From Aquibium sp. A9E412 (GTDB lineage: Bacteria > Pseudomonadota > Alphaproteobacteria > Rhizobiales > Rhizobiaceae): a stretch of DNA of 64,000 nt. The stretch covers positions 1-64,000 of the forward strand of contig NZ_JAOAOP010000002.1 of assembly GCF_030398335.1 (NCBI RefSeq), in the 5' to 3' direction. The number at the start of each line of letters is the position of its first letter. Position 1 is the first letter of the stretch. The position numbers and the translations under genes were made by a program. This document shows, piece by piece, positions 1-64,000 of this stretch. The notes below the pieces were generated by a model that saw only the letters and a program-made list of their open reading frames with translations, did not search any database and was not told the DNA's origin.

Positions 1-10
1 GGCCGCGCCC

Positions 11-111
11 GAGCGTCTCCGGGCGCGGCGGGGGCCGGTTCGCCGTCCGGAAACGCGTTGAAACCACAGGTCGGAGCCGGCCTGCGGCCCCGCGAAAAGC
101 GAAACGGCTCT
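11..111 (-). repeat. RIME-like palindromic repeat, copy A
   Basis: Reverse-oriented copy of the dispersed intergenic element found eight times in this window. On the minus strand it runs from an AGAGCCG...CCGGCTCC half (about 111-72) to a half with CGCGTTTCCGGACGGCGAACCGG (about 59-36). The closing arm is degenerate. Its first bases coincide with the TAG stop of the small membrane protein gene. The sequence shows the similarity; the RIME label is by resemblance only. Confidence 0.7.
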
Positions 112-298
112 ACGGCGCGCCGACCACCAGCCCGCCGGGACCGAACAGCCACCAGGCGAGCGCGGCCAGCGTCACCAGAACCAGCACCTTGCCCACCCGG
201 TCTGACACGACCGGCCGGCCGGCGAAATGGGACACGATGTACCACAGCGCAGCCACGCAGAGCGCCGCCAGCAGGGCGAAGAACAGCATGCGTGCCAT
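110..298 (-). CDS. Small hydrophobic membrane protein downstream of nuoC
   Basis: This predicts a 62-residue protein with two hydrophobic stretches, roughly residues 3-22 and 35-53, so probably a two-helix inner-membrane protein. The start is placed at ATG 298, preceded by GGATGG; an in-frame ATG at 307 is the alternative. It follows the nuoC stop by 15 bases and reads in the same direction, so it is probably cotranscribed with the complex I genes. No catalytic motif is visible. The stop codon overlaps the edge of a RIME-like repeat. A role in complex I is not shown by the sequence; it could be unrelated. Confidence 0.6.
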   Translation of the reverse strand: MARMLFFALLAALCVAALWYIVSHFAGRPVVSDRVGKVLVLVTLAALAWWLFGPGGLVVGAP

Positions 299-313
299 CG
301 GACCCATCCATCG

Positions 314-913
314 TCACTTGGCCTTCTCGTCTCCCGGCAGCACGTAGTCCGTGCCTTCCCACGGCGACAGGAAGTCGAAGTCGCGGTACTCCTGGCGCAG
401 CTCGACCGGCTCGTAGATGACGCGGCGGGCGTCGACGTCGTAGCGCACCTCGACGAAGCCGGTCAGCGGGAAATCCTTGCGCAGCGGATGCCCCTCGAAG
501 CCGTAGTCGGTGAGCAGGCGGCGCAGGTCCGGGTGACCGGTGAACAGCACGCCGTACATGTCGTAGACCTCGCGCTCGAACCAGTCGGCGCCGGGGAAGA
601 CCTCGACGGCCGAGGGCACCGGCGTGTCCTCGTCGGTCGCCACCTTGACGCGCACGCGCTGGTTCTGGCGCGGCGACAGCAGGTGATAGACGACGTCGAA
701 GCGCTTCTCGCGCGCCGGATAGTCGGCGCCGCAGATGTCGACCAGGCAGACGAACTGGCACTGCACGTCGGTCTTGAGGAAGTTGAGCACGGCGATGACG
801 TCGCCCGGCTCGGCGATCAGCGTCAGCTCGTCGAAGGCGACCAGCGCGTCCTGCACCTGGGCGTCGAGCCGTTCCTTGGCGTAGGCCGCCAGATCCTTGA
901 GGGCTTCGCTCAT
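314..913 (-). CDS. nuoC: NADH-quinone oxidoreductase subunit C
   Basis: This is the 30-kDa (NuoC/NDUFS3) subunit of the peripheral arm of respiratory complex I, which transfers electrons from NADH to ubiquinone at the inner membrane. The 199-residue length is normal for a stand-alone NuoC. The family signature lies at about residues 110-152: [20 protein letters not shown], then [16 protein letters not shown] and TGF. It follows nuoB by 9 bases in the order nuoA-nuoB-nuoC, a standard operon start. nuoD would be expected next; here the next gene is a small membrane protein, and the window then ends. Confidence 0.97.
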
Positions 914-922
914 GGCGCCTTC

Positions 923-1498
923 CTAGCGTTCGATCGTGCCGGTGCGGCGGATCTTCTTCTGCAGAAGCAGGATGCCGTACAGAAGCGCCTCGGCGGTCGG
1001 CGGACAGCCCGGCACGTAGATGTCGACCGGCACGATGCGGTCGCAGCCGCGCACCACCGAATAGGAATAGTGGTAGTAGCCACCGCCATTGGCGCACGAG
1101 CCCATCGAGATGACGTAGCGCGGTTCCGGCATCTGGTCGTAGACCTTGCGCAGGGCCGGCGCCATCTTGTTGGTCAGCGTGCCGGCGACGATCATCACGT
1201 CGGACTGGCGCGGCGAGGCGCGCGGCGCGATGCCGAAGCGCTCGGCGTCATAGCGCGGCATGGAGACGTGCATCATCTCGACCGCGCAGCACGCCAGGCC
1301 GAACGTCATCCACATCAGCGAGCCGGTGCGCGCCCAGGTGATGAGCGCCTCCGACGAGGTGACCAGAAAGCCCTTGTCGGAGAGTTCGGCGTTGACGCCG
1401 GCATAGAACGGGTCGTCGCTGCCGACCGGCTTGCCCGTGTTGGGATCGATGATGCCCTTGGGCTGCGGCGCCACCAGGCTGCCGTCGTTCAATCCCAT
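923..1498 (-). CDS. nuoB: NADH-quinone oxidoreductase subunit B
   Basis: This is the NuoB (PSST) subunit of complex I, which carries iron-sulfur cluster N2, the last electron carrier before quinone. The protein has 191 residues from ATG 1498. A longer open frame to 1876 lies inside nuoA and is rejected. Cluster ligands are visible as the adjacent cysteines in [12 protein letters not shown], the cysteine in GSCANGG and the cysteine in [14 protein letters not shown]. The start overlaps the end of nuoA by 10 bases, which indicates translational coupling. The N-terminal extension (about 45 residues ahead of the core) is typical of alphaproteobacterial NuoB. Confidence 0.97.
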
Positions 1499-1854
1499 TC
1501 CAGAGCTCCCTTCTTCCATTCGTAGATGAAGCCCACCGTCAGCACGCCCAGGAACACCATCATCGACCAGAAGCCGACCCAGCCGATCTCGCCGAACGAC
1601 ACCGCCCAGGGAAACAGGAACGCCACCTCGAGATCGAAGATGATGAACAGGATGGCGACCAGGTAGAAGCGCACGTCGAACTTCATGCGCGCGTCGTCGA
1701 AGGCGTTGAAGCCGCACTCGTAGGCCGACAGCTTCTCCGGATCGGGATCCTTGTAGGCGATGATGAAGGGCGCGACGATCAGCGCCGCGCACAGGCCGAG
1801 GGCCACGCCGATGAAGATCACGATAGGCAGGTACGCGCTCAGAAGTCCGTCCAT
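1489..1854 (-). CDS. nuoA: NADH-quinone oxidoreductase subunit A
   Basis: This is a small membrane subunit of complex I with three transmembrane helices, at about residues 5-30, 62-85 and 90-112. The 121-residue product from ATG 1854 has the family loop motif [13 protein letters not shown] between helices 1 and 2, containing the conserved Glu-Cys-Gly, then [21 protein letters not shown]. It is the first gene of the leftward nuo operon, so its promoter should lie in 1855-2229. A frame extended to 1884 has no advantage; the [14 protein letters not shown] start matches the family. Confidence 0.96.
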
Positions 1855-2229
1855 GTTCCGACTTTCCGGTCGGCACCCGCGCACGCGCTCAGCGCCCCGG
1901 GCGCTTGGGCGGGCGCTTGCCTCGTCAGACCGGCAGTGCGGTGCGGCAGGGCCCGTGTTGCATCGCGGCGACGGTTAGCGCAGGGCGGTGGGGGACGCAA
2001 GCGAAACCTTGGCCTTTCGCGCCGCCGGCGGGCGTGCCGTGCGCGCCTGCGCATGCCGTGCCGCGAGGCCTAATCTAGGGTTCCCTTGGCGCCGATCAAT
2101 CGTTGCCGCAGGTCACCACGTGGCGGCAGGCTGCGGCCTGCCGACGCATTGCGGGTGGCCGCGCGGCGCGCCTGCCGCTAGGCATGGAAAGCGCGGCCGG
2201 CCGGGCCGCCAGGAGGAGGCGCCGCCCGC
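1855..2229. other. Divergent intergenic region (nuo promoter side)
   Basis: These 375 bases separate leftward nuoA from the rightward AlkX-like gene. Both promoters should be here, but I could not pick convincing -35/-10 boxes. An AGGAGGAGG ribosome-binding sequence at 2211-2219 precedes ATG 2230. No repeat or RNA gene was recognised; the open frames through it have no plausible protein features. Confidence 0.5.
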
Positions 2230-3474
2230 ATGACCGAAACGCTCTCGCCCGCCATGGCCCGCCGCATCGCGCTCGCCGCGCAGGGCTTCGCCGACCGCAG
2301 GCCGCGCACCGCGGTCGCCCGCCGCCACCTGATGAGCGCCATCGGCCGCACCGGGCTTCTGCAGATCGATTCGGTCAACGTGGTGTCGCGCGCCCACTAC
2401 CTGCCGCTGTTCTCGCGGCTCGGCCCCTACCCGACCGCGCTGCTCGACCGCGCGGCGCAGCGCCGGCCGCGGGCGCTGTTCGAATACTGGGCGCACGAGG
2501 CCTCGCTGCTGCCGGTCGCGCTGCAGCCGCTGATGCGCTGGCGCATGGCGCGCGCGGCGGACGGCCACGGCATCTATGCCGGGCTCGCCCGGTTCGGCCG
2601 CGAGCGGCGCGGCTTCGTCGCCGAGGTGCTGGCGCGCGTCGCCGCGGAGGGTCCGCTCGCCGCCTCCGACATCGAGACGGCGCCCGGGCGCAGCGGCTGG
2701 TGGGAATGGGGCGAGGCCAAGCGGGCGCTGGAATGGCTGTTCTGGGCCGGCAAGGTGACGACGCATGCGCGCCGCGCCAGCTTCGAGCGGGTCTACGACC
2801 TGCCCGAACGGGTGCTGCCCGAAGCGGTGCTGGGCGCGCCCACCCCGTCGGCGGACGACGCGCAGCGCGCGCTGGTCGAGATCGCCGCGCGCGCCCACGG
2901 CGTGGCGACGGCGAGCGACCTGCGCGACTATTTCCGGCTGGCGCCGGCCGAGACCCGCGCCCGCATCGCCGAGCTGGTCGAGGACGGCGTTCTGGTGCCG
3001 GTCGCCGTCGGCGGCTGGCAGCACCCGGCCTATCTGCACCGCGCGGCGCGGCTGCCGCGGCGCATCGCCCGCAACGCGCTGCTCGCACCCTTCGACCCGG
3101 TGGTGTGGGAGCGCAACCGCTGCGAGCGGCTGTTCGGCTTCCGCTACCGGCTGGAGATCTACACGCCGGCCGAGCGCCGGGTGCACGGCTACTACGTCCT
3201 GCCCTTCCTGATGGGCGACCGGCTGGTCGCCCGGGTCGACCTCAAGGCCGACCGGCAGGCCGGCACGCTGCGCGTGCGCGCCGCGCATGGCGAGGCGACC
3301 GCACCGGCGGCGACCGCGCCGGCGCTGCGCGCCGAGCTCGCCCGCATGGCCACGTGGCTCGGCCTCGAGCGCGTCGCGGTGGCACCGCACGGCGACCTCG
3401 CCGCGGCGCTGGCGGCGGTCCCAGACCCGCTCGACGACGCGGCGGACGACTCGTCTGCCGGTATCGCTTCGTGA
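2230..3474 (+). CDS. AlkX/YcaQ-like winged-helix DNA glycosylase
   Basis: This 414-residue protein belongs to the HTH_42 (YcaQ/AlkZ) family of tandem winged-helix DNA glycosylases, which remove alkylated bases and unhook interstrand cross-links. Recognisable family stretches are GLLQIDSVNVV (residues 42-52), HYLPLFSRLG, FEYWAHEASL, LLAPFDPVVWER and FRYRLEIYTP. The catalytic dyad position reads Q45-I-D47. QxD is the form seen in E. coli AlkX (YcaQ), whereas Streptomyces AlkZ has QxQ. The start has an AGGAGG-type site about 12 bases upstream. It stands alone between divergent nuo genes and the HpaI-type aldolase, with no repair genes around it. The family call is firm; substrate range is inferred. 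Confidence 0.88.
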   Translation: MTETLSPAMARRIALAAQGFADRRPRTAVARRHLMSAIGRTGLLQIDSVNVVSRAHYLPLFSRLGPYPTALLDRAAQRRPRALFEYWAHEASLLPVALQPLMRWRMARAADGHGIYAGLARFGRERRGFVAEVLARVAAEGPLAASDIETAPGRSGWWEWGEAKRALEWLFWAGKVTTHARRASFERVYDLPERVLPEAVLGAPTPSADDAQRALVEIAARAHGVATASDLRDYFRLAPAETRARIAELVEDGVLVPVAVGGWQHPAYLHRAARLPRRIARNALLAPFDPVVWERNRCERLFGFRYRLEIYTPAERRVHGYYVLPFLMGDRLVARVDLKADRQAGTLRVRAAHGEATAPAATAPALRAELARMATWLGLERVAVAPHGDLAAALAAVPDPLDDAADDSSAGIAS

Positions 3475-3553
3475 AAACATGTCGCGCGATGCGAAACGTT
3501 CTTGCCCGTCGCGACGGCCCGACCTATGGTCGCCGCAGCGCAGGAGGACGACG

Positions 3554-4366
3554 ATGCAGGACACCCCCGAAACGGCCGCGACCGAGGACCGCAACCCCTT
3601 CCGCCGCGCCTTCGGCCGGGGCCGGCCGCTGGTCGGCACGTGGTCGATGCTCAACTCCTCCAACGTCGTCGAAGGGCTCGGCGAGTGCGGCTTCGACTGG
3701 GTGCTGATCGACGGCGAGCACTCGCCGATCACGCTTGCCGACATGATCGCGCATCTGCGCGCGATCGCCGCCTCCGACACCGTGCCGATCGTGCGGCTGC
3801 CGTGGAACGACCCGGTGCGCATCAAGCAGGCGCTCGACATCGGCGCCACCACGCTGATGCTGCCCTACGTGCAGAGCACCGGCGAGGCGCAGGCGGCCGT
3901 CGCCGCCATGCGCTATCCGCCCGAGGGCGTGCGCGGCGTGGCCGCCATGCACCGGGCGAGCCGCTTCGGCGCCGACAAGACCTATCTGGCGCGCGCCAAT
4001 GCGGGCGTGGCGCTGATCGTGCAGATCGAGACGGAGGCCGCGCTCGGCCAGGTCGAGGCGATCGCCGCCACGCCGGGCGTCGACGCGGTGTTCTTCGGCC
4101 CCGGCGACCTGGCCGCCACCATGGGCCATCTCGGCCGCCCGGCCGCCGAGCCGGTGGTCGCCGCGATCCGCGACGCGCGCGCCCGCCTGCGCGGCAGCGG
4201 CGTGCGCACCGGCGTGCTGGCGCCCTCGCCCGAGCTCGCCGAAGCCTTCATCCGCGACGGCTTCGACTTCGTCTCTGTGGCCAACGACGCGGCGCTGCTG
4301 TTTTCCGGCGCAGCGGCGGCGGCCGCCCGCTTCCGCACCGTCGCCGAGGGGGTGGCGCCGCGCTGA
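3554..4366 (+). CDS. HpcH/HpaI-family class II aldolase
   Basis: This is a 270-residue metal-dependent aldolase of the HpaI family (4-hydroxy-2-oxoheptanedioate aldolase and relatives), which cleaves 2-keto-4-hydroxy acids to pyruvate plus an aldehyde. The active-site motif DGEHSP has H56 as the expected base. Metal ligands match E159 in IVQIETEAA and D185 in FGPGDLAATMG. The start is ATG 3554, which has AGGAGG 6 bases upstream; longer frames are rejected. It converges with the catabolic operon at 4378. In this neighbourhood of sugar-acid enzymes its substrate is more likely a 2-keto-3-deoxy sugar acid than a homoprotocatechuate product, but that is inference. Confidence 0.93.
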   Translation: MQDTPETAATEDRNPFRRAFGRGRPLVGTWSMLNSSNVVEGLGECGFDWVLIDGEHSPITLADMIAHLRAIAASDTVPIVRLPWNDPVRIKQALDIGATTLMLPYVQSTGEAQAAVAAMRYPPEGVRGVAAMHRASRFGADKTYLARANAGVALIVQIETEAALGQVEAIAATPGVDAVFFGPGDLAATMGHLGRPAAEPVVAAIRDARARLRGSGVRTGVLAPSPELAEAFIRDGFDFVSVANDAALLFSGAAAAAARFRTVAEGVAPR

Positions 4367-4377
4367 GCGGCGCCGTC

Positions 4378-5226
4378 TCACAGCGCGCAGACCGCCTGCA
4401 CGGCGCGCGCGATCGGGCTCGCCGGCTCGAGATACTGGTCCATGATGTTGAAGTGGTGGTAGCCGGGCAGGACGTGCACCTCGGGGTCCTGGCCGTGCCG
4501 CCGCAGATGGGCCGAGTAGCGGAAGCTCTGGTCGACCCAGGCCCACGGCTCGCGGCCGCCGGCGAAGACGTAGTTCAGCGCCTCGGTCTGCGGCGGCAGT
4601 CGCTCGGTGTCGTTGGCGCGCACCGTCTCCTCGCTCAGCGACAGCTCGGCATTGACCGAGATCAGCCGCGCCGGCGCCGGGTCGAAGATGCCGGAGATCA
4701 TCACCGTGCCCTTGACGAGATCGCCCGGCAGGCCGCGCGCCCGCCAGTCGGTGGCGAGCGCGATCGAGCACAGATGCGCGCCGGCCGAGTTGCCCGACAG
4801 CGAGATGCGCTGCGGGTCGCCGCCATAGGCGGCGATGTGGCCGTGGCACCAGGCCACCGCCTCGCGCGCCGACGCGCTGACGGCGTCGAGCGTGACGGCC
4901 GGACACAGGTCGTAGTTGACGACCACCAGCGTGATGCCGCGCGGCACCAGGTCGCGCGCGATGAAGGCGAAGTTCGCCTTGTCCTGCGTGCGCCAGTAGC
5001 CGCCGTGGAAGAACATGTGCACCGGCGCGCCCTCGCCGGCGGGAAAGATGTCGACCTTGTGCAAGGCGCCCGGTCCGTAGGCGACGTCGAGATGCGCCGT
5101 CATCGTCTCCCGGCAGACCCGGCTGACGGCCGAGCGGTGCACCTGGAAGCTCTGGAAGTCGGCGACCGAATGCTGCGGGTTGAACTGGTACTCCAGCTCG
5201 TCCGCGCTGAGCTCTGTCCAGTGCAT
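4378..5226 (-). CDS. Alpha/beta hydrolase, kynurenine-formamidase-like
   Basis: This is a 282-residue cytoplasmic alpha/beta-hydrolase. The oxyanion-hole motif is HGGYW (74-78) and the nucleophile elbow GNSAG holds S147. The catalytic His is probably H257 or H258 in GYHHFN, and the acid is probably in the FDPAP/WVDQ region. The HGG and GNSAG pattern is shared by arylformamidases and small carboxylesterases. The gene is the last of an eight-gene leftward operon and starts 5 bases after the SMP-30 gene stop. In that setting it could hydrolyse an amide or ester formed in the same pathway. Kynurenine as substrate is unlikely because no other tryptophan-catabolic gene is near. Confidence 0.85.
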   Translation of the reverse strand: MHWTELSADELEYQFNPQHSVADFQSFQVHRSAVSRVCRETMTAHLDVAYGPGALHKVDIFPAGEGAPVHMFFHGGYWRTQDKANFAFIARDLVPRGITLVVVNYDLCPAVTLDAVSASAREAVAWCHGHIAAYGGDPQRISLSGNSAGAHLCSIALATDWRARGLPGDLVKGTVMISGIFDPAPARLISVNAELSLSEETVRANDTERLPPQTEALNYVFAGGREPWAWVDQSFRYSAHLRRHGQDPEVHVLPGYHHFNIMDQYLEPASPIARAVQAVCAL

Positions 5227-5231
5227 GGCGC

Positions 5232-6101
5232 TCACCCGGCGAAGGTCGGTTCGGGCAGCCCTCGCACGCCCAGGTCGGTGATGGCGAACAGCGCGCCGGC
5301 GAGCGGCTGGTCGGCCTCCTCGCCCGGCTTGAGGAAGCGCCGCGCGGTGACGACGTAGAGCGTGTCGAGGTTCTCGCCGCCGAACGAGCACATCGTGGGA
5401 TGGCGCACCGGCAGGGCGACGCGGCGGTCGAGCTTGCCGTCGGGCGAGAAGCGGCACACCGAGCCGTCGTGGATCATGGCGCACCAGTAGTAGCCTTCGG
5501 TGTCGACGGTCGCGCCGTCGACGCGGCCCGGCATGTCGTCGGTGCGGAAGAAGACGCGGCGGTTTGCCGCCGTGCCCGTCTCGATGTCGTAGTCGTAGGC
5601 GTAGACGACCAGCGCGCGCGTGTCGGCGAAGTACATGGTGCGGTCGTCGGGCGACCAGGCGAGGCCGTTCGACACGAAGATGCCGTCGTCGATGCGGTGC
5701 GTCGTCCAGTCCGCATCGAGCCGCCACAGCACGCCGGCGCCCGGCTTGAACTCGCGATGCATGGTGCCGACGAAGTAGCGGCCGCGGCGGTCGCACTTGC
5801 CGTCGTTGAAGATGATGCCCTCCTCGGGCTGCGGATTGACCACCGGCGTGACGGAGACCGGGTCGAGCGAGACGCGGCAGAAGCCCGATTCCAGCCCGGC
5901 CACGATGCCGCCGCTGCGGTCGAAGACCAGCGAGCCGATCACCTCCGGCATCGGCCACGAATCGACCCGGCCCGTCGCCGGGTCGAGCCGGCGGATGTGG
6001 GAGCCGAAAGCATCGACCCAGTAGAGCCGGTTTTCGGCCGTGTTCCAGATGACCCCCTCGCCCAGCACGTCCTCGGTGCGGGCGGCGCACTCGATCTTCA
6101 T
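5232..6101 (-). CDS. SMP-30/gluconolactonase/regucalcin-like lactonase
   Basis: This is a 289-residue six-bladed beta-propeller of the SMP-30/LRE family, which hydrolyses sugar lactones to aldonic acids with a bound divalent metal. Expected ligand motifs are visible: E15 in LGEGVIW, N99-D100 in IFNDGKCD, N145 in SNGLAWSPD and D195 in GRVDGATVD. Length and motif order match the family. It sits between the ABC permease gene and a hydrolase gene in a leftward operon; the gap to the permease holds a RIME-like repeat that may modulate expression. Together with the embedded epimerase and the enolase-type dehydratase it points to oxidative sugar or sugar-acid breakdown. Confidence 0.92.
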   Translation of the reverse strand: MKIECAARTEDVLGEGVIWNTAENRLYWVDAFGSHIRRLDPATGRVDSWPMPEVIGSLVFDRSGGIVAGLESGFCRVSLDPVSVTPVVNPQPEEGIIFNDGKCDRRGRYFVGTMHREFKPGAGVLWRLDADWTTHRIDDGIFVSNGLAWSPDDRTMYFADTRALVVYAYDYDIETGTAANRRVFFRTDDMPGRVDGATVDTEGYYWCAMIHDGSVCRFSPDGKLDRRVALPVRHPTMCSFGGENLDTLYVVTARRFLKPGEEADQPLAGALFAITDLGVRGLPEPTFAG

Positions 6102-6118
6102 CGCCTTGTCTCCCTCGC

Positions 6119-6224
6119 CAGGGCCGTTCTGCTTGTCTGGGACGCGCAGACCGGCTCCAAGTTATCGTTTCGACGCGTTTGCCAACGGCGAACCGGTTTC
6201 CGCTTCGCCTGAAAACGCCTCAAT
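6119..6224 (+). repeat. RIME-like palindromic repeat, copy B
   Basis: This is a plus-oriented copy between the SMP-30 gene start and the upstream permease stop. Its first half runs from GGGCCGTTCTGC to GACCGGCTCC; its second half contains GACGCGTTTGCC, ACGGCGAACCGG and the closing arm GCCTGAAAACGCCTCA. The last bases form the permease stop codon (TCA on this strand). It lies inside an operon, so any hairpin would form within the transcript. Confidence 0.8.
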
Positions 6225-7032
6225 CTCTCGACTGCAGGCCGCGGCCGATCAGGATGACGGCGAGCGAGGAGACGATCAGGGCGAGGCCCGGGAAGATCGC
6301 CGTCCAGCTCGCGAACAGCACGTAGTCCTTGCTCTCCTGCAGGCTGGCGCCCCAGTCGGGCGTCGGCGGCTGCACACCGAGGCCGAGGAAGCCGAGCGCG
6401 GCCTGGATCTGCAGCGCCAGCGGAAACAGGATGATGTACTGGGTGAGGATCGCCGGCACCACGTTGGGCAGAAGGTGACGGAACACCACCCGCCCGTCGC
6501 CGAGCCCGAGCACCTGGGCCGCCTCGACATAGGGCCTGGCGCACTCGACCATGGCGGCCGAGCGCGCCGCGCGGAAGAACAGCGGCAGATAGACGACGGC
6601 CAGCGCCAGCACCAGGTTGGCGACGTTGGAGCCGAGGATGCCGGTGATCATGACGCCGAGGAAGATCGGCGGGAACGACAGGATGACGGCGATGAACTGG
6701 CCCGACACCAGGTCGGTCAGGCCGCGCAGATAGCCGGCGACCATGCCGCTCAGCCCGCCGATCAGCGCCGACAGGGCGAGCGAGCCGCCGACGATGCCGA
6801 GCGTGACGCGGGCGCCGTGCACGACGCGCGAGAAGATGTCGCGGCCGACATGGTCGGTGCCGAACCAGAAGGCGGCCGAGGGCGGCTGCAGCGCGCGGCC
6901 CATGTCGATCGCCACCGGCGAGCGCGGCGCGAACAGGCCGGGAAACAGCGCCACCACCGCGATGCACAGCGCCAGCACGCTGCCGATGGCGAGCGCGGGA
7001 TTGCGCCGCAGGCGGATGAGTGCGGCGCTCAT
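6220..7032 (-). CDS. Peptide/opine-type ABC transporter permease (DppC-like)
   Basis: This is a 270-residue inner-membrane permease of the DppC/OppC type. The N terminus has the OppC-like TM1 followed by FGTDHVGRDIFSRVVHGAR, the hallmark of this subfamily. Six hydrophobic segments follow, with the EAA loop around ARPYVEAAQVLGLGDGRVVFRH. Its start overlaps the stop of the DppB-like gene by 4 bases. It completes an importer with the genes at 7029-12581. The stop codon lies inside a RIME-like repeat. Substrate cannot be read from the permease; opines, peptides, nickel chelates and glycosides are all carried by this family. Confidence 0.93.
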   Translation of the reverse strand: MSAALIRLRRNPALAIGSVLALCIAVVALFPGLFAPRSPVAIDMGRALQPPSAAFWFGTDHVGRDIFSRVVHGARVTLGIVGGSLALSALIGGLSGMVAGYLRGLTDLVSGQFIAVILSFPPIFLGVMITGILGSNVANLVLALAVVYLPLFFRAARSAAMVECARPYVEAAQVLGLGDGRVVFRHLLPNVVPAILTQYIILFPLALQIQAALGFLGLGVQPPTPDWGASLQESKDYVLFASWTAIFPGLALIVSSLAVILIGRGLQSRD

Positions 7033-7970
7033 GTGCGCAGCCTCGGGTCGATGGCGCGATAGGCGACGTCGACCAGCAGATTGATGAGGATCGCCGAGAT
7101 CAGCACCATGACCAGCGCGCCCTGCACGACGGGGAAGTCGCGCGCGTAGAGCGCGTTGACGAGCAGGCGGCCGAGCCCGGGCAGGCCGAACAGCGATTCG
7201 ATGACGACGACGCCGCCGAGGATCTGGATGAAGATCAGCCCCATGAAGGTGATGAGCGGCACCAGGATGTTGCGCAGCACGTGGCGGCGCAGGATGGCGG
7301 CCGACGGCACGCCGCGCGCACGCAGCGCGCGCACGTAGTCCTGCCGCATCGCCTCGATGACGTGCTGGCGGACGAACTGGGCATAGGCGGCGATCTGCAG
7401 GAAGGCGAGGCTGAGCATCGGCAAAAGGAGGATGACGAGGTTCTGCCCGAGCGCGCGCAGCGGGCCCATGTAGATGGTCGGCGGCGACCAGTGCAGGAAG
7501 GTCGAGGCGCCGAACAGCAGCATCAGCGCGAGCCAGAACACCGGCGTGGCGAGGAACAGCACGTTGAAGGCCTGGATCGCGGTGTCGAGGGCGCCGCCGG
7601 CCCGGTAGCCGGCGACGAGGCCGAGCGGCACGCCGACCAGCGACGACAGGACCAGCACCAGGAAGGCGAGCTGGAACGACACCGCGAAGGCGTTGAGGAC
7701 CAGCGTCGCCACCGGGCTGCCCTGGCGCCAGGAGGTGCCGAAGTCGCCGGTGACGACGCGGCCGAGCCAGTCGAGGTACTGCACGTGGACGGGCTGGTCG
7801 AGGCCGAAGAAGCGCCGCAGCGCCGCCTCGCCCTCGCTGCTGCCCATCTGGCCCATCATGGTCTCCACGATGTCGCCCGGCACCGCGCGCACCATGGCGA
7901 AGACGACGATGCTGGCCAGCAGCATCGTCACCAGCGCGGCGGCCGAGCGCCATAGCAGAAAACGGGCCAT
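7029..7970 (-). CDS. Peptide/opine-type ABC transporter permease (DppB-like)
   Basis: This is a 313-residue DppB/OppB-type permease with six membrane spans. The N terminus has the family feature FAMVRAVPGDI (residues about 24-34) and LRRFFGLDQPVHVQYLDWLG. The cytoplasmic EAA loop, which contacts the ATPase, is at MRQDYVRALRARGVPS. LFGLPGLGRLLVNALYARD is the usual late signature. It starts 9 bases after the substrate-binding-protein gene and overlaps the DppC-like gene by 4 bases. The order SBP-permease-permease is standard, but in this operon the ATPase genes come first. Confidence 0.93.
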   Translation of the reverse strand: MARFLLWRSAAALVTMLLASIVVFAMVRAVPGDIVETMMGQMGSSEGEAALRRFFGLDQPVHVQYLDWLGRVVTGDFGTSWRQGSPVATLVLNAFAVSFQLAFLVLVLSSLVGVPLGLVAGYRAGGALDTAIQAFNVLFLATPVFWLALMLLFGASTFLHWSPPTIYMGPLRALGQNLVILLLPMLSLAFLQIAAYAQFVRQHVIEAMRQDYVRALRARGVPSAAILRRHVLRNILVPLITFMGLIFIQILGGVVVIESLFGLPGLGRLLVNALYARDFPVVQGALVMVLISAILINLLVDVAYRAIDPRLRT

Positions 7971-7979
7971 CGCCTGCGC

Positions 7980-9590
7980 CTACCGGTCGAGCCAGGTCTT
8001 GACGAGGCCGAAGTGCCAGCCGATCGGATGCATGGCGTGGTTCTTCACCGCATCCGACACCACCACGATGTGGTCGGCGCCGAACATCATCACCGTCGGC
8101 GCGCTCTCCGACAGCAGCTTCTGGAACTCGGCGTAGATCGCCTTGCGCTCCTCGAACGCCTTGGCCTGGCGGCCCGCGTCGAGCAGCCGGCTCGCCTCGG
8201 CGTTGTCCCAGTTGCGGAAGTCGGCACCCTCCGGCCGCTGGTGGAAGTGGCGGTAGTAGAGGATGTTGGGGTCCGGCGGCGTGCCCCAGTCGTTGAGCGT
8301 GAACCCCATCTGCCGGGCACGGAAGTTCTGCAGCCAGGTGCCGAGGTCGAGGCGCTGGATCTGCGCGCGCACGCCGCCCTGGGCGAGCTGCTGGACGAGC
8401 GCCAGCGCGGCCGGCTCCATCCAGTCGTAGCCGATGATGGTGCGCAGCTCGAGGTCGATGCCGTCGGGATGGCCGGCCTCGGCGAGCAGCGCCTTGGCCT
8501 GCTCGACGTCGACCTTCTGGGTCGCCAGCTCGTCGAGCGGCACGCCCCAGCGCTCCTGCATGCCCGGCACCATGGTGCCGAGCACCTGGCCGTAGCCGGA
8601 GATCGCCGCCTGCATGACGGCCTCCTTGTCGACCAGCAGCGCGATCGCCTTGCGCACGCGCTCGTCCGACAGCGGCCCGTAGGTGCTGTCGAGATCGAGG
8701 CTCTTCTGGTTGAGCGAGCGCGAGCGCTGGACGGTGAGGTTGCCGACCCCCTCGAGTTGCTCGGCGTCCTGCGGGCGCACCAGCACGGCCATGTCGACGC
8801 GGCCGTTGCGCACCGCCACCAGCATGCCGGCGCTGTTGGGGATGAAGTTGACGACGATCTCGTCGAGATAGGGCAGCTCCGGCTGCCAGTAGTCGGGGTT
8901 GCGCTCGAGCCGCATGTAGCTGTTCTGCACGAACTCGGCGAGCTTGAACGGACCGGTGCCGACGCTCTGCCGGTTGAGCGCGGCGCGCGCGCCCTCGCCG
9001 GCGAACCAGTCGCGCGGGATGACCGAGGCGTTGCGGTGGGTGAGCGTGATGAGGAAGGCCGAGTTCGGTTTCGACAGGGTGACGCGCACGGTGCGCGGGT
9101 CGACCGCCTCCACGCCGGCCACGTCGGCGAAGTCGAGCGCGCCGATGGTGCCGTTCTCCGGGTCGCGCATGTAGTCGAGGCTGTACTTCACGTCGGCCGC
9201 CTCGAGCGGCTGGCCGGTGTGGAAGGTGACGCCCTCGCGCAGCCGGAAGGTGTAGACGGTGACGTCGTCGCTGACCTCCCAGCTCTCGGCGAGCAGCGGG
9301 TGCGGGTTGCCGTCGTGGTCGGCGTAGACCAGCGTCTGGTACATCAGCGGCGCGACGAAGTTCACCGCCTCGCCGGCCTGGTGGTAGATGTCGAAGGACG
9401 GCGGCTCGATCAGCGAGCCGACGGTCAGCGTGCCGCCGCGCTTGGCGGCCGGATCGCCGGCGCCATAGAGCATGGCGTCGTCGGCCCGGGCGCCGGTGGC
9501 CATCAGCGGCACGCCGAACAGCGACAGCAGCGGCACGGCGGCCGCGCCCTGGAGCAGGCGTCTGCGGTCGATCGTCAGGTTGTCTTTCAT
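7980..9590 (-). CDS. ABC transporter substrate-binding protein, family 5
   Basis: This is a 536-residue periplasmic solute-binding protein of the SBP_bac_5 (DppA/OppA) family. The N terminus holds a probable Tat signal: DRRRLLQ at residues 8-14, then a hydrophobic stretch, with cleavage likely after the ATGARA region. Family motifs are GGTLTVGSL, PLLAESWEVSDD, YTFRLREGVTFHTGQP and VGTGPFKLAEF. The start overlaps the preceding epimerase stop by 4 bases (ATGA). It would hand substrate to the DppB/DppC-like permeases encoded just downstream. It is clearly different from the second SBP of the window (21746-23338), so the two importers probably carry different substrates. Confidence 0.93.
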   Translation of the reverse strand: MKDNLTIDRRRLLQGAAAVPLLSLFGVPLMATGARADDAMLYGAGDPAAKRGGTLTVGSLIEPPSFDIYHQAGEAVNFVAPLMYQTLVYADHDGNPHPLLAESWEVSDDVTVYTFRLREGVTFHTGQPLEAADVKYSLDYMRDPENGTIGALDFADVAGVEAVDPRTVRVTLSKPNSAFLITLTHRNASVIPRDWFAGEGARAALNRQSVGTGPFKLAEFVQNSYMRLERNPDYWQPELPYLDEIVVNFIPNSAGMLVAVRNGRVDMAVLVRPQDAEQLEGVGNLTVQRSRSLNQKSLDLDSTYGPLSDERVRKAIALLVDKEAVMQAAISGYGQVLGTMVPGMQERWGVPLDELATQKVDVEQAKALLAEAGHPDGIDLELRTIIGYDWMEPAALALVQQLAQGGVRAQIQRLDLGTWLQNFRARQMGFTLNDWGTPPDPNILYYRHFHQRPEGADFRNWDNAEASRLLDAGRQAKAFEERKAIYAEFQKLLSESAPTVMMFGADHIVVVSDAVKNHAMHPIGWHFGLVKTWLDR

Positions 9591-10537
9591 TGCGGTTCTC
9601 CTTCCCTGGCAAAATTCGCGATGCAGTCGCGGATCACGGCATCCGGCGCGAAGTCCGGCACGAAGCCGGCGTCGCCGGCGATGCGCGCGGCCGAGACGAG
9701 CGGAAACACGGTGGCCTCGGGCGCCGGTGTGGCGCGGATCGGCATCGCCGGGCACAGGTCGCGGGCGACGCGGGCGATGGCGCCGATGTCGGTCGGCCCG
9801 GCATTGACGTGGTAGAGCGGCGCCAGCGGCCGCGTCGTCTCGGCCAGCACGCAAAAGGCGCGCGCGGCATCGGCGACGTGCACGATGTCGAAGCGGTGGC
9901 TGCCCCAGGCGATCTCCTGCGGGCCCGTGCGGCCGGCCGCGCAGGCCGCGAACAGCGCCTTCAGCGGGTCGAGCAGGCCGCGATAGGGGTGGTCGGGGCC
10001 GAGCACCAGCGTCGGACGCACGGCGCACACCTCGAGGCCGCACCGGGCGTGGGCGAAGGCGCCGATCTGCTCGGCGAGGCTCTTGGTCAGGCCGTAGACG
10101 CTGTCGGGATGGTGCGGCGCGTCCTCGTCGAGCGGCTGCGGACCGTGCCGCGCGGCGGGTCCGAGCACCGTGGTCGAGCTCGCCCAGACGAGCCGCGGCA
10201 CGCCGGCATGGCGGCAGCCGGCGATCAGGTGGCGCAGGCCGTCGACATTGACCGCGAAGGCGGCCGCCGCGTCGCGCTCGGCCGAGACGCCGGGACCGCT
10301 GCCGCCGCCGGTGTGGGCGGCCAGGGAGACGACCACCTCGGGCGCGGCCGCCCGCACCGCCGCGGCCACCGCATCGGCATCGGCCAGCGAGCCGCGGCGG
10401 TAGTCGGCCAGTTCCGCCGGCGCGCCGGGCGCGACGTCGAGGCCGTGCACCTGCCAGCCCGCCGCGGCGAAGGCGCGCACCACGTGGCGGCCGATGAAGC
10501 CGCCGGTGCCGACAACCAGGACGCGCCGCGCGCTCAT
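9587..10537 (-). CDS. NAD-dependent epimerase/dehydratase (extended SDR)
   Basis: This is a 316-residue extended SDR. The nucleotide-binding motif is VVGTGGFIGRHV (residues about 6-17), VSLAAHTGGG follows, and the active site YxxxK is YGLTK with the serine at WASSTTVLG. Sugar-acid oxidation (uronate dehydrogenase-like) or nucleotide-sugar epimerisation are both possible. It is unusual in sitting inside an ABC importer operon, between the second ATPase gene and the SBP gene, with ATGA overlaps on both sides. That position argues that it acts on the imported compound rather than in cell-envelope synthesis. The start MSARRVLVVG at 10537 is chosen because the 33 residues upstream do not look like protein. 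Confidence 0.88.
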   Translation of the reverse strand: MSARRVLVVGTGGFIGRHVVRAFAAAGWQVHGLDVAPGAPAELADYRRGSLADADAVAAAVRAAAPEVVVSLAAHTGGGSGPGVSAERDAAAAFAVNVDGLRHLIAGCRHAGVPRLVWASSTTVLGPAARHGPQPLDEDAPHHPDSVYGLTKSLAEQIGAFAHARCGLEVCAVRPTLVLGPDHPYRGLLDPLKALFAACAAGRTGPQEIAWGSHRFDIVHVADAARAFCVLAETTRPLAPLYHVNAGPTDIGAIARVARDLCPAMPIRATPAPEATVFPLVSAARIAGDAGFVPDFAPDAVIRDCIANFAREGEPQ

Positions 10538-11535
10538 CGGCGCGCCCCGCCGGCGTCGAGCGACAGGTCGGTGCGGATGCAGGCCGTGCCGTGGCCCGGC
10601 GCCACCGGCCGGTGGCGCATGTCGGCGGTGCGGCATTCCGGCAGCGCATGGGGACAGCGCGGATGAAAGACGCAGCCGCTCGGCGGCGCCATCGGGTTGG
10701 GCGGCTCGCCCTCGAGCACGATCGGCGTGCCGGCCGCGGCGCCGGGATGGCGCGGCACCGAGCGGAGCAGCGCCTCGGTGTAGGGATGCGCCGGGGCGGA
10801 GAAGACGCGCCGCGTCGGCCCGATCTCCACCACGTGGCCGAGATACAGCACCATGACGCGGTCGGAGATGTCCTTCACCACGCGCAGGTCGTGGCTGATG
10901 AACAGCATGGCGAGCTCGTGCGCGCCCTGCAGCGTCTTCAGCAGGTCGATGATCTCGGCCTGCACCGAGACGTCGAGCGCGGAGGTCGGCTCGTCGGCTA
11001 CCACGACGCTCGGCTCGACCGCCAGCGCCCGGGCGATCGCCACGCGCTGGCGCTGGCCGCCCGACAGCGCCGCCGGCAGCCGCTCGGCGATTTCCGGGCG
11101 CAGGCCCACGCCGTCGAGCGCGCGGGCGACGCGCTCGCGCAGGTCGCCGCGCGCCAGGCCGTGCAGGCGGATGCCCTCGGCGATCGCCTCGCCGATGCGG
11201 ATGCGCGGGTTGAGGCTGCCATAGGGGTCCTGGAAGATGAGCTGCATGCGGCGGCGCAGCGGCCTGAGCTCGGCGCGGCCGAGCGCGGTGATGTCGCGGC
11301 CCTCGAACCAGATCGTGCCGGCGGTCGGCCGGGTGACGCGGATCGCGGCGCGGCCGAGCGTCGACTTGCCGGAGCCCGATTCGCCGACCAGCGCGACCAC
11401 CTCGCCGCGCTGCAGCGAGAAGCTGACGTCGTTGACCGCATGCAGCAGCGCCTGGCGGCCCAGGCCGCGGCGCTGGGGAAAGCTGACGCCGACCCCCTCG
11501 AGCCGCATGATCGCGTCGTCGCCGGCCGCGCTCAC
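10534..11535 (-). CDS. ABC transporter ATP-binding protein (DppF-like)
   Basis: This is a 333-residue ATPase of the oligopeptide type. Walker A is GESGSGKST, the Q loop FQDPYGSLNPR, the signature [15 protein letters not shown], Walker B VVADEPTSALD and the switch SHDLRVV. The C-terminal oligo_HPY region has CVFHPRCPHALPECR, whose cysteines bind an iron-sulfur cluster in some relatives. The GTG start at 11535 overlaps the upstream ATPase stop by 4 bases (GTGA), which decides it over longer frames. It pairs with the DppD-like ATPase encoded just upstream to energise the importer. Confidence 0.93.
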   Translation of the reverse strand: MSAAGDDAIMRLEGVGVSFPQRRGLGRQALLHAVNDVSFSLQRGEVVALVGESGSGKSTLGRAAIRVTRPTAGTIWFEGRDITALGRAELRPLRRRMQLIFQDPYGSLNPRIRIGEAIAEGIRLHGLARGDLRERVARALDGVGLRPEIAERLPAALSGGQRQRVAIARALAVEPSVVVADEPTSALDVSVQAEIIDLLKTLQGAHELAMLFISHDLRVVKDISDRVMVLYLGHVVEIGPTRRVFSAPAHPYTEALLRSVPRHPGAAAGTPIVLEGEPPNPMAPPSGCVFHPRCPHALPECRTADMRHRPVAPGHGTACIRTDLSLDAGGARR

Positions 11536-12581
11536 GACGCCTCCTCCCAGAACAGGCAGCGCGCCTGCCAGCCGGGCGCGGTGTCGATCAGCGGCACCTC
11601 GTTCTCGCATTGCGGCCGCGCGATCGGGCAGCGGCTGCGGAAGCGGCAGCCGGTGAAGCCGGCGCCGATGCGCGGCACGGTGCCCGGCTTGGCGCGGCGG
11701 AAGCCGGGGCCGTCGTCGGCCGCGGCGTCGAGGCGCGGCAGGCAGGCGAGCAGCGCGGCCGTGTAGGGGTGGCGCGGCGCCGTCAGGATGTCGCCGGCCA
11801 GCCCGCTCTCGACGATCTGGCCGGCATACATGACGATGACGCGGCGGGCGACCTCGGCCACCACGCCGAGGTCGTGGGTGACCAGCACGATGGAGACGCC
11901 GCGCTCGTGCTGCAGGCGCTCGAGCAGGCGCAGGATCTGCGCCTGGATGGTGACGTCGAGCGCGGTGGTCGGCTCGTCGGCGATCAGCAGCCGCGGCTCG
12001 CCGGCCAGCGCGAGCGCGATCATGACGCGCTGGCGCATGCCGCCGGAAAGCTGGTGCGGATAGGCGTGCACCCGGCGCTCGGGCGCGGCGATGCCGACCT
12101 GGGTGACGAGCTCGACCGCGCGCCGCCAGGCGGCGGCCGCGCCGAGGCCGTGGTGCAGGCTGACGGTCTCGGCGATCTGCGCGCCGACCGTCATCAGCGG
12201 GTCGAGCGTGGCGCTGGCATCCTGGAAGACCATGGCGATCTCGGCGCCGCGGATGTCCTGCCAGCGGCGCGCGTCGGCGCTGCGCAGGTCGTGCTCGCGG
12301 CCGTCGGCCGCGCGGTAGACGACGCTGCCCTCGATCGCCGTGTCGCGGCCGTCGACGAGGCCCATCACCGACAGCATGGTCACCGACTTGCCGGAGCCCG
12401 ATTCCCCGACGACGGCGAGGGTCTCGCCGCTGCCGACCTCGAAGGAGACGCCGTCGACGGCGCGCGTCTCGCTGCCGCCGGCGCCGAACGCGACGCGCAG
12501 GTCGCGCACCTCGAGCAGCGGCCGCCCGGCGGCGGGCCCGGCTGTCGCGGTGGTGTCTGCGCGCGTGCGCGGTCCGTTCAA
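11532..12581 (-). CDS. ABC transporter ATP-binding protein (DppD-like)
   Basis: This is a DppD-type ATPase and the first gene of the eight-gene leftward operon. Walker A is GESGSGKSV, the signature [15 protein letters not shown], Walker [13 protein letters not shown] and the switch [10 protein letters not shown]. The C-terminal [14 protein letters not shown] cluster matches oligo_HPY. I place the start at a TTG (12581) because GGGGAGGAG lies 6-13 bases upstream; this gives 349 residues. An ATG at 12677 would add 32 arginine-rich residues and push the start into the operator region, and it is the less likely alternative. The promoter should lie in 12582-12814, shared with the divergent enolase-family gene. 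Confidence 0.9.
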
Positions 12582-12705
12582 ATCGCTCCTCCCCGGTGCG
12601 ACGACGCCCTCGGCATGGCGCCGCGGGGAGACCTCCGTTACAGTCGCGGGCGACCGCGACCGCCTCCCCGGCGTCATGGCGCGACGCTACAAAAGCGGCG
12701 TCGCG

Positions 12706-12756
12706 GAAACAAGCGGAATTTCACCATTCGGCTGCTTGTTTCGTATCTTGAAACAA
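12706..12756. promoter_or_regulatory. Candidate operator with three GAAACAA half-sites
   Basis: In the divergent region between the importer operon and the enolase-family gene, TTGTTTC (12736-12742) and GAAACAA (12750-12756) form a perfect 7-bp inverted repeat with a 7-bp spacer. A further GAAACAAGC copy at 12706-12714 is the inverse of GCTTGTTTC at 12734-12742. The site is notably AT-richer than its surroundings. A dimeric regulator of the IclR, GntR or LacI type could bind here; which one is inference. Confidence 0.5.
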
Positions 12757-12814
12757 ATCGGACAGTCTGCTTCGCTGATGCGGGGCCGGCGAGCGGCCGG
12801 CGGAGGGACACGCA

Positions 12815-13942
12815 ATGGCAGCGCACGGAAGAGCCGAACGCATCGCGGTGGCGCGCGTGGAAACCGCGTTGCACCGCGCGCCGGTGGCGGTGCCGGTGCG
12901 CACCTCCTTCGGCGTGATGCACGACCGGCCGGCGCTGTTCGTGCGCCTCACCGACACCGACGGCGCCACCGGCTACGGCGAGATCTGGTGCAACTTTCCG
13001 AGCGTCGGCGCCGAGCACCGGCGCAACCTCGCCGAGCAGGTGGTGGGGCCGCTTCTTCTCGCGGCCGGGCCGCAGGCGCCGGGCGGCTGCTTCGCGCGGC
13101 TGATGGAGCGGCTCGCCGTGCTCGCCATCCAGAGCGGCGAGTGGGGGCCGCTGCGCCATGTCGCGGCCGGCCTCGACGCCGCCCTGCACGACCTGGCGGC
13201 GCGCCGCGCCGGGCTGCCGCTGTTCCGCCTTCTCGCCCCCGAGGCCGCGCCCGAAATCGCCGCCTATGCCAGCGGCATCGGCCCGGAAGACCCCGCGCGG
13301 GCGGCCGCCGGGGCGCAGGCGGCCGGCCACACCGCCTTCAAGCTCAAGGTCGGCTTCGGCCGCGACACCGACCGCGCCGCGCTGCGGGCGATCCGCGCGG
13401 CGATCGGGCCGCGGGCCCGGCTGATGGCCGACGCCAACCAGGGCTGGGAGCCGGCCGAGGCGCGGCGGCTGATCGCCGACTATGCCGGCTTCGATCTCGC
13501 CTGGGTGGAGGAGCCGATCCGCGCCGACCGGCCGCTCGCCGAATGGGCGGCGCTCGCCGGCGCGGTGCCGGTGCCGCTCGCCGCCGGCGAGAACGTCAGC
13601 ACCGAAGCGGATTTCGACGCGCTGATCGAATGCCGCGCCGTCGGCTATCTGCAGCCCGACGTGGCCAAGTGGGGCGGCGTGTCGGGCTGCCTGGCGGTCG
13701 CTCGGCGCGCGGCGGCGGCCGGCCTCGTCTACTGTCCGCACTTCCTCGGCGGCGGGCTCGGCCTGCTCGCCTCAGCGCACGTGCTGGCGGCGGCCGGCGG
13801 CGACGGCCTGCTGGAGATCGACAGCAACCCCAACCCGCTGCGCGAGAGCCTCGCCGGACCGCTTCTCGCCGTCGACCGGGGGCGCGTGCGGCTCGCCGAG
13901 ACGCCGGGCATCGGCATCGAGCCGGATCACCTGTTCGCCTGA
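12815..13942 (+). CDS. Mandelate racemase-type enolase-superfamily enzyme
   Basis: This 375-residue protein has an enolase-superfamily capping domain (1-130) and a TIM barrel. The complete mandelate-racemase-type active site can be placed: K176-L-K178 (KLK), metal ligands D206 (DANQGW), E232 (VEEP) and E259 (GEN), and the D282-H309 dyad (PDVAKWGG and CPHFLGGG). Members dehydrate acid sugars or racemise alpha-hydroxy acids. ATG 12815 has GGAGGG 8 bases upstream. It is divergent from the first importer operon and convergent with the DMFase-like genes, and with the HpaI-type aldolase and SMP-30 protein it could form a lactone, aldonate, 2-keto-3-deoxy acid, pyruvate route. Exact sugar acid unknown. 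Confidence 0.92.
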   Translation: MAAHGRAERIAVARVETALHRAPVAVPVRTSFGVMHDRPALFVRLTDTDGATGYGEIWCNFPSVGAEHRRNLAEQVVGPLLLAAGPQAPGGCFARLMERLAVLAIQSGEWGPLRHVAAGLDAALHDLAARRAGLPLFRLLAPEAAPEIAAYASGIGPEDPARAAAGAQAAGHTAFKLKVGFGRDTDRAALRAIRAAIGPRARLMADANQGWEPAEARRLIADYAGFDLAWVEEPIRADRPLAEWAALAGAVPVPLAAGENVSTEADFDALIECRAVGYLQPDVAKWGGVSGCLAVARRAAAAGLVYCPHFLGGGLGLLASAHVLAAAGGDGLLEIDSNPNPLRESLAGPLLAVDRGRVRLAETPGIGIEPDHLFA

Positions 13943-13950
13943 CGCCGGGG

Positions 13951-14035
13951 CGGCTGGGTCCGACCGGCGTCAACTTATCTTCTTGACGCGTTTCCGGACG
14001 GCGAACCGGTTCCCACTTCGCCTGGAAACGCGTCA
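13951..14035 (+). repeat. RIME-like palindromic repeat, copy C
   Basis: This is the best-preserved palindromic half of the family. TGACGCGTTTCC (13984-13995) and GGAAACGCGTCA (14024-14035) are perfect 12-bp inverted arms around GGACGGCGAACCGG and CCACTTCGCCT. The first half of the element is degenerate here. It lies between convergent genes (enolase-family and DMFase-like beta subunit), where a hairpin could act as a two-way terminator. The stop of the leftward gene lies inside its right arm. Confidence 0.85.
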
Positions 14036-16267
14036 ATCCTGCGGCGGCACGAAGGGCGCGGGGTCGAGGAAGCGGTCGACGGCGTTGCGCGTCAGCCGCG
14101 CCACGTCGTTGTCGGGTCGCGGATCGCCGAGCGAGCCGGCCCAGGCGACCGAGCCGGTCGACAGCACCGCGCCGCCGGCCGCCGTCTCGAAGAAGACGAG
14201 GTCGGCACGCAGCAGCGGGCTCAGCCGGCCCACCACAGTCGGCCGGTTGACCAGCACCTCCTCGTTGGCGAGCAGATAGCTGTCGTCCATGGCGCCGGCG
14301 CTGGCGAGCGTCAGCGCATGCTCGGGCGTGCCGAGCGCGCCGTCGGCGCGGTCGATCTCGATGCCGGCAGCACCGCCGCCCGACAGGCCGAAGTCGCCGA
14401 GCGGCGTGTCCGCGGCCGGCGGCGCACCGCCGAACAGGAAGGCGGCGCGCGGATCGGCCGCCGCCGCGGCGACCCGGTAGGGGTGGCAGCGCAGGAAGCC
14501 CTGCCCGGTGTAGCCGACGCCGACCGTCGCCTGCGGCGGCCGGCCGTTGCGCCGCCACAGCCCGCCATAGGCGCCGTCGAAGGCGTGGTAGTACTCGCCG
14601 GGCTCCGACGCCCAGCTTCGGTTGCCGTCCTCCGCGCGGCGCAGCTCGATGGTCTCGGGATGGCCGGCATGCACCGCCACGCGCCAGTAGAAGCCGTTGC
14701 CGCCGAGATAGATCAGCCGCCCGCCGCCGTCGAGGAAGCCGTCGACCGCGTCGAGGCTGGCGGCGGTGTGGTATTCGGGATGCGAGCCGGTCAGCACGCA
14801 GCGGTAGGGCGCGAGCGCCGCCGCGCCCTCGGCGTCGATCGTGTCGTCGCTGACGATCTCGCAGGCGAGCCCCTCGCGGTCGAGCCAGGTCAGGATCAAC
14901 AGGTCGGCGGAGAAGTTCCACAGGCCGCTGCCGAGCGCGCCCTGCCAGGCGCGCTGCGTGTGGCGCAGGGTCAGGCACGGCCGGCGCCGGCTCGCATAGG
15001 CGACGCCGCTGCCGTCGGCATGCGTGTCGTAGAGCGACAGGCCGTATTCGGGATGCGCGGCGAGCGCCACGTCGCCCGCCGTCAGCGCCAGCAGCCGGCC
15101 GGCCAGCACCTCCGGATTGGCACCGTGCAGCAGGCAGCGGTCGTTGGCATAGGCGAGATAGGTGAAGGTCGGCGCCAGGAAGGCGAGCGCGGCCCGTTCG
15201 CCGCGACGCTTCGCCTCGACGAAGACCGGCAGCGTGTCGCGGCCGGCCGGCCCGGCGACCTCGATCAGGTAGAGGCCGCTTTCCAGGTCGTCCGGCAGCG
15301 CCAGATGGCCGGCCGCCGGCCAGCCGGCATCGGCCAGGTCGTCCTGGTGGAAATGCACGGCGGCATAGTCGCGCGGCGCATGCACCCAGCTCTGCTCGCG
15401 GCCCGACCAGCGCACGCCCTTGACCGCGCGCATCGGCAGGTTGACGAGACGCCCGTCATGGCCGCCGGCGACGTCGGCCGCGCGTGCGGTGTCGATGTGG
15501 CGCGCAAAGTCCCAGGCCGCGATGGCGCCCGGGCCGGCCTCGCCGCTGGCGGCGAAGGCGTCGAGCCGGGCGAAGGCGGCCGCCGGATCGCCGGCGCCGA
15601 CGAGCAGCATCGGCGCCTCGATGCGCCCGTTGAAGGTCGGCAGGCCGTCCGCCCCGCCGTCCGCCGCCAGCGTCAGCCGGCCGGCGGCGGCGAAGGAGGG
15701 GGCGGCCGTCTCGAGCGCGGCGGCATGGGTGCGGCGGCCGGCCAGCGTGGCGAGCGCGACGCCGCCCGCTGGATCGACGGCCAGCGCCAGCCGGCTCCAG
15801 TGGCCGACGGGCAGCGCGTGCGACAGAACGAGGCGCAGCGGCGTCTCCGCGCCGGCGCCGAGCGCCAGCACCAGCCGGCCGTCCGCCGCCAGCGACAGGG
15901 CGAGGCGCGCGGCGCCGCAGTCGAGCGCGCACAGCCCGTTGCCGCGCGGGTCGAGCGCGGTCGGCCGCACCAGCATGGCGAGCGTGAAGCCGCCGGCGGG
16001 CAGCGTGCCGGCCGGCAGCGCGGCCTCGAAGCGCGAGCCGAGCGCGATCGTCTGCGGCGCCACGTCGACGGCGAACGGCGGCAGCGCGACGGGATCGGCG
16101 ACGAGCTCGAGAGCGCCGTCGCGCGGCTCCAGCCGGCGGAAGCGGTGCAGCCGCACGTCGGCCCGGCAGGCGGCGTCGGCCGACAGGTGCAGCGCCACCC
16201 GCTCGCCGGGCCGGGCGGTCCAGCGGTCGGTGTAGCCGGTGATGCCGAAGTCCGGCGCCAGGCTCAC
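14033..16267 (-). CDS. N,N-dimethylformamidase-like large (beta) subunit
   Basis: This 744-residue protein matches the DMFase beta-subunit family in length and architecture: an N-terminal region with a LamG-like fold (about 60-260) and the conserved C-terminal amidohydrolase domain (about 300-740). DMFase hydrolyses amides at a mononuclear iron held by two tyrosines and a glutamate. Candidate ligands are visible with family spacing: Y373 (LAYAND), Y413 (SLYDTHADG) and E498 in GSHPEYH, with H496 and N524 (LGGNGFYW) as second-sphere residues. The GTG start at 16267 overlaps the small-subunit stop (GTGA). No dimethylamine or formate oxidation gene is nearby, so the substrate is probably another amide. 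The assignment of the family is strong; the substrate is unknown. Confidence 0.85.
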   Translation of the reverse strand: MSLAPDFGITGYTDRWTARPGERVALHLSADAACRADVRLHRFRRLEPRDGALELVADPVALPPFAVDVAPQTIALGSRFEAALPAGTLPAGGFTLAMLVRPTALDPRGNGLCALDCGAARLALSLAADGRLVLALGAGAETPLRLVLSHALPVGHWSRLALAVDPAGGVALATLAGRRTHAAALETAAPSFAAAGRLTLAADGGADGLPTFNGRIEAPMLLVGAGDPAAAFARLDAFAASGEAGPGAIAAWDFARHIDTARAADVAGGHDGRLVNLPMRAVKGVRWSGREQSWVHAPRDYAAVHFHQDDLADAGWPAAGHLALPDDLESGLYLIEVAGPAGRDTLPVFVEAKRRGERAALAFLAPTFTYLAYANDRCLLHGANPEVLAGRLLALTAGDVALAAHPEYGLSLYDTHADGSGVAYASRRRPCLTLRHTQRAWQGALGSGLWNFSADLLILTWLDREGLACEIVSDDTIDAEGAAALAPYRCVLTGSHPEYHTAASLDAVDGFLDGGGRLIYLGGNGFYWRVAVHAGHPETIELRRAEDGNRSWASEPGEYYHAFDGAYGGLWRRNGRPPQATVGVGYTGQGFLRCHPYRVAAAAADPRAAFLFGGAPPAADTPLGDFGLSGGGAAGIEIDRADGALGTPEHALTLASAGAMDDSYLLANEEVLVNRPTVVGRLSPLLRADLVFFETAAGGAVLSTGSVAWAGSLGDPRPDNDVARLTRNAVDRFLDPAPFVPPQD

Positions 16268-16584
16268 GCCGCGCCCTCCCCGGCCGCGCCGCGCGCGGCC
16301 AGCCGCAGCAGGAAGACGCGCCGCTCGGCCGCCGCCAGGTCGTCGAAGCGCTCGTCGAGCAGCACGACCGGCCGGCCGCGCCCGCCGAGCCTGGCAAGAC
16401 GCCAGCGCCGGCCCGGCACCTCCTCGACCAGCACGTGCTTGCCCTCGGCCGGCGCGCTGCGCAGCGTGTAGAGCAGGCGCTGCAGGTTGGGGCTGTGCTC
16501 GCCGAGCGGGTCGGCGAGGAACCCCTCGGCGAGCGCCCGCGTCGCCGGGTCGAGGCCCGACAGATCGTCCGCCATGGCCGCCAT
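16264..16584 (-). CDS. N,N-dimethylformamidase-like small (alpha) subunit
   Basis: This 106-residue basic protein is encoded immediately upstream of the large subunit, as in characterised DMFase operons, with GTGA overlap into it and a TGATG junction with the ThDP enzyme gene. It has DPLGEHSPNLQRLLYTLRS, where the sequence HSPNLQ and the following LR-rich helix resemble the DMFase alpha subunit, and ends with PVVLLDERFDDLAAAERRVF. It is shorter than the roughly 130-residue subunit of the known enzyme. Its role would be structural, capping the large subunit. The call leans on gene position as well as sequence. Confidence 0.75.
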   Translation of the reverse strand: MAAMADDLSGLDPATRALAEGFLADPLGEHSPNLQRLLYTLRSAPAEGKHVLVEEVPGRRWRLARLGGRGRPVVLLDERFDDLAAAERRVFLLRLAARGAAGEGAA

Positions 16585-18269
16585 CAGTGGTCGATGCGGG
16601 CGCGGTGCACGCGCTCGAAATGCTCGTGGTAGTGATGCGGCTCGATCTGCACGTCGAGCAGCGCCGGCACGCCGCTGCGGTTGGCCTCCAGCGCCTCGTT
16701 CAGCGCGCCGTCGATCTGCTCCGGCCGCTCCACCCGGAGGCCGAGGCAGGACTGCGCCCGGGCGATCTCGGAAAAGTCGCTGTTGACCTCGAAGCCGGTC
16801 GCCACGAACGGCTTCTGGCCGAGCAGCTGGTTGTACTGCACCCAGCCGAAGGCGTGGTTGTTGAGCACCACCCAGGTGACGCCGCATTTGAGCTCCGCCG
16901 CCGTCGCCAGCTCGGCCAGCGACATCTGCATGGCGCCGTCGCCGGTGAAGCAGACGATCTTCTTGTCGGGCCGCGCGATCTTGGCGCCGATGGCGCCGAT
17001 GACGCCCATGCTCATCGCCGTCTGCTCGCCCATCGGCACGCAGTCGTCGACGTCGAGCACGCGGTAGTGCGGCCAGTAGTAGCACCACAGGTCGGCACCG
17101 CCGTTCTCCTTCATCAGGATGGTGTCGCGGCCGAAGATGCGGTTGACCGCCGCCAGCACGCGCGGCACGCGGATCGGCGTCGCGTCGTCCTGCGCCCCGG
17201 CCTCGTATTTCGGCCGGTAGTCTTCCTTGAGCCGGGCGAGCTTGTCCAGCCGGCCGGCGCGCGCGGTCGCGTCGACCGGCGGCAGCGCGGCGGACAGGTC
17301 GTCGAGCGCCAGCGCCGCATCGCCGACCAGCGCGATGTCGGGCCGCATGTTCATGCCGATCGTCTCGGGGTCAATGTCGATCTGCACGAAGCGCGCGTCC
17401 TTCGGCCAGAACTGCCAGGAGTTGGTCGAGAAGGCCTCGAGCCGCGAGCCGACCGAGACGACCAGATCGGCCTCGTCGAACCAGCGCTTGCCGGCCTCGG
17501 TGAAGTAGAGCCCGGTCTGGCCCATCGCATAGGGGCCGTCCTCGGGATAGATGCCGCGCCCGCCGGGCGTCGTCATCACCGCCATGCCGACGGCGTCGGC
17601 GAGCCGCGCGACCGCCGGCCCGGCGCCGGAGAACACCGCGCCCGAGCCGCACCACAGGAGCGGCTGGCGCGCCGCCGCCAGCGCCTCGGCCGCCGCGGCG
17701 ACCGATTGCGCGGCCGGCCGCGCCAGGTGGCGGCGATAGCCGGCGCGATAGGCCGGCATCTCGACCGTCTCGTCGGCCAGGTCGGACGGGATCTCGATGA
17801 ACACGCCGCCCGGCCGGCCGTTCATGGCGATGGCGAAGGCGCGCTCCATCACCCACGGGATGCGGCGCGGATCGGTGACGCGCGTCGCCCATTTGGTGAC
17901 CGGCCGCATCAGCGACACCGCGTCGAGCTCCTGGAAGGCGCCCATGCCCTCCTGGCCCTGCACGACGCCGTTGACGATGGCGATCACCGGCAGTGAGCCG
18001 GAGGTCGCCTCCAGCATGCCCGTCACGAGGGTGGTGATGCCGGGGCCGGGGTTGGAGAAGACGATGCCCGGCCGGCGCTTGAGCCGGGCATAGGCATAGG
18101 CGCAGGAGACGGCCGACTTCTCGTCGCGCACCAGGACGAACTCGACGGGCGTGTGCTCGGTGAGGTCGTAGACCAGGTGCTTCGGGTTGCCCGGCAGGCC
18201 GAACACGTGGTCCACCCCCTCGGCCGCCAGCGCTTCGGCGACCGCCCGCCAGATCGTCTTCTGCTGCAT
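16584..18269 (-). CDS. Thiamine-diphosphate enzyme, acetolactate-synthase-like
   Basis: This 561-residue protein has the three-domain layout of ThDP-dependent POX/ALS enzymes. The catalytic glutamate is E50 in VRDEKSAV. A GLPGNPKHLVYDL start and SNPGPGITTLVTGM follow. The cofactor motif runs from GDGAMQMS (about 443) to VVLNNHAFGW. Such enzymes decarboxylate or ligate 2-keto acids; this one is too isolated from ilvH/ilvC to be the biosynthetic acetolactate synthase. It sits between the importer ATPase gene and the DMFase-like genes in one leftward operon, so it probably processes a 2-keto acid or acyl fragment from the same substrate. Glyoxylate carboligase, oxalyl-CoA decarboxylase and sulfoacetaldehyde acetyltransferase relatives are alternatives. 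Confidence 0.88.
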   Translation of the reverse strand: MQQKTIWRAVAEALAAEGVDHVFGLPGNPKHLVYDLTEHTPVEFVLVRDEKSAVSCAYAYARLKRRPGIVFSNPGPGITTLVTGMLEATSGSLPVIAIVNGVVQGQEGMGAFQELDAVSLMRPVTKWATRVTDPRRIPWVMERAFAIAMNGRPGGVFIEIPSDLADETVEMPAYRAGYRRHLARPAAQSVAAAAEALAAARQPLLWCGSGAVFSGAGPAVARLADAVGMAVMTTPGGRGIYPEDGPYAMGQTGLYFTEAGKRWFDEADLVVSVGSRLEAFSTNSWQFWPKDARFVQIDIDPETIGMNMRPDIALVGDAALALDDLSAALPPVDATARAGRLDKLARLKEDYRPKYEAGAQDDATPIRVPRVLAAVNRIFGRDTILMKENGGADLWCYYWPHYRVLDVDDCVPMGEQTAMSMGVIGAIGAKIARPDKKIVCFTGDGAMQMSLAELATAAELKCGVTWVVLNNHAFGWVQYNQLLGQKPFVATGFEVNSDFSEIARAQSCLGLRVERPEQIDGALNEALEANRSGVPALLDVQIEPHHYHEHFERVHRARIDH

Positions 18270-18280
18270 GTCGTTTTCCC

Positions 18281-19924
18281 TTACTTGGCGCGTGAGCCCG
18301 TGTGCGCGGAGAGCATGCCGCGCCCGGGGATGGAATCGATGAGGAGCTGCGTGTAGTCGTGGCGCGGCTCGAACAGCACCTGCTCGGAGGTGCCCATCTC
18401 GACGATGCGGCCGCGCTGCATCACCGCCACGCAGTCGCACACCTGGGCCGCCACCCGCAGGTCGTGGGTGATGAACAGCAGCCCGATGCCGAGCCGGTGC
18501 TGGATGTCGGAGAACAGCTTGAGCACGCGCGCCTGGATCGACACGTCGAGGGCGGAGACCGGCTCGTCGGCGACGATCAGGTCGGGCTCGAGCGCCAGCG
18601 CGCGGGCGATGCCGATGCGCTGGCGCTGGCCGCCGGAAAAGGCGTTCGGATAGCGGTCGGCGACGGCGGGATCGAGCGCCACCAGGTCGAGCAGCTCCTC
18701 GACGCGGCGGCGCGCCTCGCGGCGGCCGGTGCCGTGGGCGAGCAGTCCCTGGGCGACGATCTCGAACACCGTGCGGCGCGGGTTGAGCGAGGCGAAGGGA
18801 TCTTGGAACACCATCTGCACGCGGCGGCGCAGCGGCGCCAGCTCGCGATGGCCGAGCTCGAGAAGGTTGCGCTCGACGCCGGCCAGCCGCACCTCGCCGC
18901 TGTCGGCCGTCAGGAGGCGCACGATGATGCGCGCCAGCGTCGACTTGCCGGAGCCCGATTCGCCGACGATGCCGAGCGTCTCGCCGCGCGCCAGGCTGAG
19001 CGTCGCGTCGGTGACGGCCGGCACCTCGCGGCGCGGGCCGAAGAAGCCGGAGCGCGAGGCGTAGACCTTGGTCACCCGGTCGGCCGAAAGCAGCGTCTCG
19101 GCGCCGGCCGGCTTGGTCGACGGGTTGGGCTCGAGCCGCGGCACGGCGGCCAGCAGCGTGCGGGTGTAGTCGTGCTGCGGGTTGCCGAGCACCTCGGAGA
19201 CCAGACCGCGCTCGACGATCCGCCCGTGCTGCATGACGGCGACCTCGTCGCCGATCTCGGCGACGACGCCGAAGTCGTGCGTGATCAGCACGATCGCCAT
19301 GTCGCGCTCGGCCTGCGCCGTCTTGAGCAGCGCCAGGATCTGCTTCTGCGTGGTGACGTCGAGCGCCGTCGTCGGCTCGTCGGCGATCAGCAGGTCGGGG
19401 TCGAGCGCCAGCGCCATGGCGATCATCACGCGCTGGCGCTGGCCGCCCGACAGGCGGAACGGATAGGCGTGGCGCAGCAGCTCGGGCTCCGGCAGGCCCA
19501 TCTGCTCGAGCAGCGCGACGATGCGCGCGTCGTGCGGCCCCGGCACGCCGTGGAAGCGGAACACCTCCTCGATCTGCTTGCCCACCTTCATCACCGGGTT
19601 GAGCGCGGCCATCGGCTCCTGGAACACCATGCCGATGCGGCTGCCGCGGATGCGCCGGTGGCGGGCGGCCGGCATGCCGACGAGATTCTCGCCGCCGTAG
19701 CGGATCATGCCGTCGACCTTGAGCGGCCGCGGCACCAGCCCCATGATCGCATGCGCGGTCATCGACTTGCCGGAGCCCGATTCGCCGACGACGCACAGCA
19801 CCCGGCCGCGATGCACCGACAGGTCGATGGCGTCGACGGCGCGCGCCCGGTCGCCGCCGAACGGCAGGCCGATGGTCAGCCCCTCGATCGAGACCAGCGG
19901 TTGGGTCGTGGTGATCGCGTTCAT
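18281..19924 (-). CDS. Fused dual ATPase of a peptide-type ABC importer
   Basis: This is a 547-residue protein carrying two complete ATPase modules in tandem, DppD-like then DppF-like. Module 1 has [24 protein letters not shown] and [12 protein letters not shown]. Module 2 has [24 protein letters not shown] and [10 protein letters not shown]. No intervening stop exists, so one polypeptide energises the DppB/DppC permeases encoded upstream. This differs from the first importer, which uses two separate ATPase genes. Each module lacks the long oligo_HPY cysteine tail seen in the separate proteins. ATG 19924 overlaps the DppC-like stop by 4 bases. Confidence 0.94.
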
Positions 19925-20760
19925 CGCTCGAGCCCGATGCGTCCCTTGAGGTGCGGGTTGAGCGCGTCGTTGAGCCCCTCGCCGACCAGGTTGATGGCCA
20001 GCACCGTCAGCACGATGGCAAGGCCGGGAAAGACCGACAGCCACCAGGCCTGGCGAAAGACGGTGCGCGCGGCGCCGATCATGTAGCCCCAGGAGATGCG
20101 GTTGGGGTCGCCGAGGCCGAGGAAGCTCAGCGCCGATTCGGTGAGGATCGCGGTGGCGATCATCAGCGAGCCCATCACGATGAGCGGCGACACCGCGTTG
20201 GGCAGCACCTCGGCCAGCATGATGCGGCCGCGCGACACGCCCGACAGCACCGCCGCCTCGACGAACTCGCGGCTGCGCAGGCTCATGAACTCCGAGCGCG
20301 CCAGGCGGGCGATCGGCGGCCAGGTGACGACGGCGATGGCGACGACGATCGAGGTCAGCCCGGGGGTCAGGATGGCGACGAGCAGGATGGCGAAGATGAA
20401 GCTCGGGATCGTCTGGAAGAACTCCACCACGCGCACCAGGACGTCGTCGACCCAGCCGCCGAAGAAGCCGGCGAGCGCGCCGATGCTGACGCCGATCACC
20501 ACCGCGACGACGGTCGACAGGACGCCGATCCACAGCGAGATGCGGGCGCCGTGGATGATGCCGGCGAGCACGTCGCGGCCGAGCATGTCGGTGCCGAGCA
20601 CGAAGTCGGAGCCCGGCGGCAGCAGCGGCCGGCCCTGCGTCGCCCACGGGTCGGTTGGCGACAGCACCGGCGCGGCCAGCGCGACGAAGACGATCGCCGC
20701 CAGGATGACGAGGCCGAGAAGCGCACCGCGGTTCTCGGCGAAACGCTTGAGGAACGACAT
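19921..20760 (-). CDS. Peptide-type ABC transporter permease (DppC-like)
   Basis: This is a 279-residue DppC/OppC-type membrane permease. It has an N-terminal TM helix, the subfamily motif LGTDMLGRDVLAGIIHGAR (about residues 55-73), then five more spans. The EAA loop is at SREFVEAAVLSGVSRGRIM. ALSFLGLGDPNRISWGYMI is the usual late motif. It starts at ATG 20760, which overlaps by one base with the stop of the DppB-like gene, and feeds into the fused ATPase gene with a 4-base overlap. It is part of the second importer operon. Confidence 0.94.
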   Translation of the reverse strand: MSFLKRFAENRGALLGLVILAAIVFVALAAPVLSPTDPWATQGRPLLPPGSDFVLGTDMLGRDVLAGIIHGARISLWIGVLSTVVAVVIGVSIGALAGFFGGWVDDVLVRVVEFFQTIPSFIFAILLVAILTPGLTSIVVAIAVVTWPPIARLARSEFMSLRSREFVEAAVLSGVSRGRIMLAEVLPNAVSPLIVMGSLMIATAILTESALSFLGLGDPNRISWGYMIGAARTVFRQAWWLSVFPGLAIVLTVLAINLVGEGLNDALNPHLKGRIGLER

Positions 20761-21737
20761 CAGGCGCGGCTCCCGATGCGCGGATCGGCGACCCGCAGCA
20801 ATATGTCCGTGACCATGTTGAAGAAGACGACCATCAGCGCCGACAAGAGGAAGACGCCGAGCAGGAGATTGTAGTCGCGCTGGAACAGCGCGTCGAAGGC
20901 GAGCCGGCCGATGCCCGGCCAGGCGAACACCGTTTCCACCACGATGGCGCCGCCGACCAGGTGACCGGCCTGCAGGCCGGCGAAGGTGATGATCGGCAGC
21001 AGCGCGGTGCGCAGGATGTGCGCGGTGGCCACGCGCCACTCCGGCAGGCCCTTGGCCCGCGCCGTCTTGACGTAGTCGAGCGTGGCGGTCTCCAGCATGG
21101 AGGCGCGCGTCAGGCGGACATAGACGGCGACGTAGAACAGGCCGAGCGTGACGGCCGGCAGGATCAGGTGGCGCAGGATGTCGAGCGTGCGCGCCAGCGT
21201 GCCTTCCACCGGGATCAGGCTCTGCATGCCGAACGGCGGCAGCCAGCCGAGCTGCACGGAGAACACCAGGATCAGGAGCAGGCCGACCCAGAAGATCGGC
21301 GTGGCGTAGAAGAACAGCGCCACGACCATCAGCGCGCTGTCGTAGACGGTGCGCGCCTTCATGGCGGCGATCGCACCGAGCAGCGGGCCGAAGACCAGCG
21401 CGAAGAGATAGGCCGAGCCGGTCAGCAGCAGCGTCGCCGGCAGCCGCTCGAACAGCATGTCCACGACGGCACGCTGGTTGCGGTAGCTCTGGCCGAGATC
21501 GAGCGTCAGCACGTTCTTGAGATAGATCCCGAGCTGGACGAGGAGCGGACGGTCGAGGCCGAAGTCGCTGCGGATCTGCGCCAGGAAGCGCTCGTCCGCA
21601 GCGCCGGCCTCGCCGGCCATCACGATGGCGGGGTCACCGGGCGCCAGCCGGATCAGCAGGAAGTTGAGGATGGTGATGGCGAGCACCACCACCAGCGCCT
21701 TGACGAGCCATCCCACCAGGAATCCGAGCTGGCGCAT
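20760..21737 (-). CDS. Peptide-type ABC transporter permease (DppB-like)
   Basis: This is a 325-residue DppB/OppB-type permease with six predicted spans. The N terminus carries ILNFLLIRLAPGDPAIVMAG (about residues 23-42), typical of the family. The EAA loop is TLDYVKTARAKGLPEWRV. VETVFAWPGIGRLAFDALFQRD is the conserved late stretch. It lies 8 bases behind the SBP gene and overlaps the DppC-like gene by one base. It serves the second importer, whose downstream genes encode the ThDP enzyme and DMFase-like hydrolase. Confidence 0.94.
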   Translation of the reverse strand: MRQLGFLVGWLVKALVVVLAITILNFLLIRLAPGDPAIVMAGEAGAADERFLAQIRSDFGLDRPLLVQLGIYLKNVLTLDLGQSYRNQRAVVDMLFERLPATLLLTGSAYLFALVFGPLLGAIAAMKARTVYDSALMVVALFFYATPIFWVGLLLILVFSVQLGWLPPFGMQSLIPVEGTLARTLDILRHLILPAVTLGLFYVAVYVRLTRASMLETATLDYVKTARAKGLPEWRVATAHILRTALLPIITFAGLQAGHLVGGAIVVETVFAWPGIGRLAFDALFQRDYNLLLGVFLLSALMVVFFNMVTDILLRVADPRIGSRA

Positions 21738-21745
21738 CGGTCGGC

Positions 21746-23338
21746 CTACTGCTCGAAGTAGGCTTCGGCGAAGTTGTCGTTCGGGCCGAGGCCGTTGCGA
21801 ACGACGTTCTTCAGCTTGGCGTCATGCACGGTCGGCCACTGCAGCTCGGCGAGCCAGGCGAGCGCCACCTCGTCGGCGATGATCTTCTGCACCTCGTGGT
21901 ACATCTCGAGCCGCTTCTCGTGGTTGGGCTCGGACGCCGCCTCGGCGAACAGCCGGTCGACCTCCGGATTGGAATAGCCCGCAGTGTTGGTGAACAGCAC
22001 GCCCTTCTTCTGGTTGTCGGTGATGTAGCTGCGCGCCACGCCGAGCGCCGGATCCGACAGCGTCGTCAGATAGGTGGTCGACATGTCGACGTCCCAGTTG
22101 GCGATGCGGCTGCCCCAGCCGGCGACGTCGGAGGCTTCCAGCGTCACCTCGACGCCGACCTCGCCGAGCGCCTGCTTGATGTACTGCGACAGGCGGTCCC
22201 ACAGCTCGCCATAGGGCAGGCCGAGCAGGCCGATCTCCGCGCGCACGCCATCGCCGTCGGGCGTCAGGCCCATCTCGTCGAGCAGCGCGCGGGCCTTGTC
22301 CGGGTCGTGCTCGTAGGTCACCACGTCGTCGGTGTAGAACGGCGACGAGGAATGGATCGGCCCGGTCGGCACCTTGGCGTAGCCGAAGAAGATGTTGTCG
22401 CGGATGAACGCGTGGTCGAGCGCGTACATCACCGCCTTGCGGAAGCGCACGTCGCCGAAGGGCTCGCGACGGTGGTTCATCTCGAGCCACGAGATCGGCG
22501 CGCCCCACTCCCAGCCCTTGGTGGTGACCTCGAGATGCGGCATCGCCTCGAGACGGCCGAGATCGACCAGCTCGATGTCGTTCTGGGTGGCGAGCTGCAC
22601 CTGGCCGGTCTCCAGCGCCAGCGCGCGCGAGGCGCTGTCGGGAATGAAGCGGTAGTAGATCTCGTCGAGATAGGGCCGGCCGTCGAGATAGTAGTCGTCG
22701 TTGCGCACGAGATGGATGTACTCGCCGCTCTTCCACTCGGAGAACTTGAACGGACCGGTGCCGATCGGCGACCGGTTGACCGGGTTCTCGCGGATGTCGG
22801 AGCCGGCATAAACGTGCTCCGGCACGATCGGCGCGCCGATGGCGTCGAACGAGCGGATCAGCGGCCCGTACGGCTCCTCCAGGGTGAGCACGACGGTGTG
22901 GTCGTCCGGCGCCTCGACCTTGGCGCGGGCGAAGGTCGGCCGCGAGCGCGCATGCACCTCGGGGATGAACTCGGTCAGCGTGTAGACCACGTCCTGCGAG
23001 GTGAAGGGCTCGCCGTCGTGCCATGTCACGTCGTCGCGCAGGTTGAAGGTGTAGGTCAGGCCGTCCTCGCTGACCTCCCAGCTCTCGGCCAGCATCGGCT
23101 GCGGGTTGAGCTGGAAGTCGTAGGTGAGCAGCCCCTCGAAGATCTTGGTGCTGGGCAGGAGTGTCGGCGCGTTGAGATTGATGCCGATGACGATGCCCGG
23201 CGGCTCCGGCCACAGGGTCGAGTTCAGCGTGCCGCCACGCTGCGGCTCGGCCTGCGCCGCCGCGCCGGACACGGCGAGCGCGACGGCGGCGGCCGCCAGG
23301 CCCGTGGCCCATCTGTTGATTGTTCGTTGTGGTCGCAT
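21746..23338 (-). CDS. ABC transporter substrate-binding protein, family 5
   Basis: This is a 530-residue periplasmic SBP_bac_5 protein. The N terminus is a Sec signal (basic start, hydrophobic core, AAAQAEP cleavage site around residue 31). The mature protein begins QRGGTLNSTLWPEPPG and continues with PMLAESWEVSEDGLTYTFNL, WHDGEPFTSQDVVYTL and IGTGPFKFSEWKSGEY. ATG 23338 is chosen because the 66 extra residues upstream would cover the regulatory region. It is the first gene of the second importer operon and diverges from the MocR gene; a GAGCC direct repeat lies 61 bases upstream of its start. Confidence 0.94.
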   Translation of the reverse strand: MRPQRTINRWATGLAAAAVALAVSGAAAQAEPQRGGTLNSTLWPEPPGIVIGINLNAPTLLPSTKIFEGLLTYDFQLNPQPMLAESWEVSEDGLTYTFNLRDDVTWHDGEPFTSQDVVYTLTEFIPEVHARSRPTFARAKVEAPDDHTVVLTLEEPYGPLIRSFDAIGAPIVPEHVYAGSDIRENPVNRSPIGTGPFKFSEWKSGEYIHLVRNDDYYLDGRPYLDEIYYRFIPDSASRALALETGQVQLATQNDIELVDLGRLEAMPHLEVTTKGWEWGAPISWLEMNHRREPFGDVRFRKAVMYALDHAFIRDNIFFGYAKVPTGPIHSSSPFYTDDVVTYEHDPDKARALLDEMGLTPDGDGVRAEIGLLGLPYGELWDRLSQYIKQALGEVGVEVTLEASDVAGWGSRIANWDVDMSTTYLTTLSDPALGVARSYITDNQKKGVLFTNTAGYSNPEVDRLFAEAASEPNHEKRLEMYHEVQKIIADEVALAWLAELQWPTVHDAKLKNVVRNGLGPNDNFAEAYFEQ

Positions 23339-23398
23339 TGTGTTCTCCCTCACATGCACTCCAGCGACGACTATTCCCGATGAAGTGTTCTTGAGGAA

Positions 23399-23432
23399 GA
23401 GCCAATTCCGGCTAATCTGACGGAGCCACTTG
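23399..23432 (+). promoter_or_regulatory. GAGCC direct repeat, copy 1 (candidate MocR operator)
   Basis: Two direct repeats GAGCCAATT (23399-23407) and GAGCCACTT (23423-23431) are spaced 24 bp start to start, in the gap between the SBP gene and the divergent MocR gene. The same arrangement, identical at 25 of 33 positions with a 13-bp perfect block GACGGAGCCACTT, recurs at 30021-30054. MocR proteins are known to bind spaced direct repeats next to their own gene. Binding here is inference. Confidence 0.6.
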
Positions 23433-23453
23433 GACAATCGGGGAGACGGCGGC

Positions 23454-24959
23454 GTGGCCAGGCGCGGCAAGGACAGGACCACGGAACTCTTCGCCGGCAT
23501 GGACGGCGCGCAGGGCACGCAGTCGCTGCAGCGCACCGTCTACGAGCGCATCGCGGCGGCGATCCTCGACGGCCATCTGCGGCCGGGCGACCGGCTGCCG
23601 TCGACGCGCGAGCTGGCCAAGTCGCTCGGCATCGGCCGCAACACCGTCACCTGGGCGGTCGAGCAGCTCGCCGTCGAGGGCTTCGTGGAGACGCGGCACG
23701 GCTCCGGCACCTTCGTGTCGATGCAGCTGCCCGACGCGCCGCGGCCGAACGGCGACGACGCGGCCGGCCGCGCGGCGGCCGTGGCGCGCATCGCGCGGCG
23801 GGCCGAACGCTACGCGGCGGTGGCGCGCTCGCTGCGCGTGCCGCAGCGGCCGGTGCCCTTCCGCATCAACATGCCGGCGGTCGACGACTTTCCCGTGTCG
23901 CTGTGGCGGCGGCTGATGAAATCGCTGATGAGCGACAGCGCGATCGGCGCGGCCGCGCTGCTCGGCGAGACCGAGCCGGCCGGCTACGGCCCGCTGCGCG
24001 AGGCGATCGCGCGCTATCTGATGATCAACCGCGGCGTGGTGTGCGCGGCCGACCAGGTGGTCATCGTGGCCGGCGCCCAGCAGGGCCTCGACCTGGCCAT
24101 GCGGCTGCTGCTCGACCCCGGCGACAAGGTGTGGTGCGAGGATCCCGGCTTTCCCGGCTCGGTGGCGGCGCTGCGCGCGGCCGGCGCGGCGATCGGCGCG
24201 GTGCCGGTCGACGCGGAGGGCTTCGACCTGGCCGCCGCGCAGCGGCTGCATCCCGACGCGCGGCTCGCCGTCGTGTGCCCCTCCTCGCAGTTTCCGCTCG
24301 GCAGCACGCTGTCGCTGCCGCGCCGGCTGGCGCTGATCGACTGGGCGCGGCAGAGCAACGGCTGGATCGTGGAGGACGACTACGACAGCGAGTTCCGCTA
24401 CCGCGGCCGGCCGGTGCGCTCGCTGCAGGGGCTCGATGGCGGCGAGCGGGTGGTCTATGTCGGCACCTTCTCCAAGATGCTGTTTCCCGGCCTGCGGCTC
24501 GCCTACGTCGTGGTGCCGCGGCCCTTCGTCGAGCTGTTCGTCAACGCGCGCATCGTCGCCGGGCGCCAGTCGCCGACCTTCGAGCAGGTGATCGTCGAGC
24601 GCTTCATCTCCGAGGGGCATCTCGGCCGCCACATCGCGCGCATGCGCCGGCTCTACGCGGCGCGCCGGGCCGCACTGATCGAGGCGGCGCGCCGGCGCCT
24701 GCCCGGCCTGCTCGAGCTGCGGCCGGCCGACACCGGCCTGCAGCTTCTCGCCTGGCTGCCCGAGGGCTGGAGCGACCAGGCGGTCAGCCAGGCGGCGGCC
24801 GGCCACGGGCTTGAGATCACGCCGCTGTCGCGGCTTGCCGTCGAGCGCGCCATGCCGCCGGCGCTGCTGCTCGGCTTCGGCAACTTCACGCCGGCGGCGA
24901 TCGAGGACGGGCTGGAGCGGCTCGCCGCGGCGCTGGAGGAGGCGCGGCCCGAGCGATAG
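23454..24959 (+). CDS. MocR-family (GntR/aminotransferase) transcriptional regulator
   Basis: This is a 501-residue MocR/PdxR-type regulator: an N-terminal GntR winged helix (about 25-90; LRPGDRLPSTRELAKSLGI and RHGSGTFVS) joined to a fold-type I aminotransferase domain (about 130-501). The PLP lysine is K341 in YVGTFSKMLFPG, with D308/Y310 in EDDYDSEFRYRGRP. I place the start at GTG 23454, with GGGGAG 8 bases upstream; a TTG at 23430 is the alternative but would overlap the putative operator. It is divergent from the second importer operon and convergent with the 25068-29823 operon. It is the natural candidate to sense an amino-compound and control both. Confidence 0.93.
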   Translation: MARRGKDRTTELFAGMDGAQGTQSLQRTVYERIAAAILDGHLRPGDRLPSTRELAKSLGIGRNTVTWAVEQLAVEGFVETRHGSGTFVSMQLPDAPRPNGDDAAGRAAAVARIARRAERYAAVARSLRVPQRPVPFRINMPAVDDFPVSLWRRLMKSLMSDSAIGAAALLGETEPAGYGPLREAIARYLMINRGVVCAADQVVIVAGAQQGLDLAMRLLLDPGDKVWCEDPGFPGSVAALRAAGAAIGAVPVDAEGFDLAAAQRLHPDARLAVVCPSSQFPLGSTLSLPRRLALIDWARQSNGWIVEDDYDSEFRYRGRPVRSLQGLDGGERVVYVGTFSKMLFPGLRLAYVVVPRPFVELFVNARIVAGRQSPTFEQVIVERFISEGHLGRHIARMRRLYAARRAALIEAARRRLPGLLELRPADTGLQLLAWLPEGWSDQAVSQAAAGHGLEITPLSRLAVERAMPPALLLGFGNFTPAAIEDGLERLAAALEEARPER

Positions 24960-25061
24960 AGCCATTCTGCGTTTCGCGGACGCAAAGATCGGCTCCAAGT
25001 CCTTGTCGTCACGCGTTTTCGACCGGCGAACCGGTTTCCACGTCGCCCGGAAACGCGCCAG
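24957..25061 (+). repeat. RIME-like palindromic repeat, copy D
   Basis: This is a full-length copy that begins exactly at the MocR stop codon (TAG then AGCC). The first half runs TAGAGCCATTCTGCGTTTCG to AGATCGGCTCC; the second runs CACGCGTTTTCG, CCGGCGAACCGG, then CGCCCGGAAACGCG. It separates convergent genes (MocR and the DMT transporter), so it may serve as their shared terminator. Confidence 0.85.
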
Positions 25062-25067
25062 GCCGGC

Positions 25068-26006
25068 TCAGCCGGCCGCCCGCACGCGGCCGGCCAGGGC
25101 GCGGCGCAGATGCGGCAGCGCCACGCCGCACAGGATGATGCCGACGAAGATCAGGTCGCTGCCGTCGAGCCTGACGCCGAGCAGCAGCGCCGCCGTCGAC
25201 AGGCCGAAGACCGGCGCCAGCGCCCCGAGCAGCCCGACCCAGGCGACGGCGACGCGCGACAGCGCGTAGTTGTAGCCGAGGAAGTTCATCACCGTCATGA
25301 ACAGCACCAGATAGGCCATCGCCGCCAGCTCGCCGGGGCGGGCGAGATCGGGCGGCGACCAGCCGGTGGCGGCGACGAAGACGGCCGCGGCGATGCCGGC
25401 GCCGGTGAGCTGCAGCGTCGCCACGTGGTACCAGACCGAGCGGCCGCGGTTGAAGACGCGGGCGATGACCGAATTGAGCGAGGCGAAGAACACCGCGGCC
25501 AGAACCAGCAGATTGCCGGCCATGACGCTGGTGCCGTCGGCCGAGCGCGACAGCGTCATCAGCGCCAGCCCGGCGAAGCCGACCAGGCCGCCGGCGGGAA
25601 AGGTCCAGTGCAGCCGCTCGCCGAGCAGGACGCGCGCCATCAGCGGTCCGGCGATCGGAAACAGGCCCCAGATCAGCGCCACGCTGGCGCCGTCGGTGAG
25701 CCGGGCGCCGGAGATCGCCAGCGCGAACACGAGGCCCGGCGCCAGCACGCCCCAGGCCAGGTGCAGCGCCGAGCGCCGGTCGGCCGGCGGCAGCCGGCCG
25801 GCGGCGAAGAGCGCCGCCCACATCAGCGCCGCCGCCGCGCCGAGCTGGACGAGCATGATCGAGCCGACATTGGAGCCGGCGACCAGCACCTTCTGGACGA
25901 TCAGCCCCGACTGCCAGAAGAACACCGAGGCGAACACGGCGGCGAGCCCGCCGAGCGGCGCGCTCAGCGCAGCATGGACCGGCGCCGTGTCGCCGCCGCG
26001 GGCCAT
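25068..26006 (-). CDS. EamA/DMT-family transporter
   Basis: This is a 312-residue inner-membrane protein with about ten hydrophobic helices in two EamA repeats (roughly 15-150 and 160-300). Family features are the tandem-repeat layout and helix ends such as GLIWGLFPIAGPLMA-like and VLFMTVMNFLGYNYALSRV, with LGALAPVFGLSTAALLLGV in the second repeat. DMT proteins export amino acids, purines or other small metabolites. It is the last gene of the leftward five-gene operon, starting 7 bases after the Gfo/Idh gene stop. It could export an intermediate or take up a sugar derivative; direction cannot be read from sequence. Confidence 0.9.
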   Translation of the reverse strand: MARGGDTAPVHAALSAPLGGLAAVFASVFFWQSGLIVQKVLVAGSNVGSIMLVQLGAAAALMWAALFAAGRLPPADRRSALHLAWGVLAPGLVFALAISGARLTDGASVALIWGLFPIAGPLMARVLLGERLHWTFPAGGLVGFAGLALMTLSRSADGTSVMAGNLLVLAAVFFASLNSVIARVFNRGRSVWYHVATLQLTGAGIAAAVFVAATGWSPPDLARPGELAAMAYLVLFMTVMNFLGYNYALSRVAVAWVGLLGALAPVFGLSTAALLLGVRLDGSDLIFVGIILCGVALPHLRRALAGRVRAAG

Positions 26007-26013
26007 GCGCGGT

Positions 26014-27039
26014 TCAGTCTGCGGCGAGCGCGACGGGCCGCCCGGTGCGGAAGGCCTCCTCGGCCGCCAGGCAGACCTCGACGGCGACCCGCGCCTCCTC
26101 CGGCGGCAGGATCGAGCGGCCCTCGCGGAAGCCGGCGAGCGCCTGGCGGATGTTCTCCTTGAGCTCGAACACCTCGCCCGACAGCGGAATGTCGACCGCC
26201 TCCGGCTCGGCCTCGCCGCGCTGCACCTTGAGGGCGAACTCGGGATGCAGCGTGCGGTCCATCGCCCCCGACCACCAGGTGCGCGCCGCGCCGTGCGTGC
26301 CGGCCACCTCGAGCAGCGTGTGATGCTCGAAGCCCGACAGGCACTGGCTGAGCACGGCGAGCGAGCCGTCGGCCCATTCCAGCGTCGTGGCGAAGTTGCG
26401 CACCAGGCCGCCCTCGCCGCCGCTGCCATGGGCGTGCACGCGCGCCGGCTTGCCGTTCTCGCGCGCATACCACATGACGAGATCGAAGAAGTGGACGAGT
26501 TCCTCCAGGATCCACGAGCCGACCCGGGCGGGATCGTAGCGCCAGCCGCCGGAGCCCTGGCGGAACTTGTGGCGGAACAGCGACAGGTGCTGGTACTCGA
26601 CGCGGCCGAGATCGCCGGCGGCGACGATGTCGCGCACCGCACCCCACTGGCGCGAGACGCGCAGCTCGTGGTTGAGCGCCACCTTGCGGCCGCTCCGCGC
26701 GGCGGCGGCGATCACCCGGTCGCACTCGGCGAGCGTCAGCCCGAGCGGCTTTTCCAGGAAGACGTCGGCGCCCGCCTCGAGCGCCGCGGCGGCGTAGTCG
26801 GCGTGCACGTGGTTCGGCGAGGCGACGACCACCACGTCGAAGCCGCCGGCGCCGAGCATGGCGCGGTAGTCGTCGAAGCGGGCGACGCCGGGAAGCTGCT
26901 CGGCCGCCGCACGGGCGGAATTCTCGCCGTGGCAGTAGAGCGCGACGATCTCGGCACCGTCGATGTCGGCCACCGCGCGCGCATGCATCTGGCCCCAGGC
27001 GCCGAAACCGGCGAGCGCGATGCGGGTGGGATTGCTCAT
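26014..27039 (-). CDS. Gfo/Idh/MocA-family oxidoreductase
   Basis: This is a 341-residue NAD(P)-dependent oxidoreductase. The Rossmann motif is ALAGFGAWGQMHARA (residues about 7-21). The family's catalytic-lysine motif is FLEKPLGLTL (about 93-102), and the C-terminal alpha/beta domain begins at NHELRVSRQWG. Members oxidise or reduce sugars, inositols and related polyols. It overlaps the amidohydrolase gene by 4 bases on its upstream side. In an operon with an aldose-epimerase-like protein, SDR and amidohydrolase it probably handles a sugar-like intermediate. Confidence 0.9.
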   Translation of the reverse strand: MSNPTRIALAGFGAWGQMHARAVADIDGAEIVALYCHGENSARAAAEQLPGVARFDDYRAMLGAGGFDVVVVASPNHVHADYAAAALEAGADVFLEKPLGLTLAECDRVIAAAARSGRKVALNHELRVSRQWGAVRDIVAAGDLGRVEYQHLSLFRHKFRQGSGGWRYDPARVGSWILEELVHFFDLVMWYARENGKPARVHAHGSGGEGGLVRNFATTLEWADGSLAVLSQCLSGFEHHTLLEVAGTHGAARTWWSGAMDRTLHPEFALKVQRGEAEPEAVDIPLSGEVFELKENIRQALAGFREGRSILPPEEARVAVEVCLAAEEAFRTGRPVALAAD

Positions 27040-28265
27040 GGTGCCTCCATTGCGTTGTCTCGATCGGATCGGCCGCCGGCCGGGCGGTCATGGCCGGCCT
27101 CGAAGGGCCTTGCGGCCGGCGCCACGAAGGTGCCGGCGCGGTAGAGCCCGGCCGGCCGCAGCAGCCAGCGGCCGCGCCGCTCGCCGCCCGTCACGTCGCG
27201 GAAGGGAAAATCGGCCGGCACCGGCGCGATCAGCGTGACGTCGGCCACCGCCCCCTCCCCCAGATGGCCGAGGTCGGGCCGGCGCAGCGCGCGGGCCGGG
27301 GCGTCGGTCGCCATCGCGAGCACGTCGGCGATCGGCACGCCGCAGGCGACGAGCTTGCTCATCGTGTGGGCGAGATCGTAGGCCGGCCCGTCGACGCACA
27401 GGCTGTGCACGTCGCTCGACACGATGTCGGGCGCGAAGCCCTCGGCCACCGCCTGCTCGGCGCTGTCGAAGCCGAAGGCGCCCATGCCGTGGCCGATGTC
27501 GAACAGCACGCCGCGCTCGCGCGCCCGGCGCAGCGCCGGCAGCACGCGGCCGGCCTCGTCGACCGGCGCGTTCGGCGCCGGCCGGAAGCAGTGGGTCAGC
27601 ACGTCGCCCTGCCGCAACCGGTCGACCACCGCCGCATAGGAGGGCGGCGGCCGGCCGATGTGGCTCATCAGCGGCAGGCCCGCGCGCTCGGCGGCGTCGA
27701 GCGCGCAGTCGAGCGCGGCAAGGCCGAGCTCGCCGGAGGTGCCGGCGCCCATGCGCACCTTGATGCCGACGATCGTGTCGCGGTTGGCCTCGGCGACGGC
27801 CACGCAGTGCGCGACGGACAGCAGCGCCCGGTCGGCCGCCTCGCCCACCATCATGCCGCGGTCGAAGGCGAAGATGCCGGGATAGGAGATGTTGAGATAG
27901 GCGAGCACGCGGGTGGCGGCCGGGCGGATGACGAAGTCGCGCAGGCCGGCATAGGTGCCGGCGCCGGCGCTGCCGGCATCGACCAGCGTGGTGACGCCCG
28001 AGCGCGCGGCGAGCGGATCGGGCGCGACGCCGAGCGCGGTGGCGGAATGGTAGACATGGGTGTGCAGGTCGATCAGGCCCGGCACCACCATGAGGCCCTC
28101 GGCGTCGTGCACGCGCGCCGCCTCGGCCGGGTCGATGCGCGGCGCGACCGCCGCCACGCGGCCGCCGGCCAGCGCCAGGTCGAAGCGGCCGTCGCGGCCG
28201 GCGCGCGGGTCGACCAGCCGGCCGCCGGCGATCAGCAGGTCGTAGCGCGGCCGCCGCGTCACCAT
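27036..28265 (-). CDS. Amidohydrolase/deacetylase-family metallohydrolase
   Basis: This is a 409-residue TIM-barrel amidohydrolase of the dihydroorotase-like subgroup. Metal-site residues fit: H68 and H70 (DLHTHVYH), the probable carboxylated lysine K169 (GIKVRMG), H202 (SHIGRPP), H225 (LTHCF) and D285 (SSDVHSL). The GIKVRM motif is typical of the deacetylase/amidohydrolase group related to D-aminoacylases and imidazolonepropionase-like proteins. It overlaps the SDR gene by 7 bases and the Gfo/Idh gene by 4. It gives the catabolic region a second amide-cleaving enzyme besides the DMFase-like pair. Natural substrate unknown. Confidence 0.88.
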   Translation of the reverse strand: MVTRRPRYDLLIAGGRLVDPRAGRDGRFDLALAGGRVAAVAPRIDPAEAARVHDAEGLMVVPGLIDLHTHVYHSATALGVAPDPLAARSGVTTLVDAGSAGAGTYAGLRDFVIRPAATRVLAYLNISYPGIFAFDRGMMVGEAADRALLSVAHCVAVAEANRDTIVGIKVRMGAGTSGELGLAALDCALDAAERAGLPLMSHIGRPPPSYAAVVDRLRQGDVLTHCFRPAPNAPVDEAGRVLPALRRARERGVLFDIGHGMGAFGFDSAEQAVAEGFAPDIVSSDVHSLCVDGPAYDLAHTMSKLVACGVPIADVLAMATDAPARALRRPDLGHLGEGAVADVTLIAPVPADFPFRDVTGGERRGRWLLRPAGLYRAGTFVAPAARPFEAGHDRPAGGRSDRDNAMEAP

Positions 28266-28930
28266 GGCAGCGGCGTGCCGTCATAGGACAGGAGCTGGCC
28301 GGTCTCGTGGTTGCCGAGCCGGGCGATCACGCCGCGCATCGAGGCGACGCTGTCGGCGACCGCCAGCGCGCCGCCACCGCCGCCGCCGGCCGTGTCGACC
28401 CAGCCGGGATGGATCAGCACCACGGTGATGCCGCGCGCGAAGAGGTCGACCGCCAGGCTGCGCATCAGCGCGTTGAGGCCGGCCTTGCTGGCGCGGTAGC
28501 CGTAGTGGCCGCCCGACAGGTTGAGGCCGATCGAGCCCATGCGGCTGGTGACCGCGGCGATGCGCCGCTCGCCGCTCGCCGCCACGTTGTCGGCCAGCGT
28601 CTCGACCAGCCGCAGCGGCCCCATCGTGTTGACCTCGAGCATCTGCCGCACATAGCCGAAGTCGAGCGCGCCGAGGCGGCCGGTGTCGAGACCGATGCCG
28701 GCATTGGACACGAGCAGGTCGATCGGCTCCGCACCCAGCGCCCGCTTGAGCGCGACGAACGCCTCCGGCCGCGTGACGTCGAGCGGCAGGTTGCGGATGC
28801 CCTCGACGCCGGCGATGGCATTGGCGATGTCGCGGTGGGTGGCGACGACCGACCAGCCGGCCCGCGCATACTGCAGCGCGAACTCGCGGCCGATGCCGGT
28901 GTCGCAGCCGGTGATCAGCGTCGTCGGCAT
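28259..28930 (-). CDS. Short-chain dehydrogenase/reductase
   Basis: This is a 223-residue classical SDR. The cofactor motif is TLITGCDTGIGREFA (residues 4-18), the NAG motif is LLVSNAGIG and the active site shows S-x-n-YxxxK as SRMGS and YGYRASK. The end GQLLSYDGTPLPW is unlike fatty-acid-type SDRs. It shares a TGATG junction with the aldose-epimerase-like gene upstream and overlaps the amidohydrolase gene by 7 bases. It probably oxidises or reduces a hydroxyl group of the same substrate. NAD versus NADP preference cannot be fixed; HRDIANA after beta-2 has no clear acidic NAD-selector. Confidence 0.88.
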   Translation of the reverse strand: MPTTLITGCDTGIGREFALQYARAGWSVVATHRDIANAIAGVEGIRNLPLDVTRPEAFVALKRALGAEPIDLLVSNAGIGLDTGRLGALDFGYVRQMLEVNTMGPLRLVETLADNVAASGERRIAAVTSRMGSIGLNLSGGHYGYRASKAGLNALMRSLAVDLFARGITVVLIHPGWVDTAGGGGGGALAVADSVASMRGVIARLGNHETGQLLSYDGTPLPW

Positions 28931-29823
28931 CAGGCGCCCGCCCCGGCGGCGTCGGCCGGCCGGTAGGCAAGCCGCACGGCATGCCGCGCCGCCGCCCCCG
29001 GCGCCAGCCAGCGCATCGACGGCTTGTCGGCCAGCGTGCCGGCGAAGCCCGCCGGGTCGGAATGGCCGGTCCAGGCCTCCATGCACAGGAAGGGCGCGCC
29101 CGGCCGGCTCCACAGCGCCAGATGCGGGAAGTTCTCGACCGCCATCGCGATCGCCGCGCCGTCGGGCGCGACAAAGCGCAGGCTGCGGCTCGCCGCGTCG
29201 AGGAAGCACAGCGCCTCGCCGTCTAGCAGGCGGTCGGCGAGCGGCAGGACGCGGCCGGCGAGCGGCACGGGCCGGCGGCCGGCGCCGATCAGCCCGTCGG
29301 CCGTGATCTGCGGCACCGCGGCGCGCTCGGGCCGGGCGAAGACGACGCGGTGGCCGGCCCGCGCGCCGGCGGAAAACGGCCAGCGGAAGCCGGGGTGGAA
29401 GCCGAGCGCATAGGGCATGGCGCGGCGGCCGGTGTTGGCGACCTCGAAGGCGATCGTGAAGCGGCGCGGCGTCAGCCGGTAGCGGATGTCGAGGCGGAAG
29501 GCGAAGGGATAGAGCGCCCGGGTGGCGGGGCTGTCGACGAGCCGCAGATGCAGCCGGTCGGCGCGGCACCCGACCACCGCGAACTCGGCGTCGCGGGCGA
29601 AGCCGTGCACGCCGGGGCGGTAGCTCCGGCCGTCGGCGACGAGCCGGCCGCCGGCGAGATGGCCGACGATCGGAAACAGCACCGGGCTCGAGCGCGACCA
29701 GTGGGCGGCGTCGCCCGGCCACAGCAGATCGGCTCCGCCCGTCCGCCAGGCGACCGGCTCGCCGCCGCCGGGCGCAACGCACGCCTCGGCATCGGCCGAG
29801 ACGAGCCGCACGGGCGCGCTCAC
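28930..29823 (-). CDS. Aldose 1-epimerase (mutarotase)-like protein
   Basis: This is a 297-residue member of the galactose-mutarotase-like fold. Visible family parts are SPVLFPIVGHLAGG, RPGVHGFARDAEF (a His-Gly-Phe typical of this group), GFHPGFRWPF with its catalytic-type His, and PHLALWSRPGAPFLCMEAW. It would interconvert anomers of a sugar or recognise a hexose phosphate. A GTG start at 29823 is chosen; upstream in-frame sequence is arginine-rich and non-conserved in look. It is the first gene of the five-gene leftward operon, so the promoter should lie in 29824-30243, shared with the divergent IclR gene. Confidence 0.85.
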   Translation of the reverse strand: MSAPVRLVSADAEACVAPGGGEPVAWRTGGADLLWPGDAAHWSRSSPVLFPIVGHLAGGRLVADGRSYRPGVHGFARDAEFAVVGCRADRLHLRLVDSPATRALYPFAFRLDIRYRLTPRRFTIAFEVANTGRRAMPYALGFHPGFRWPFSAGARAGHRVVFARPERAAVPQITADGLIGAGRRPVPLAGRVLPLADRLLDGEALCFLDAASRSLRFVAPDGAAIAMAVENFPHLALWSRPGAPFLCMEAWTGHSDPAGFAGTLADKPSMRWLAPGAAARHAVRLAYRPADAAGAGA

Positions 29824-30020
29824 CGGGCCGCCCCGCGGGGCGGCGGCCGGCGTCCTGCGAAACGACCGGCGACGGACCTCAGGGAGGAGGCGGTCCGGGC
29901 CGGCTGAGCGGGCGCGTGTTGCGGCGGCATGGGCGATCGCGTGGTCTCCTTGCGGACGGGCGTGCGCCGGCACGGCACCGCCGGCCGACAAGCGTTAGCC
30001 GACGCGGCGGCCGGCGAACA

Positions 30021-30054
30021 GAGCCGGTTTCGGGCAAAAGGACGGAGCCACTTT
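30021..30054 (+). promoter_or_regulatory. GAGCC direct repeat, copy 2, in the 29824-30243 intergenic region
   Basis: The 420-base gap between the aldose-epimerase operon and the IclR gene holds no gene I can support. Inside it are GAGCCGGTT (30021-30029) and GAGCCACTT (30045-30053), again 24 bp apart, matching copy 1 at 23399-23432 including the block GACGGAGCCACTT. This suggests that one regulator, probably MocR, acts at both promoters. No -10/-35 pair could be assigned with confidence. Confidence 0.55.
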
Positions 30055-30243
30055 GCGCCCAGACGGCGTGCGCGGCTGCAACCGGACGTTTCCTCGCGGC
30101 GGCATGGCGTGCTAGACCAGCAGGCCGAAGAACGTGACGTGGACCGCGGACGACGCGATGAGCCTTCCAATCGATCCTGCCGGATGCATGCCAGGCCGCG
30201 CGCGGCGGCCGGCGGCACCGGGCGCAGGCGGGAAACGGACCCG

Positions 30244-31092
30244 ATGAACGAGAACGCCCCCCTGCCCGCCGCGCAAGGCGCGGCCGAGACGGACGGCCGC
30301 TCGCGGCTTTCGGTGCAGGTCGTGCACCGCTCGCTGCGCGTGCTGGAAACGCTGTCGGCGGCGATCGGGCCGCTGTCGCTCAGCGCGGTCAGCCAGGCCG
30401 TCGGCCTGCACCGCAGCACCACGCTGCGCATCCTGCGCACGCTGGCCGACGACGGCTACACGGTGTTCGATCCCGACAAGCGCACCTGGGTGATCGGCCC
30501 GGCGATCCTGCGCCTGCAGGCCGGCGCGCGGGCGCATGGCGACCTGCGCCACGTGGCGCTGCCGATCATGCAGGCGCTGTGCGAGCGCGTCGGCGAGACG
30601 GTGCAGCTCGCCACCATGCTCAACCACCAGGTGTGCTACCTGGAGAAGGTCGAGCCGCCGGAGCAGCAGGTCAAGGTGCTGACCGAGATCGGCAGCCGCC
30701 GGCCGCTCTACTGCACCGCGCTCGGCAAGGCACTGATGAGCGGGCTGGAGCCGGCCGAGCTCGAGCCGCTGGTTGCGGCGATGGAGCTGGTGCCGCACAC
30801 CGAGCGCACGGTGACCGACCGCCGCGCGCTGCTCGACCAGGTGGCCGAGGCACGGCGCCGCGGCTACGCGCTCGACCTGCGCGAATACAACCGCGCCGTG
30901 CAGTGCTCGGCCGCGCCGGTGCGCGACGCGACCGGCAGCGTGGTCGGCGCGCTCAGCATCTCGACCATCGGGCTGGAGGCCGATTCGGCGGCCTTCCGTG
31001 CGATCATCGACCGCAACGTGGAGGCCGCGCAGGCGCTGTCGCGCGCGCTCGGCTGGCAGCCGCCGGCCGCCGGGGCCGCCGACGGGGCGTGA
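30244..31092 (+). CDS. IclR-family transcriptional regulator
   Basis: This is a 282-residue regulator: an N-terminal winged helix (about 20-85; SLRVLETLSAAIGPLSLSAV and GLHRSTTLRILRTLADDGY) and a C-terminal ligand-binding IclR domain (about 95-270; ALCERVGETVQLATM, PLYCTALGKALMSGL and ALSISTIGLEADS). IclR proteins often control adjacent catabolic operons in response to a pathway acid. The ATG at 30244 gives the standard length; a longer frame to 29929 runs through the regulatory region. It diverges from the five-gene operon starting at 29823, which it may regulate, and may also act on the palindrome at 12706-12756. Confidence 0.93.
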   Translation: MNENAPLPAAQGAAETDGRSRLSVQVVHRSLRVLETLSAAIGPLSLSAVSQAVGLHRSTTLRILRTLADDGYTVFDPDKRTWVIGPAILRLQAGARAHGDLRHVALPIMQALCERVGETVQLATMLNHQVCYLEKVEPPEQQVKVLTEIGSRRPLYCTALGKALMSGLEPAELEPLVAAMELVPHTERTVTDRRALLDQVAEARRRGYALDLREYNRAVQCSAAPVRDATGSVVGALSISTIGLEADSAAFRAIIDRNVEAAQALSRALGWQPPAAGAADGA

Positions 31093-31377
31093 GCCGGCCA
31101 GGCGGCGGCGTGGCCGCCGCGCCGAAGCGACCGGTCGCCGCGGCGCGGCGTGTCCGTGCTGTCGATCCGCCACCCCCGCCTTGCGCGGCGGCCCGCCCGT
31201 GCTGACCGCCGCCCGGCGCGCGATTGCGCAACGGTCGGCGCGGAAGAAACCGGGCGGACGAAAAACCGGAATGCGAGACTGGCGTCGCCGGCCGGCTGCG
31301 GCGCGACCGGCAACGGCCGCGGACACCGAGCGGCGATCCGCTCCGCTTTCGGGAAACAAGGAGGCCATTCGAGAGAA

Positions 31378-31454
31378 TGGCGCGAGTGACGGGGCTCGAA
31401 CCCGCGACCTCCGGCGTGACAGGCCGGCACTCTAACCAACTGAGCTACACCCGC
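31378..31454 (-). tRNA. tRNA-Asp (anticodon GTC)
   Basis: A complete 77-nt tRNA on the minus strand with encoded CCA (TGG at 31378-31380 on plus). The acceptor stem is GCGGGTG (31454-31448) with CACTCGC (31388-31382), one G-T pair. The anticodon stem-loop is GCCGGCCTGTCACGCCGG... with GTC, and the T arm is GCGGGTTCGAGCCCCG. Nothing appears degenerate. Confidence 0.96.
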
Positions 31455-31655
31455 GCGAACGCGTCTCTTTTCGAGCTCGCGTGTGGCGGTCAATTAGGCG
31501 GTTCTCGGAACCCTGTCAAGCAGGCGCGCGGGCTTTTCAAGCATCGCGCCGAGCCGGCGCGACCGCACCGCCCCGCCGGCCCGCGCGGGCGGCCGCCGGC
31601 GGGCCGATTTTCCTTGCGGGGCGCCGGCAAACGGCCTAAACGGACCGCCGCCGAG

Positions 31656-31731
<76 letters not shown>

Positions 31732-31740
31732 CGCCATCCC

Positions 31741-32050
31741 TGTACGACCCGGAGACATGGGTAACAGCTTGTCCGTAAGACATGGGTGACAAGCTCGTGC
31801 TTGGCGAGGGTTGTCGCTGGTCTGCAAGGTCCCCTGTTCCAGGTCGATCTATGCCAGATCATGGTGCATGAAGCTGACCAGCCAAATGCCCTCGTCGACC
31901 TCCTTGATGCCGAGGCTTTGACCGGCCAGCACGGTCGAGACATTGACCTTCTTGCGGTGCATGCAGATGCGTCCGCTGGCGGTGACGAGGATGTCCCCTG
32001 TCGTGGAAGGGGTACTCCACGTCTGGCACGGAGCCGTTCCAACTGCCCAA
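31741..32050 (-). pseudogene. Decayed IS481-type transposase C terminus and IS end
   Basis: Read leftward, the frames give EYPFHDR, then after a one-base shift ILVTASGRICMHRKKVNV, STVLAGQSLGIKEVDEG and IWLVSFMHHDLA, then past a stop IDLEQGTLQ, matching the C-terminal part of IS481/IS3-like DDE transposases. An extra base in the CCCC run at 31995-31998 shifts frame, and a stop lies at 31849-31851. The outer end has paired copies of GACATGGGTRACA (31754-31766, 31779-31791) and AGCTTGT/ACAAGCT arms (31766-31772, 31789-31795). The catalytic domain is missing, so this is a dead fragment. Confidence 0.8.
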
Positions 32051-32357
32051 GGTGCCCCTGCTGACCCAAGCGTTTCACCGGGCGATCACGTCGATCCCGG
32101 CGCAGCAGCCCCCCTTCTACGACGAGACCGGATTGATGCGGACGATCGGGCGACCGGCCTCCGACGGATCGGCAAGCCGGGGCCGCCGGATCACGGAACT
32201 GATCGAACGGCACGCCGCCTCGAGGCTGATCCACCTGCCGCCGGGCGCCGCGACGTCGAGACCCCGGCCGCACAGCGGGAACCGCAGCGTTCGGCCGGCG
32301 TTCGCCCGGCATGGACCGGACGATGCGACAGCGCGGCGCCGGGGGTGCAAAGGCGCG
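32051..32357. other. Non-coding stretch after the IS remnant
   Basis: About 300 bases between the transposase fragment and the BNR-repeat gene. Open frames cross it in both directions but none has recognisable protein motifs. The inner boundary of the IS remnant is not visible, so part of this may be further decayed IS or displaced chromosomal sequence. Confidence 0.4.
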
Positions 32358-33323
32358 ATGACCACGCTCTACGCCGCCACGGGCGACGGCTTCGCCCGCC
32401 TCGAGGCCGCCGCGGCGAGCCACACCACAACAGTCACGCTCGAGGGCCGCGGCGTGCGCTGCCTGACGGTCGATCCGCGCGACGGCGACACCGTCTATGC
32501 CGGCACGCCGGACGGGGTGTTGCGCAGCGCCGACGGCGGCCGGAACTGGCGCGCCCTGCCGCTCGCCGGCGCCGACGTCTTCTCGCTCGCCGTCAGCGCG
32601 GCCGACGGCGCAGTCTATGCCGGGACGGAGCCGAGCCGGCTGCACGTCAGCCGCGACGCGGGCGCCACCTGGCGGGAGCTCGACGCGCTGCGCGCCCTGC
32701 CCTCGGCGCCCGACTGGAGCTTTCCGCCGCGGCCGTGGACGAGCCATGTCAGCGCGATCGCGCCGGACCCGCACGACGCCGACCGGCTCATCGCCGGCAT
32801 CGAGCTCGGCGGCCTGATGCTGAGCCGCGACGGCGGTGCGCGCTGGATCGACCATCGGCCGGGCGCGCAGAAGGACGTGCACGCGCTCGCCTGGCATCCG
32901 CGGGCGGCCGGCCGCGCCTACGAGGCGGGCGGCGGCGGCGCGGCGTGGAGCCGGGACGGCGGCGAAAGCTGGCGGCCGGCCGACGCCGGCCGGCCCGACG
33001 CCTATTGCTGGGGGCTTGAAGTCGACGCCGAAGACGCCGACACATGGTACGTTTCGACCGCACCGGGGCCGCGCCACGCGCACGACCCGGACCGCGATGC
33101 CGAAGCGGCGATCCACCGCTGGCGCGGCGACGGGCCGTGGGTGGCGCTGGCGACCGGCCTCACGAGCCTGCCGCGGGCGCTGGCGGCCGCGCCCGGGCGG
33201 CTGTTCGCCGGGCTCGGTGACGGCCGCCTGCTGGCGCTCGATCCGGCCGGCGGCGGCTGCCGGCGGCTGGCGCCCGAGGGGCCGCCGCCCGCGCGCATCG
33301 AGGCACTGGCGGTCGCCGGCTGA
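32358..33323 (+). CDS. BNR/Asp-box repeat beta-propeller protein
   Basis: This is a 321-residue protein made of repeated propeller blades with at least four Asp-box motifs: SADGGRNW, SRDAGATW, SRDGGARW and SRDGGESW. These occur in sialidases and in photosystem-assembly-like or glycoside-hydrolase-like exo-alpha propellers. No signal peptide is visible at MTTLYAATGDGF, so it is probably cytoplasmic, and no sialidase catalytic triad could be placed. ATG 32358 starts the first recognisable blade; the longer frame to 32052 adds unrelated sequence. It is the first gene after the IS remnant, and a 76-residue gene follows. Function unknown. Confidence 0.8.
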   Translation: MTTLYAATGDGFARLEAAAASHTTTVTLEGRGVRCLTVDPRDGDTVYAGTPDGVLRSADGGRNWRALPLAGADVFSLAVSAADGAVYAGTEPSRLHVSRDAGATWRELDALRALPSAPDWSFPPRPWTSHVSAIAPDPHDADRLIAGIELGGLMLSRDGGARWIDHRPGAQKDVHALAWHPRAAGRAYEAGGGGAAWSRDGGESWRPADAGRPDAYCWGLEVDAEDADTWYVSTAPGPRHAHDPDRDAEAAIHRWRGDGPWVALATGLTSLPRALAAAPGRLFAGLGDGRLLALDPAGGGCRRLAPEGPPPARIEALAVAG

Positions 33324-33375
33324 GCGGCGGCACGCGGGGGGCGTGCCGGCGCGGCAACTGCATCAGGAGGGGCCC

Positions 33376-33606
33376 TTGCCACCGAACGACATGGATCGCG
33401 TGCTCGAACATCTGCCGCTGCGCATCGGCGCCTACGTGCCCGACGACCTCCTGGAGGACTGGTTCGCGCCGGGCTCCGGCATGAACCCGGCGAGCCAGGC
33501 GGCGACCGCCGCGGCGGAAGCCTATGGCCGCCGCTTCGAGTGCGAGTTCCGCTACTATCCGGAGCGCATGGAGGGCGTGTTCTGGAAGTGGGTGCCGGCG
33601 ATCTGA
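33376..33606 (+). CDS. Small conserved-looking hypothetical protein
   Basis: This is a 76-residue protein from a TTG start at 33376, which has AGGAGG 5 bases upstream; the first ATG (33391) is 20 bases from that site and gives 71 residues. It is neutral to acidic with aromatic clusters (RYYPERMEGVFWKW near the end). No family is recognised. The ribosome-binding site and position after the propeller gene (52 bases) support it as a real gene. The 3' neighbour, an MBL-fold gene, is convergent 13 bases away. Confidence 0.55.
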   Translation: MPPNDMDRVLEHLPLRIGAYVPDDLLEDWFAPGSGMNPASQAATAAAEAYGRRFECEFRYYPERMEGVFWKWVPAI

Positions 33607-33619
33607 CGGCCGCGCCGCC

Positions 33620-34627
33620 TCAGCGGCCGGGCGATGCCGCCGTTTGCCAGTGCCGCGCGAACTCCGCGCGCAACGCCTCCTCGCGCCCGGCATAGCGGCT
33701 GGAAAAGTGGAACGGCACCGCCGTCGCCACGCCGGCGGCGCGCGCGACGGCGCCCGCCTCGGCCGCGGTCAGGTGCCTGCGGGCGGCCGCCAGCGCGGCG
33801 TCGGCCTCCAGGAACGGCGCCTCGATGTAGAGCCGGTCGGCGCCGCGGGCGAGCGCGACCAGGCGGTCGCGGTTGCGGGCATGGCCGGCGAGGTCCGTGG
33901 CGTAGACGACGCGCTGGCCGGGGCCGTGCACCAGCACGCCGGCCTCGACCAGCCGGCCGAGCGTCACAGCATGGCCGTCCGGCAGCGCGACGGGCGTGTC
34001 GGGCGCGGCCCCGCCGCGCAGCGCCCGCTTGGCCTCGGTCAGCCAGGCGCCGACCGGCAGGCCGAGCGCGTCGAGCCGCGGTTTGTGCACGTTGACGCGC
34101 CGGCGCTCCTGCAGCGCGAAGGCGAGGCTCGGCACGCCGTGGTCGAGGGCCGCGCCCTCGACGACGAACTCGGCGTCCTCGGCGAGCAGGCCGGGGGCGA
34201 GCGGCGGCGGCGCCGCCGCCTCGCGGGCGAAGGCGGCGCGTGCGGCAAAGCGTGCGGCGCCGACGAAGCCCTGCGGCGTCCACTCCTCGGCGACGATGGC
34301 GAAGCCGGCCGAGTCGGGACCCAGCAGGTTCCAGGTGTAGGCCGACAGCTTGCCGGCGACCGCCGCGCACAGACCCGGCGGGCCGACCAGGCGCAGCGTG
34401 CGGTCCTGGTAGAGGAAGAGCCGCAGCAGCCGGTCGAAGCCGGCGAAGTGGTCCATGTGCATGTGCGAGACGAAGACCTGGCCGACGCGCAGGATCTCGC
34501 GCGGCGACAGCGCCGAAACGTCGCCCAGGTCGAACAGCAGCGCGCGCCGGCCGAAACGGAAGTCGACGTAGAGCGCCGGGTCGTCGAACGGCCCGTTGAC
34601 CAGGCGCGGCTGCACCAGATGCGACAT
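33620..34627 (-). CDS. MBL-fold metallohydrolase, RNase Z-like
   Basis: This is a 335-residue metallo-beta-lactamase-fold protein. The metal motif is SHMHMDHFAGF (residues about 54-64, HxHxDH), with a third ligand probably H165 in LDHGVPS, an aspartate in VVYATDLAGHARN and a terminal His in VPFHFSSRY. The FDLGDVSALSPREILRVGQVFV start and this motif order resemble RNase Z/arylsulfatase-type MBL proteins; tRNA 3' processing is possible, though many such proteins have other substrates. It reads leftward, convergent with the small gene and divergent from the SRPBCC gene. Confidence 0.88.
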   Translation of the reverse strand: MSHLVQPRLVNGPFDDPALYVDFRFGRRALLFDLGDVSALSPREILRVGQVFVSHMHMDHFAGFDRLLRLFLYQDRTLRLVGPPGLCAAVAGKLSAYTWNLLGPDSAGFAIVAEEWTPQGFVGAARFAARAAFAREAAAPPPLAPGLLAEDAEFVVEGAALDHGVPSLAFALQERRRVNVHKPRLDALGLPVGAWLTEAKRALRGGAAPDTPVALPDGHAVTLGRLVEAGVLVHGPGQRVVYATDLAGHARNRDRLVALARGADRLYIEAPFLEADAALAAARRHLTAAEAGAVARAAGVATAVPFHFSSRYAGREEALRAEFARHWQTAASPGR

Positions 34628-34642
34628 GGCTCCCCGTTTTTC

Positions 34643-34752
34643 CGAGCGCCGTTCCGCCTTTCACGGAATCGCCGACCGGCTCGGCTCCCGCTTGTCCTCT
34701 TGACGCGCTTCCGGACGGCGAACCGGTTTCCACGTCGCCGGGAAACGCGTCA
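34643..34752 (+). repeat. RIME-like palindromic repeat, copy E
   Basis: This is a full copy in a divergent intergenic region between the MBL and SRPBCC genes, unlike the copies that follow stop codons. The first half runs GAGCGCCGTTCC to GACCGGCTCGGCTCC. The second half has TGACGCGCTTCCGGACGGCG, AACCGG and CACGTCGCCGGGAAACGCGT. It is 16 bases from the MBL start codon and could affect its leader or promoter. Confidence 0.85.
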
Positions 34753-34886
34753 GGCCGCCGGAGGAAAGCGCCTGGCGGCGCGAAAGGCAATGCGGCGCGG
34801 GCCGACTTTTCGAGGGAACCTCGGCGCGGCCGGTCGGTTGTCGCAGTGGGACGCGGCACGGCCGCCACCGACTGGGAGACAGCACC

Positions 34887-35555
34887 ATGTACCGTTTCGA
34901 CCGGGACCTCGAGGTCCGCCGGACGCCCGCTATCGGCCTTGCGGCCGTCGCCTTCGCCGCCGGCGCGCTGGCCGTCTACGGCGTCTATCGCGCCGGCCAG
35001 CCGCGACGGCGCGCGCGCTATGCCGGCCACGTGCCCGACAGCGCCCTGCGCGACGGCCGCCGGCTCGGCTGGCGCGAGCAGACGGTGGTCGGCCGTACCG
35101 TGACCATCGCGCGGCCGCGCTCCGAGCTCTACGCCTTCTGGCGCGACTTCGCCAACCTGCCCCGCTTCATGGAGAACGTCCGCGACGTCGCGGTCTCCGA
35201 CACCCGGCGCTCGCGCTGGACCGTTGCCGCGCCGGGCGAGCGCGAGCTGAGCTTCGAGACGACGATCACCGAGGACCGGCCGGGCGAGCTGATCGCCTGG
35301 CGCTCGGACGAGGACGCGCCGGTCCGCAACAGCGGCCGCGTCGTCTTTCGTGACGCGCCGGACGGCCGCGGCACCGAGGTGGAGGCGACTATCGCCTACG
35401 ACCCGCCGGCCGGCGCCGTCGGCCGGCTCGCCGCCAAGCTGTTCCAGCGCGAGCCCAACATCCAGGCCCGCCGCGAGCTGAAGCGCTTCAAGCAGCTCAT
35501 GGAGACCGGCGAAATCGCGACCGCGCAACCGGGTGCTGCGGCACCGCGCGCCTGA
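34887..35555 (+). CDS. SRPBCC-domain membrane-anchored protein
   Basis: This is a 222-residue protein with one N-terminal transmembrane helix (about residues 15-34, [18 protein letters not shown]) and a cyclase/dehydrase-type SRPBCC domain (about 65-205). The domain shows [35 protein letters not shown] and [10 protein letters not shown] at the end. Such proteins bind lipids or small hydrophobic molecules. The start follows a GGGAGACAGCACC leader. It is the first of three rightward genes (SRPBCC, zinc alcohol dehydrogenase, SDR), an arrangement often seen in general-stress loci of alphaproteobacteria. Role inferred, not shown. Confidence 0.88.
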
Positions 35556-35572
35556 TCCGAAGGAGACACCCC

Positions 35573-36745
35573 ATGCGAGCGCTCACCTGGCACGGCAAGA
35601 AGGACGTCCGCGTCGACACCGTTCCCGATCCGGAGATCGTCAACCCGCGCGACGCCATCGTGCGCATCACCTCGACGGCCATCTGCGGCTCCGACCTGCA
35701 TCTCTACCACGCGATGATCCCGACGCTGCAGCCCGGCGACATCCTGGGCCACGAATTCATGGGCGAGGTCGTCGATGTCGGCCGCGGCAACACCAGCCTG
35801 AAGAAGGGCGACCGCGTGGTCGTGCCCTTCGTGATCGCCTGCGGCAAGTGCTTCTTCTGCGACAGGCAGCAGTTCTCGGCCTGCGACAACTCCAACCCCG
35901 TCGACAGCGCAGACATGTCGGAGACGCTCTACGGCTACCAGACGAGCGGGCTGTTCGGCTATTCTCACCTGACCGGCGGCTATGCCGGCGGCCAGGCCGA
36001 GTATGCCCGGGTGCCGTTTTCCGACGTCGGGCCGATCGTCGTGCCGGACGAGCTGGAGGACGACCAGGTTCTGTTCCTGTCCGACATCCTGCCGACCGGC
36101 TGGATGGCGGCGGAGAACTGCGAGATCGAGGACGGCGACACCGTGGCGGTGTGGGGCTGCGGTCCGGTCGGCCTGTTCGCCATCCAGAGCGCGCTCCTGA
36201 TGGGCGCCCACCAGGTGATCGCCATCGACCACTACCCGCACCGGCTCGAGCTCGCCGAGAAGCTCGGCGCCAAGGTGATCAACTACAAGCACGCCAACGT
36301 GCACAAGGCGCTGGTCGAGATGACCGGCGGCATCGGCCCCGACGCGGTGATCGACGCGGTGGGCATGGAAAGCCACGGCTTCGCGCTCGACAACGTCTAC
36401 GATCGCGCCAAGGAGGCGGTGATGCTGGAGACGGACCGCCCGGCAGCGCTGCGCCAGGCGATCCTGGCCTGCCGCAAGGGCGGCCGGCTGTCGATGCCCG
36501 GCGTCTATGGCGGCTTCGTCGACAAGTTCCCGCTCGGCGCGCTGATGGAGAAGGGGCTGACGGTGCGCAGCGGCCAGACCCACGTGCACCGCTACCTGCC
36601 GAAGCTGCTCGAGATGATCCGCGACCGGCGCATCGACACCACCTTCCTGATCAGCCACCGCATGCCGCTCGAGGAGGCGCCGCAGGGCTACCGCATGTTC
36701 GCCGAGGAGCAGAACCTGACGACCAAGGTCGTCCTCAAGCCGTAG
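35573..36745 (+). CDS. Zinc-dependent alcohol dehydrogenase, formaldehyde-dehydrogenase-like
   Basis: This is a 390-residue MDR-superfamily dehydrogenase. The catalytic-zinc region shows CGSDLHLYH and [12 protein letters not shown]; the structural-zinc lobe has [15 protein letters not shown]. The cofactor motif is [12 protein letters not shown] (about 198-209). The insert between 115 and 145 and the long loop after AVGMESHG are typical of the glutathione-independent formaldehyde dehydrogenase group. AAGGAG lies 7 bases upstream of the start. It is 17 bases behind the SRPBCC gene and 10 before the SDR gene, so these are cotranscribed. Substrate aldehyde or alcohol is unknown. Confidence 0.92.
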
Positions 36746-36755
36746 GGAGACCGTC

Positions 36756-37544
36756 ATGGCAGACCCGCGCCCCCTCGCCGTCGTCACCGGCGCCTCGAGC
36801 GGCATCGGCTACGAGCTCGCGCGCTGCTGCGCGGAGGACGGCTTCGACCTCGTGGTCGCGGCCGACGAGGCGGCGATCGCGAAGGCCGCCGAGCGGTTGC
36901 GCGCGCTCGACGCCTCGGTGACGGCCGTCGAAGCGGACCTGTCCGGCCCGGACGGGGTCGAGCGGCTGGTGGCGGCGGTCGGCGAGCGGCCGGTCGAGCT
37001 CTTGCTCGCCAATGCCGGCCGCGGTCTCGGCCACGCCTTCCTCGACCAGCAGGTCGGCGACATCCGCCGCGTCATCGACACCAACATCACCGGCACGGTG
37101 CTCTTGGTGCACCGGATCGGCCGCGCGATGCGGCAGCGCGGGCGCGGCCGCATCCTGCTCACCGGCTCGATCGCCGGCTTCATGCCGGGCAGCTTCCAGG
37201 CCGTCTACAACGCCAGCAAGGCCTTCGTCGACAGCTTCGCCTGGGCGCTGCGCAACGAGCTCAAGGACACCGGCGTGACGGTCACCTGCCTGATGCCGGG
37301 GCCGACCGACACGCGCTTCTTCGAGCGCGCCGACATGCTCGACACCCGGGTCGGCGGCGAGATGGACAAGGACGACGCGCGCATGGTGGCGCGCAAGGGC
37401 TATGCCGCCATGATGAAGGGCGAGGACGGCGTCGTGACCGGCTTCTCCAACAAGATCCAGGCGGCGATGGCGCACATGGCGCCGGCCGGCACGCTGGCCG
37501 AGCAGCACCGCAAGATGGCCGAACCCGGCAGCGCCGACGGCTAG
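36756..37544 (+). CDS. Short-chain dehydrogenase/reductase
   Basis: This is a 262-residue classical SDR. The cofactor motif is VVTGASSGIGYELA (residues 8-21), the NAG motif LLLANAGRG, and catalytic serine and YxxxK occur in LLTGSIAGF and AVYNASKAFVDS. PGPTDTRFFERADM follows the active site as in DltE-like SDRs that act on bulky substrates. It is the last gene of the SRPBCC-dehydrogenase-SDR operon and its TAG stop is the first triplet of RIME-like repeat copy F. Confidence 0.92.
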   Translation: MADPRPLAVVTGASSGIGYELARCCAEDGFDLVVAADEAAIAKAAERLRALDASVTAVEADLSGPDGVERLVAAVGERPVELLLANAGRGLGHAFLDQQVGDIRRVIDTNITGTVLLVHRIGRAMRQRGRGRILLTGSIAGFMPGSFQAVYNASKAFVDSFAWALRNELKDTGVTVTCLMPGPTDTRFFERADMLDTRVGGEMDKDDARMVARKGYAAMMKGEDGVVTGFSNKIQAAMAHMAPAGTLAEQHRKMAEPGSADG

Positions 37545-37620
37545 CGCCGTTCTGCTTTTAGCGGGATCGCGGCTCGGCGCCAGCTTGTCGTCTTGACGCG
37601 TTCGCGGACGGCGAACCGGG
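37542..37620 (+). repeat. RIME-like palindromic repeat, copy F (3' truncated)
   Basis: The copy begins at the SDR stop codon (TAGCGCCGTTCTGC) and continues through CGGCTCGGCGCC, TGACGCGTTCGCGGACGGCG and AACCGG, then breaks off. The closing arm (CTTCGCC...GGAAACGCG) is replaced by a GC-rich run. Without that arm the second-half hairpin cannot form. Confidence 0.75.
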
Positions 37621-37756
37621 CGCCGCCGCGCCCGCCCGCCCGCGCTGGCGGAAAAAATTGAACTTCATCATCCCCGCCGCGTTGTTCGGTCTGCGGGCGC
37701 GGCCGCAGCCGCCGGCACGGACGCGCCGCGCCGGGCGAAACGGTCCAGGGGATGCC

Positions 37757-38746
37757 ATGCGAGCGCGCGCCAGCGCAGCCTTCGGCCTTGCGGTTCCAGC
37801 CATCGCGACCGCCGCGTGCTCCGGGCCCCAGTCGGCCCTCGACCCGCACGGCGTCGAGGCGCAGGCGGTCGCCACGCTGTTCTGGTGGATGACGCTCGCC
37901 GGCGCGCTGATCTGGTGCGCGGTCATCGGCGCGCTCGTCTATGCCGGCCGGCGCCGGCGACGCGTCTTCAGCGCCCGCGCCGCCGGCCGCATCGTGCTGT
38001 GGGCCGGCGCGGTGACGCCCTCGGTGCTGCTCCTGATCTTGCTCGGCTACGGCCTGGCGCTGATGCCCGACCTGCGGCCGGCCTCGGCGCTGACGGCGAA
38101 CGACCGGCTCCACGTCGAGGTGGTCGGCGAGCAGTTCTGGTGGCGGGTGATCTATCACCGGCCGGACGGACCGCCGGTCGTCTCGGCCAACGAGGTGCGG
38201 CTGCCGGTCGGCACGCGCGTCGCCTTCAGCCTGAAGAGCGCCGACGTCATCCACGCGTTCTGGATCCCGCAGCTCGGCGGCAAGATGGACATGATCCCCG
38301 GCCGCACCAACCGCTTCTCGCTGCAGGCGACGCGGGCCGGCACCTTCCGCGGGCCGTGCACCGAGTTCTGCGGCCCCTCGCATGCGCTGATGGCCTTCGC
38401 CGCGGTCGCCATGGATGAGGAGGCGTTTGCCGGCTGGCTGGAGCGCGAGGCCGGCCCGGCGGTCCGCACCGAGGGTCCGGGCCTCGACGCCTTCCTGGCC
38501 AATGGCTGCGGCGCCTGCCACACGATCCGCGGCACGCCGGCCGACGGCACCATCGGTCCCGACCTGACGCATCTCGGCGCGCGCAAGACGCTCGCCGCGG
38601 GCGCGCTGCCCAACACCGAGGCGGCCATCGCCCGCTTCGTCGCCGCGCCCGAGGCGGTCAAGCCGGGCGCCCGCATGCCCGCTTTCGGCATGCTGCCCGA
38701 GCGCGAGATCGCCGCCATCGCGGCCTACCTGGCGGGGCTCGAATGA
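37757..38746 (+). CDS. ctaC: Cytochrome c oxidase subunit II fused to cytochrome c
   Basis: This is a 329-residue caa3-type subunit II. It has a lipoprotein signal with lipobox ATAAC (C21), two TM helices (about 36-63 and 80-103), a CuA cupredoxin domain with ligands H166, C201, E203, C205, H209 and M212 (CTEFCGPSHALM), and a C-terminal cytochrome c domain with C251GAC254H255 and axial M307 (RMPAFG). It takes electrons from periplasmic donors to subunit I. ATG 37757 is preceded by AGGGGA; an upstream TTG at 37658 would bury the lipoprotein signal. It overlaps the subunit I gene by 4 bases (ATGA). Confidence 0.95.
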   Translation: MRARASAAFGLAVPAIATAACSGPQSALDPHGVEAQAVATLFWWMTLAGALIWCAVIGALVYAGRRRRRVFSARAAGRIVLWAGAVTPSVLLLILLGYGLALMPDLRPASALTANDRLHVEVVGEQFWWRVIYHRPDGPPVVSANEVRLPVGTRVAFSLKSADVIHAFWIPQLGGKMDMIPGRTNRFSLQATRAGTFRGPCTEFCGPSHALMAFAAVAMDEEAFAGWLEREAGPAVRTEGPGLDAFLANGCGACHTIRGTPADGTIGPDLTHLGARKTLAAGALPNTEAAIARFVAAPEAVKPGARMPAFGMLPEREIAAIAAYLAGLE

Positions 38747-41274
38747 GTGCCGGCGCGCCGCACGAGGACGACGAGGCCGGCGCGGCACGGCGCCGGGCGC
38801 AGGAGGAGCGGCTGCGCCGGGTGTGGGACAACCCGAAGGGCTGGCGCTACTGGACGGCGGTCAACAACACCGAGGTCGGGCTGTGGTACACGGCCATGGC
38901 CTTCGCCTTCATGCTGTTCGCCGGCGTGCTGGCGCTGATGATGCGCGTGCAGCTCGCCGTGCCCGACAACGACTTCCTGTCGGCCGACCTGTTCAACCAG
39001 GCCTTCACCCTGCACGGCACGGTGATGATGTTCCTGTTCGCCGTGCCGGTGTTCGAGGCGGTGGCGATCACCATCCTGCCGCAGATGCTGGGCGCGCGCG
39101 ACCTGCCCTTCCCGCGGCTTTCGGCCTTCGGCTTCTGGTGCTTCGTCATCGGCGGCGTGTTCGTGTGCGGCTCGATCTTCTTCGGCGCGGCGCCCGACAC
39201 CGGCTGGTTCATGTATCCGCCGCTGTCGACCGACCACGAGTATGCCGGCATCGGCGCCGACATCTGGCTGCTCGGCCTGTCCTTCATCGAGGTCGCCTCG
39301 ATCGCGGCGGCGGTGGAGCTGATCGTCGGCGTGCTGAAGTGCCGGCCGCCGGGCATGCGCATCAACCTGACGCCGCTCTACGGCTGGTACGTGCTGGTGG
39401 TCGCCGGCATGATCCTGTTCGCCTTCCCGCCGCTGATCGCCGGCGACATCCTGTTCGAGCTCGAGCGCATGTTCGACTGGCCGTTCTTCGACCCGGCGCG
39501 CGGCGGCGACCCGATCCTGTGGCAGCACCTGTTCTGGATCTTCGGCCATCCCGAGGTCTACATCATCTTCCTGCCGGCGATCGCGCTCCTGGCGATGATC
39601 GTGCCGACCTTCGCGCAGCGGCCGATCATCGGCTATTCGTGGATCGTGCTGGCGGCGGTCGGCACCGGCTTCCTCAGCTTCGGGCTGTGGGTGCACCACA
39701 TGTTCACCACCGGCCTGCCGTCGATCTCGCTCGGCTTCTTCTCGGCCGCCTCGGAGGCGGTGGCGATCCCCACCGGCGTGCAGATCTTCGTCTTCCTGGC
39801 GACGCTGCTGGCCGGGCGGGTCGTCTCCTCGGTGCCGATGCTGTTCGCCGGCGGCGCGCTGGCGATCTTCGTCATCGGCGGGCTGACCGGCGTGATGGTG
39901 GCGCTGGCGCCGTTCGACTGGCAGGCGCACGACACCTACTTCGTCGTCGCCCACCTGCACTACACGCTGATCGGCGGCATGCTGTTTCCCACCTTCGCCG
40001 GCCTCTACTACTTCTATCCGATGATCGGCGGGCGCATGCTGTCGGAGCGGCTCGGCCGGATCGGCTTCTGGCTGATGTTCGTCGGCTTCAACGTCGCCTT
40101 CTTCCCGATGCACCTGTCGGGCCTGCGCGGCATGCCGCGGCGCGTCTTCACCTATCCCGAGGAGCTCGGCCTGACCGTCCTCAACATGGTCTCCACCGTC
40201 GGCGCCTTCGTCTTCGCCGCCGGCGTGCTGGTCATCGTGTGGGCGGTGGTGCGGCCCAAGGGCGGCGAGCCCTACGCCAGACGCAACCCGTGGAACGCCG
40301 GCACGCTGGAATGGCTGATCGAGATGCCGGGCGAGAACTGGGGCGTGCGCTCGGTGCCGATCATCGAGAGCCGCTACCCGCTGTGGGAGCAGGAAAACCT
40401 GATGCGCGACGTCGACGCCGGGCTCTACTACCTGCCCGACGCGGAGGAAGGCCGGCGCGAGACGCTGGTCACCAGCGTGCTCGACGGCAAGCCGATCCAG
40501 TGCCTGCGCGTGCCCGGCCCGGCCTATGTGACGATCGTCGCGGCGGCGGCGCTCGGCTCGGTCTTCATCTTCATGACCTACAAATGGTGGCTCGCCGCGC
40601 TGGCCGGCGGCATCGTCGCCACCGCCGCCATTCTCTACTGGCTGTGGACCGGAACCGCCGAGATCCCGGAAAAGCCGGAGAAGGACATCGGCCGCGGCGT
40701 CAGCCTGCCGCTTTACGTGTCCGGCCCCCGCTCGGTCGGCTGGTGGGCGATGTTCATCACCATGGTGGGCGACGGCACGGCGCTCGCCAGCCTGCTGTTC
40801 GGCTATTTCTTCTACTGGACGGTACATCCCGACTTCACCGATGCGGCGGCCGGCCCCGGCACCGCCTGGCCCTCGGCGGCGGTCGCGCTGACGGCGGCGG
40901 CCTGGGCGGCCATGCTGGCCGCGCGCGCCCTCAACCGGCGCGGCCGGGCCGGCACCATGCGGCTGGCGCTGCTCGCGGCCATGGCGCTGGCCGTGCTCGG
41001 CGCGGCGGCCGGCCTCGCCGGCCCCTGGACGCACGGCATGCAGCCGACCACCCACACCTATCCGGCGATCGTCTGGACGCTCGTCATCTGGATCGCCGTG
41101 CACGGCGCGGTCGGCGTCGTCATGCAGGCCTACTGCGTGGCGCGCAGCCTGGCCGGCCGGCTGACGCGCGAGCACGACATCGACCTGGAGAACGTCGTGC
41201 TCTACTGGCACTTCATGCTCGTCTCGGCGGTGCTGACCTTCGCCACCGTCGGCTTCTTCCCGCTGGCGACGTGA
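38743..41274 (+). CDS. ctaD: Cytochrome c oxidase, fused subunits I and III
   Basis: This is an 843-residue haem-copper oxidase core: subunit I (about 1-600) fused to a subunit III-like domain (about 650-843). Haem ligands are H91 (TLHGTVMM), H404 and H406 (VAHLHYTLIGG); CuB has H269 cross-linked to Y273 (FGHPEVY), H318 and H319 (WVHHMFTTG). D-channel D120 (ARDLPFPR) and E271 are present. The usual K-channel lysine in PTGxK is Q347 (IPTGVQIF), and asparagines of the D-channel (N121/N139 in Rhodobacter numbering) are replaced (I109, S127). Proton pumping may therefore be altered. The gene is translationally coupled to subunit II. Confidence 0.95.
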   Translation: MSAGAPHEDDEAGAARRRAQEERLRRVWDNPKGWRYWTAVNNTEVGLWYTAMAFAFMLFAGVLALMMRVQLAVPDNDFLSADLFNQAFTLHGTVMMFLFAVPVFEAVAITILPQMLGARDLPFPRLSAFGFWCFVIGGVFVCGSIFFGAAPDTGWFMYPPLSTDHEYAGIGADIWLLGLSFIEVASIAAAVELIVGVLKCRPPGMRINLTPLYGWYVLVVAGMILFAFPPLIAGDILFELERMFDWPFFDPARGGDPILWQHLFWIFGHPEVYIIFLPAIALLAMIVPTFAQRPIIGYSWIVLAAVGTGFLSFGLWVHHMFTTGLPSISLGFFSAASEAVAIPTGVQIFVFLATLLAGRVVSSVPMLFAGGALAIFVIGGLTGVMVALAPFDWQAHDTYFVVAHLHYTLIGGMLFPTFAGLYYFYPMIGGRMLSERLGRIGFWLMFVGFNVAFFPMHLSGLRGMPRRVFTYPEELGLTVLNMVSTVGAFVFAAGVLVIVWAVVRPKGGEPYARRNPWNAGTLEWLIEMPGENWGVRSVPIIESRYPLWEQENLMRDVDAGLYYLPDAEEGRRETLVTSVLDGKPIQCLRVPGPAYVTIVAAAALGSVFIFMTYKWWLAALAGGIVATAAILYWLWTGTAEIPEKPEKDIGRGVSLPLYVSGPRSVGWWAMFITMVGDGTALASLLFGYFFYWTVHPDFTDAAAGPGTAWPSAAVALTAAAWAAMLAARALNRRGRAGTMRLALLAAMALAVLGAAAGLAGPWTHGMQPTTHTYPAIVWTLVIWIAVHGAVGVVMQAYCVARSLAGRLTREHDIDLENVVLYWHFMLVSAVLTFATVGFFPLAT

Positions 41275-41281
41275 GGTGGCG

Positions 41282-41662
41282 ATGCGGCTCGTCCCCAAAG
41301 AGATCGAGAGCCTGTGGACGCTGTTCACCGGACCGGTGGTGTGGGCGGCGCACTTCCTCGTCTGCTATGTCGGCGGCGCGGTCTACTGCGCGCGGCGCGA
41401 GTGGCTCGGCTTCGGCTTCGAATGGGTGCGCATCGGCGTCGGCGCGGCGACCGCGGTGGCGCTGGCGCTGATCGTCGCCGCGGCCTGGCTGTCGTGGCGG
41501 CAATGGGGCTTCGGCACCGAGGACCCGCCGCACGACGCGGCCACGGCGCACGACCGGCGCAGCTTCCAGGGCTTCGCGACGCTGCTGCTGTCGGGGCTGA
41601 GCTTCGTCGCCGTCGTCTACACCGCGCTGCCGGTGCTGATGATCGCGGAGTGCAACCCGTGA
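41282..41662 (+). CDS. Small membrane protein of the oxidase cluster
   Basis: This is a 126-residue protein with three hydrophobic helices at about residues 12-34, 48-70 and 97-120. It starts at ATG 41282, with a GAGGTGGC site just upstream; a GTG at 41276 is an alternative. It reads PKEIESLWTLFTGPVVWAAH at the N terminus and ends at a GTGA overlap with the CtaG gene. Position between the fused oxidase subunit and CtaG suggests an accessory or assembly role, perhaps replacing a small subunit IV. I do not recognise a named family. Confidence 0.75.
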   Translation: MRLVPKEIESLWTLFTGPVVWAAHFLVCYVGGAVYCARREWLGFGFEWVRIGVGAATAVALALIVAAAWLSWRQWGFGTEDPPHDAATAHDRRSFQGFATLLLSGLSFVAVVYTALPVLMIAECNP

Positions 41663-42300
41663 GGCGGGCGGCGCTGACCGGCGGGCTGGCCGCGCTGGCG
41701 CTCGTGTGGGGCGGCCCGCTGCTCGGCCTCGCCGAGGCCTCCTTCACCCGCCACATGATCGTGCACATGGGGGTGGTGGCGGTCGCCGCGCCGCTGCTCG
41801 GCATCGGCCTCGCCGGCAGCCGGCTCGACCCCTCGCCGTTCGTGCCGGTGCTGTTTTCGCCCGTCGTCGCCTCGCTCGTCGACCTCGTTGTGGTGTGGCT
41901 GTGGCACGTGCCGGCGATGCGCGCGCTGGTGGCGGTCTCCGTGCCGGCGGCGATCGCCGAGCAGGCGAGCTTCCTGGCAGCGGGGCTGGTGCTGTGGCTG
42001 GCCTGCCTCGGCGGCCCGGCGGCGGCCGGGCCGCGGCGCGAGGCGGCCGGCGCCTTCGGCCTGCTGCTCACCTCCGTCCACATGACGCTGCTCGGCGCGC
42101 TGCTCGCGCTCGCCCCGCGCGCGCTCTACGGCACCGGCGCCGTGACCTGCTTCGGCGTGAGCCTGTCGCCGGCCGAGGACCAGCAGATCGGCGGCGTCGT
42201 CATGCTGCTCGTCGGCGCCGCGGTCTACACGGCCGGCGGGCTGGCGCTGCTCGGCCGGGTGCTTTCGCCGTCGCCGGCGGCCGGGGACGGACTGCGATGA
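41659..42300 (+). CDS. ctaG: CtaG-family cytochrome c oxidase assembly protein
   Basis: This is a 213-residue multi-helix membrane protein of the caa3-type CtaG family (not the periplasmic Cox11 type). Histidine-bearing motifs fit the family: FTRHMIVHMGVV, WLWHVPAMRA, and TSVHMTLLGALLALAPRALYG, followed by SPAEDQQIGGVVML. Such proteins help insert copper into caa3 oxidases. The GTG start at 41659 overlaps the previous stop. The length is shorter than Bacillus CtaG (about 290), mostly from a missing N-terminal helix or two. Gene order supports the call. Confidence 0.85.
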   Translation: MRRAALTGGLAALALVWGGPLLGLAEASFTRHMIVHMGVVAVAAPLLGIGLAGSRLDPSPFVPVLFSPVVASLVDLVVVWLWHVPAMRALVAVSVPAAIAEQASFLAAGLVLWLACLGGPAAAGPRREAAGAFGLLLTSVHMTLLGALLALAPRALYGTGAVTCFGVSLSPAEDQQIGGVVMLLVGAAVYTAGGLALLGRVLSPSPAAGDGLR

Positions 42301-43379
42301 AGGTGCGGATCAACTGGAAGCGCGCGGCGATCGCGCTGGCGGTGCTGCCCGTCGCGGCGCTGTTCGTCGCCTGGCTCGGCTTCTTCAACGTCGGCGCGGC
42401 GAGCGGCCACTGGAAGATCACCGAGTGGTTCCTGCATTTCGCCATGCGCTCGGCGGTGCGCACCTACGCGCTGCCGATCGCGCCGCCCGACGGCCCGCCG
42501 CCGGTGGGGGTGCGGCCGGCGGCCGGTCACTACGCGGCGGGCTGCGCCATGTGCCACGGCGCGCCGGGCGCACCGCGCGGCGCCACCGTGCGCGCCATGC
42601 TGCCGGCGCCGCCGGCGCTGACGGCCGCCGCGCTCGCCGACTGGAGCGACGCCGAGCTGTTCCGCATCGTCAAGCACGGCCTGCGCTTCACCGGCATGCC
42701 GGCCTGGCCGGCGCAGGCGCGCGACGACGAGGTGTGGGCGATGGTCGCCTTCCTGCGCCGGCTGCCGGAGCTGGCGCCGCGGGACTATCGTTCGCTGGCC
42801 TATGGCGAGGCGCCGCCCGACAGCGCCGGCGACGTCGCCAACCGCTTCGAGGGCGCGCTCGCCGGCTGCGCACGCTGCCACGGCCGCGACGGCACGGGCG
42901 GCGGCGAGACGGTGCCGGTGATCGCCGGCCAGCGGCCGGCCTATCTGGCGGCGAGCCTGGCCGCCTATGCCGAGGGCCGCCGGGCGAGCGGCATCATGCA
43001 GCTTGCCGCCGGCCAGGCCGACGCCGCGCTGTTCGACCGGCTGGCGCGCCACTATGCCGGGCAGAGCGCGCCCGCAGCACCGCCGACGGACGCCGCGCCG
43101 GAGCTGATCGAACGCGGCCGGGCGATCGCCCGCCGCGGCATTCCCGAACGCGACGTGCCGGCCTGCCTCGGCTGCCACGGCCGGCCGGAGCGCAACCCGG
43201 TCTATCCCGGCCTCGACGGCCAGCGGCCGGACTATCTCGCCAACCAGCTGCGCCTGTTCGCCGCCGGCGTGCGCGGCGGCACGCCCTACAGCCATCTGAT
43301 GACGGCCTTCGCCGACGAGCTGACGGTGCGCGAGCGCGCGGCGCTGGCGGCCTATTTCGCCTCCCGTCCGGCGCGCTGA
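42297..43379 (+). CDS. Tri-haem c-type cytochrome, membrane-anchored
   Basis: This is a 360-residue protein with an uncleaved-looking N-terminal helix (about 10-32) and three CxxCH sites: C83AMCH87, C191ARCH195 and C290LGCH294. Likely axial methionines are M134 (FTGMPAW), M234 or so in the second domain and M307 or later in the third. The three domains are 90-110 residues each, like tandem class I cytochromes c. It follows the CtaG gene with a 4-base overlap and closes the oxidase operon, so it is the probable electron donor to the CuA-cytochrome c subunit. Similar to cytochrome c4/alcohol-dehydrogenase-type multi-haem proteins. Confidence 0.9.
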   Translation: MKVRINWKRAAIALAVLPVAALFVAWLGFFNVGAASGHWKITEWFLHFAMRSAVRTYALPIAPPDGPPPVGVRPAAGHYAAGCAMCHGAPGAPRGATVRAMLPAPPALTAAALADWSDAELFRIVKHGLRFTGMPAWPAQARDDEVWAMVAFLRRLPELAPRDYRSLAYGEAPPDSAGDVANRFEGALAGCARCHGRDGTGGGETVPVIAGQRPAYLAASLAAYAEGRRASGIMQLAAGQADAALFDRLARHYAGQSAPAAPPTDAAPELIERGRAIARRGIPERDVPACLGCHGRPERNPVYPGLDGQRPDYLANQLRLFAAGVRGGTPYSHLMTAFADELTVRERAALAAYFASRPAR

Positions 43380-43391
43380 CGCGGCCGCCGC

Positions 43392-44423
43392 TCACACGAA
43401 CAGCAGCACGATCGAGCCGGCATAGAGCAGCAGCACCGCGGCGCTCTCGAAGCCGATCTTGACGACGCCCTCGCGCTGGCGGCGGATCATGCCGAGCAGC
43501 AGGACGCCGGTCATCAGGATGGCGATCAGCGTGGTGGTGCGGTCCTGGCCGGTCATCTCGGCATAGATCGAGCCGTCGTAGAACATGTCTGCCGCGGAGA
43601 GGAACATCACCTCGAAGGAATTGCCGCCGATGACGTCGCCGACCGCCAGGCTGACGGCCCCGATGCGCACCGCCGCGATGGCGGTGACGAGCTCGGGCAG
43701 CGAGTTGGCCACGGCCGCGAAGGCGGTGCCGACGGCGGTCTGCGACAGCGGCGAGATCGCCACCAGCGCCAGGCTCGATTCGCCGATCGTGTAGCCGGCC
43801 GCCGCGGTGATGGCCGCCAGCACCGCGAATTCGAGCCACAATCTGCGGTCGGAGGCGGGGTTGTCCTCCTGGCGCGGCTCCGACTGCTCCTCGCGCGTCT
43901 CGGAGGTCTGCACCGGCTGCCACATCGGCTCCTCCTTGATGAGCGTGAGAAGCCGCAGGCCGAAGGCGTAGCACGCGAGGATGACCAGCGAGGCCGGGTG
44001 CACGCCCCACAGCGTGAACGGCGGCTGCGCGTTGGCGAGCAGCGGGATCGCCAGCAGCACGGTCAGCAGCACGCCCTGGGCGAGGCCGGTGACGCTCGCC
44101 GCGGCGTGTTCGAGATTGGCGCGCCGGTAGAACAGGTCGGCCACCGCGATGAAGGCCGTCTGCGCCGTCAGGCCGCCGAGCGCATTGCCGATGGCGAGCT
44201 GCGGCGCGTCCTGGGCGGCCGTCGACATCGAGGTGATGGCGCCCGGCAGCGAGGTCGCCGCGCCGACGAACACGGCGCCGGCGACCACCTCGCCCATGCC
44301 GGTGCGGTCGGCGAGCTTGTCGGCCACCGAGGACAGCCGCCAGCCGGCCGCCGTGATCGCCGCGGCCGACAGCACGAAGACGCCGACGACGATCCAGGCC
44401 GGCTGGCCCGTCAGGTCGATCAT
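43392..44423 (-). CDS. Sodium/calcium exchanger-family (CaCA) antiporter
   Basis: This is a 343-residue membrane protein of the cation/Ca2+ exchanger superfamily, with about ten helices. The two alpha-repeats that form the ion path are visible: VFVGAATSLPGAITSMS with GNALGGLTAQTAF, and AFAAVANSLPELVTAIAA with GDVIGGNSFEVMF. The hydrophilic loop between them is at about 185-215 (EEQSEPRQEDN). ATG 44423 is chosen over longer frames that run into poorly coding sequence. It converges with the cytochrome gene and is divergent from the SH3-type gene. Confidence 0.9.
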   Translation of the reverse strand: MIDLTGQPAWIVVGVFVLSAAAITAAGWRLSSVADKLADRTGMGEVVAGAVFVGAATSLPGAITSMSTAAQDAPQLAIGNALGGLTAQTAFIAVADLFYRRANLEHAAASVTGLAQGVLLTVLLAIPLLANAQPPFTLWGVHPASLVILACYAFGLRLLTLIKEEPMWQPVQTSETREEQSEPRQEDNPASDRRLWLEFAVLAAITAAAGYTIGESSLALVAISPLSQTAVGTAFAAVANSLPELVTAIAAVRIGAVSLAVGDVIGGNSFEVMFLSAADMFYDGSIYAEMTGQDRTTTLIAILMTGVLLLGMIRRQREGVVKIGFESAAVLLLYAGSIVLLFV

Positions 44424-44698
44424 CGTGCGCCCGCCGGTCCCACCGGCCGTCGCTGACGGACGGCCGGCGCCGGCGCGCGCGGAAACCCGGCATGCATGGT
44501 GGCTGCCTCCGCGGTTCGCGCTCGGGAGGCGAACGGCCGCAGCAGCAAAGCGTTCCGTTGCCGCGCCGCCGGCCGTCCCATGAGGGACAGGGAACCATTC
44601 GCCCGTCCCCCGGTTGCCCGACACGACCCCGGCTTGCCGCCGCGCCGCCCTTGGCACGCGCGCGAGCCCTCCACCCCAGAGGCCGAGGACAGACCGCC

Positions 44699-45070
44699 AT
44701 GACACGACCCATCGCAGCCATCGCCCCCCTCGCCGCCCAGGCGCTCGTTCTGGCGCTCGCCGGCGGCGCGCACGCGCAGGAAGCGCAGCCGAAGACGGAC
44801 GGCTGCCGGGCCGACCACGTGCGCGTGATGGCGTGGGCCGCGAGCACCGATTCGCGCGAGATCGCCGAGGTCATCGACGAGATCGAGCTCAGGCGCGGCC
44901 CGTCGGCCTCCTGCGAGGGGTTCTATCTCGTGCCGGCGGCCGGCACGGTGGAGGTGATCGGCTGCGCCAACGACTGGTGCGGCGTCTCCTACGGCACGCG
45001 CACCGGCTACCTGCCGGCCGTCGCCCTCGACGACATGCCCAACCGGGCGCCGCCGCTGCCCGAAAGCTGA
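44699..45070 (+). CDS. Exported SH3-domain protein
   Basis: This is a 123-residue protein with a Sec signal peptide (MTRPIAAIAPLAAQALVLAL, cleavage near AHAQEA at 25-30). The mature part contains a bacterial SH3-like segment (about 80-118; FYLVPAAGTVEVIGCANDW, CGVSYGTRTGYLP) of the type that binds cell-wall peptides. Cysteines at about C37, C77, C95 and C100 could form two disulfides. The start is the first ATG of the reading frame in a 275-base gap after the exchanger gene. Exact function unknown. Confidence 0.75.
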   Translation: MTRPIAAIAPLAAQALVLALAGGAHAQEAQPKTDGCRADHVRVMAWAASTDSREIAEVIDEIELRRGPSASCEGFYLVPAAGTVEVIGCANDWCGVSYGTRTGYLPAVALDDMPNRAPPLPES

Positions 45071-45154
45071 ACCGGCCGCCCGCGCCGGCAGGCGGTTTGA
45101 CAAGCCGGCTCCGCTCGCCGAGATGGGGGGCGGAACGGAACGGAGACGCTGCCG

Positions 45155-46177
45155 GTGACACTCGAGCCCGGGCTCGCGGACGACACGGTGCGGTGGCGCA
45201 TGGGCCACAGCAACCGCTGGAACTGGGCGTCGACGCTGGCGGCCTGCGAGGAGGCGCGCGACAGCATCGCCATCGAGCAGTACATCCTGGCGCCGCAGGG
45301 CATCGGCCGCACGCTGCTCGAGCTTCTCGCCCGGCGCGCGCGCGAGGGCGTCGCGGTGCGGGTGATGCTCGATTCCTTCGGCAGCGCGAGCGCCTTCAGC
45401 TCGCAGCCGGCGCGGGCGCTGCAGAAGGCCGGCGGCGCGCTGCGCAGCTTCCACGGCCTGTCGGCGCTGATGCGTCACCCGATCGGCGCGCTGCCGCGGC
45501 TGCACCGCAAGACGGTGATCTGCGACCGCGCCGCCATGCTCGTCGGCGGCTCGTGCTTCGAGCAGCGCATGGCCGACTGGCGCGACACCATGGCGTGGAT
45601 CGAGGGGGCGCCGGCCGCCGCCGCGGCAGCCGCCTTCGACCGCATCTGGCAGGCGCCGCGGGCGACGCGGCATGCCCGCGTGCCGCCGCCCCCCGCGCCC
45701 GAGACGGAGCCGGTCTGGCAGCACGTGGTGAGCGGCGAGGACGGCGGCACCGTCGCCTATCCCGACCTCCTGCTCGACCGGATCGCGGCCGCCGAGCGCT
45801 CGGTCGTGCTCGCCGCACCCTATCTGCTCTACGACCCGTGGCTGTGGCGCACGCTGCGCGGCGCGCTCGCCCGCGGGGTCGCGCTCACCCTCATCGTGCC
45901 GGCCAGGGGCGATATCGGCTGGGTCAACGTGCTGACGCGCCAGAGCGGCCGGATGCTCGCCAGGGCCGGCGCGCGCGTGCTCGCCTACCAGCCGGCCATG
46001 CTGCACGCCAAGCTGGCGCTGATCGACGACGCCTGGGCGGCCGTCGGCAGCCTCAACCTCGATCCGCTCAGCCTGCGGGTGAACTTCGAAGCGGGCATCG
46101 CCAGCCGGCATCCCGCCTTCTGCGCCACGCTCGGCGAGCGGCTCGCCGAGGATGCCGCGCAGGCGGCCTCGTTCTAG
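45155..46177 (+). CDS. Phospholipase D-family protein, cardiolipin-synthase-like
   Basis: This is a 340-residue protein with two HKD motifs, the defining PLD active site. The first is LHRKTVICD (H-x-K-x4-D), the second LHAKLALIDD, each followed by small residues and a glutamate-poor loop (VGGSCFEQR and VGSLNLDPLS). Cardiolipin synthases of the ClsB type share this length and lack N-terminal TM helices, as here. It would join two phosphatidylglycerols, or hydrolyse phospholipid, at the membrane. The GTG start at 45155 follows GGAG at a long spacing (about 9). It stands alone 84 bases after the SH3 gene. Confidence 0.88.
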   Translation: MTLEPGLADDTVRWRMGHSNRWNWASTLAACEEARDSIAIEQYILAPQGIGRTLLELLARRAREGVAVRVMLDSFGSASAFSSQPARALQKAGGALRSFHGLSALMRHPIGALPRLHRKTVICDRAAMLVGGSCFEQRMADWRDTMAWIEGAPAAAAAAAFDRIWQAPRATRHARVPPPPAPETEPVWQHVVSGEDGGTVAYPDLLLDRIAAAERSVVLAAPYLLYDPWLWRTLRGALARGVALTLIVPARGDIGWVNVLTRQSGRMLARAGARVLAYQPAMLHAKLALIDDAWAAVGSLNLDPLSLRVNFEAGIASRHPAFCATLGERLAEDAAQAASF

Positions 46178-46404
46178 CCGCAAAGGCGAGACGGAAACCG
46201 GCGCGGGAACGCGCCGCAAGGCCGCGCCGGCGCCGGCCTGTGATTCGGTGCGCTGCCGGCCTGGCCCGGGCCATGCCGTCAAGGGGAAACCCGTTGTCTC
46301 TGCTGGCTTTTTTTTGACCTTCCGCCGCAACCGGACGGCGCAGGTGCGAATTGGGAGGGGCGGTCGAGGGCGGCCGCGAGATCCTCCTGGCAAGGACGCG
46401 ACCC

Positions 46405-46662
46405 ATGTCGAAAGCGGTACGCCGCATCAGCACGGCGGAAGCGATCGAAACGCTGGTGCACGGCTGGGGTCCCGGCCGCATCGTGTCGATGGCCGACGCG
46501 GTGCGCGCCGTGCGGACCCTGGCGCCGCACTGCGAGCTGACCGACGACGAGCTCGTCGAGCCGATCGCGCGGTGCGCGCTGGCGCGCCGGGTGACGCTCA
46601 ATTTCGACCTGCCGCGCGACGGCAGCCTGGCGCCGGTCACGCGGCCCGCCGGCGGCGACTGA
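46405..46662 (+). CDS. Small hypothetical protein
   Basis: This is an 85-residue protein from ATG 46405, beginning MSKAVRRISTAEAIETLVHG and continuing with an acidic segment (HCELTDDELVEPIARCALA). No signal, helix or known motif was recognised. A longer frame to 46351 exists but its first ATG is less well placed; AAGGAC lies about 8 bases upstream of 46405. Codon use matches neighbours. The 227-base gap before it contains a run of eight T that is not preceded by a clear stem. Confidence 0.55.
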   Translation: MSKAVRRISTAEAIETLVHGWGPGRIVSMADAVRAVRTLAPHCELTDDELVEPIARCALARRVTLNFDLPRDGSLAPVTRPAGGD

Positions 46663-46694
46663 CGGCCGGCCGGCGCCGGCAGGCCGCCCGCGTC

Positions 46695-47189
46695 TCAGCG
46701 ACGGCGGTCGGGCAGCAGGCCGACGCCGTGACGGTAGACCAGCTCGCCGCCCGCCCAGCCGGTGACGGCGAGCATCAGCACCATCAGCACGGTGAGCGCG
46801 ACGCCCCAGCCGGCGATCGGCGCCGCCGCGTCTGCGGTGCGCAGGTAGACATTGACGATCGCCACCACGAGCACCGCCGCATTGCCCCAGGCGTGCAGCT
46901 GGCCCTGCCGGTTGCGCGCATGGCCGATGCTGGTGAAGTCGAGCAGGCCGATCAGCCCCGCGACCGCGCCGCCGAGAATGCCGACGACGAGCAGCCAGAA
47001 CGAGGCGCGCGCCCAGAAGGCGTCGCCGGTGCCCAAAAATGCCAGGTCGCTGAGCAGCAGCATCAGGAAGGCGCCGATCGGCAGCGGCACCACCATGGGA
47101 TGCAGCGGATGGCCGCGGAAGGCGGCGTAGCTGGCGTGCGCCGGCGCGGTGGGGTGATCGTGATGCGCGTGGTCGTCGTGCTGTGCCAT
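46695..47189 (-). CDS. DUF2231-type membrane protein
   Basis: This is a 164-residue protein with a histidine-rich N terminus (MAQHDDHAHHDHP) and four transmembrane helices, with the motif FRGHPLHPMVVPLPIGAF at residues about 24-41, the signature of the DUF2231 family. A second motif is GLLDFTSIGHARNRQGQLHAWGN. Relatives are uncharacterised membrane proteins; the histidines suggest metal or haem contact. ATG 47189 starts the histidine-rich head. It is leftward and convergent with the small gene at 46405. Confidence 0.85.
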   Translation of the reverse strand: MAQHDDHAHHDHPTAPAHASYAAFRGHPLHPMVVPLPIGAFLMLLLSDLAFLGTGDAFWARASFWLLVVGILGGAVAGLIGLLDFTSIGHARNRQGQLHAWGNAAVLVVAIVNVYLRTADAAAPIAGWGVALTVLMVLMLAVTGWAGGELVYRHGVGLLPDRRR

Positions 47190-47428
47190 CGGCTCAACCC
47201 TTCTTCGAGAGATCGGCCAAAACACGCCATCGGTGCAGCGGTTCCCGCGACCGGCCGGCCGGCCGGGGAATTGTTCTCGGCCGTACAGAAGGCGGCCGCC
47301 CGGACGCGCACGCTGCGGCCTGCGGCGGCCGCGCGGGTGGCTGGCGCCCATGCGCCGTTTCCGGCTCGTTTGCGGGCTGCGCGGGGAACCCGCCGTGCCG
47401 CTGTCCGCGCGTCACACCGCGACGCGAT

Positions 47429-47584
47429 CTAGTGGCCCTGCCGGTAGACCTCGCGCGTCGCCTCGCGTTGCGCCTCCGCCTCGCGCCGGCTCAGCCGGCG
47501 GCGGCGGAAAAGCGCATAGGCAAAGGCGACCCCGAGGATCACCGGGCCGCCGGCGACGGCGAGAAACCATAGCCATTGATCCAT
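47429..47584 (-). CDS. 51-residue single-helix membrane protein
   Basis: This encodes 51 residues: one transmembrane helix (about 3-25, WLWFLAVAGGPVILGVAFA) followed by a strongly charged cytoplasmic tail rich in Arg and Glu (RRRRLSRREAEAQREA). I have the impression of short proteins of this shape in other alphaproteobacteria, but no name can be given. ATG 47584 is the natural start. It lies 219 bases from the divergent PQQ-dehydrogenase start; both may use regulatory elements in that gap. Confidence 0.6.
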   Translation of the reverse strand: MDQWLWFLAVAGGPVILGVAFAYALFRRRRLSRREAEAQREATREVYRQGH

Positions 47585-47802
47585 GACATCGTCCTTCCGT
47601 GGTCCTGCCACGGCAACGGCCGACACGCGCTGCCGTTCCGCGGCAGGCACCGGCGTGCCGCCGCGCCAGGAATGCGGCCGGGTGCAGGAACAAGACCCAC
47701 GCGCAGGCGTTGCACCTGATCCGGCCCATCGACGCGGCGGCCCCGGAGCGAGGCACGCCGGTGCACCGGCCGGTCCCAGACACAACGTCGCGGAGAACAA
47801 CC

Positions 47803-50388
47803 ATGAGCTGGACGACAGGCAACGGCACGCAACACCGGGCCGGCGGCTTCGCACGCTGGTACGCCCGGCTGATCGGAGCCCTTCTCGTCGTGATCGGCGT
47901 GCTGCTCGGCGCGGGCGGCGTGTGGCTGATCACGCTCGGCGGCTCCTGGTACTATCTGGTCGCCGGACTCGGCCTGATCGCGGCCGGCGCGCTGCTCGCC
48001 GGTCGCTCGATGCTCGGCCTATGGATCTATCTCGCCGTCTACGCCTTCACGCTCGTGTGGGCCTTCTGGGAGGTCGGCACCGACTGGTGGGCGCAGGTGC
48101 CGCGCCTGGTGGCGCCGAGCGTCCTGCTGCTGCTGGTGCTGGCCGCCATTCCGGCGCTCGGCGGCGGCCGCGCGTCCCGCTCCGGCGGCCGGCTGGCCGC
48201 CGGCGGTGCGGCGGCGCTGCTGGTCGCCGCCGGCGCGGCCTACGGGGTGACGGCGCTGCCGCGTGCCGTGGCGCAGGAGGAAACCCCGCCGCAGCAGGAA
48301 GAGCCGCAGACGCAGGCGCCCGTCGAGACCGCACCGCAGGACCAGGCGCCGGAGGCGCGCGACCCGGACGCGGCCGGGCCGGACGACGAGACGGCCGGCG
48401 AGGCCCGCGCGCCTGCCGGGCCGACCGACCGGGCGCAGGAGGGCGCGCCGGACGAGCCGGCCGGCCGGACACAGGCGATGACGCAGACGCGCCCGCAGGT
48501 CGGCGCGGACTGGCCGGCCTATGGCGGCACCAACATGGCGCAGCGCTACTCGCCGCTCGACCAGATCAACCGCGACAACGTCGCGCAGATCGAGCGCGTG
48601 TGGACCTACCGCACCGGCGACATGCCGAGCGAGGAGGCGAACGGCAAGTACGCGCCGGAGACGACGCCGCTCAAGGTCGGCAACACGCTCTATCTGTGCT
48701 CGGCGATGAACACGCTGATCGCGGTGCACGCGGCGACCGGCAAGGAACGCTGGCGCTACGATCCCGGCGTCGACGAGGACGCCATCCCCTACAGTGCGAG
48801 CTGCCGCGGCGTCGCCTATTTCGAGAACCCGGAGGCCGAGCCCGACGCGCCCTGCGCGGCGCGGGTGGTCGAGACGACGCTCGACGCGCGCATCGTCGCC
48901 GTCGACGCTGAGACCGGCCAGCCCTGCCCCGATTTCGGCTTCAACGGCGAAGTCAACCTGCGCGAGGGCATCGGCGAGACCGTGCCGGGCTGGTATTCGG
49001 TGACCGCCGCGCCAACCATCGTCAACGGCGTCGTGGTGGTCGGCGCGCAGGTGCTCGACGGCCAGGCCGAGGACGCGCCGTCAGGCGTGGTGCGCGGCTA
49101 CGACGTGGTGACGGGCGAACTGCGCTGGGCCTGGGACATGTGCAAGCCCGACCTGACCGGCGCGCCGCCGGAAGGCGAGGTCTACACGCGCGGCACGCCC
49201 AACATGTGGACCAGCGTCGCCGCCGATGCCGAGCTCGGCATGGTCTACCTGCCGATGGGCAACTCGGCCGTCGACTACTATGGCGGCAACCGCGCGCCGT
49301 GCGAGAACGAGTACAGCACCGCGCTGGTGGCGCTCGACGCGGCGAGCGGCGCGGTCGAATGGTCGTTCCAGACCGTGCATTACGACGTGTGGGACTACGA
49401 CCTCGGCTCGCAGCCGAGCCTGGTCGACTTTCCCGCCGAGGACGGCTCGGTGCCGGCGCTGATCCTGGCCAGCAAGCAGGGCGACATCTACGTGCTCGAC
49501 CGGCGCACCGGCGAGCCGCTGTTCCCGGTCGAGGAGCGGCCGGTGCCGGGCGGCGGCGTGGAGCCGGAGAACCTGTCGGACACGCAGCCCTTCTCCGCCT
49601 ACCACACGCTGGCCAAGGACCCGCTCGAGCCGCGCGACATGTGGGGCATGTCGCCGCTCGACCAGCTGTGGTGCCGCATCCAGTATCACCGCGCGTCCTA
49701 TGACGGCATCTTTACGCCGCCGACGGTCGACCGGCATTTCGTCCAGTATCCGGGCTACAACGGCGGCAACGACTGGGGCAGCCTCGCCGTCGACACCGAA
49801 CGCGGCGTGCTGGTCGCCAACTACAACGACATGCCCAACCACAACCGGCTGCTGACGCGCGAGGAGGCCGAGGAGCGCAACCTGACGCCGATCTACATCC
49901 CGCGCGGCGAGCACGACAACCCGCAGGCCGGCGCGCCCTACGCGATCACGGTCAATGCCGGCTGGCGGCTGTTCACCGGGCTGATGTGCAAGCAGCCGCC
50001 CTATGGCGGCATCCGCGCCATCGACCTGGCGACGGGCGAGACGCTGTGGGACCAGCCGCTCGGCGAGGCGCGCCGCAACGGGCCGTTCGGCATCCCCTCG
50101 ATGCTGCCGATCCGCATCGGCACGCCGAACAATGGCGGTCCGCTGGTCACCGCCGGCGGTCTCATCTTCATCGCGGCGGCGACGGACAACCTGATCCGCG
50201 CCATCGACATCGAGACCGGCGAGGTGCTGTGGCAGGACGCGCTGCCGGCCGGCGGCCAGGCGACGCCGATCACCTACGAGATGCAGGGCGAGCAGTATCT
50301 GGTGTTCATGGCCGGCGGGCACCACTTCATGGAAACGCCGATCGGCGACTACGTGCTCGGCTGGAAGCTGCCCTCGCCCGACGAGTGA
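47803..50388 (+). CDS. Membrane-bound PQQ-dependent dehydrogenase (glucose/quinate/shikimate type)
   Basis: This is an 861-residue quinoprotein. About five N-terminal membrane helices (20-155) anchor it to the inner membrane; the periplasmic eight-bladed propeller begins near residue 228 (GADWPAYGGTNMAQRYSPLDQI). Blades carry the tryptophan-docking repeats typical of PQQ enzymes, and HYDVWDYDLGSQPSLVDFP and PFGIPSMLPIRIGTPNNGG match glucose/quinate-type enzymes. Electrons go to ubiquinone. Between anchor and propeller is an unusual Pro/Glu/Gln-rich acidic stretch of about 65-70 residues (about 155-225). GGAG precedes ATG 47803. Which substrate (glucose, quinate, inositol) is not decidable. 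No pqq genes are seen here. Confidence 0.92.
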   Translation: MSWTTGNGTQHRAGGFARWYARLIGALLVVIGVLLGAGGVWLITLGGSWYYLVAGLGLIAAGALLAGRSMLGLWIYLAVYAFTLVWAFWEVGTDWWAQVPRLVAPSVLLLLVLAAIPALGGGRASRSGGRLAAGGAAALLVAAGAAYGVTALPRAVAQEETPPQQEEPQTQAPVETAPQDQAPEARDPDAAGPDDETAGEARAPAGPTDRAQEGAPDEPAGRTQAMTQTRPQVGADWPAYGGTNMAQRYSPLDQINRDNVAQIERVWTYRTGDMPSEEANGKYAPETTPLKVGNTLYLCSAMNTLIAVHAATGKERWRYDPGVDEDAIPYSASCRGVAYFENPEAEPDAPCAARVVETTLDARIVAVDAETGQPCPDFGFNGEVNLREGIGETVPGWYSVTAAPTIVNGVVVVGAQVLDGQAEDAPSGVVRGYDVVTGELRWAWDMCKPDLTGAPPEGEVYTRGTPNMWTSVAADAELGMVYLPMGNSAVDYYGGNRAPCENEYSTALVALDAASGAVEWSFQTVHYDVWDYDLGSQPSLVDFPAEDGSVPALILASKQGDIYVLDRRTGEPLFPVEERPVPGGGVEPENLSDTQPFSAYHTLAKDPLEPRDMWGMSPLDQLWCRIQYHRASYDGIFTPPTVDRHFVQYPGYNGGNDWGSLAVDTERGVLVANYNDMPNHNRLLTREEAEERNLTPIYIPRGEHDNPQAGAPYAITVNAGWRLFTGLMCKQPPYGGIRAIDLATGETLWDQPLGEARRNGPFGIPSMLPIRIGTPNNGGPLVTAGGLIFIAAATDNLIRAIDIETGEVLWQDALPAGGQATPITYEMQGEQYLVFMAGGHHFMETPIGDYVLGWKLPSPDE

Positions 50389-50474
50389 CGGCGCGCGGCG
50401 GCCGGCTCCGCCAGGTCCCGGCCGCCGGCCCGCCGCGCCGTGCAGCAAGCGATCCGCCCGACGGCACGGACCCT

Positions 50475-50577
50475 CAGAGCCGATCCGCTTTTCGCGCAAT
50501 CGCAGATCGGCTCCACGCTGTTGTCCTGACGCGTCTGCGAACGGCGAACCGCTTTCCGCTTCGCCTGGAGACGCCAC
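50475..50577 (+). repeat. RIME-like palindromic repeat, copy G
   Basis: This is a full copy 86 bases after the PQQ-dehydrogenase stop. The first half is a good inverted repeat, AGAGCCGATC...GATCGGCTC; the second half has TGACGCGTCTGCGAACGGCG, AACCGC and TTCGCCTGGAGACGCCA. It could end the dehydrogenase transcript. It stops 14 bases before the ArsR operator palindrome. Confidence 0.85.
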
Positions 50578-50590
50578 AGGTCGAGATTCA

Positions 50591-50637
50591 GTTTGCCATT
50601 CGGTGAACCAACGTCTATGGTTCACCGTATGGCAAAC
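50591..50637. promoter_or_regulatory. Large operator palindrome over the ArsR start codon
   Basis: GTTTGCCATTCGGTGAACCA (50591-50610) is repeated in inverse orientation at 50618-50637 with one mismatch, separated by 7 bases. The right arm contains both in-frame ATGs' surroundings (50617, 50629). ArsR repressors bind such inverted repeats next to their own start, so autoregulation is likely. The same palindrome could form a hairpin in mRNA that blocks initiation. Confidence 0.75.
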
Positions 50638-50973
50638 CATAGCGCCTCCCTCGACACTGCGTTCCACGCCCTGGCGGACCCCACCAGAAGGGCCGTCGTC
50701 CATCGTCTGGTTCGCGGCGCCGCACCGGTCAAGGAGCTCGCGGCGCCCTTCGAGATGGGGCTGCCGGCGTTCCTGAAACATCTGCGCGTGCTCGAAGAGA
50801 GCGGCCTGATCGCCACCGAAAAGCGCGGGCGGGTGCGCACCTGCCGATTGCAGCCCGGCCGCCTGACGGAGACCGAGAGGTGGCTTTCGAGACAGCGCGC
50901 GCTCTGGGACGCGAGCGCCGAACGGCTTGCCGCCTATGTCGAAACCCAGATGGAAGAGGACGAGACCGAATGA
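50629..50973 (+). CDS. ArsR-family transcriptional regulator
   Basis: This is a 114-residue winged-helix repressor of the ArsR/SmtB group: FHALADPTRRAVVHRL (residues about 9-24), the recognition region FEMGLPAFLKHLRVLEESGL and the wing EKRGRVRTCRL. No metal-binding ELCVCDL-type cysteine motif is present, so it probably does not sense metals; this subtype usually partners a downstream SRPBCC gene. ATG 50629 matches homologue starts (short residue run before LDTAFHALADPTRR); ATG 50617 would add four residues. The stop overlaps the SRPBCC start (ATGA), making a two-gene operon under an operator palindrome. Confidence 0.9.
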   Translation: MANHSASLDTAFHALADPTRRAVVHRLVRGAAPVKELAAPFEMGLPAFLKHLRVLEESGLIATEKRGRVRTCRLQPGRLTETERWLSRQRALWDASAERLAAYVETQMEEDETE

Positions 50974-51440
50974 TGCCGCAGGACCAGCAGCTTTCCGTAA
51001 CGCGCTTCATCAAGGCGCCTCCGCGCAAGGTCTGGATGGCGTGGAGCAGGCCGGAGCATCTTGCGCGATGGTGGATCCCCGATCCGATCGAATGCCGCGT
51101 CGTGAAGCTGGATCTGCGGCCCGGAGGCGGCTTCGAAACCCTGATGCGTGAGGGAGACGGCGACTTCCAGCCGCATGTGGAGGCGTGCTTCCTGGACGTC
51201 GTGCCGGAGCGCCGTCTGGTGTGGACGACAGCGCTCGCCGAGGGATGGCGGCCCATCGAGCCGTGGCTCACCCTGACCGCGACGATCACGTTCGCCGCCG
51301 AGGCGGACGGCACGCGGTACGCGGCCCATGTGATGCACAAGAATGCCGCCGACAGCCGCAAGCACGAAGAGATGGGATTTCACGAGGGCTGGGGCACGAC
51401 GATCGATCAGCTGGCGGCCTATGCGACGCAGCTCGCGTGA
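50970..51440 (+). CDS. SRPBCC/AHSA1-domain protein
   Basis: This is a 156-residue single-domain AHSA1/START-like protein. Typical stretches are VTRFIKAPPRKVWMAWSRPE, HLARWWIPDP, LDLRPGGGFETLMR and GFHEGWGTTIDQLAAYA at the C terminus. Such proteins bind hydrophobic ligands; the genes form a stereotyped pair with ArsR-type repressors in many proteobacteria. It overlaps the ArsR stop by 4 bases, so it is translationally coupled. The ligand is unknown; codon use is slightly less GC-biased than that of the flanking operons, which may hint at separate acquisition. Confidence 0.9.
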   Translation: MMPQDQQLSVTRFIKAPPRKVWMAWSRPEHLARWWIPDPIECRVVKLDLRPGGGFETLMREGDGDFQPHVEACFLDVVPERRLVWTTALAEGWRPIEPWLTLTATITFAAEADGTRYAAHVMHKNAADSRKHEEMGFHEGWGTTIDQLAAYATQLA

Positions 51441-51535
51441 CCGCGGCTCAAGCCGCTTGGACGACGACGCCCGTCGCGATGCAGCCGCCGGACGCATGGC
51501 GCATCGCCCCGCTCCGCCGGCAGCGCCGACGCCTC

Positions 51536-51635
51536 GAGCGTTTCCGGGCGAATGGAACCGGTTCGCCGTCCGCAAACGCTTCAAGTCAACAAATCGCAGC
51601 CGATCCGCGCGTGCGTGAAACGCAGATCGGCGCTA
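51536..51635 (-). repeat. RIME-like palindromic repeat, copy H
   Basis: This is a reverse-oriented copy that begins at the TAG stop of the Gfo/Idh gene (51635-51633) and runs CGCCGATCTGCG to GCGGATCGGCT, then GCGTTTGCGGACGGCGAACC, GGTTCCATTCGCC and GGAAACGCTC. It separates convergent genes (SRPBCC and Gfo/Idh). It is one of four copies whose edge is a stop codon. Confidence 0.8.
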
Positions 51636-52664
51636 GCGGCCGTAGATGCGGTCGACCAGCCGTGCGCCGGCGACGAAGTCCTCCGCCGCCGGGTCGAAAC
51701 GCTCCCCGGCGGCGAGCCGGGCGGCCCAGTCGCAGGCCGCACGCGGCCCCCAGGCATCCGGCGGGGCGCACAGCACCTCGGTCTCGGTGCCGCGGTGCAG
51801 CGCGGCGGTGAAGTCGTAGAACGAGCCGTCGACGTTGCGGAACGCGGCGCCGCCCTCGGTGCCGCAGAGCTCGGCGCCGATCACCGCGCCGCGTCCGGCA
51901 TGCAGGTGCCAGGAGCAGGCGAGCCGCACCGTCGCCCCGCCCTCCAGCGTCAGCGTGGCGAAGGCGGCATCCTCGACCGTGTCGGTTGCCGGGGCGAGCA
52001 GCCGGCCCGCCCGGTAGAGCCGGCTTTCCACCGCCTCGACCCGGCGGCCGGGAAACAGCCACAGCGCCAGGTCGGCGAGATGCACGCCGAGATCGATGAC
52101 ACAGCCGCCGCCCGACAGCGCCTTGTCGAAATACCACGGCTTGTCCGGTCCGTAGGCGTTGTGGAACACCAGATCGGCGGCGAAGACCTCGCCCAGCGCG
52201 CCGCCCAGCACCGCCTCGCGCAGCCGCGCCAGGCCCTCGGTGCGGCGATAGGACAGGTCGACGCCGAGCAGCCGGTCGGCGCGCCGCGCCGCGGCGACCA
52301 CGCGACCGGCCTCCGCCGCGGTGCGGCCGAGCGGCTTCTGACAGAACACCGCCACGCCGCGCTCGAGCGCGGCGATCGCCTGCTCGGCGTGCAGCGCGCT
52401 GGGCGTGGCGACGACGATGCCGTCCGGCGCCTGGTCGAGCACCGCGTCGAGCCCGTCCGCGCACACCGCATCGGGCGCCAGCGCCCCGGCGCGCTCGCGC
52501 ATCTCGCGCGAGGGATCGCACAGCGCCACGACGTCGGCCTGGCCGGCGTCGACGATGCCCCTCATGCGGTCGAGCCCGATCCAGCCGACACCGAGGAAGC
52601 CGATGCGCGGCCGGCGCCGCGTGGCCGCGGCGACCGGCTCGGCGATGCGGGCGCGCGCCGTCAT
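51633..52664 (-). CDS. Gfo/Idh/MocA-family oxidoreductase
   Basis: This is a 343-residue NAD(P)-dependent oxidoreductase. The Rossmann motif is RIGFLGVGWIGLDRM, the conserved motif is FCQKPLGRTAAEAG, and the C-terminal domain is recognisable from DLSYRRTEGLARLRE to GGGCVIDLGVHLADLALW. It is the fourth gene of a leftward operon with UDP-glucose dehydrogenase, a small protein and a zinc dehydrogenase, so it may act on a sugar or sugar nucleotide. ATG 52664 overlaps the previous stop by 4 bases. A GTG at 52676 is the other option. Confidence 0.9.
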   Translation of the reverse strand: MTARARIAEPVAAATRRRPRIGFLGVGWIGLDRMRGIVDAGQADVVALCDPSREMRERAGALAPDAVCADGLDAVLDQAPDGIVVATPSALHAEQAIAALERGVAVFCQKPLGRTAAEAGRVVAAARRADRLLGVDLSYRRTEGLARLREAVLGGALGEVFAADLVFHNAYGPDKPWYFDKALSGGGCVIDLGVHLADLALWLFPGRRVEAVESRLYRAGRLLAPATDTVEDAAFATLTLEGGATVRLACSWHLHAGRGAVIGAELCGTEGGAAFRNVDGSFYDFTAALHRGTETEVLCAPPDAWGPRAACDWAARLAAGERFDPAAEDFVAGARLVDRIYGR

Positions 52665-53665
52665 GGCCGCACCCACGCCTTGAGGAAGCCTGCGGGCCGG
52701 TCACGCGTGGCGTCGAGCGCCTCGCCGAGCGCGGCCAGCGGATAGGTGTGGGTCAGCAGCGGCCGCGGATCGAGCCGGCCCGCCGCCACCGCGTCCACCG
52801 CCTGGCGCATGCCGCGCATGTAGACGGCGGGGTCGCGCTCGTGCGCGTTGACCACGTCGAGGCCGCGCCAGTTCCAGAGCTGCATGTTGACCTGGCGCGG
52901 GCCGTCCTGGTGGTAGCCGGCGACGACCAGCCGGCCGCGCTCGGCGGTCAGCTCGCCGGCCAGGTCGAGCGGCCACTGCATGCCGACGGCCTCGATGACC
53001 CGCTCGCAGAAGCGGCCGCCGGTCGCCTGGCGGACGACCTCGATGATGCGCCAGTGATCGTCCAGCACGATGCTCTCGTCGGCCCCCATGCGGCGCGCCA
53101 CCTTAAGCGAGAACGGCCGGCGCGAGATCGCCAGCACGCGCGCGCCGGCGTCGGCGGCGAGCCGCGTCAGCAGCGCGCCAAGAAAGCCGATGCCGATGAT
53201 CGCGACGGTCTGGCCCGGCGCGATGGCGCTGCGGCGGAAGATGTTCATCGCGCAGCCGAGCGGCTCGCCGGGAAACGGCATGCCGTCGAGCGCGGCGGGA
53301 AGCGGCACCAGCCGGTCCGCCTCGGCCAGGTCGCATTCGGCATAGGCGTGGTAGGAGAGCGCCGCCACCCGGTCGCCCGGCCGCACGGCGTCGACGCCGG
53401 CGCCGACCGCCTCGACGGTGCCCCAGCCCTCGTGGCCGAGGCCGCCGGGCTCGGTCGGAAACGTCATCCAGTCCGGCCCGGCCCAGGGGCCGAGATTGGA
53501 GGCGCACACGCCGCAGCCCTCGAGCCGCAGGCGCACCTGGCCGGGCCCCGGCTCGGGTCGCCGCACCGTCTCGACGGCGAGGCGGCCGGGCCCGGTGAGA
53601 ACCGCCGCGCGCATCGTCGCCGCGCGCGCCTCGCCGCGCGCCGGCTCGCTGGTCACCTGTGCCAT
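52661..53665 (-). CDS. Zinc-type alcohol dehydrogenase-like protein
   Basis: This is a 334-residue MDR-family protein with a GHEGWGTVEAVGAGV catalytic-domain motif and a GIGFLGALLTRLAADAG cofactor motif (about 158-174). The catalytic-zinc cysteine is C36 or C39 in GCGVCASNLGPW, but the structural-zinc lobe with four cysteines is missing, as in the threonine/sorbitol-dehydrogenase-like branch that lacks it. It overlaps the downstream Gfo/Idh gene by 4 bases and follows the 87-residue gene by 12 bases. Paired with Gfo/Idh it may be involved in sugar modification for the adjacent glycan cluster. Confidence 0.88.
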   Translation of the reverse strand: MAQVTSEPARGEARAATMRAAVLTGPGRLAVETVRRPEPGPGQVRLRLEGCGVCASNLGPWAGPDWMTFPTEPGGLGHEGWGTVEAVGAGVDAVRPGDRVAALSYHAYAECDLAEADRLVPLPAALDGMPFPGEPLGCAMNIFRRSAIAPGQTVAIIGIGFLGALLTRLAADAGARVLAISRRPFSLKVARRMGADESIVLDDHWRIIEVVRQATGGRFCERVIEAVGMQWPLDLAGELTAERGRLVVAGYHQDGPRQVNMQLWNWRGLDVVNAHERDPAVYMRGMRQAVDAVAAGRLDPRPLLTHTYPLAALGEALDATRDRPAGFLKAWVRP

Positions 53666-53677
53666 GCCGCCGCCCGC

Positions 53678-53941
53678 TCAGTCGCGCTCGACGAACTTGT
53701 TGAAGCGGCTCGTCTGACCGCCCGACACCTCCTCCTGGTAGAGGAAGGCGAGCCGGTTCTCCTCGAAGATGCGGAAGAACTCGTCCCACGAGATCGCCTC
53801 CAGCCGCTCCTCCGGCTCGCCGAAGTCGATGCGCAGGATTCCGCCGGGGCTGGTCGATTCGACGCGTGCCGGGCGGCCGCCGCGCTGCTCCGCCCAGCGG
53901 CGGATCTCGTCGTGGTTGGTGGTGGTGCTGGAGCTCGTCAT
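53678..53941 (-). CDS. Small conserved protein, 87 residues
   Basis: This is an acidic cytoplasmic protein: NHDEIRRWAEQRGGRPARVE, then GGILRIDFGEPEERLEAISW, DEFFRIFEENRLAFLYQE, and ends TSRFNKFVERD. I recall small proteins of this shape in proteobacteria that often carry the label 1,4-alpha-glucan branching enzyme; nothing in this sequence supports such an activity, because it is far too short and has no GH13 motif. It lies between the UDP-glucose dehydrogenase and zinc dehydrogenase genes in one leftward operon. Function unknown. Confidence 0.75.
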   Translation of the reverse strand: MTSSSTTTNHDEIRRWAEQRGGRPARVESTSPGGILRIDFGEPEERLEAISWDEFFRIFEENRLAFLYQEEVSGGQTSRFNKFVERD

Positions 53942-53982
53942 GGCGGCCTCCTGTTGCTGGTGGTCGGTGGCGCCGGTCGGCC

Positions 53983-55362
53983 TCAGGCCGGCGAGGCGGC
54001 GATGCGCTCGTAGTCGCGGGCGCCGCCCGGGCGGGTGCCCGCGGCGCGCGCGTCGCGCCGGGCCGGCCGGCCGATGCCGACGAGATCGAGCCGGTGGCGG
54101 CGCGCTTCGGCGGGATCGACGAGGTTGCGGCAGTCGACGATCGTGCGGCCGCGCGCGGCGCTAGCGAGCCGGCCGAGATCGAGCGCGCGGTAGTCGTCCC
54201 ATTCGGTGAGGATGACCACCGCGTCCGCACCCTCGCAGGCACGGTACGGGCAGTCGTGCAGGGCGACGCCGGGCAGGTGCGGCCGGGCCGTCTCGATCGC
54301 CTGCGGGTCGTGCGCGCTGACCCGGCAGCGGGCCTGCTGCAGCGCCGGGATGACGGTGAGCGCCGCCGATTCGCGCACGTCATCGGTGCGCGCCTTGAAG
54401 GCGAGGCCAAGCACGGCGACGTTGCGTCCCGGGCCGGCGCGCTCGAGCTCGCCGAGGATGCGCGCGGCCAGCCGGCGCTTGCGCTCCTCGTTCTTGTCGA
54501 TCAGCGTCTCGATCATCCACTGCGGCGCGCCGTGGCGGCGGCCGAGCGCGGCGAAGGCGCGCGTGTCCTTGGGAAAGCACGAGCCGCCATAGCCGGGGCC
54601 GGGCGCGAGGAAGGCCGCGCCGATGCGCCGGTCGAGACCGACGCCGCGCGCCACGTCGGCGACGTCGCCGCCGGCCGCCTCGCACAGATCGGCGACATGG
54701 TTGATGAAGCCGATCTTCAGCGCCAGGAAGGCGTTGGCGGCGTATTTCACCATCTCGGCATTGACGGTGTCGGTGTCGACATACGGCACGCCGCGCTGGC
54801 AGAGCGGCCGGTAGATGCGGCGCAGGCAGCGGGCGGAGCGGCGGTCGTCGGCACCGGCGACGATGCGGTCGGCCTCCAGGAAGTCGCCGACGGCCGAGCC
54901 CTCGCGCAGGAATTCCGGATTGGCGGCGACCGGCACGCGCTCGTCGCCGCGCGCCTCGGCGACCAGCCGGCGCAGCCGGCGGGCGGTGCCGGCGACCACC
55001 GTCGACTTGACCACGATCACCGCGTCGGGCCGCACGTTCGGCGCCACCTGGCGCGCCGCGCGCTCGATCGGCGTCAGGTCGATGTCGCCGTCGGGACCCG
55101 ACGGCGTGCCGACGGCGAGGAAGACCGCGTCGGCATCGCCGACGCCGGCCGCCACGTCGTCGCCATAGGCAAGCCGCCCGGCCTCGCGGTTGACCCGCGA
55201 CAGGGCCTCCAGGCCGGGCTCGTAGATCGGCATCTCGCCGGCCTTCAGCCGGGCGATCCGCCGCGCATCGATGTCGAGGCAGGTCACGGTGTGGCCGATC
55301 TCGGCCAGGCAGGCTCCGGTCGTCAGCCCGACATACCCGGCTCCGACAATGGCAATCTTCAT
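53983..55362 (-). CDS. ugd: UDP-glucose 6-dehydrogenase family protein
   Basis: This is a 459-residue UGD-family enzyme that oxidises UDP-glucose twice to UDP-glucuronate with NAD. The N-terminal Rossmann motif is IAIVGAGYVGLTTGACLAE (residues 3-21), the catalytic cysteine lies in GYGGSCFPKDTRAF (about 260), and the central helix and C-terminal domain end with the VLGLAFKARTDDVRESAAL motif. The C-terminal 25 residues are Arg/Gly-rich and extra to the domain. It diverges from the epimerase/glycosyltransferase operon; with the UDP-glucuronate decarboxylase at 63285 it gives UDP-xylose. GDP-mannose dehydrogenase is the main alternative. Confidence 0.92.
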   Translation of the reverse strand: MKIAIVGAGYVGLTTGACLAEIGHTVTCLDIDARRIARLKAGEMPIYEPGLEALSRVNREAGRLAYGDDVAAGVGDADAVFLAVGTPSGPDGDIDLTPIERAARQVAPNVRPDAVIVVKSTVVAGTARRLRRLVAEARGDERVPVAANPEFLREGSAVGDFLEADRIVAGADDRRSARCLRRIYRPLCQRGVPYVDTDTVNAEMVKYAANAFLALKIGFINHVADLCEAAGGDVADVARGVGLDRRIGAAFLAPGPGYGGSCFPKDTRAFAALGRRHGAPQWMIETLIDKNEERKRRLAARILGELERAGPGRNVAVLGLAFKARTDDVRESAALTVIPALQQARCRVSAHDPQAIETARPHLPGVALHDCPYRACEGADAVVILTEWDDYRALDLGRLASAARGRTIVDCRNLVDPAEARRHRLDLVGIGRPARRDARAAGTRPGGARDYERIAASPA

Positions 55363-55466
55363 GGCGTTCGCTCCGTCCCTCTAGAGCCGGGTTCGGGGCC
55401 GCCCCTCCTGCGGCAGTTCGTGTCGCCCAACGCATCCCGTGGCGAGACGGTTCCTGCGGATGCTTC

Positions 55467-55504
55467 AGCAACGCGAACCGGTGCGAGCAACGCGAACCGG
55501 CGCG
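55467..55504 (+). repeat. 19-bp tandem duplication
   Basis: AGCAACGCGAACCGGTGCG (55467-55485) is followed directly by the same 19 bases with one change, T to C (55486-55504). It lies in the 299-base divergent region between UDP-glucose dehydrogenase and the epimerase gene. The GCGAACCGG part echoes the RIME-like element core. It might be a binding site pair or simple slippage. Confidence 0.6.
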
Positions 55505-55661
55505 GCGCGACGCGCTGTGCGCGCGCGGACGCGGGTCGACGTGTGCAGGCCGTGCACCTGCTGCGGGCCGTGCCGGCCGCCGGTGGAACCGGCCACGGTC
55601 TCGCGCATTGGGGCGAAGGATCATCCCGCTCCGACGACGACGAACCACCGATGGTGACGAT

Positions 55662-56768
55662 GTGAGAAAGATACTGGTCACAGGAGGCTGCGGCTTCATC
55701 GGCCGCGCGGTCTGCGACGAGCTGCTTGCCGCCGGCCATGCGGTGCGCGCCTTCGATGCGCTGATCGACCAGGTGCACGGCGACGGCGCGCCGCGCATGC
55801 CCGACGCGGTGGAGACCGTGCGCGGCGACATCCGCGACATGGACGCCGTGCGCGCCGCCCTCGAGGGCGTCGACGGCGTCGTCCACCTCGCCGCCGAGGT
55901 CGGCGTCGGCCAGTCGATGTACGAGATCGCCCGCTATGTCAGCGGCAACGACCTGGGCACCGCGGTGCTGCTCGAGGCGATGATCGAGCGGCGCGTGCGG
56001 CGCATCGTCGTCGCCTCCTCGATGAGCGTCTACGGCGAGGGACTCTACGAGACGGCCGACGGCGAGCGCCGCGGCGCCGTGCGCCGGCGTCCCGAGGCGG
56101 TGGCGCGCGGCGCCTGGGACCCGCTCGACGCGGCGGGGCGGCCGCTCGTGCCGGTCGCCACCGACGAGGAGAAGCCGGTCGAGCTCGCCTCGATCTACGC
56201 GCTCAACAAGTTCATGCAGGAGCGGGCGACGCTGCTGTTCGGCGAGGCCTACGGCGTGGAGGCGGTGGCGCTCAGGCTGTTCAACGTGTTCGGCCCCGGC
56301 CAGGCGCTCTCCAACCCCTATACCGGCGTGCTCGCCAACTTCGCCGCGCGGCTGGCCAACGGCAAGCCGCCGATGATCTTCGAGGACGGCGAGCAGCGCC
56401 GCGACTTCGTGCATGTGCGCGACGTGGCGCGCGCCTTCCGGCTGGCGCTCGACAAGCCGCGCGCCCCCGGCCACGTCATCAACATCGGCAGCGGCGACGC
56501 CTACACCATCACGGCCGTCGCCCGGCTTCTCGCCGAGGCGATGGGCGTGCCGGACACCGAGCCGGAGATCCTCGGCAAGGCGCGCGCCGGCGACATCCGC
56601 CACTGCTTCGCCGACATCGGCAAGGCGCGCGAGCTGCTTGGCTTCGAGCCGGAGCGGCGGCTGGAGACCGCGCTCGGCGAGCTCGCCGAATGGGTGCTGT
56701 CGACCTCGGCGACCGATCGCGGCGCGGAGATGCGCCGCCAGCTCGAGGAGCGGGGCCTGGTGTCATGA
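55662..56768 (+). CDS. NAD-dependent nucleotide-sugar epimerase/dehydratase
   Basis: This is a 368-residue extended SDR. The cofactor motif is LVTGGCGFIGRAV (residues 5-17), VVHLAAEVGVGQSMYE marks the substrate region, catalytic residues are S in ASSMSVYGEG and YxxxK as YALNK, and VFGPGQALSNPYTGVLANF is typical of dTDP/UDP-sugar epimerases. A 35-residue insertion (about 130-165, Arg/Pro-rich) sits before the active-site tyrosine. GTG 55662 is the best start but lacks a clear ribosome site; TTG 55608 is an alternative. It overlaps the fusion gene by 4 bases. Confidence 0.87.
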   Translation: MRKILVTGGCGFIGRAVCDELLAAGHAVRAFDALIDQVHGDGAPRMPDAVETVRGDIRDMDAVRAALEGVDGVVHLAAEVGVGQSMYEIARYVSGNDLGTAVLLEAMIERRVRRIVVASSMSVYGEGLYETADGERRGAVRRRPEAVARGAWDPLDAAGRPLVPVATDEEKPVELASIYALNKFMQERATLLFGEAYGVEAVALRLFNVFGPGQALSNPYTGVLANFAARLANGKPPMIFEDGEQRRDFVHVRDVARAFRLALDKPRAPGHVINIGSGDAYTITAVARLLAEAMGVPDTEPEILGKARAGDIRHCFADIGKARELLGFEPERRLETALGELAEWVLSTSATDRGAEMRRQLEERGLVS

Positions 56769-58789
56769 CGGCGCGCGAGGACCCGCAACAGGCGACGCAC
56801 GTGCCCTACGGCTTCGTCGAGTGGTTCCGCCCCGGCGAGTACGAGCGCACCGAGGAGCTCCTGCCCGACCTGATCGCCTCGGGCGCACGCTACGTGCGCA
56901 CCCACCTGTCGTGGGCGGAGTATCTCGCGCCCGGCGGCGAGGCCTGGTACGACTGGCTGATCCCCAAGCTCGGGCCGCAGATCGACCTGCTGCCCTGCGT
57001 GCACTACACGCCGCCGTCGCTCGCCCGCAACGGCCGCACCACCGGCGCGCCGCGCCGGCTCAAGGACTACGCCGACTTCGTCGACCACGTGCTGACGCGC
57101 TACGGCCGGCATTTCCGCAGCATCGAGCTGTGGAACGAGCCCAACAACCTGCTCGACTGGGACTGGCGCGAAGACACCGACTACCGGCTGTTCTGCGAGA
57201 TGATCGGCGGCGCGGCGCACTGGGCGCGCCGGCGCGGCTGGCAGCCGGTGCTCGGCGGCCCCTGCCCGTTCGATGCCCACTGGCTCAACCTGATGGGCGA
57301 GCGCGGCGTGCTCGACGAGATCGCCGCCGTCGGCCTGCACGGCTTTCCCGGCACCTGGGACAGCGAGGCGGGAAGCTGGCAGGGCTGGCAGCGCTACGTC
57401 GAGGAGACGCGCGCAATCCTGGCGCGCCACAACGGCGACGCCGAGATCTGGATCACCGAGACCGGCTACTCGACCTGGCGCAACGACGAGATCGAGCAGG
57501 CCCGCCGCTTCCTGGAGGCGCTCGCCGCGCCGGTCGACCGCGTCTACTGGTACAGCTGGCGCGACGTGCCGTCCGACATCGCGGTGCAGGAGGGCCACTG
57601 GTTCGATCCGCGCCACTATCACCTCGGCGCCGTCGACAAGGCCAACCGGCCGAAGCTGCTCGCCCGCCTCCTGATGGAGGGCGGCGTGCCGCGGGTGCGC
57701 GCGGTGTGCGAGCTCGGCCGCCCGACGCTGGTCAGGAAGGCACGCCCGGTCGCGGTGATCGGCGGCGCCGGCTTCATCGGCGCCAACCTCGCCGACAGCC
57801 TGCTGGCCGACGGCCAGGAGGTGCTGGTGCTCGACAATCTGAGCCGGCCGGGCGTCGAGCAGAATCTCGACTGGCTGTGCCGGGCGCATGGCGAGCGCGT
57901 GCATTCGGCGCTGATCGACGTGCGCGACCTCGGCGCGCTGCAGGCGCCGCTGGCCGATGCGCGGGCGGTCGTCCATCTCGCCGCGCAGACGGCGGTGACG
58001 ACCAGCCTCGAAGACCCGGTGGACGATTTCGAGGTCAATGCGCGCGGCACCGTCAACGTGCTCGAGGCGGTGCGCCGCGCCGGCACCGATGCGCCGGTGC
58101 TGTTCGCCAGCACCAACAAGGTCTATGGCGGGCTCGACGACCTCGCCATGGTGGCGCTCGACGACCGCTACATCCCCGAGGACGAGGCGGTGCGCGCCGG
58201 CGGCATCGGCGAGGATCGGCCGCTCGACTTCTGCACGCCCTACGGCTGCTCGAAGGGCGTGGCCGACCAGTACGTGCTCGACTATGCCCGGCACTACGGC
58301 GTGCGCTCGGCGGTGCTGCGCATGAGCTGCGTCTACGGGCCACGGCAGTTCGGCACCGAGGACCAGGGCTGGGTGGCGCATTTCCTGATCCGCGCGCTGT
58401 CGGGCGAGCCGATCTCGGTCTATGGCGACGGCCGGCAGGTGCGCGACATCCTGCACGTCAGCGACGCGGTCGGCGCCTACCGCGCGCTGCTCTGCGACAT
58501 CGACCGGGTGAAGGGCCAGGCCTTCAATCTCGGCGGCGGCCCGCACAACGCCGTCAGCATCCGCATGGTGCTGCGCGAGATCGAGCGGCTGACGGCGCGC
58601 AAGGTGCCGGTCGCGCACGGGCCGTGGCGGCAGGGCGACCAGCTCTACTTCGTCGCCGACAACCGCCGGCTGGAGGCCGCCGTCGGCTGGCGGCCGCGCG
58701 TGCCGTGGCGCGAGGGGCTGGCCGAGCTGGCCGACTGGCTGCGCGCGCACCGCATCGCCGGCGACGCACGGCGCAGGGCGCTGGCATGA
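56765..58789 (+). CDS. Fusion: glycoside-hydrolase-like TIM barrel plus CDP-paratose 2-epimerase-like SDR
   Basis: This is a 674-residue two-domain protein. Residues about 10-318 form a clan-A-like TIM barrel with the putative acid/base in ELWNEPNN (E125) and nucleophile in WITETGYS (E232). Residues about 327-674 form an extended SDR with GGAGFIG (333-339) and Y493-x3-K497 (PYGCSKG). The stretches ASTNKVYGG, FRMSC-like RMSCVYGP and RQFGTEDQGWVAHFLI match CDP-tyvelose/paratose 2-epimerases. No stop or frameshift separates them. It could remodel and epimerise a sugar in the same pathway; coupling in one chain is unusual. It overlaps the upstream epimerase gene and downstream GT gene by 4 bases each. 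Confidence 0.88.
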   Translation: MTAREDPQQATHVPYGFVEWFRPGEYERTEELLPDLIASGARYVRTHLSWAEYLAPGGEAWYDWLIPKLGPQIDLLPCVHYTPPSLARNGRTTGAPRRLKDYADFVDHVLTRYGRHFRSIELWNEPNNLLDWDWREDTDYRLFCEMIGGAAHWARRRGWQPVLGGPCPFDAHWLNLMGERGVLDEIAAVGLHGFPGTWDSEAGSWQGWQRYVEETRAILARHNGDAEIWITETGYSTWRNDEIEQARRFLEALAAPVDRVYWYSWRDVPSDIAVQEGHWFDPRHYHLGAVDKANRPKLLARLLMEGGVPRVRAVCELGRPTLVRKARPVAVIGGAGFIGANLADSLLADGQEVLVLDNLSRPGVEQNLDWLCRAHGERVHSALIDVRDLGALQAPLADARAVVHLAAQTAVTTSLEDPVDDFEVNARGTVNVLEAVRRAGTDAPVLFASTNKVYGGLDDLAMVALDDRYIPEDEAVRAGGIGEDRPLDFCTPYGCSKGVADQYVLDYARHYGVRSAVLRMSCVYGPRQFGTEDQGWVAHFLIRALSGEPISVYGDGRQVRDILHVSDAVGAYRALLCDIDRVKGQAFNLGGGPHNAVSIRMVLREIERLTARKVPVAHGPWRQGDQLYFVADNRRLEAAVGWRPRVPWREGLAELADWLRAHRIAGDARRRALA

Positions 58790-59931
58790 CCGCAGCGCCC
58801 GCCTTCGACCGGACGATGCCGGACGGCCCGGCGCCGCGGCCCGCCCACGTGCTGATGACGCTCGACGCGGTCGGCGGTGTATGGCGCTACGCGCTCGACC
58901 TCGGCCGGGCGCTGCAGGCGGCCGGCACCGCGGTGACCTTCGCCGGCTTCGGGCCGCAGCCCGACGCCAGCAAGGCGGCCGAAGCCGCCGATGCCGGACG
59001 GCTGGTGTGGCTGCCGGCGCCGCTCGACTGGACGGCCGAGGGCGAAGCCGCGCTCGAGGCCGTGCCGCAGCTCCTCGGCGAGCTGGTCGCGCGCCACCGC
59101 GTCGACCTGGTGCATCTCAACCTGCCGAGCCAGGCGGCCGGCCTGGCGCTCGACGTGCCGGTGCTCGCCGTGTCGCATTCCTGCGTGGCGACGTGGTTCC
59201 GCGCCGTGCGCGGCAGCGGCCTGCCGGCGCCGCTCGCCTGGCATCATGCGCGCAACGCCGCCGGCCTGGCCGCGGCCGACACGGTGGTGGCGCCGAGCGC
59301 CAGCCATGCCGCCATGCTGGCCAGGACCTATGGGCCCTCGGTCGCCGCACGGGTGGTGCCCAACGCGGTGCGGCCGCTCGCCCCGGCCGCGCGCAAGCAG
59401 CCCTTCGTCTTCGCCGCCGGGCGCTGGTGGGACGAGGGCAAGAACGGCGCGACGCTCGACCGGGCGGCGGCCGATGCGCGGTGGCCGGTGCTGGCCGCCG
59501 GTCCGACGCACGGTCCGGACGGCCAGACGTTCGGCTTCGCGCACGCCCGCCACCTCGGCGAGATCCCCAACACGGCGGCGCGGCGCCACATGGCGGAGGC
59601 CGGCATCGTCGTCTCGCCGTCGATCTACGAGCCGTTCGGCCTGGCGGCGCTGGAGGCGGCGAGCGGCGGCGCGGCGCTGGTGCTGGCCGACAATGCGACC
59701 TATCGCGAGCTGTGGGACGGCGCGGCGCTGTTCGCCGCACCGGCCGACGCGGCCGGCTTCGCCGCGGCGATCAACCGGCTCGCCGACGACGACGCGCTGC
59801 GCGCCGACCTTGCCGGCCGCGCCCGGGTGCGCGCCGCCGGGTTCACGCAGGAGCGCCAGGTGCGCGCCATGCAGGGCCTCTATGCGGCGGCCATGGCCAG
59901 ACGCTCCGAGCCCCGGCCGATCGCGGTGTGA
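58786..59931 (+). CDS. Glycosyltransferase family 4-like
   Basis: This is a 381-residue GT-B glycosyltransferase. The N-terminal half has LMTLDAVGGVWRYALDLGRAL (donor/acceptor loop GGVWRY), and the C-terminal half shows the retaining GT4 E-x7-E motif as SIYEPFGLAALEAASGG, with VVPNAVRP and FAAGRWWDEGKN ahead. It probably adds a sugar from a nucleotide donor to a lipid or protein-linked glycan. It starts with a 4-base overlap with the fusion gene and ends 6 bases before the first CgeB-like gene. Confidence 0.9.
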   Translation: MTAAPAFDRTMPDGPAPRPAHVLMTLDAVGGVWRYALDLGRALQAAGTAVTFAGFGPQPDASKAAEAADAGRLVWLPAPLDWTAEGEAALEAVPQLLGELVARHRVDLVHLNLPSQAAGLALDVPVLAVSHSCVATWFRAVRGSGLPAPLAWHHARNAAGLAAADTVVAPSASHAAMLARTYGPSVAARVVPNAVRPLAPAARKQPFVFAAGRWWDEGKNGATLDRAAADARWPVLAAGPTHGPDGQTFGFAHARHLGEIPNTAARRHMAEAGIVVSPSIYEPFGLAALEAASGGAALVLADNATYRELWDGAALFAAPADAAGFAAAINRLADDDALRADLAGRARVRAAGFTQERQVRAMQGLYAAAMARRSEPRPIAV

Positions 59932-59936
59932 GCGCC

Positions 59937-61064
59937 ATGCGTTTCGTCTTCTACACCCACTCGCTGGTCTCCGACTGGAACCATGGCAACGCCCACTTCC
60001 TGCGCGGCGTGCTGCGCGAGCTGCTGCGCCGCGGCCACGAGGTGACGGCGCTCGAGCCGGCCGACGGCTGGAGCCGGGCCAACCTGCTCGCCGAGCAGGG
60101 CCCGGCCGCGCTCGACCGCTTCCGGCGCCGCTTCCCCGACCTCGCGCCGCGCAGCTACGGCGCGGACTTCGACCACGCCGCCGCGCTCGACGGGGCCGAC
60201 GTGGTGATCGTGCACGAGTGGACCGACCCGGCGCTGGTCGCCGAGATCGGCCGGATCAGGCGGCAGGCCGGCTTCACGCTGCTGTTTCACGACACCCATC
60301 ACCGCGCGGTCTCCGCGCAGGGCGAGATCGCGGCGCTGTCGCTCGACGACTATGACGGCGTGCTCGCCTTCGGCGCGGCGCTGCGCCGCCGCTACGAGCG
60401 GGCCGGCTGGGGCCGGCGCACCTTCGTGTGGCACGAGGCGGCCGACGACACGGTGTTCGCGCCCGAGCCGCATGCCGAGCCCGAGCGCGACCTGATCTGG
60501 ATCGGCAACTGGGGCGACGACGAGCGCGCCGCCGAGCTCGAGAGCTTCCTCGTCGAACCGGCCGGCCGGCTCGGCCTCGCCGGCACGGTGCGCGGCGTGC
60601 GCTATCCCCGCTCCGCGCTGGCCGCGCTCGAGCGGGCCGGCCTCGCCTATGGCGGCTGGATCGCCAATGCCGACGTGCCGGCCGCCTTCGCCCGCCACCG
60701 CTTCACCGTGCACGTGCCGCGCCGGCCCTATGTCGCGGCGCTGCCGGGCATCCCCACCATCCGCGTGTTCGAGGCGCTGGCCTGCGGCATTCCGCTGATC
60801 TCGGCGCCGTGGGACGACGCGGAGGGGCTGTTCCGGCCCGGCCGCGACTATCTCGTGGCGCAGGACGGCGAAGCGATGGCGCGCCACATGCGCGACCTTC
60901 TCAACGACGCGGCGCTGCGCCGGGCGCTCGCCGACAGCGGGCTGGCCACCATCCGCGCGCGGCACACCTGCCGCCACCGGGTCGACGAGCTTCTCGCCAT
61001 CCTGGCCGCGCTCGGCACGCGCGAGCCGGCGGCGCCGGTCGCGGTGCGGGAGGCGGCACGATGA
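59937..61064 (+). CDS. CgeB-like glycosyltransferase (1 of 3)
   Basis: This is a 375-residue GT-B-type protein with an N-terminal MRFVFYTHSLVSDWNHGNAH and C-terminal glycosyltransferase domain with IRVFEALACGIPLISAPWD, typical of the CgeB/Glyco_trans_1_2 family. The long loop VHEWTDPALVAEI suggests donor binding. ATG 59937 is selected; GTG 59928 forms a GTGA overlap with the preceding stop and would add three residues. It is the first of three adjacent paralogues of similar length, all with 4-base or shorter spacing. Target sugar unknown. Confidence 0.86.
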   Translation: MRFVFYTHSLVSDWNHGNAHFLRGVLRELLRRGHEVTALEPADGWSRANLLAEQGPAALDRFRRRFPDLAPRSYGADFDHAAALDGADVVIVHEWTDPALVAEIGRIRRQAGFTLLFHDTHHRAVSAQGEIAALSLDDYDGVLAFGAALRRRYERAGWGRRTFVWHEAADDTVFAPEPHAEPERDLIWIGNWGDDERAAELESFLVEPAGRLGLAGTVRGVRYPRSALAALERAGLAYGGWIANADVPAAFARHRFTVHVPRRPYVAALPGIPTIRVFEALACGIPLISAPWDDAEGLFRPGRDYLVAQDGEAMARHMRDLLNDAALRRALADSGLATIRARHTCRHRVDELLAILAALGTREPAAPVAVREAAR

Positions 61065-62155
61065 AGCTCGCCTTCTACGGCTCCAGCCTGCTGTCGTCCT
61101 ACTGGAACGGGGCGGCGACCTACTATCGCGGGCTGCTGCGCGCGCTCGCCGCGCGCGGCTTCGACATCACCTTCTACGAGCCCGACGCCTTCGGCCGGCA
61201 GCAGCACCGCGACATCGCGCCGCCCGCATGGTGCCGCGTCGTCGTCTACGAGGCGAGCGAGGCGGCGGCGGCGCGCGTGGCGGCCGAGGCCGCGGAGGCC
61301 GACATCGTCGTCAAGGCGAGCGGCGTGGGGTTCGCCGACGACCTGCTGCTGGCGTGCGTGCTGCAGGCCTGCCGCGCCGACGCGGTGGCGCTGTTCTGGG
61401 ACGTCGACGCGCCGGCGACGCTGGCCGAGCTGCAGGCGGCGCCCGAACATCCGCTGCGCCGCGCGCTCGGCCGCATCGACGCGGTGCTGACCTATGGCGG
61501 CGGCGAGCCGGTGGTGGCCGCCTATCGCGCGCTCGGCGCGCGCGCCTGCCACCCGATCTACAATGCGCTCGACCCCGAGACGCACCACCCGGTGACGGCC
61601 GAGCCGCGCTTTGCCGCCGATCTCGCCTTCCTCGGCAACCGGCTGCCCGACCGCGAGGCGCGCGTCGAGGCCTTCTTCCTCGAACCCGCCGCCGCCCTGC
61701 CCGACGCGCGATTCCTGCTCGGCGGCTCGGGCTGGGACGACAAGCCGGTGACGGCCAATGTGCGCTACATCGGCCACGTGCCGACGGCCGACCACAACGC
61801 CTTCAACGCGACGCCGAAGGCGGTGCTCAACGTGTCGCGCGACAGCATGGCGGCGAACGGCTTCTCGCCGGCGACCCGCGTCTTCGAGGCGGCCGGCGCC
61901 GGCGCCTGCCTGCTCACCGACCACTGGGACGGCATCGAGCTGTTCCTCAAGCCCGACGAGGAGGTGCTGGTGGCGCGCGACGGCCAGGACGTGGCCGCCA
62001 TCATGGACCAGCTCGCCGAGGAGCACGCGCGCGCCATCGGCCGGCGCGCCCTCGCCCGTGTGCTCGCCGAGCACACCTACGACCACCGGGCGATGGAGGC
62101 CGACCGCATCATGCGGGCGCTGCACGCCGCAAAGTCCAGGGACGCTGCCGAATGA
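61061..62155 (+). CDS. CgeB-like glycosyltransferase (2 of 3)
   Basis: This is a 364-residue paralogue of the neighbours. It starts MKLAFYGSSLLSSYWNGAAT with the YWNGAATYYR motif seen in all three, has LFWDVDAPATLAEL (an aspartate pair probably involved in metal or donor binding) and ends with TRVFEAAGAGACLLTDHWDG, the CgeB-type C-terminal motif. ATG 61061 overlaps the preceding stop by 4 bases. Internal similarity to the next gene is stronger than to the previous one (DID/DVDTP motifs). Function as a sugar transferase is inferred from the fold. Confidence 0.87.
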   Translation: MKLAFYGSSLLSSYWNGAATYYRGLLRALAARGFDITFYEPDAFGRQQHRDIAPPAWCRVVVYEASEAAAARVAAEAAEADIVVKASGVGFADDLLLACVLQACRADAVALFWDVDAPATLAELQAAPEHPLRRALGRIDAVLTYGGGEPVVAAYRALGARACHPIYNALDPETHHPVTAEPRFAADLAFLGNRLPDREARVEAFFLEPAAALPDARFLLGGSGWDDKPVTANVRYIGHVPTADHNAFNATPKAVLNVSRDSMAANGFSPATRVFEAAGAGACLLTDHWDGIELFLKPDEEVLVARDGQDVAAIMDQLAEEHARAIGRRALARVLAEHTYDHRAMEADRIMRALHAAKSRDAAE

Positions 62156-63284
62156 CCCATGCCCTCACCCTCGTCGTGTTCGGCCTGTCGCTGTCCTCCT
62201 CCTGGGGCAACGGCCACGCCACCACCTATCGCAGCCTGCTGCGCGGCGCCGCCGAGGCGGGCCACCGCGTCCTGTTTCTCGAGCGCGACGTGCCGTGGTA
62301 CGCCGCCCACCGCGACCTGCCGGACCCGGATTTCTGCCGCCTCGCCTACTATGACGGGGTGGAGGACGCGACGGCGCGCTTCGGCGCGGAGATCGCCGAG
62401 GCCGACGCGGTGATCGTCGGCTCCTACGTGCCGGACGGCCCGAAGCTGATCGATGCGCTCGCCGCCGCGCGGCCGCGGCTGCTGTGCTTCTACGACATCG
62501 ACACGCCGGTGACGCTCGCCCGGCTCGAGCGCGGCGACGAGGCCTTCCTCGCGCGCCGGCAGATCCCGCTGTTCGACGTCTACTTCTCGTTCTCCGGCGG
62601 CACGGTGCTCGACGAGCTGGAGACGGGCTACGGCGCGCGCCGCGCGGCGGCGCTCTACTGCTCGGTCGACGCCGACGCCTACCGGCCGACCGGCGAGGCG
62701 CCGCAATGGGATCTCGGCTATCTCGGCACCTACAGCCCGGACCGGCAGCCGGCGCTGGAGCGGCTGCTGATCGAGCCGGCGCGGCGGCTGCCCGAACGGC
62801 GCTTCGTCGTCGCCGGCTCGCAGTATCCCGACGACATCGCCTGGCCGGCCAACGTCGCGCGCATCGAGCATCTGCCGCCCGGCGAGCACGCCTCCTTCTA
62901 CAGCCGCCAGCGCTTCACGCTCAACGTGACGCGCGCCGACATGATCGCCGCCGGGTGGTCGCCGAGCGTGCGCCTGTTCGAGGCGGCCGCCTGCCGCACG
63001 CCGATCATCAGCGACCGCTGGCGCGGCCTCGACGCGCTCCTGCCGGAGGGCGAGGCCGTCCTGATCGCCGACGACACGGCCGACGTGACGGCCGCGCTGA
63101 CGGCGCTCGACGAGCCGCAGCGCCGGGCCCTGGCCGAGGCCGCGCACGCGCGCGTGATGGCCGGCCACACCGGCCGGGCGCGAGCCGAGGAGATGGCGAT
63201 CGCGCTCAGGGAATGCCTCGACGACGACAGGCCGGGCCGCCCGCCCGGCGCGCAGGCCGCCGAAGCGGCCGGAAAGGAAACGCA

Positions 63285-63291
<7 letters not shown>
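62152..63291 (+). CDS. CgeB-like glycosyltransferase (3 of 3)
   Basis: This is a 379-residue paralogue with LVVFGLSLSSSWGNGHATTY at the N terminus, CFYDIDTPVTLARLE in the middle (matching FWDVDAPATLAEL in paralogue 2) and SVRLFEAAACRTPIISDRWRG at the C terminus. It starts with a 4-base overlap, and its last 7 bases overlap the UDP-glucuronate decarboxylase gene, whose ribosome-binding GGAAAGGAA lies in its 3' end. The tail after residue 355 is Pro/Ala-rich and probably disordered. Three tandem copies suggest successive sugar additions. Confidence 0.87.

Positions 63292-64000
<709 letters not shown>

Follow-up and report, generated by a model that had tools for sequence, protein, structure and literature searches.

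In the 64,000-nucleotide stretch of Aquibium sp. A9E412 DNA analyzed here (hereafter the window), a gene for a MocR-type regulator lies between two operons transcribed in the opposite direction, and the intergenic region upstream of each operon carries a pair of GAGCC motifs. This raises the question of whether the two pairs are operators of a single regulator, as a first-pass annotation of this DNA had proposed for the MocR encoded at 23454. From our analyses we consider it probable that both elements are tandem MocR operators, and that one MocR controls the two operons, probably as an activator, and probably represses its own gene.

Two GAGCC pairs in intergenic regions

Direct reading places GAGCC at 23399 and 23423 (site 1) and at 30021 and 30045 (site 2), the members of each pair being 24 bp apart. 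Compared by eye, the two 33-mers are identical at 25 of 33 positions and have GACGGAGCCACTT in common; the spacing, the degree of agreement and the perfect common block are all as the first-pass annotation described them, and so is the intergenic position of both elements. Site 1 (23399-23431) lies between the start of the substrate-binding protein (SBP) gene at 23338 and the GTG of MocR at 23454, and site 2 (30021-30053) between the GTG of the mutarotase gene at 29823 and the ATG of the IclR gene at 30244 (Table 1); these four start codons were assigned in this analysis. Were MocR translated from the alternative TTG at 23430 instead, its first codon would share two bases with the outer box of site 1.

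Table 1. Features of the locus (positions in the window)
Feature	Position	Strand	Remarks
DMFase/N-acyl-beta-phenylalanine-acylase-like large protein	14033-16267	-	importer operon
Small ORF	16264-16560 region	-	importer operon
Acetolactate-synthase-like TPP enzyme	from 16584, within 14033-18270	-	importer operon
OppDF ATPase	from 18281 (approximate start), within 18281-21737	-	importer operon
OppC	from 19921 (approximate start)	-	importer operon
OppB	20760-21737	-	importer operon
Family-5 SBP	21746-23338	-	first gene of importer operon
-10-like AATAGT of importer operon, putative	23370-23375	-	by eye; 23 bp from inner GGCTC
Site 1, third conserved block	23383-23393	-	AAGTGTTCTTG
Possible MocR promoter	23391-23418	+	TTGAGG-16-TAATCT, by eye; overlaps boxes
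Site 1, inner box (adjoining importer operon)	23399-23407	+	GAGCCAATT, i.e. AATTGGCTC in operon direction; direct reading, repeat finder
Site 1, outer box	23423-23431	+	GAGCCACTT, 24 bp on
MocR	23454-24959	+	GntR winged helix, aminotransferase-like domain
Operon 2	25068-29823	-	five genes
EamA permease	from 25068	-	operon 2
GFO/IDH/MocA oxidoreductase	26014-27039	-	operon 2
Amidohydrolase	27036-28265	-	operon 2
SDR	28259-28930	-	operon 2
Aldose-epimerase-like mutarotase	28930-29823	-	operon 2
-10-like TAACGC of operon 2, putative	29992-29997	-	by eye; 23 bp from inner GGCTC; weak in this genome
Site 2, inner box (adjoining operon 2)	30021-30029	+	GAGCCGGTT
Site 2, outer box	30045-30053	+	GAGCCACTT, 24 bp on
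IclR-family regulator	30244-31092	+	divergent from operon 2

A 24-bp GAGCC pair is by itself unremarkable genome-wide: the bare pattern GAGCC-N19-GAGCC occurs 81 times, whereas a reversed control pattern occurs 299 times, and the bare pair was ruled out as a signal. Five of these pairs fall in the window (0.81 expected), those besides sites 1 and 2 being at 18561 (inside the OppDF gene), 10988 and 11971. Searched with up to three mismatches allowed, the longer pattern GAGCCRNTT-N14-GGAGCCACTT is found twice in the window, each time without a mismatch, where shuffled sequences give an expectation of 0.05; in the 4.28-Mb genome, sites 1 and 2 are its only matches with fewer than three mismatches, and a single further place, on contig C66, matches with three and, judging by its letters, may represent a tRNA gene end. 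The 13-mer GACGGAGCCACTT has exactly two copies in the 4,282,189-base assembly, one in each site, and therefore lies outside any dispersed repeat, an origin that was ruled out on this count. Of the two pairs, only that of site 1 (9 nt, 24-bp spacing) is reported by the repeat finder; at site 2 the boxes match each other at just 7 of 9 positions.

Conservation of the elements in related genomes

Site 1 is kept beside the MocR gene in all seven close orthologues, our own included, each of which thus displays the MocR-subfamily trait of repeated boxes upstream of the regulator's own gene. The outer box reads GAGCC in five of the seven, with the variants GGGCC and GGACC... in G175 and G091. The third block, AAGTGNNCTTG in six of the seven and absent from L039, is perhaps an inverted box; it has no counterpart at site 2. 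A matrix built from the site-1 sequences of the six relatives, with our own genome left out, gives scores of 39.3 to site 1 and 26.6 to site 2, the random maximum being 14.2 in 7.7 million positions. The first-pass annotation had made its proposal depend on three points, i.e. conservation upstream of orthologous MocR genes, occurrence above chance, and a location outside the RIME-like repeats; the motif is conserved there, exceeds chance and, by the two-copy count of the 13-mer, lies outside dispersed repeats. The 24-bp spacing is also enriched upstream of wider MocR homologues; five homologues of 48-50% identity have another gene context, and the 300 bp examined for each lack a comparable pair of boxes. 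The 1,467 matching records of the plasmid collection are all below 60% identity, and the plasmid regions inspected (R. sullae, Ensifer canadensis) show different gene contexts.

Site 2 is present in three of the six genomes with operon-2 genes (this one, G175 and G091) and was not found in G154 or G209, which also have these genes. In G175 and G091 the counterpart precedes the same operon, and it is the only significant local alignment with the operon-2 intergenic region (0 of 1000 shuffles). Across genera this alignment preserves the inner box together with 23 bp past it, the box having identical letters in both relatives across ACAGAGCCGGTTT; the outer box is degenerate in them (GGTCCAAT). 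With the relatives-only site-1 matrix these counterparts score only 4.3 and 2.8; a site-1-only matrix at a threshold of 6 did not list them, and they were seen by eye and then by alignment. In G572 the two gene sets appear to form a single operon, as if fused, behind site 1 and no second site.

Proposed control of the two operons

The regulator has the architecture of the MocR subfamily, with Pfam domains GntR at residues 34-96 and Aminotran_1_2 at 183-455 of the 509-aa ORF. The lysine of its TFSK motif (K341, numbered from the 23454 start), presumably the PLP lysine, is invariant in the seven orthologues.

The two elements would be head-to-tail operators of this MocR, each box (AAGTGGCTC = GAGCCACTT) taking one winged-helix domain of the dimer; a 24-bp period corresponds to about two turns of the helix, so that both boxes would face the same side of the DNA. 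MocR bound at site 1 would overlap the promoter of its own gene, causing autorepression, and would also serve the importer/DMFase-like operon, and from site 2 it would act on the mutarotase-SDR-amidohydrolase-oxidoreductase-EamA operon. The operators have the same orientation relative to both operons, which makes activation the most likely mode; it would be triggered by the binding of a pathway amino compound to the aminotransferase-like domain with its PLP. Because the same paired tag occurs at both clusters and, in relatives, beside the MocR gene, a single regulator very probably governs both, and the operons are very probably halves of one uptake-and-breakdown pathway. The regulon put forward by the first-pass annotation is thereby supported at the level of sequence, by the rarity and conservation of the motif, synteny, the site-2 counterparts, the apparently fused operon of G572, the enriched 24-bp spacing and the match to the moc-box.

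Several observations were counted against the reading as tandem operators: the lack of site 2 in G154 and G209 and its degenerate outer box in G175 and G091, both of which also qualify the regulon; the low matrix scores of the G175 and G091 sites; at site 2, the missing third block and the pair unlisted by the repeat finder; and the strict consensus promoter scans, which found no promoter at site 1 or site 2. A terminator scan likewise found nothing.

MocR might instead bind both sites as a repressor of the two operons, to be released by an effector, which we regard as unlikely. Such repression would rest on the same evidence for binding, either sign of control is compatible with these data, and some relatives are repressors, such as EnuR, which is called one in the abstract of PMC8739950; however, as judged by eye, the boxes lie upstream of the operon-side -10-like positions, not over them (the operon-2 position has the counterparts TATCTG and TATGTG in G175 and G091), and the rhizopine MocR, the closest in operator, has inducible mocB and mocD promoters (PMC10107442, excerpted text). 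It is very improbable that site 2 serves as the operator for IclR or some other regulator and looks like site 1 merely by coincidence. The divergent IclR gene does adjoin site 2, and imperfect inverted repeats are present nearby, yet site 2 reaches its score with a matrix made from MocR-side sites only; in G175 and G091 the regulator neighbouring operon 2 is of the LysR type instead of IclR, the 20-kb stretches there lacking any match to IclR at E 1e-6, and an IclR relative is found near operon 2 in G154 and G209, where site 2 is absent. On these grounds an IclR operator was rejected as the leading reading of site 2. A chance match or a copied, functionless scrap of DNA can hardly be credited either: at its outer box, site 2 is indeed closer to site 1 of its own genome, through the shared 13-mer, than to its counterparts in G175 and G091, but the low expectation per window, the lack of a third copy of the 13-mer and the conservation of the inner box with its flank across genera all speak against it.

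With one MocR acting on both sites as the preferred reading, an operator and two target operons can be provisionally assigned to a MocR regulator, and placing the adjacent operons in a single pathway leaves a narrower field of candidate substrates. Tentatively, and with rather less confidence, the regulon may define a so far undescribed pathway that breaks down an amino compound with an amide or N-acyl linkage, with Opp-type import, cleavage by the DMFase-like (N-acyl-beta-amino-acid-acylase-like) hydrolase and sensing by a MocR whose effector specificity would be new; certain genera would have divided the genes between two operons and duplicated the operator, which would leave both parts under a single regulator. 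The relatives, with one apparently fused operon and one site or split operons and two sites, would offer a small-scale case in which an operator was retained or acquired as the genes were split up.

Comparison with known MocR systems

In the excerpted text of Suvorova and Rodionov (PMC5320631), 27% of the MocR-subfamily regulons have two or three direct boxes and 32% two direct boxes and an inverted one, the direct boxes being two or three helical turns apart with a TGT or TGG core; the repeated direct boxes with two-turn spacing described here agree with this. For PdxR, the same source describes a mixture of direct and inverted boxes. Our protein exceeds the cut-off of the NCBIfam PdxR model NF052282 (417.9 against 320 bits), but no gene of vitamin B6 synthesis or salvage, the PdxR target, was seen among the genes scanned in both operons. 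TauR of Rhodobacter capsulatus is an activator on direct repeats with the consensus CTGGACYTAA (same source); its TGG core is similar to the boxes here, whereas its targets differ, and no taurine gene was recognised among the scanned genes. In the literature collection searched, no paper joined dimethylformamidase with MocR, and a wider search gave nothing relevant among the matches listed.

The moc-box of the rhizopine MocR consists of two direct AAAGYGGYTCT boxes with a 13-bp spacer (PMC10107442, excerpted text), and therefore has a 24-bp period. Compared with this pair, site 2 has 2 mismatches and site 1, by eye, 4 in 22 positions, which is why site 1 is missing from a moc-box scan limited to 3. 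The operon contents differ from those here, and our protein remains below the cut-off of the rhizopine MocR model NF052281 (469.2 against 650 bits). The box and the period match both of our sites, with exact spacing at each. The rhizopine system has a divergent mocR gene and a single regulator for its two inducible promoters, and the regulatory mechanism itself is already familiar.

The paired element and its surroundings

Direct reading of the window sequence bears out GAGCC at 23399, 23423, 30021 and 30045, and the two 33-mers involved, sites 1 and 2, are identical at 25 of 33 positions and have GACGGAGCCACTT in common, as the first-pass annotation had claimed. The bare word pair is weak evidence, since a pattern search for GAGCC-N19-GAGCC gives 81 matches in this genome, under the 299 of the reversed control; the window holds 5, against 0.81 expected. 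With up to three mismatches allowed, GAGCCRNTT-N14-GGAGCCACTT is found in the window at sites 1 and 2 only, both perfect (0.05 expected), and the genome-wide scan that the first-pass annotation had proposed as a check adds, over the 4.28-Mb assembly, one three-mismatch place on contig C66. The 13-mer GACGGAGCCACTT occurs exactly twice in the assembly. The third-best match, C66:260902-260934, looks like the end of a tRNA gene, judging by its letters, and has a near-identical counterpart in the relative genome G209. A repeat finder listed the site-1 pair; the site-2 pair is absent from its output.

Features of the two promoter regions (window positions)
Feature	Position	Strand	Location
Importer/DMFase-like operon (operon 1)	14033-23338	-	left of site 1
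Third block	23383-23393		
Site 1	23399-23431		between leftward importer operon and rightward MocR
MocR gene (GTG start 23454)	23454-24959	+	right of site 1
Operon 2	25068-29823	-	left of site 2
Aldose-epimerase-like mutarotase gene	29823	-	in operon 2
Site 2	30021-30053		between leftward operon 2 and IclR gene
IclR gene	30244		borders site 2

Operon 1 encodes a family-5 substrate-binding protein, OppB, OppC, OppDF and a TPP enzyme, along with a small ORF that matches nothing in Pfam and a large protein; among proteins of solved structure, the latter is best matched by N-acetyl-(R)-beta-phenylalanine acylase and the N,N-dimethylformamidase large subunit. Besides the mutarotase, operon 2 encodes an SDR, an amidohydrolase, a GFO/IDH/MocA oxidoreductase and an EamA permease.

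Conservation ahead of MocR

Close orthologues of this MocR are few and patchily distributed. Besides the own protein, four at 70-75% identity were found among 394 genomes drawn from the family; the order sample (397 genomes) gave one further at 73%, in G572, a genome outside that family, and the four remaining matches that pass E 1e-125, the own protein aside, are at 48-50%. In the class sample (385 genomes) the sole match other than the own protein is at 50%. Orthologues occur in two of four genomes of G175's genus and in one of four of G154's; these family, order, class and genus samples partly overlap. Among the best 80 of at least 580 relatives found among contigs, L039, a MAG locus, is at 65% and the next at 51%; the last part of the L039 tblastn match contains an in-frame stop near 2842-2893.

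Conservation upstream of orthologous MocR genes, another check proposed at first pass, is present in all seven aligned promoters (own, G175, G091, G209, G154, G572 and L039), each with two boxes 24 bp apart. Both boxes keep an unaltered GAGCC in four (own, G209, G572, L039), and one box has one or two changes in G154, G175 and G091. The divergent operon 1 is syntenic at six of the seven loci; on the short L039 contig its first gene is visible. A third block, AAGTGNNCTTG, in the sense opposite to the two boxes, is kept in six of the seven aligned promoters and missing at site 2. This could be an inverted box of the kind that accompanies two direct ones in the most frequent MocR motif type.

Box spacing was also analyzed in the best 80 of at least 580 homologues (~40-65% identity; up to 350 bp upstream; GNNCCA or TGGNNC pairs), with 18 pairs at 24 bp against 1.2 in mononucleotide shuffles, and 10 at 23 bp against 1.5. 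Thirty-four representatives of those 80 with mutual identity <60% (35 less L039), compared with 200 dinucleotide shuffles, gave 6/34 at 24 bp (shuffle mean 0.60, maximum 4; coding control 0) and 6/34 at 23 bp (mean 0.50, maximum 3; coding control 3). The 24-bp spacing is thus a trait of this wider MocR group, and the signal at 23 bp is less clear-cut. The majority of the 34 have no such pair within up to 350 bp upstream, nor do five homologues at 48-50% identity with other gene context in the stretch examined. By eye, a Terriglobia homologue (L040, 51% identity) carries ACCACTT and GCCATTT 24 bp apart and an inverted AAAGTGGCTC just upstream of 8001, and on this ground operators of this type may extend well outside the class.

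Site 2 in relatives

A matrix built from six relatives' site-1 sequences, to which the own genome contributes nothing, scores 39.3 at site 1 and 26.6 at site 2; the next-highest score in the window is 10.5, and 7.7 million random positions reach at most 14.2. Operon-2 genes lie on MocR's contig, adjoining or within ~25 kb, in G175, G091, G154, G209 and G572; the sole operon-2 match in the L039 genome is a weak amidohydrolase (E 5e-6). The single significant local alignments of G175 and G091 to the own operon-2 intergenic region cover 29996-30043 and 29996-30045 (scores 51 and 50; shuffle maxima 33 and 36; 0/1000 shuffles each), that is, the inner box, nearer the leftward operon, and the following 23 bp. 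Their outer box, 24 bp on, is degenerate, with GGTCCAAT in place of GAGCCACT, and the relatives-only matrix gives 4.3 and 2.8, below 6.4, the level of one random position in 100,000. GGTCCA stands as second box in several more distant MocR homologues. None of four intergenic regions of G154 and G209 aligns significantly with the own one, and a second site was not found in their 20-kb stretches. In G572 (L209 283-8086) the mutarotase match starts at the end of the DMFase-like match, followed, closely spaced and in the same orientation, by lactonase-like, SDR, amidohydrolase, HpcH/HpaI-aldolase-like and oxidoreductase genes; operons 1 and 2 seem there to be a single long operon behind site 1 alone. 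Site 2 is thus present in three of six genomes with operon-2 genes, apparently not needed in one and lacking in two.

Predicted regulation and known systems

The first-pass reading, that the MocR at 23454 controls both operons, is supported at sequence level as one MocR, two predicted operators and one small regulon. The protein has GntR and aminotransferase-like domains, with the TFSK lysine invariant in 7/7. Direct boxes two helical turns apart agree with the head-to-tail dimerization put forward for MocR proteins (PMC5320631). At site 1 the inner box falls within the spacer of a candidate MocR promoter, TTGAGG-16-TAATCT, and the outer box lies immediately past the -10; this overlap suggests that MocR may repress its own gene. 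The rhizopine-system mocR, reported as constitutive (PMC10107442), counts against simple autorepression. In the operon direction the sites share orientation, with a -10-like position 23 bp from the inner GGCTC, which suggests that MocR would activate both operons; by eye, the hexamers are AATAGT or GATAGT in 4/7 at site 1, and TAACGC, TATCTG and TATGTG at site 2. Since these are weak and a strict promoter scan found none at either site, the promoter-based mechanism is one that we infer.

Relatives carry, in or beside operon 2, SMP-30 lactonase-like (G572, G154), HpcH/HpaI aldolase-like (G572, G209), D-serine-dehydratase-like (G091, G209) and RidA-like and mandelate-racemase-like genes (G209). 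Guessing from these families, which point that way, the pathway could degrade an amino compound that is acylated or amide-linked and has a sugar-acid-like moiety.

The regulator is a MocR-subfamily member; its best NCBIfam model is rhizopine MocR, an assignment that falls below the cut-off (469.2 vs 650 bits). A PdxR label assigned automatically would probably be misleading, because the protein passes that NCBIfam cut-off (417.9 vs 320) yet no vitamin B6 gene was seen in operons 1 and 2. The closest published counterpart of sites 1 and 2 is the moc-box of rhizopine MocR, described in PMC10107442 as two AAAGYGGYTCT with a 13-bp spacer and a 24-bp period, located at the promoters of mocB and mocD, both inducible; MocR binding to it is those authors' proposal. 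The moc-box pair fits site 2 with 2 mismatches (pattern search) and site 1 with 4 (by eye), and the predicted operator would work like this pair.
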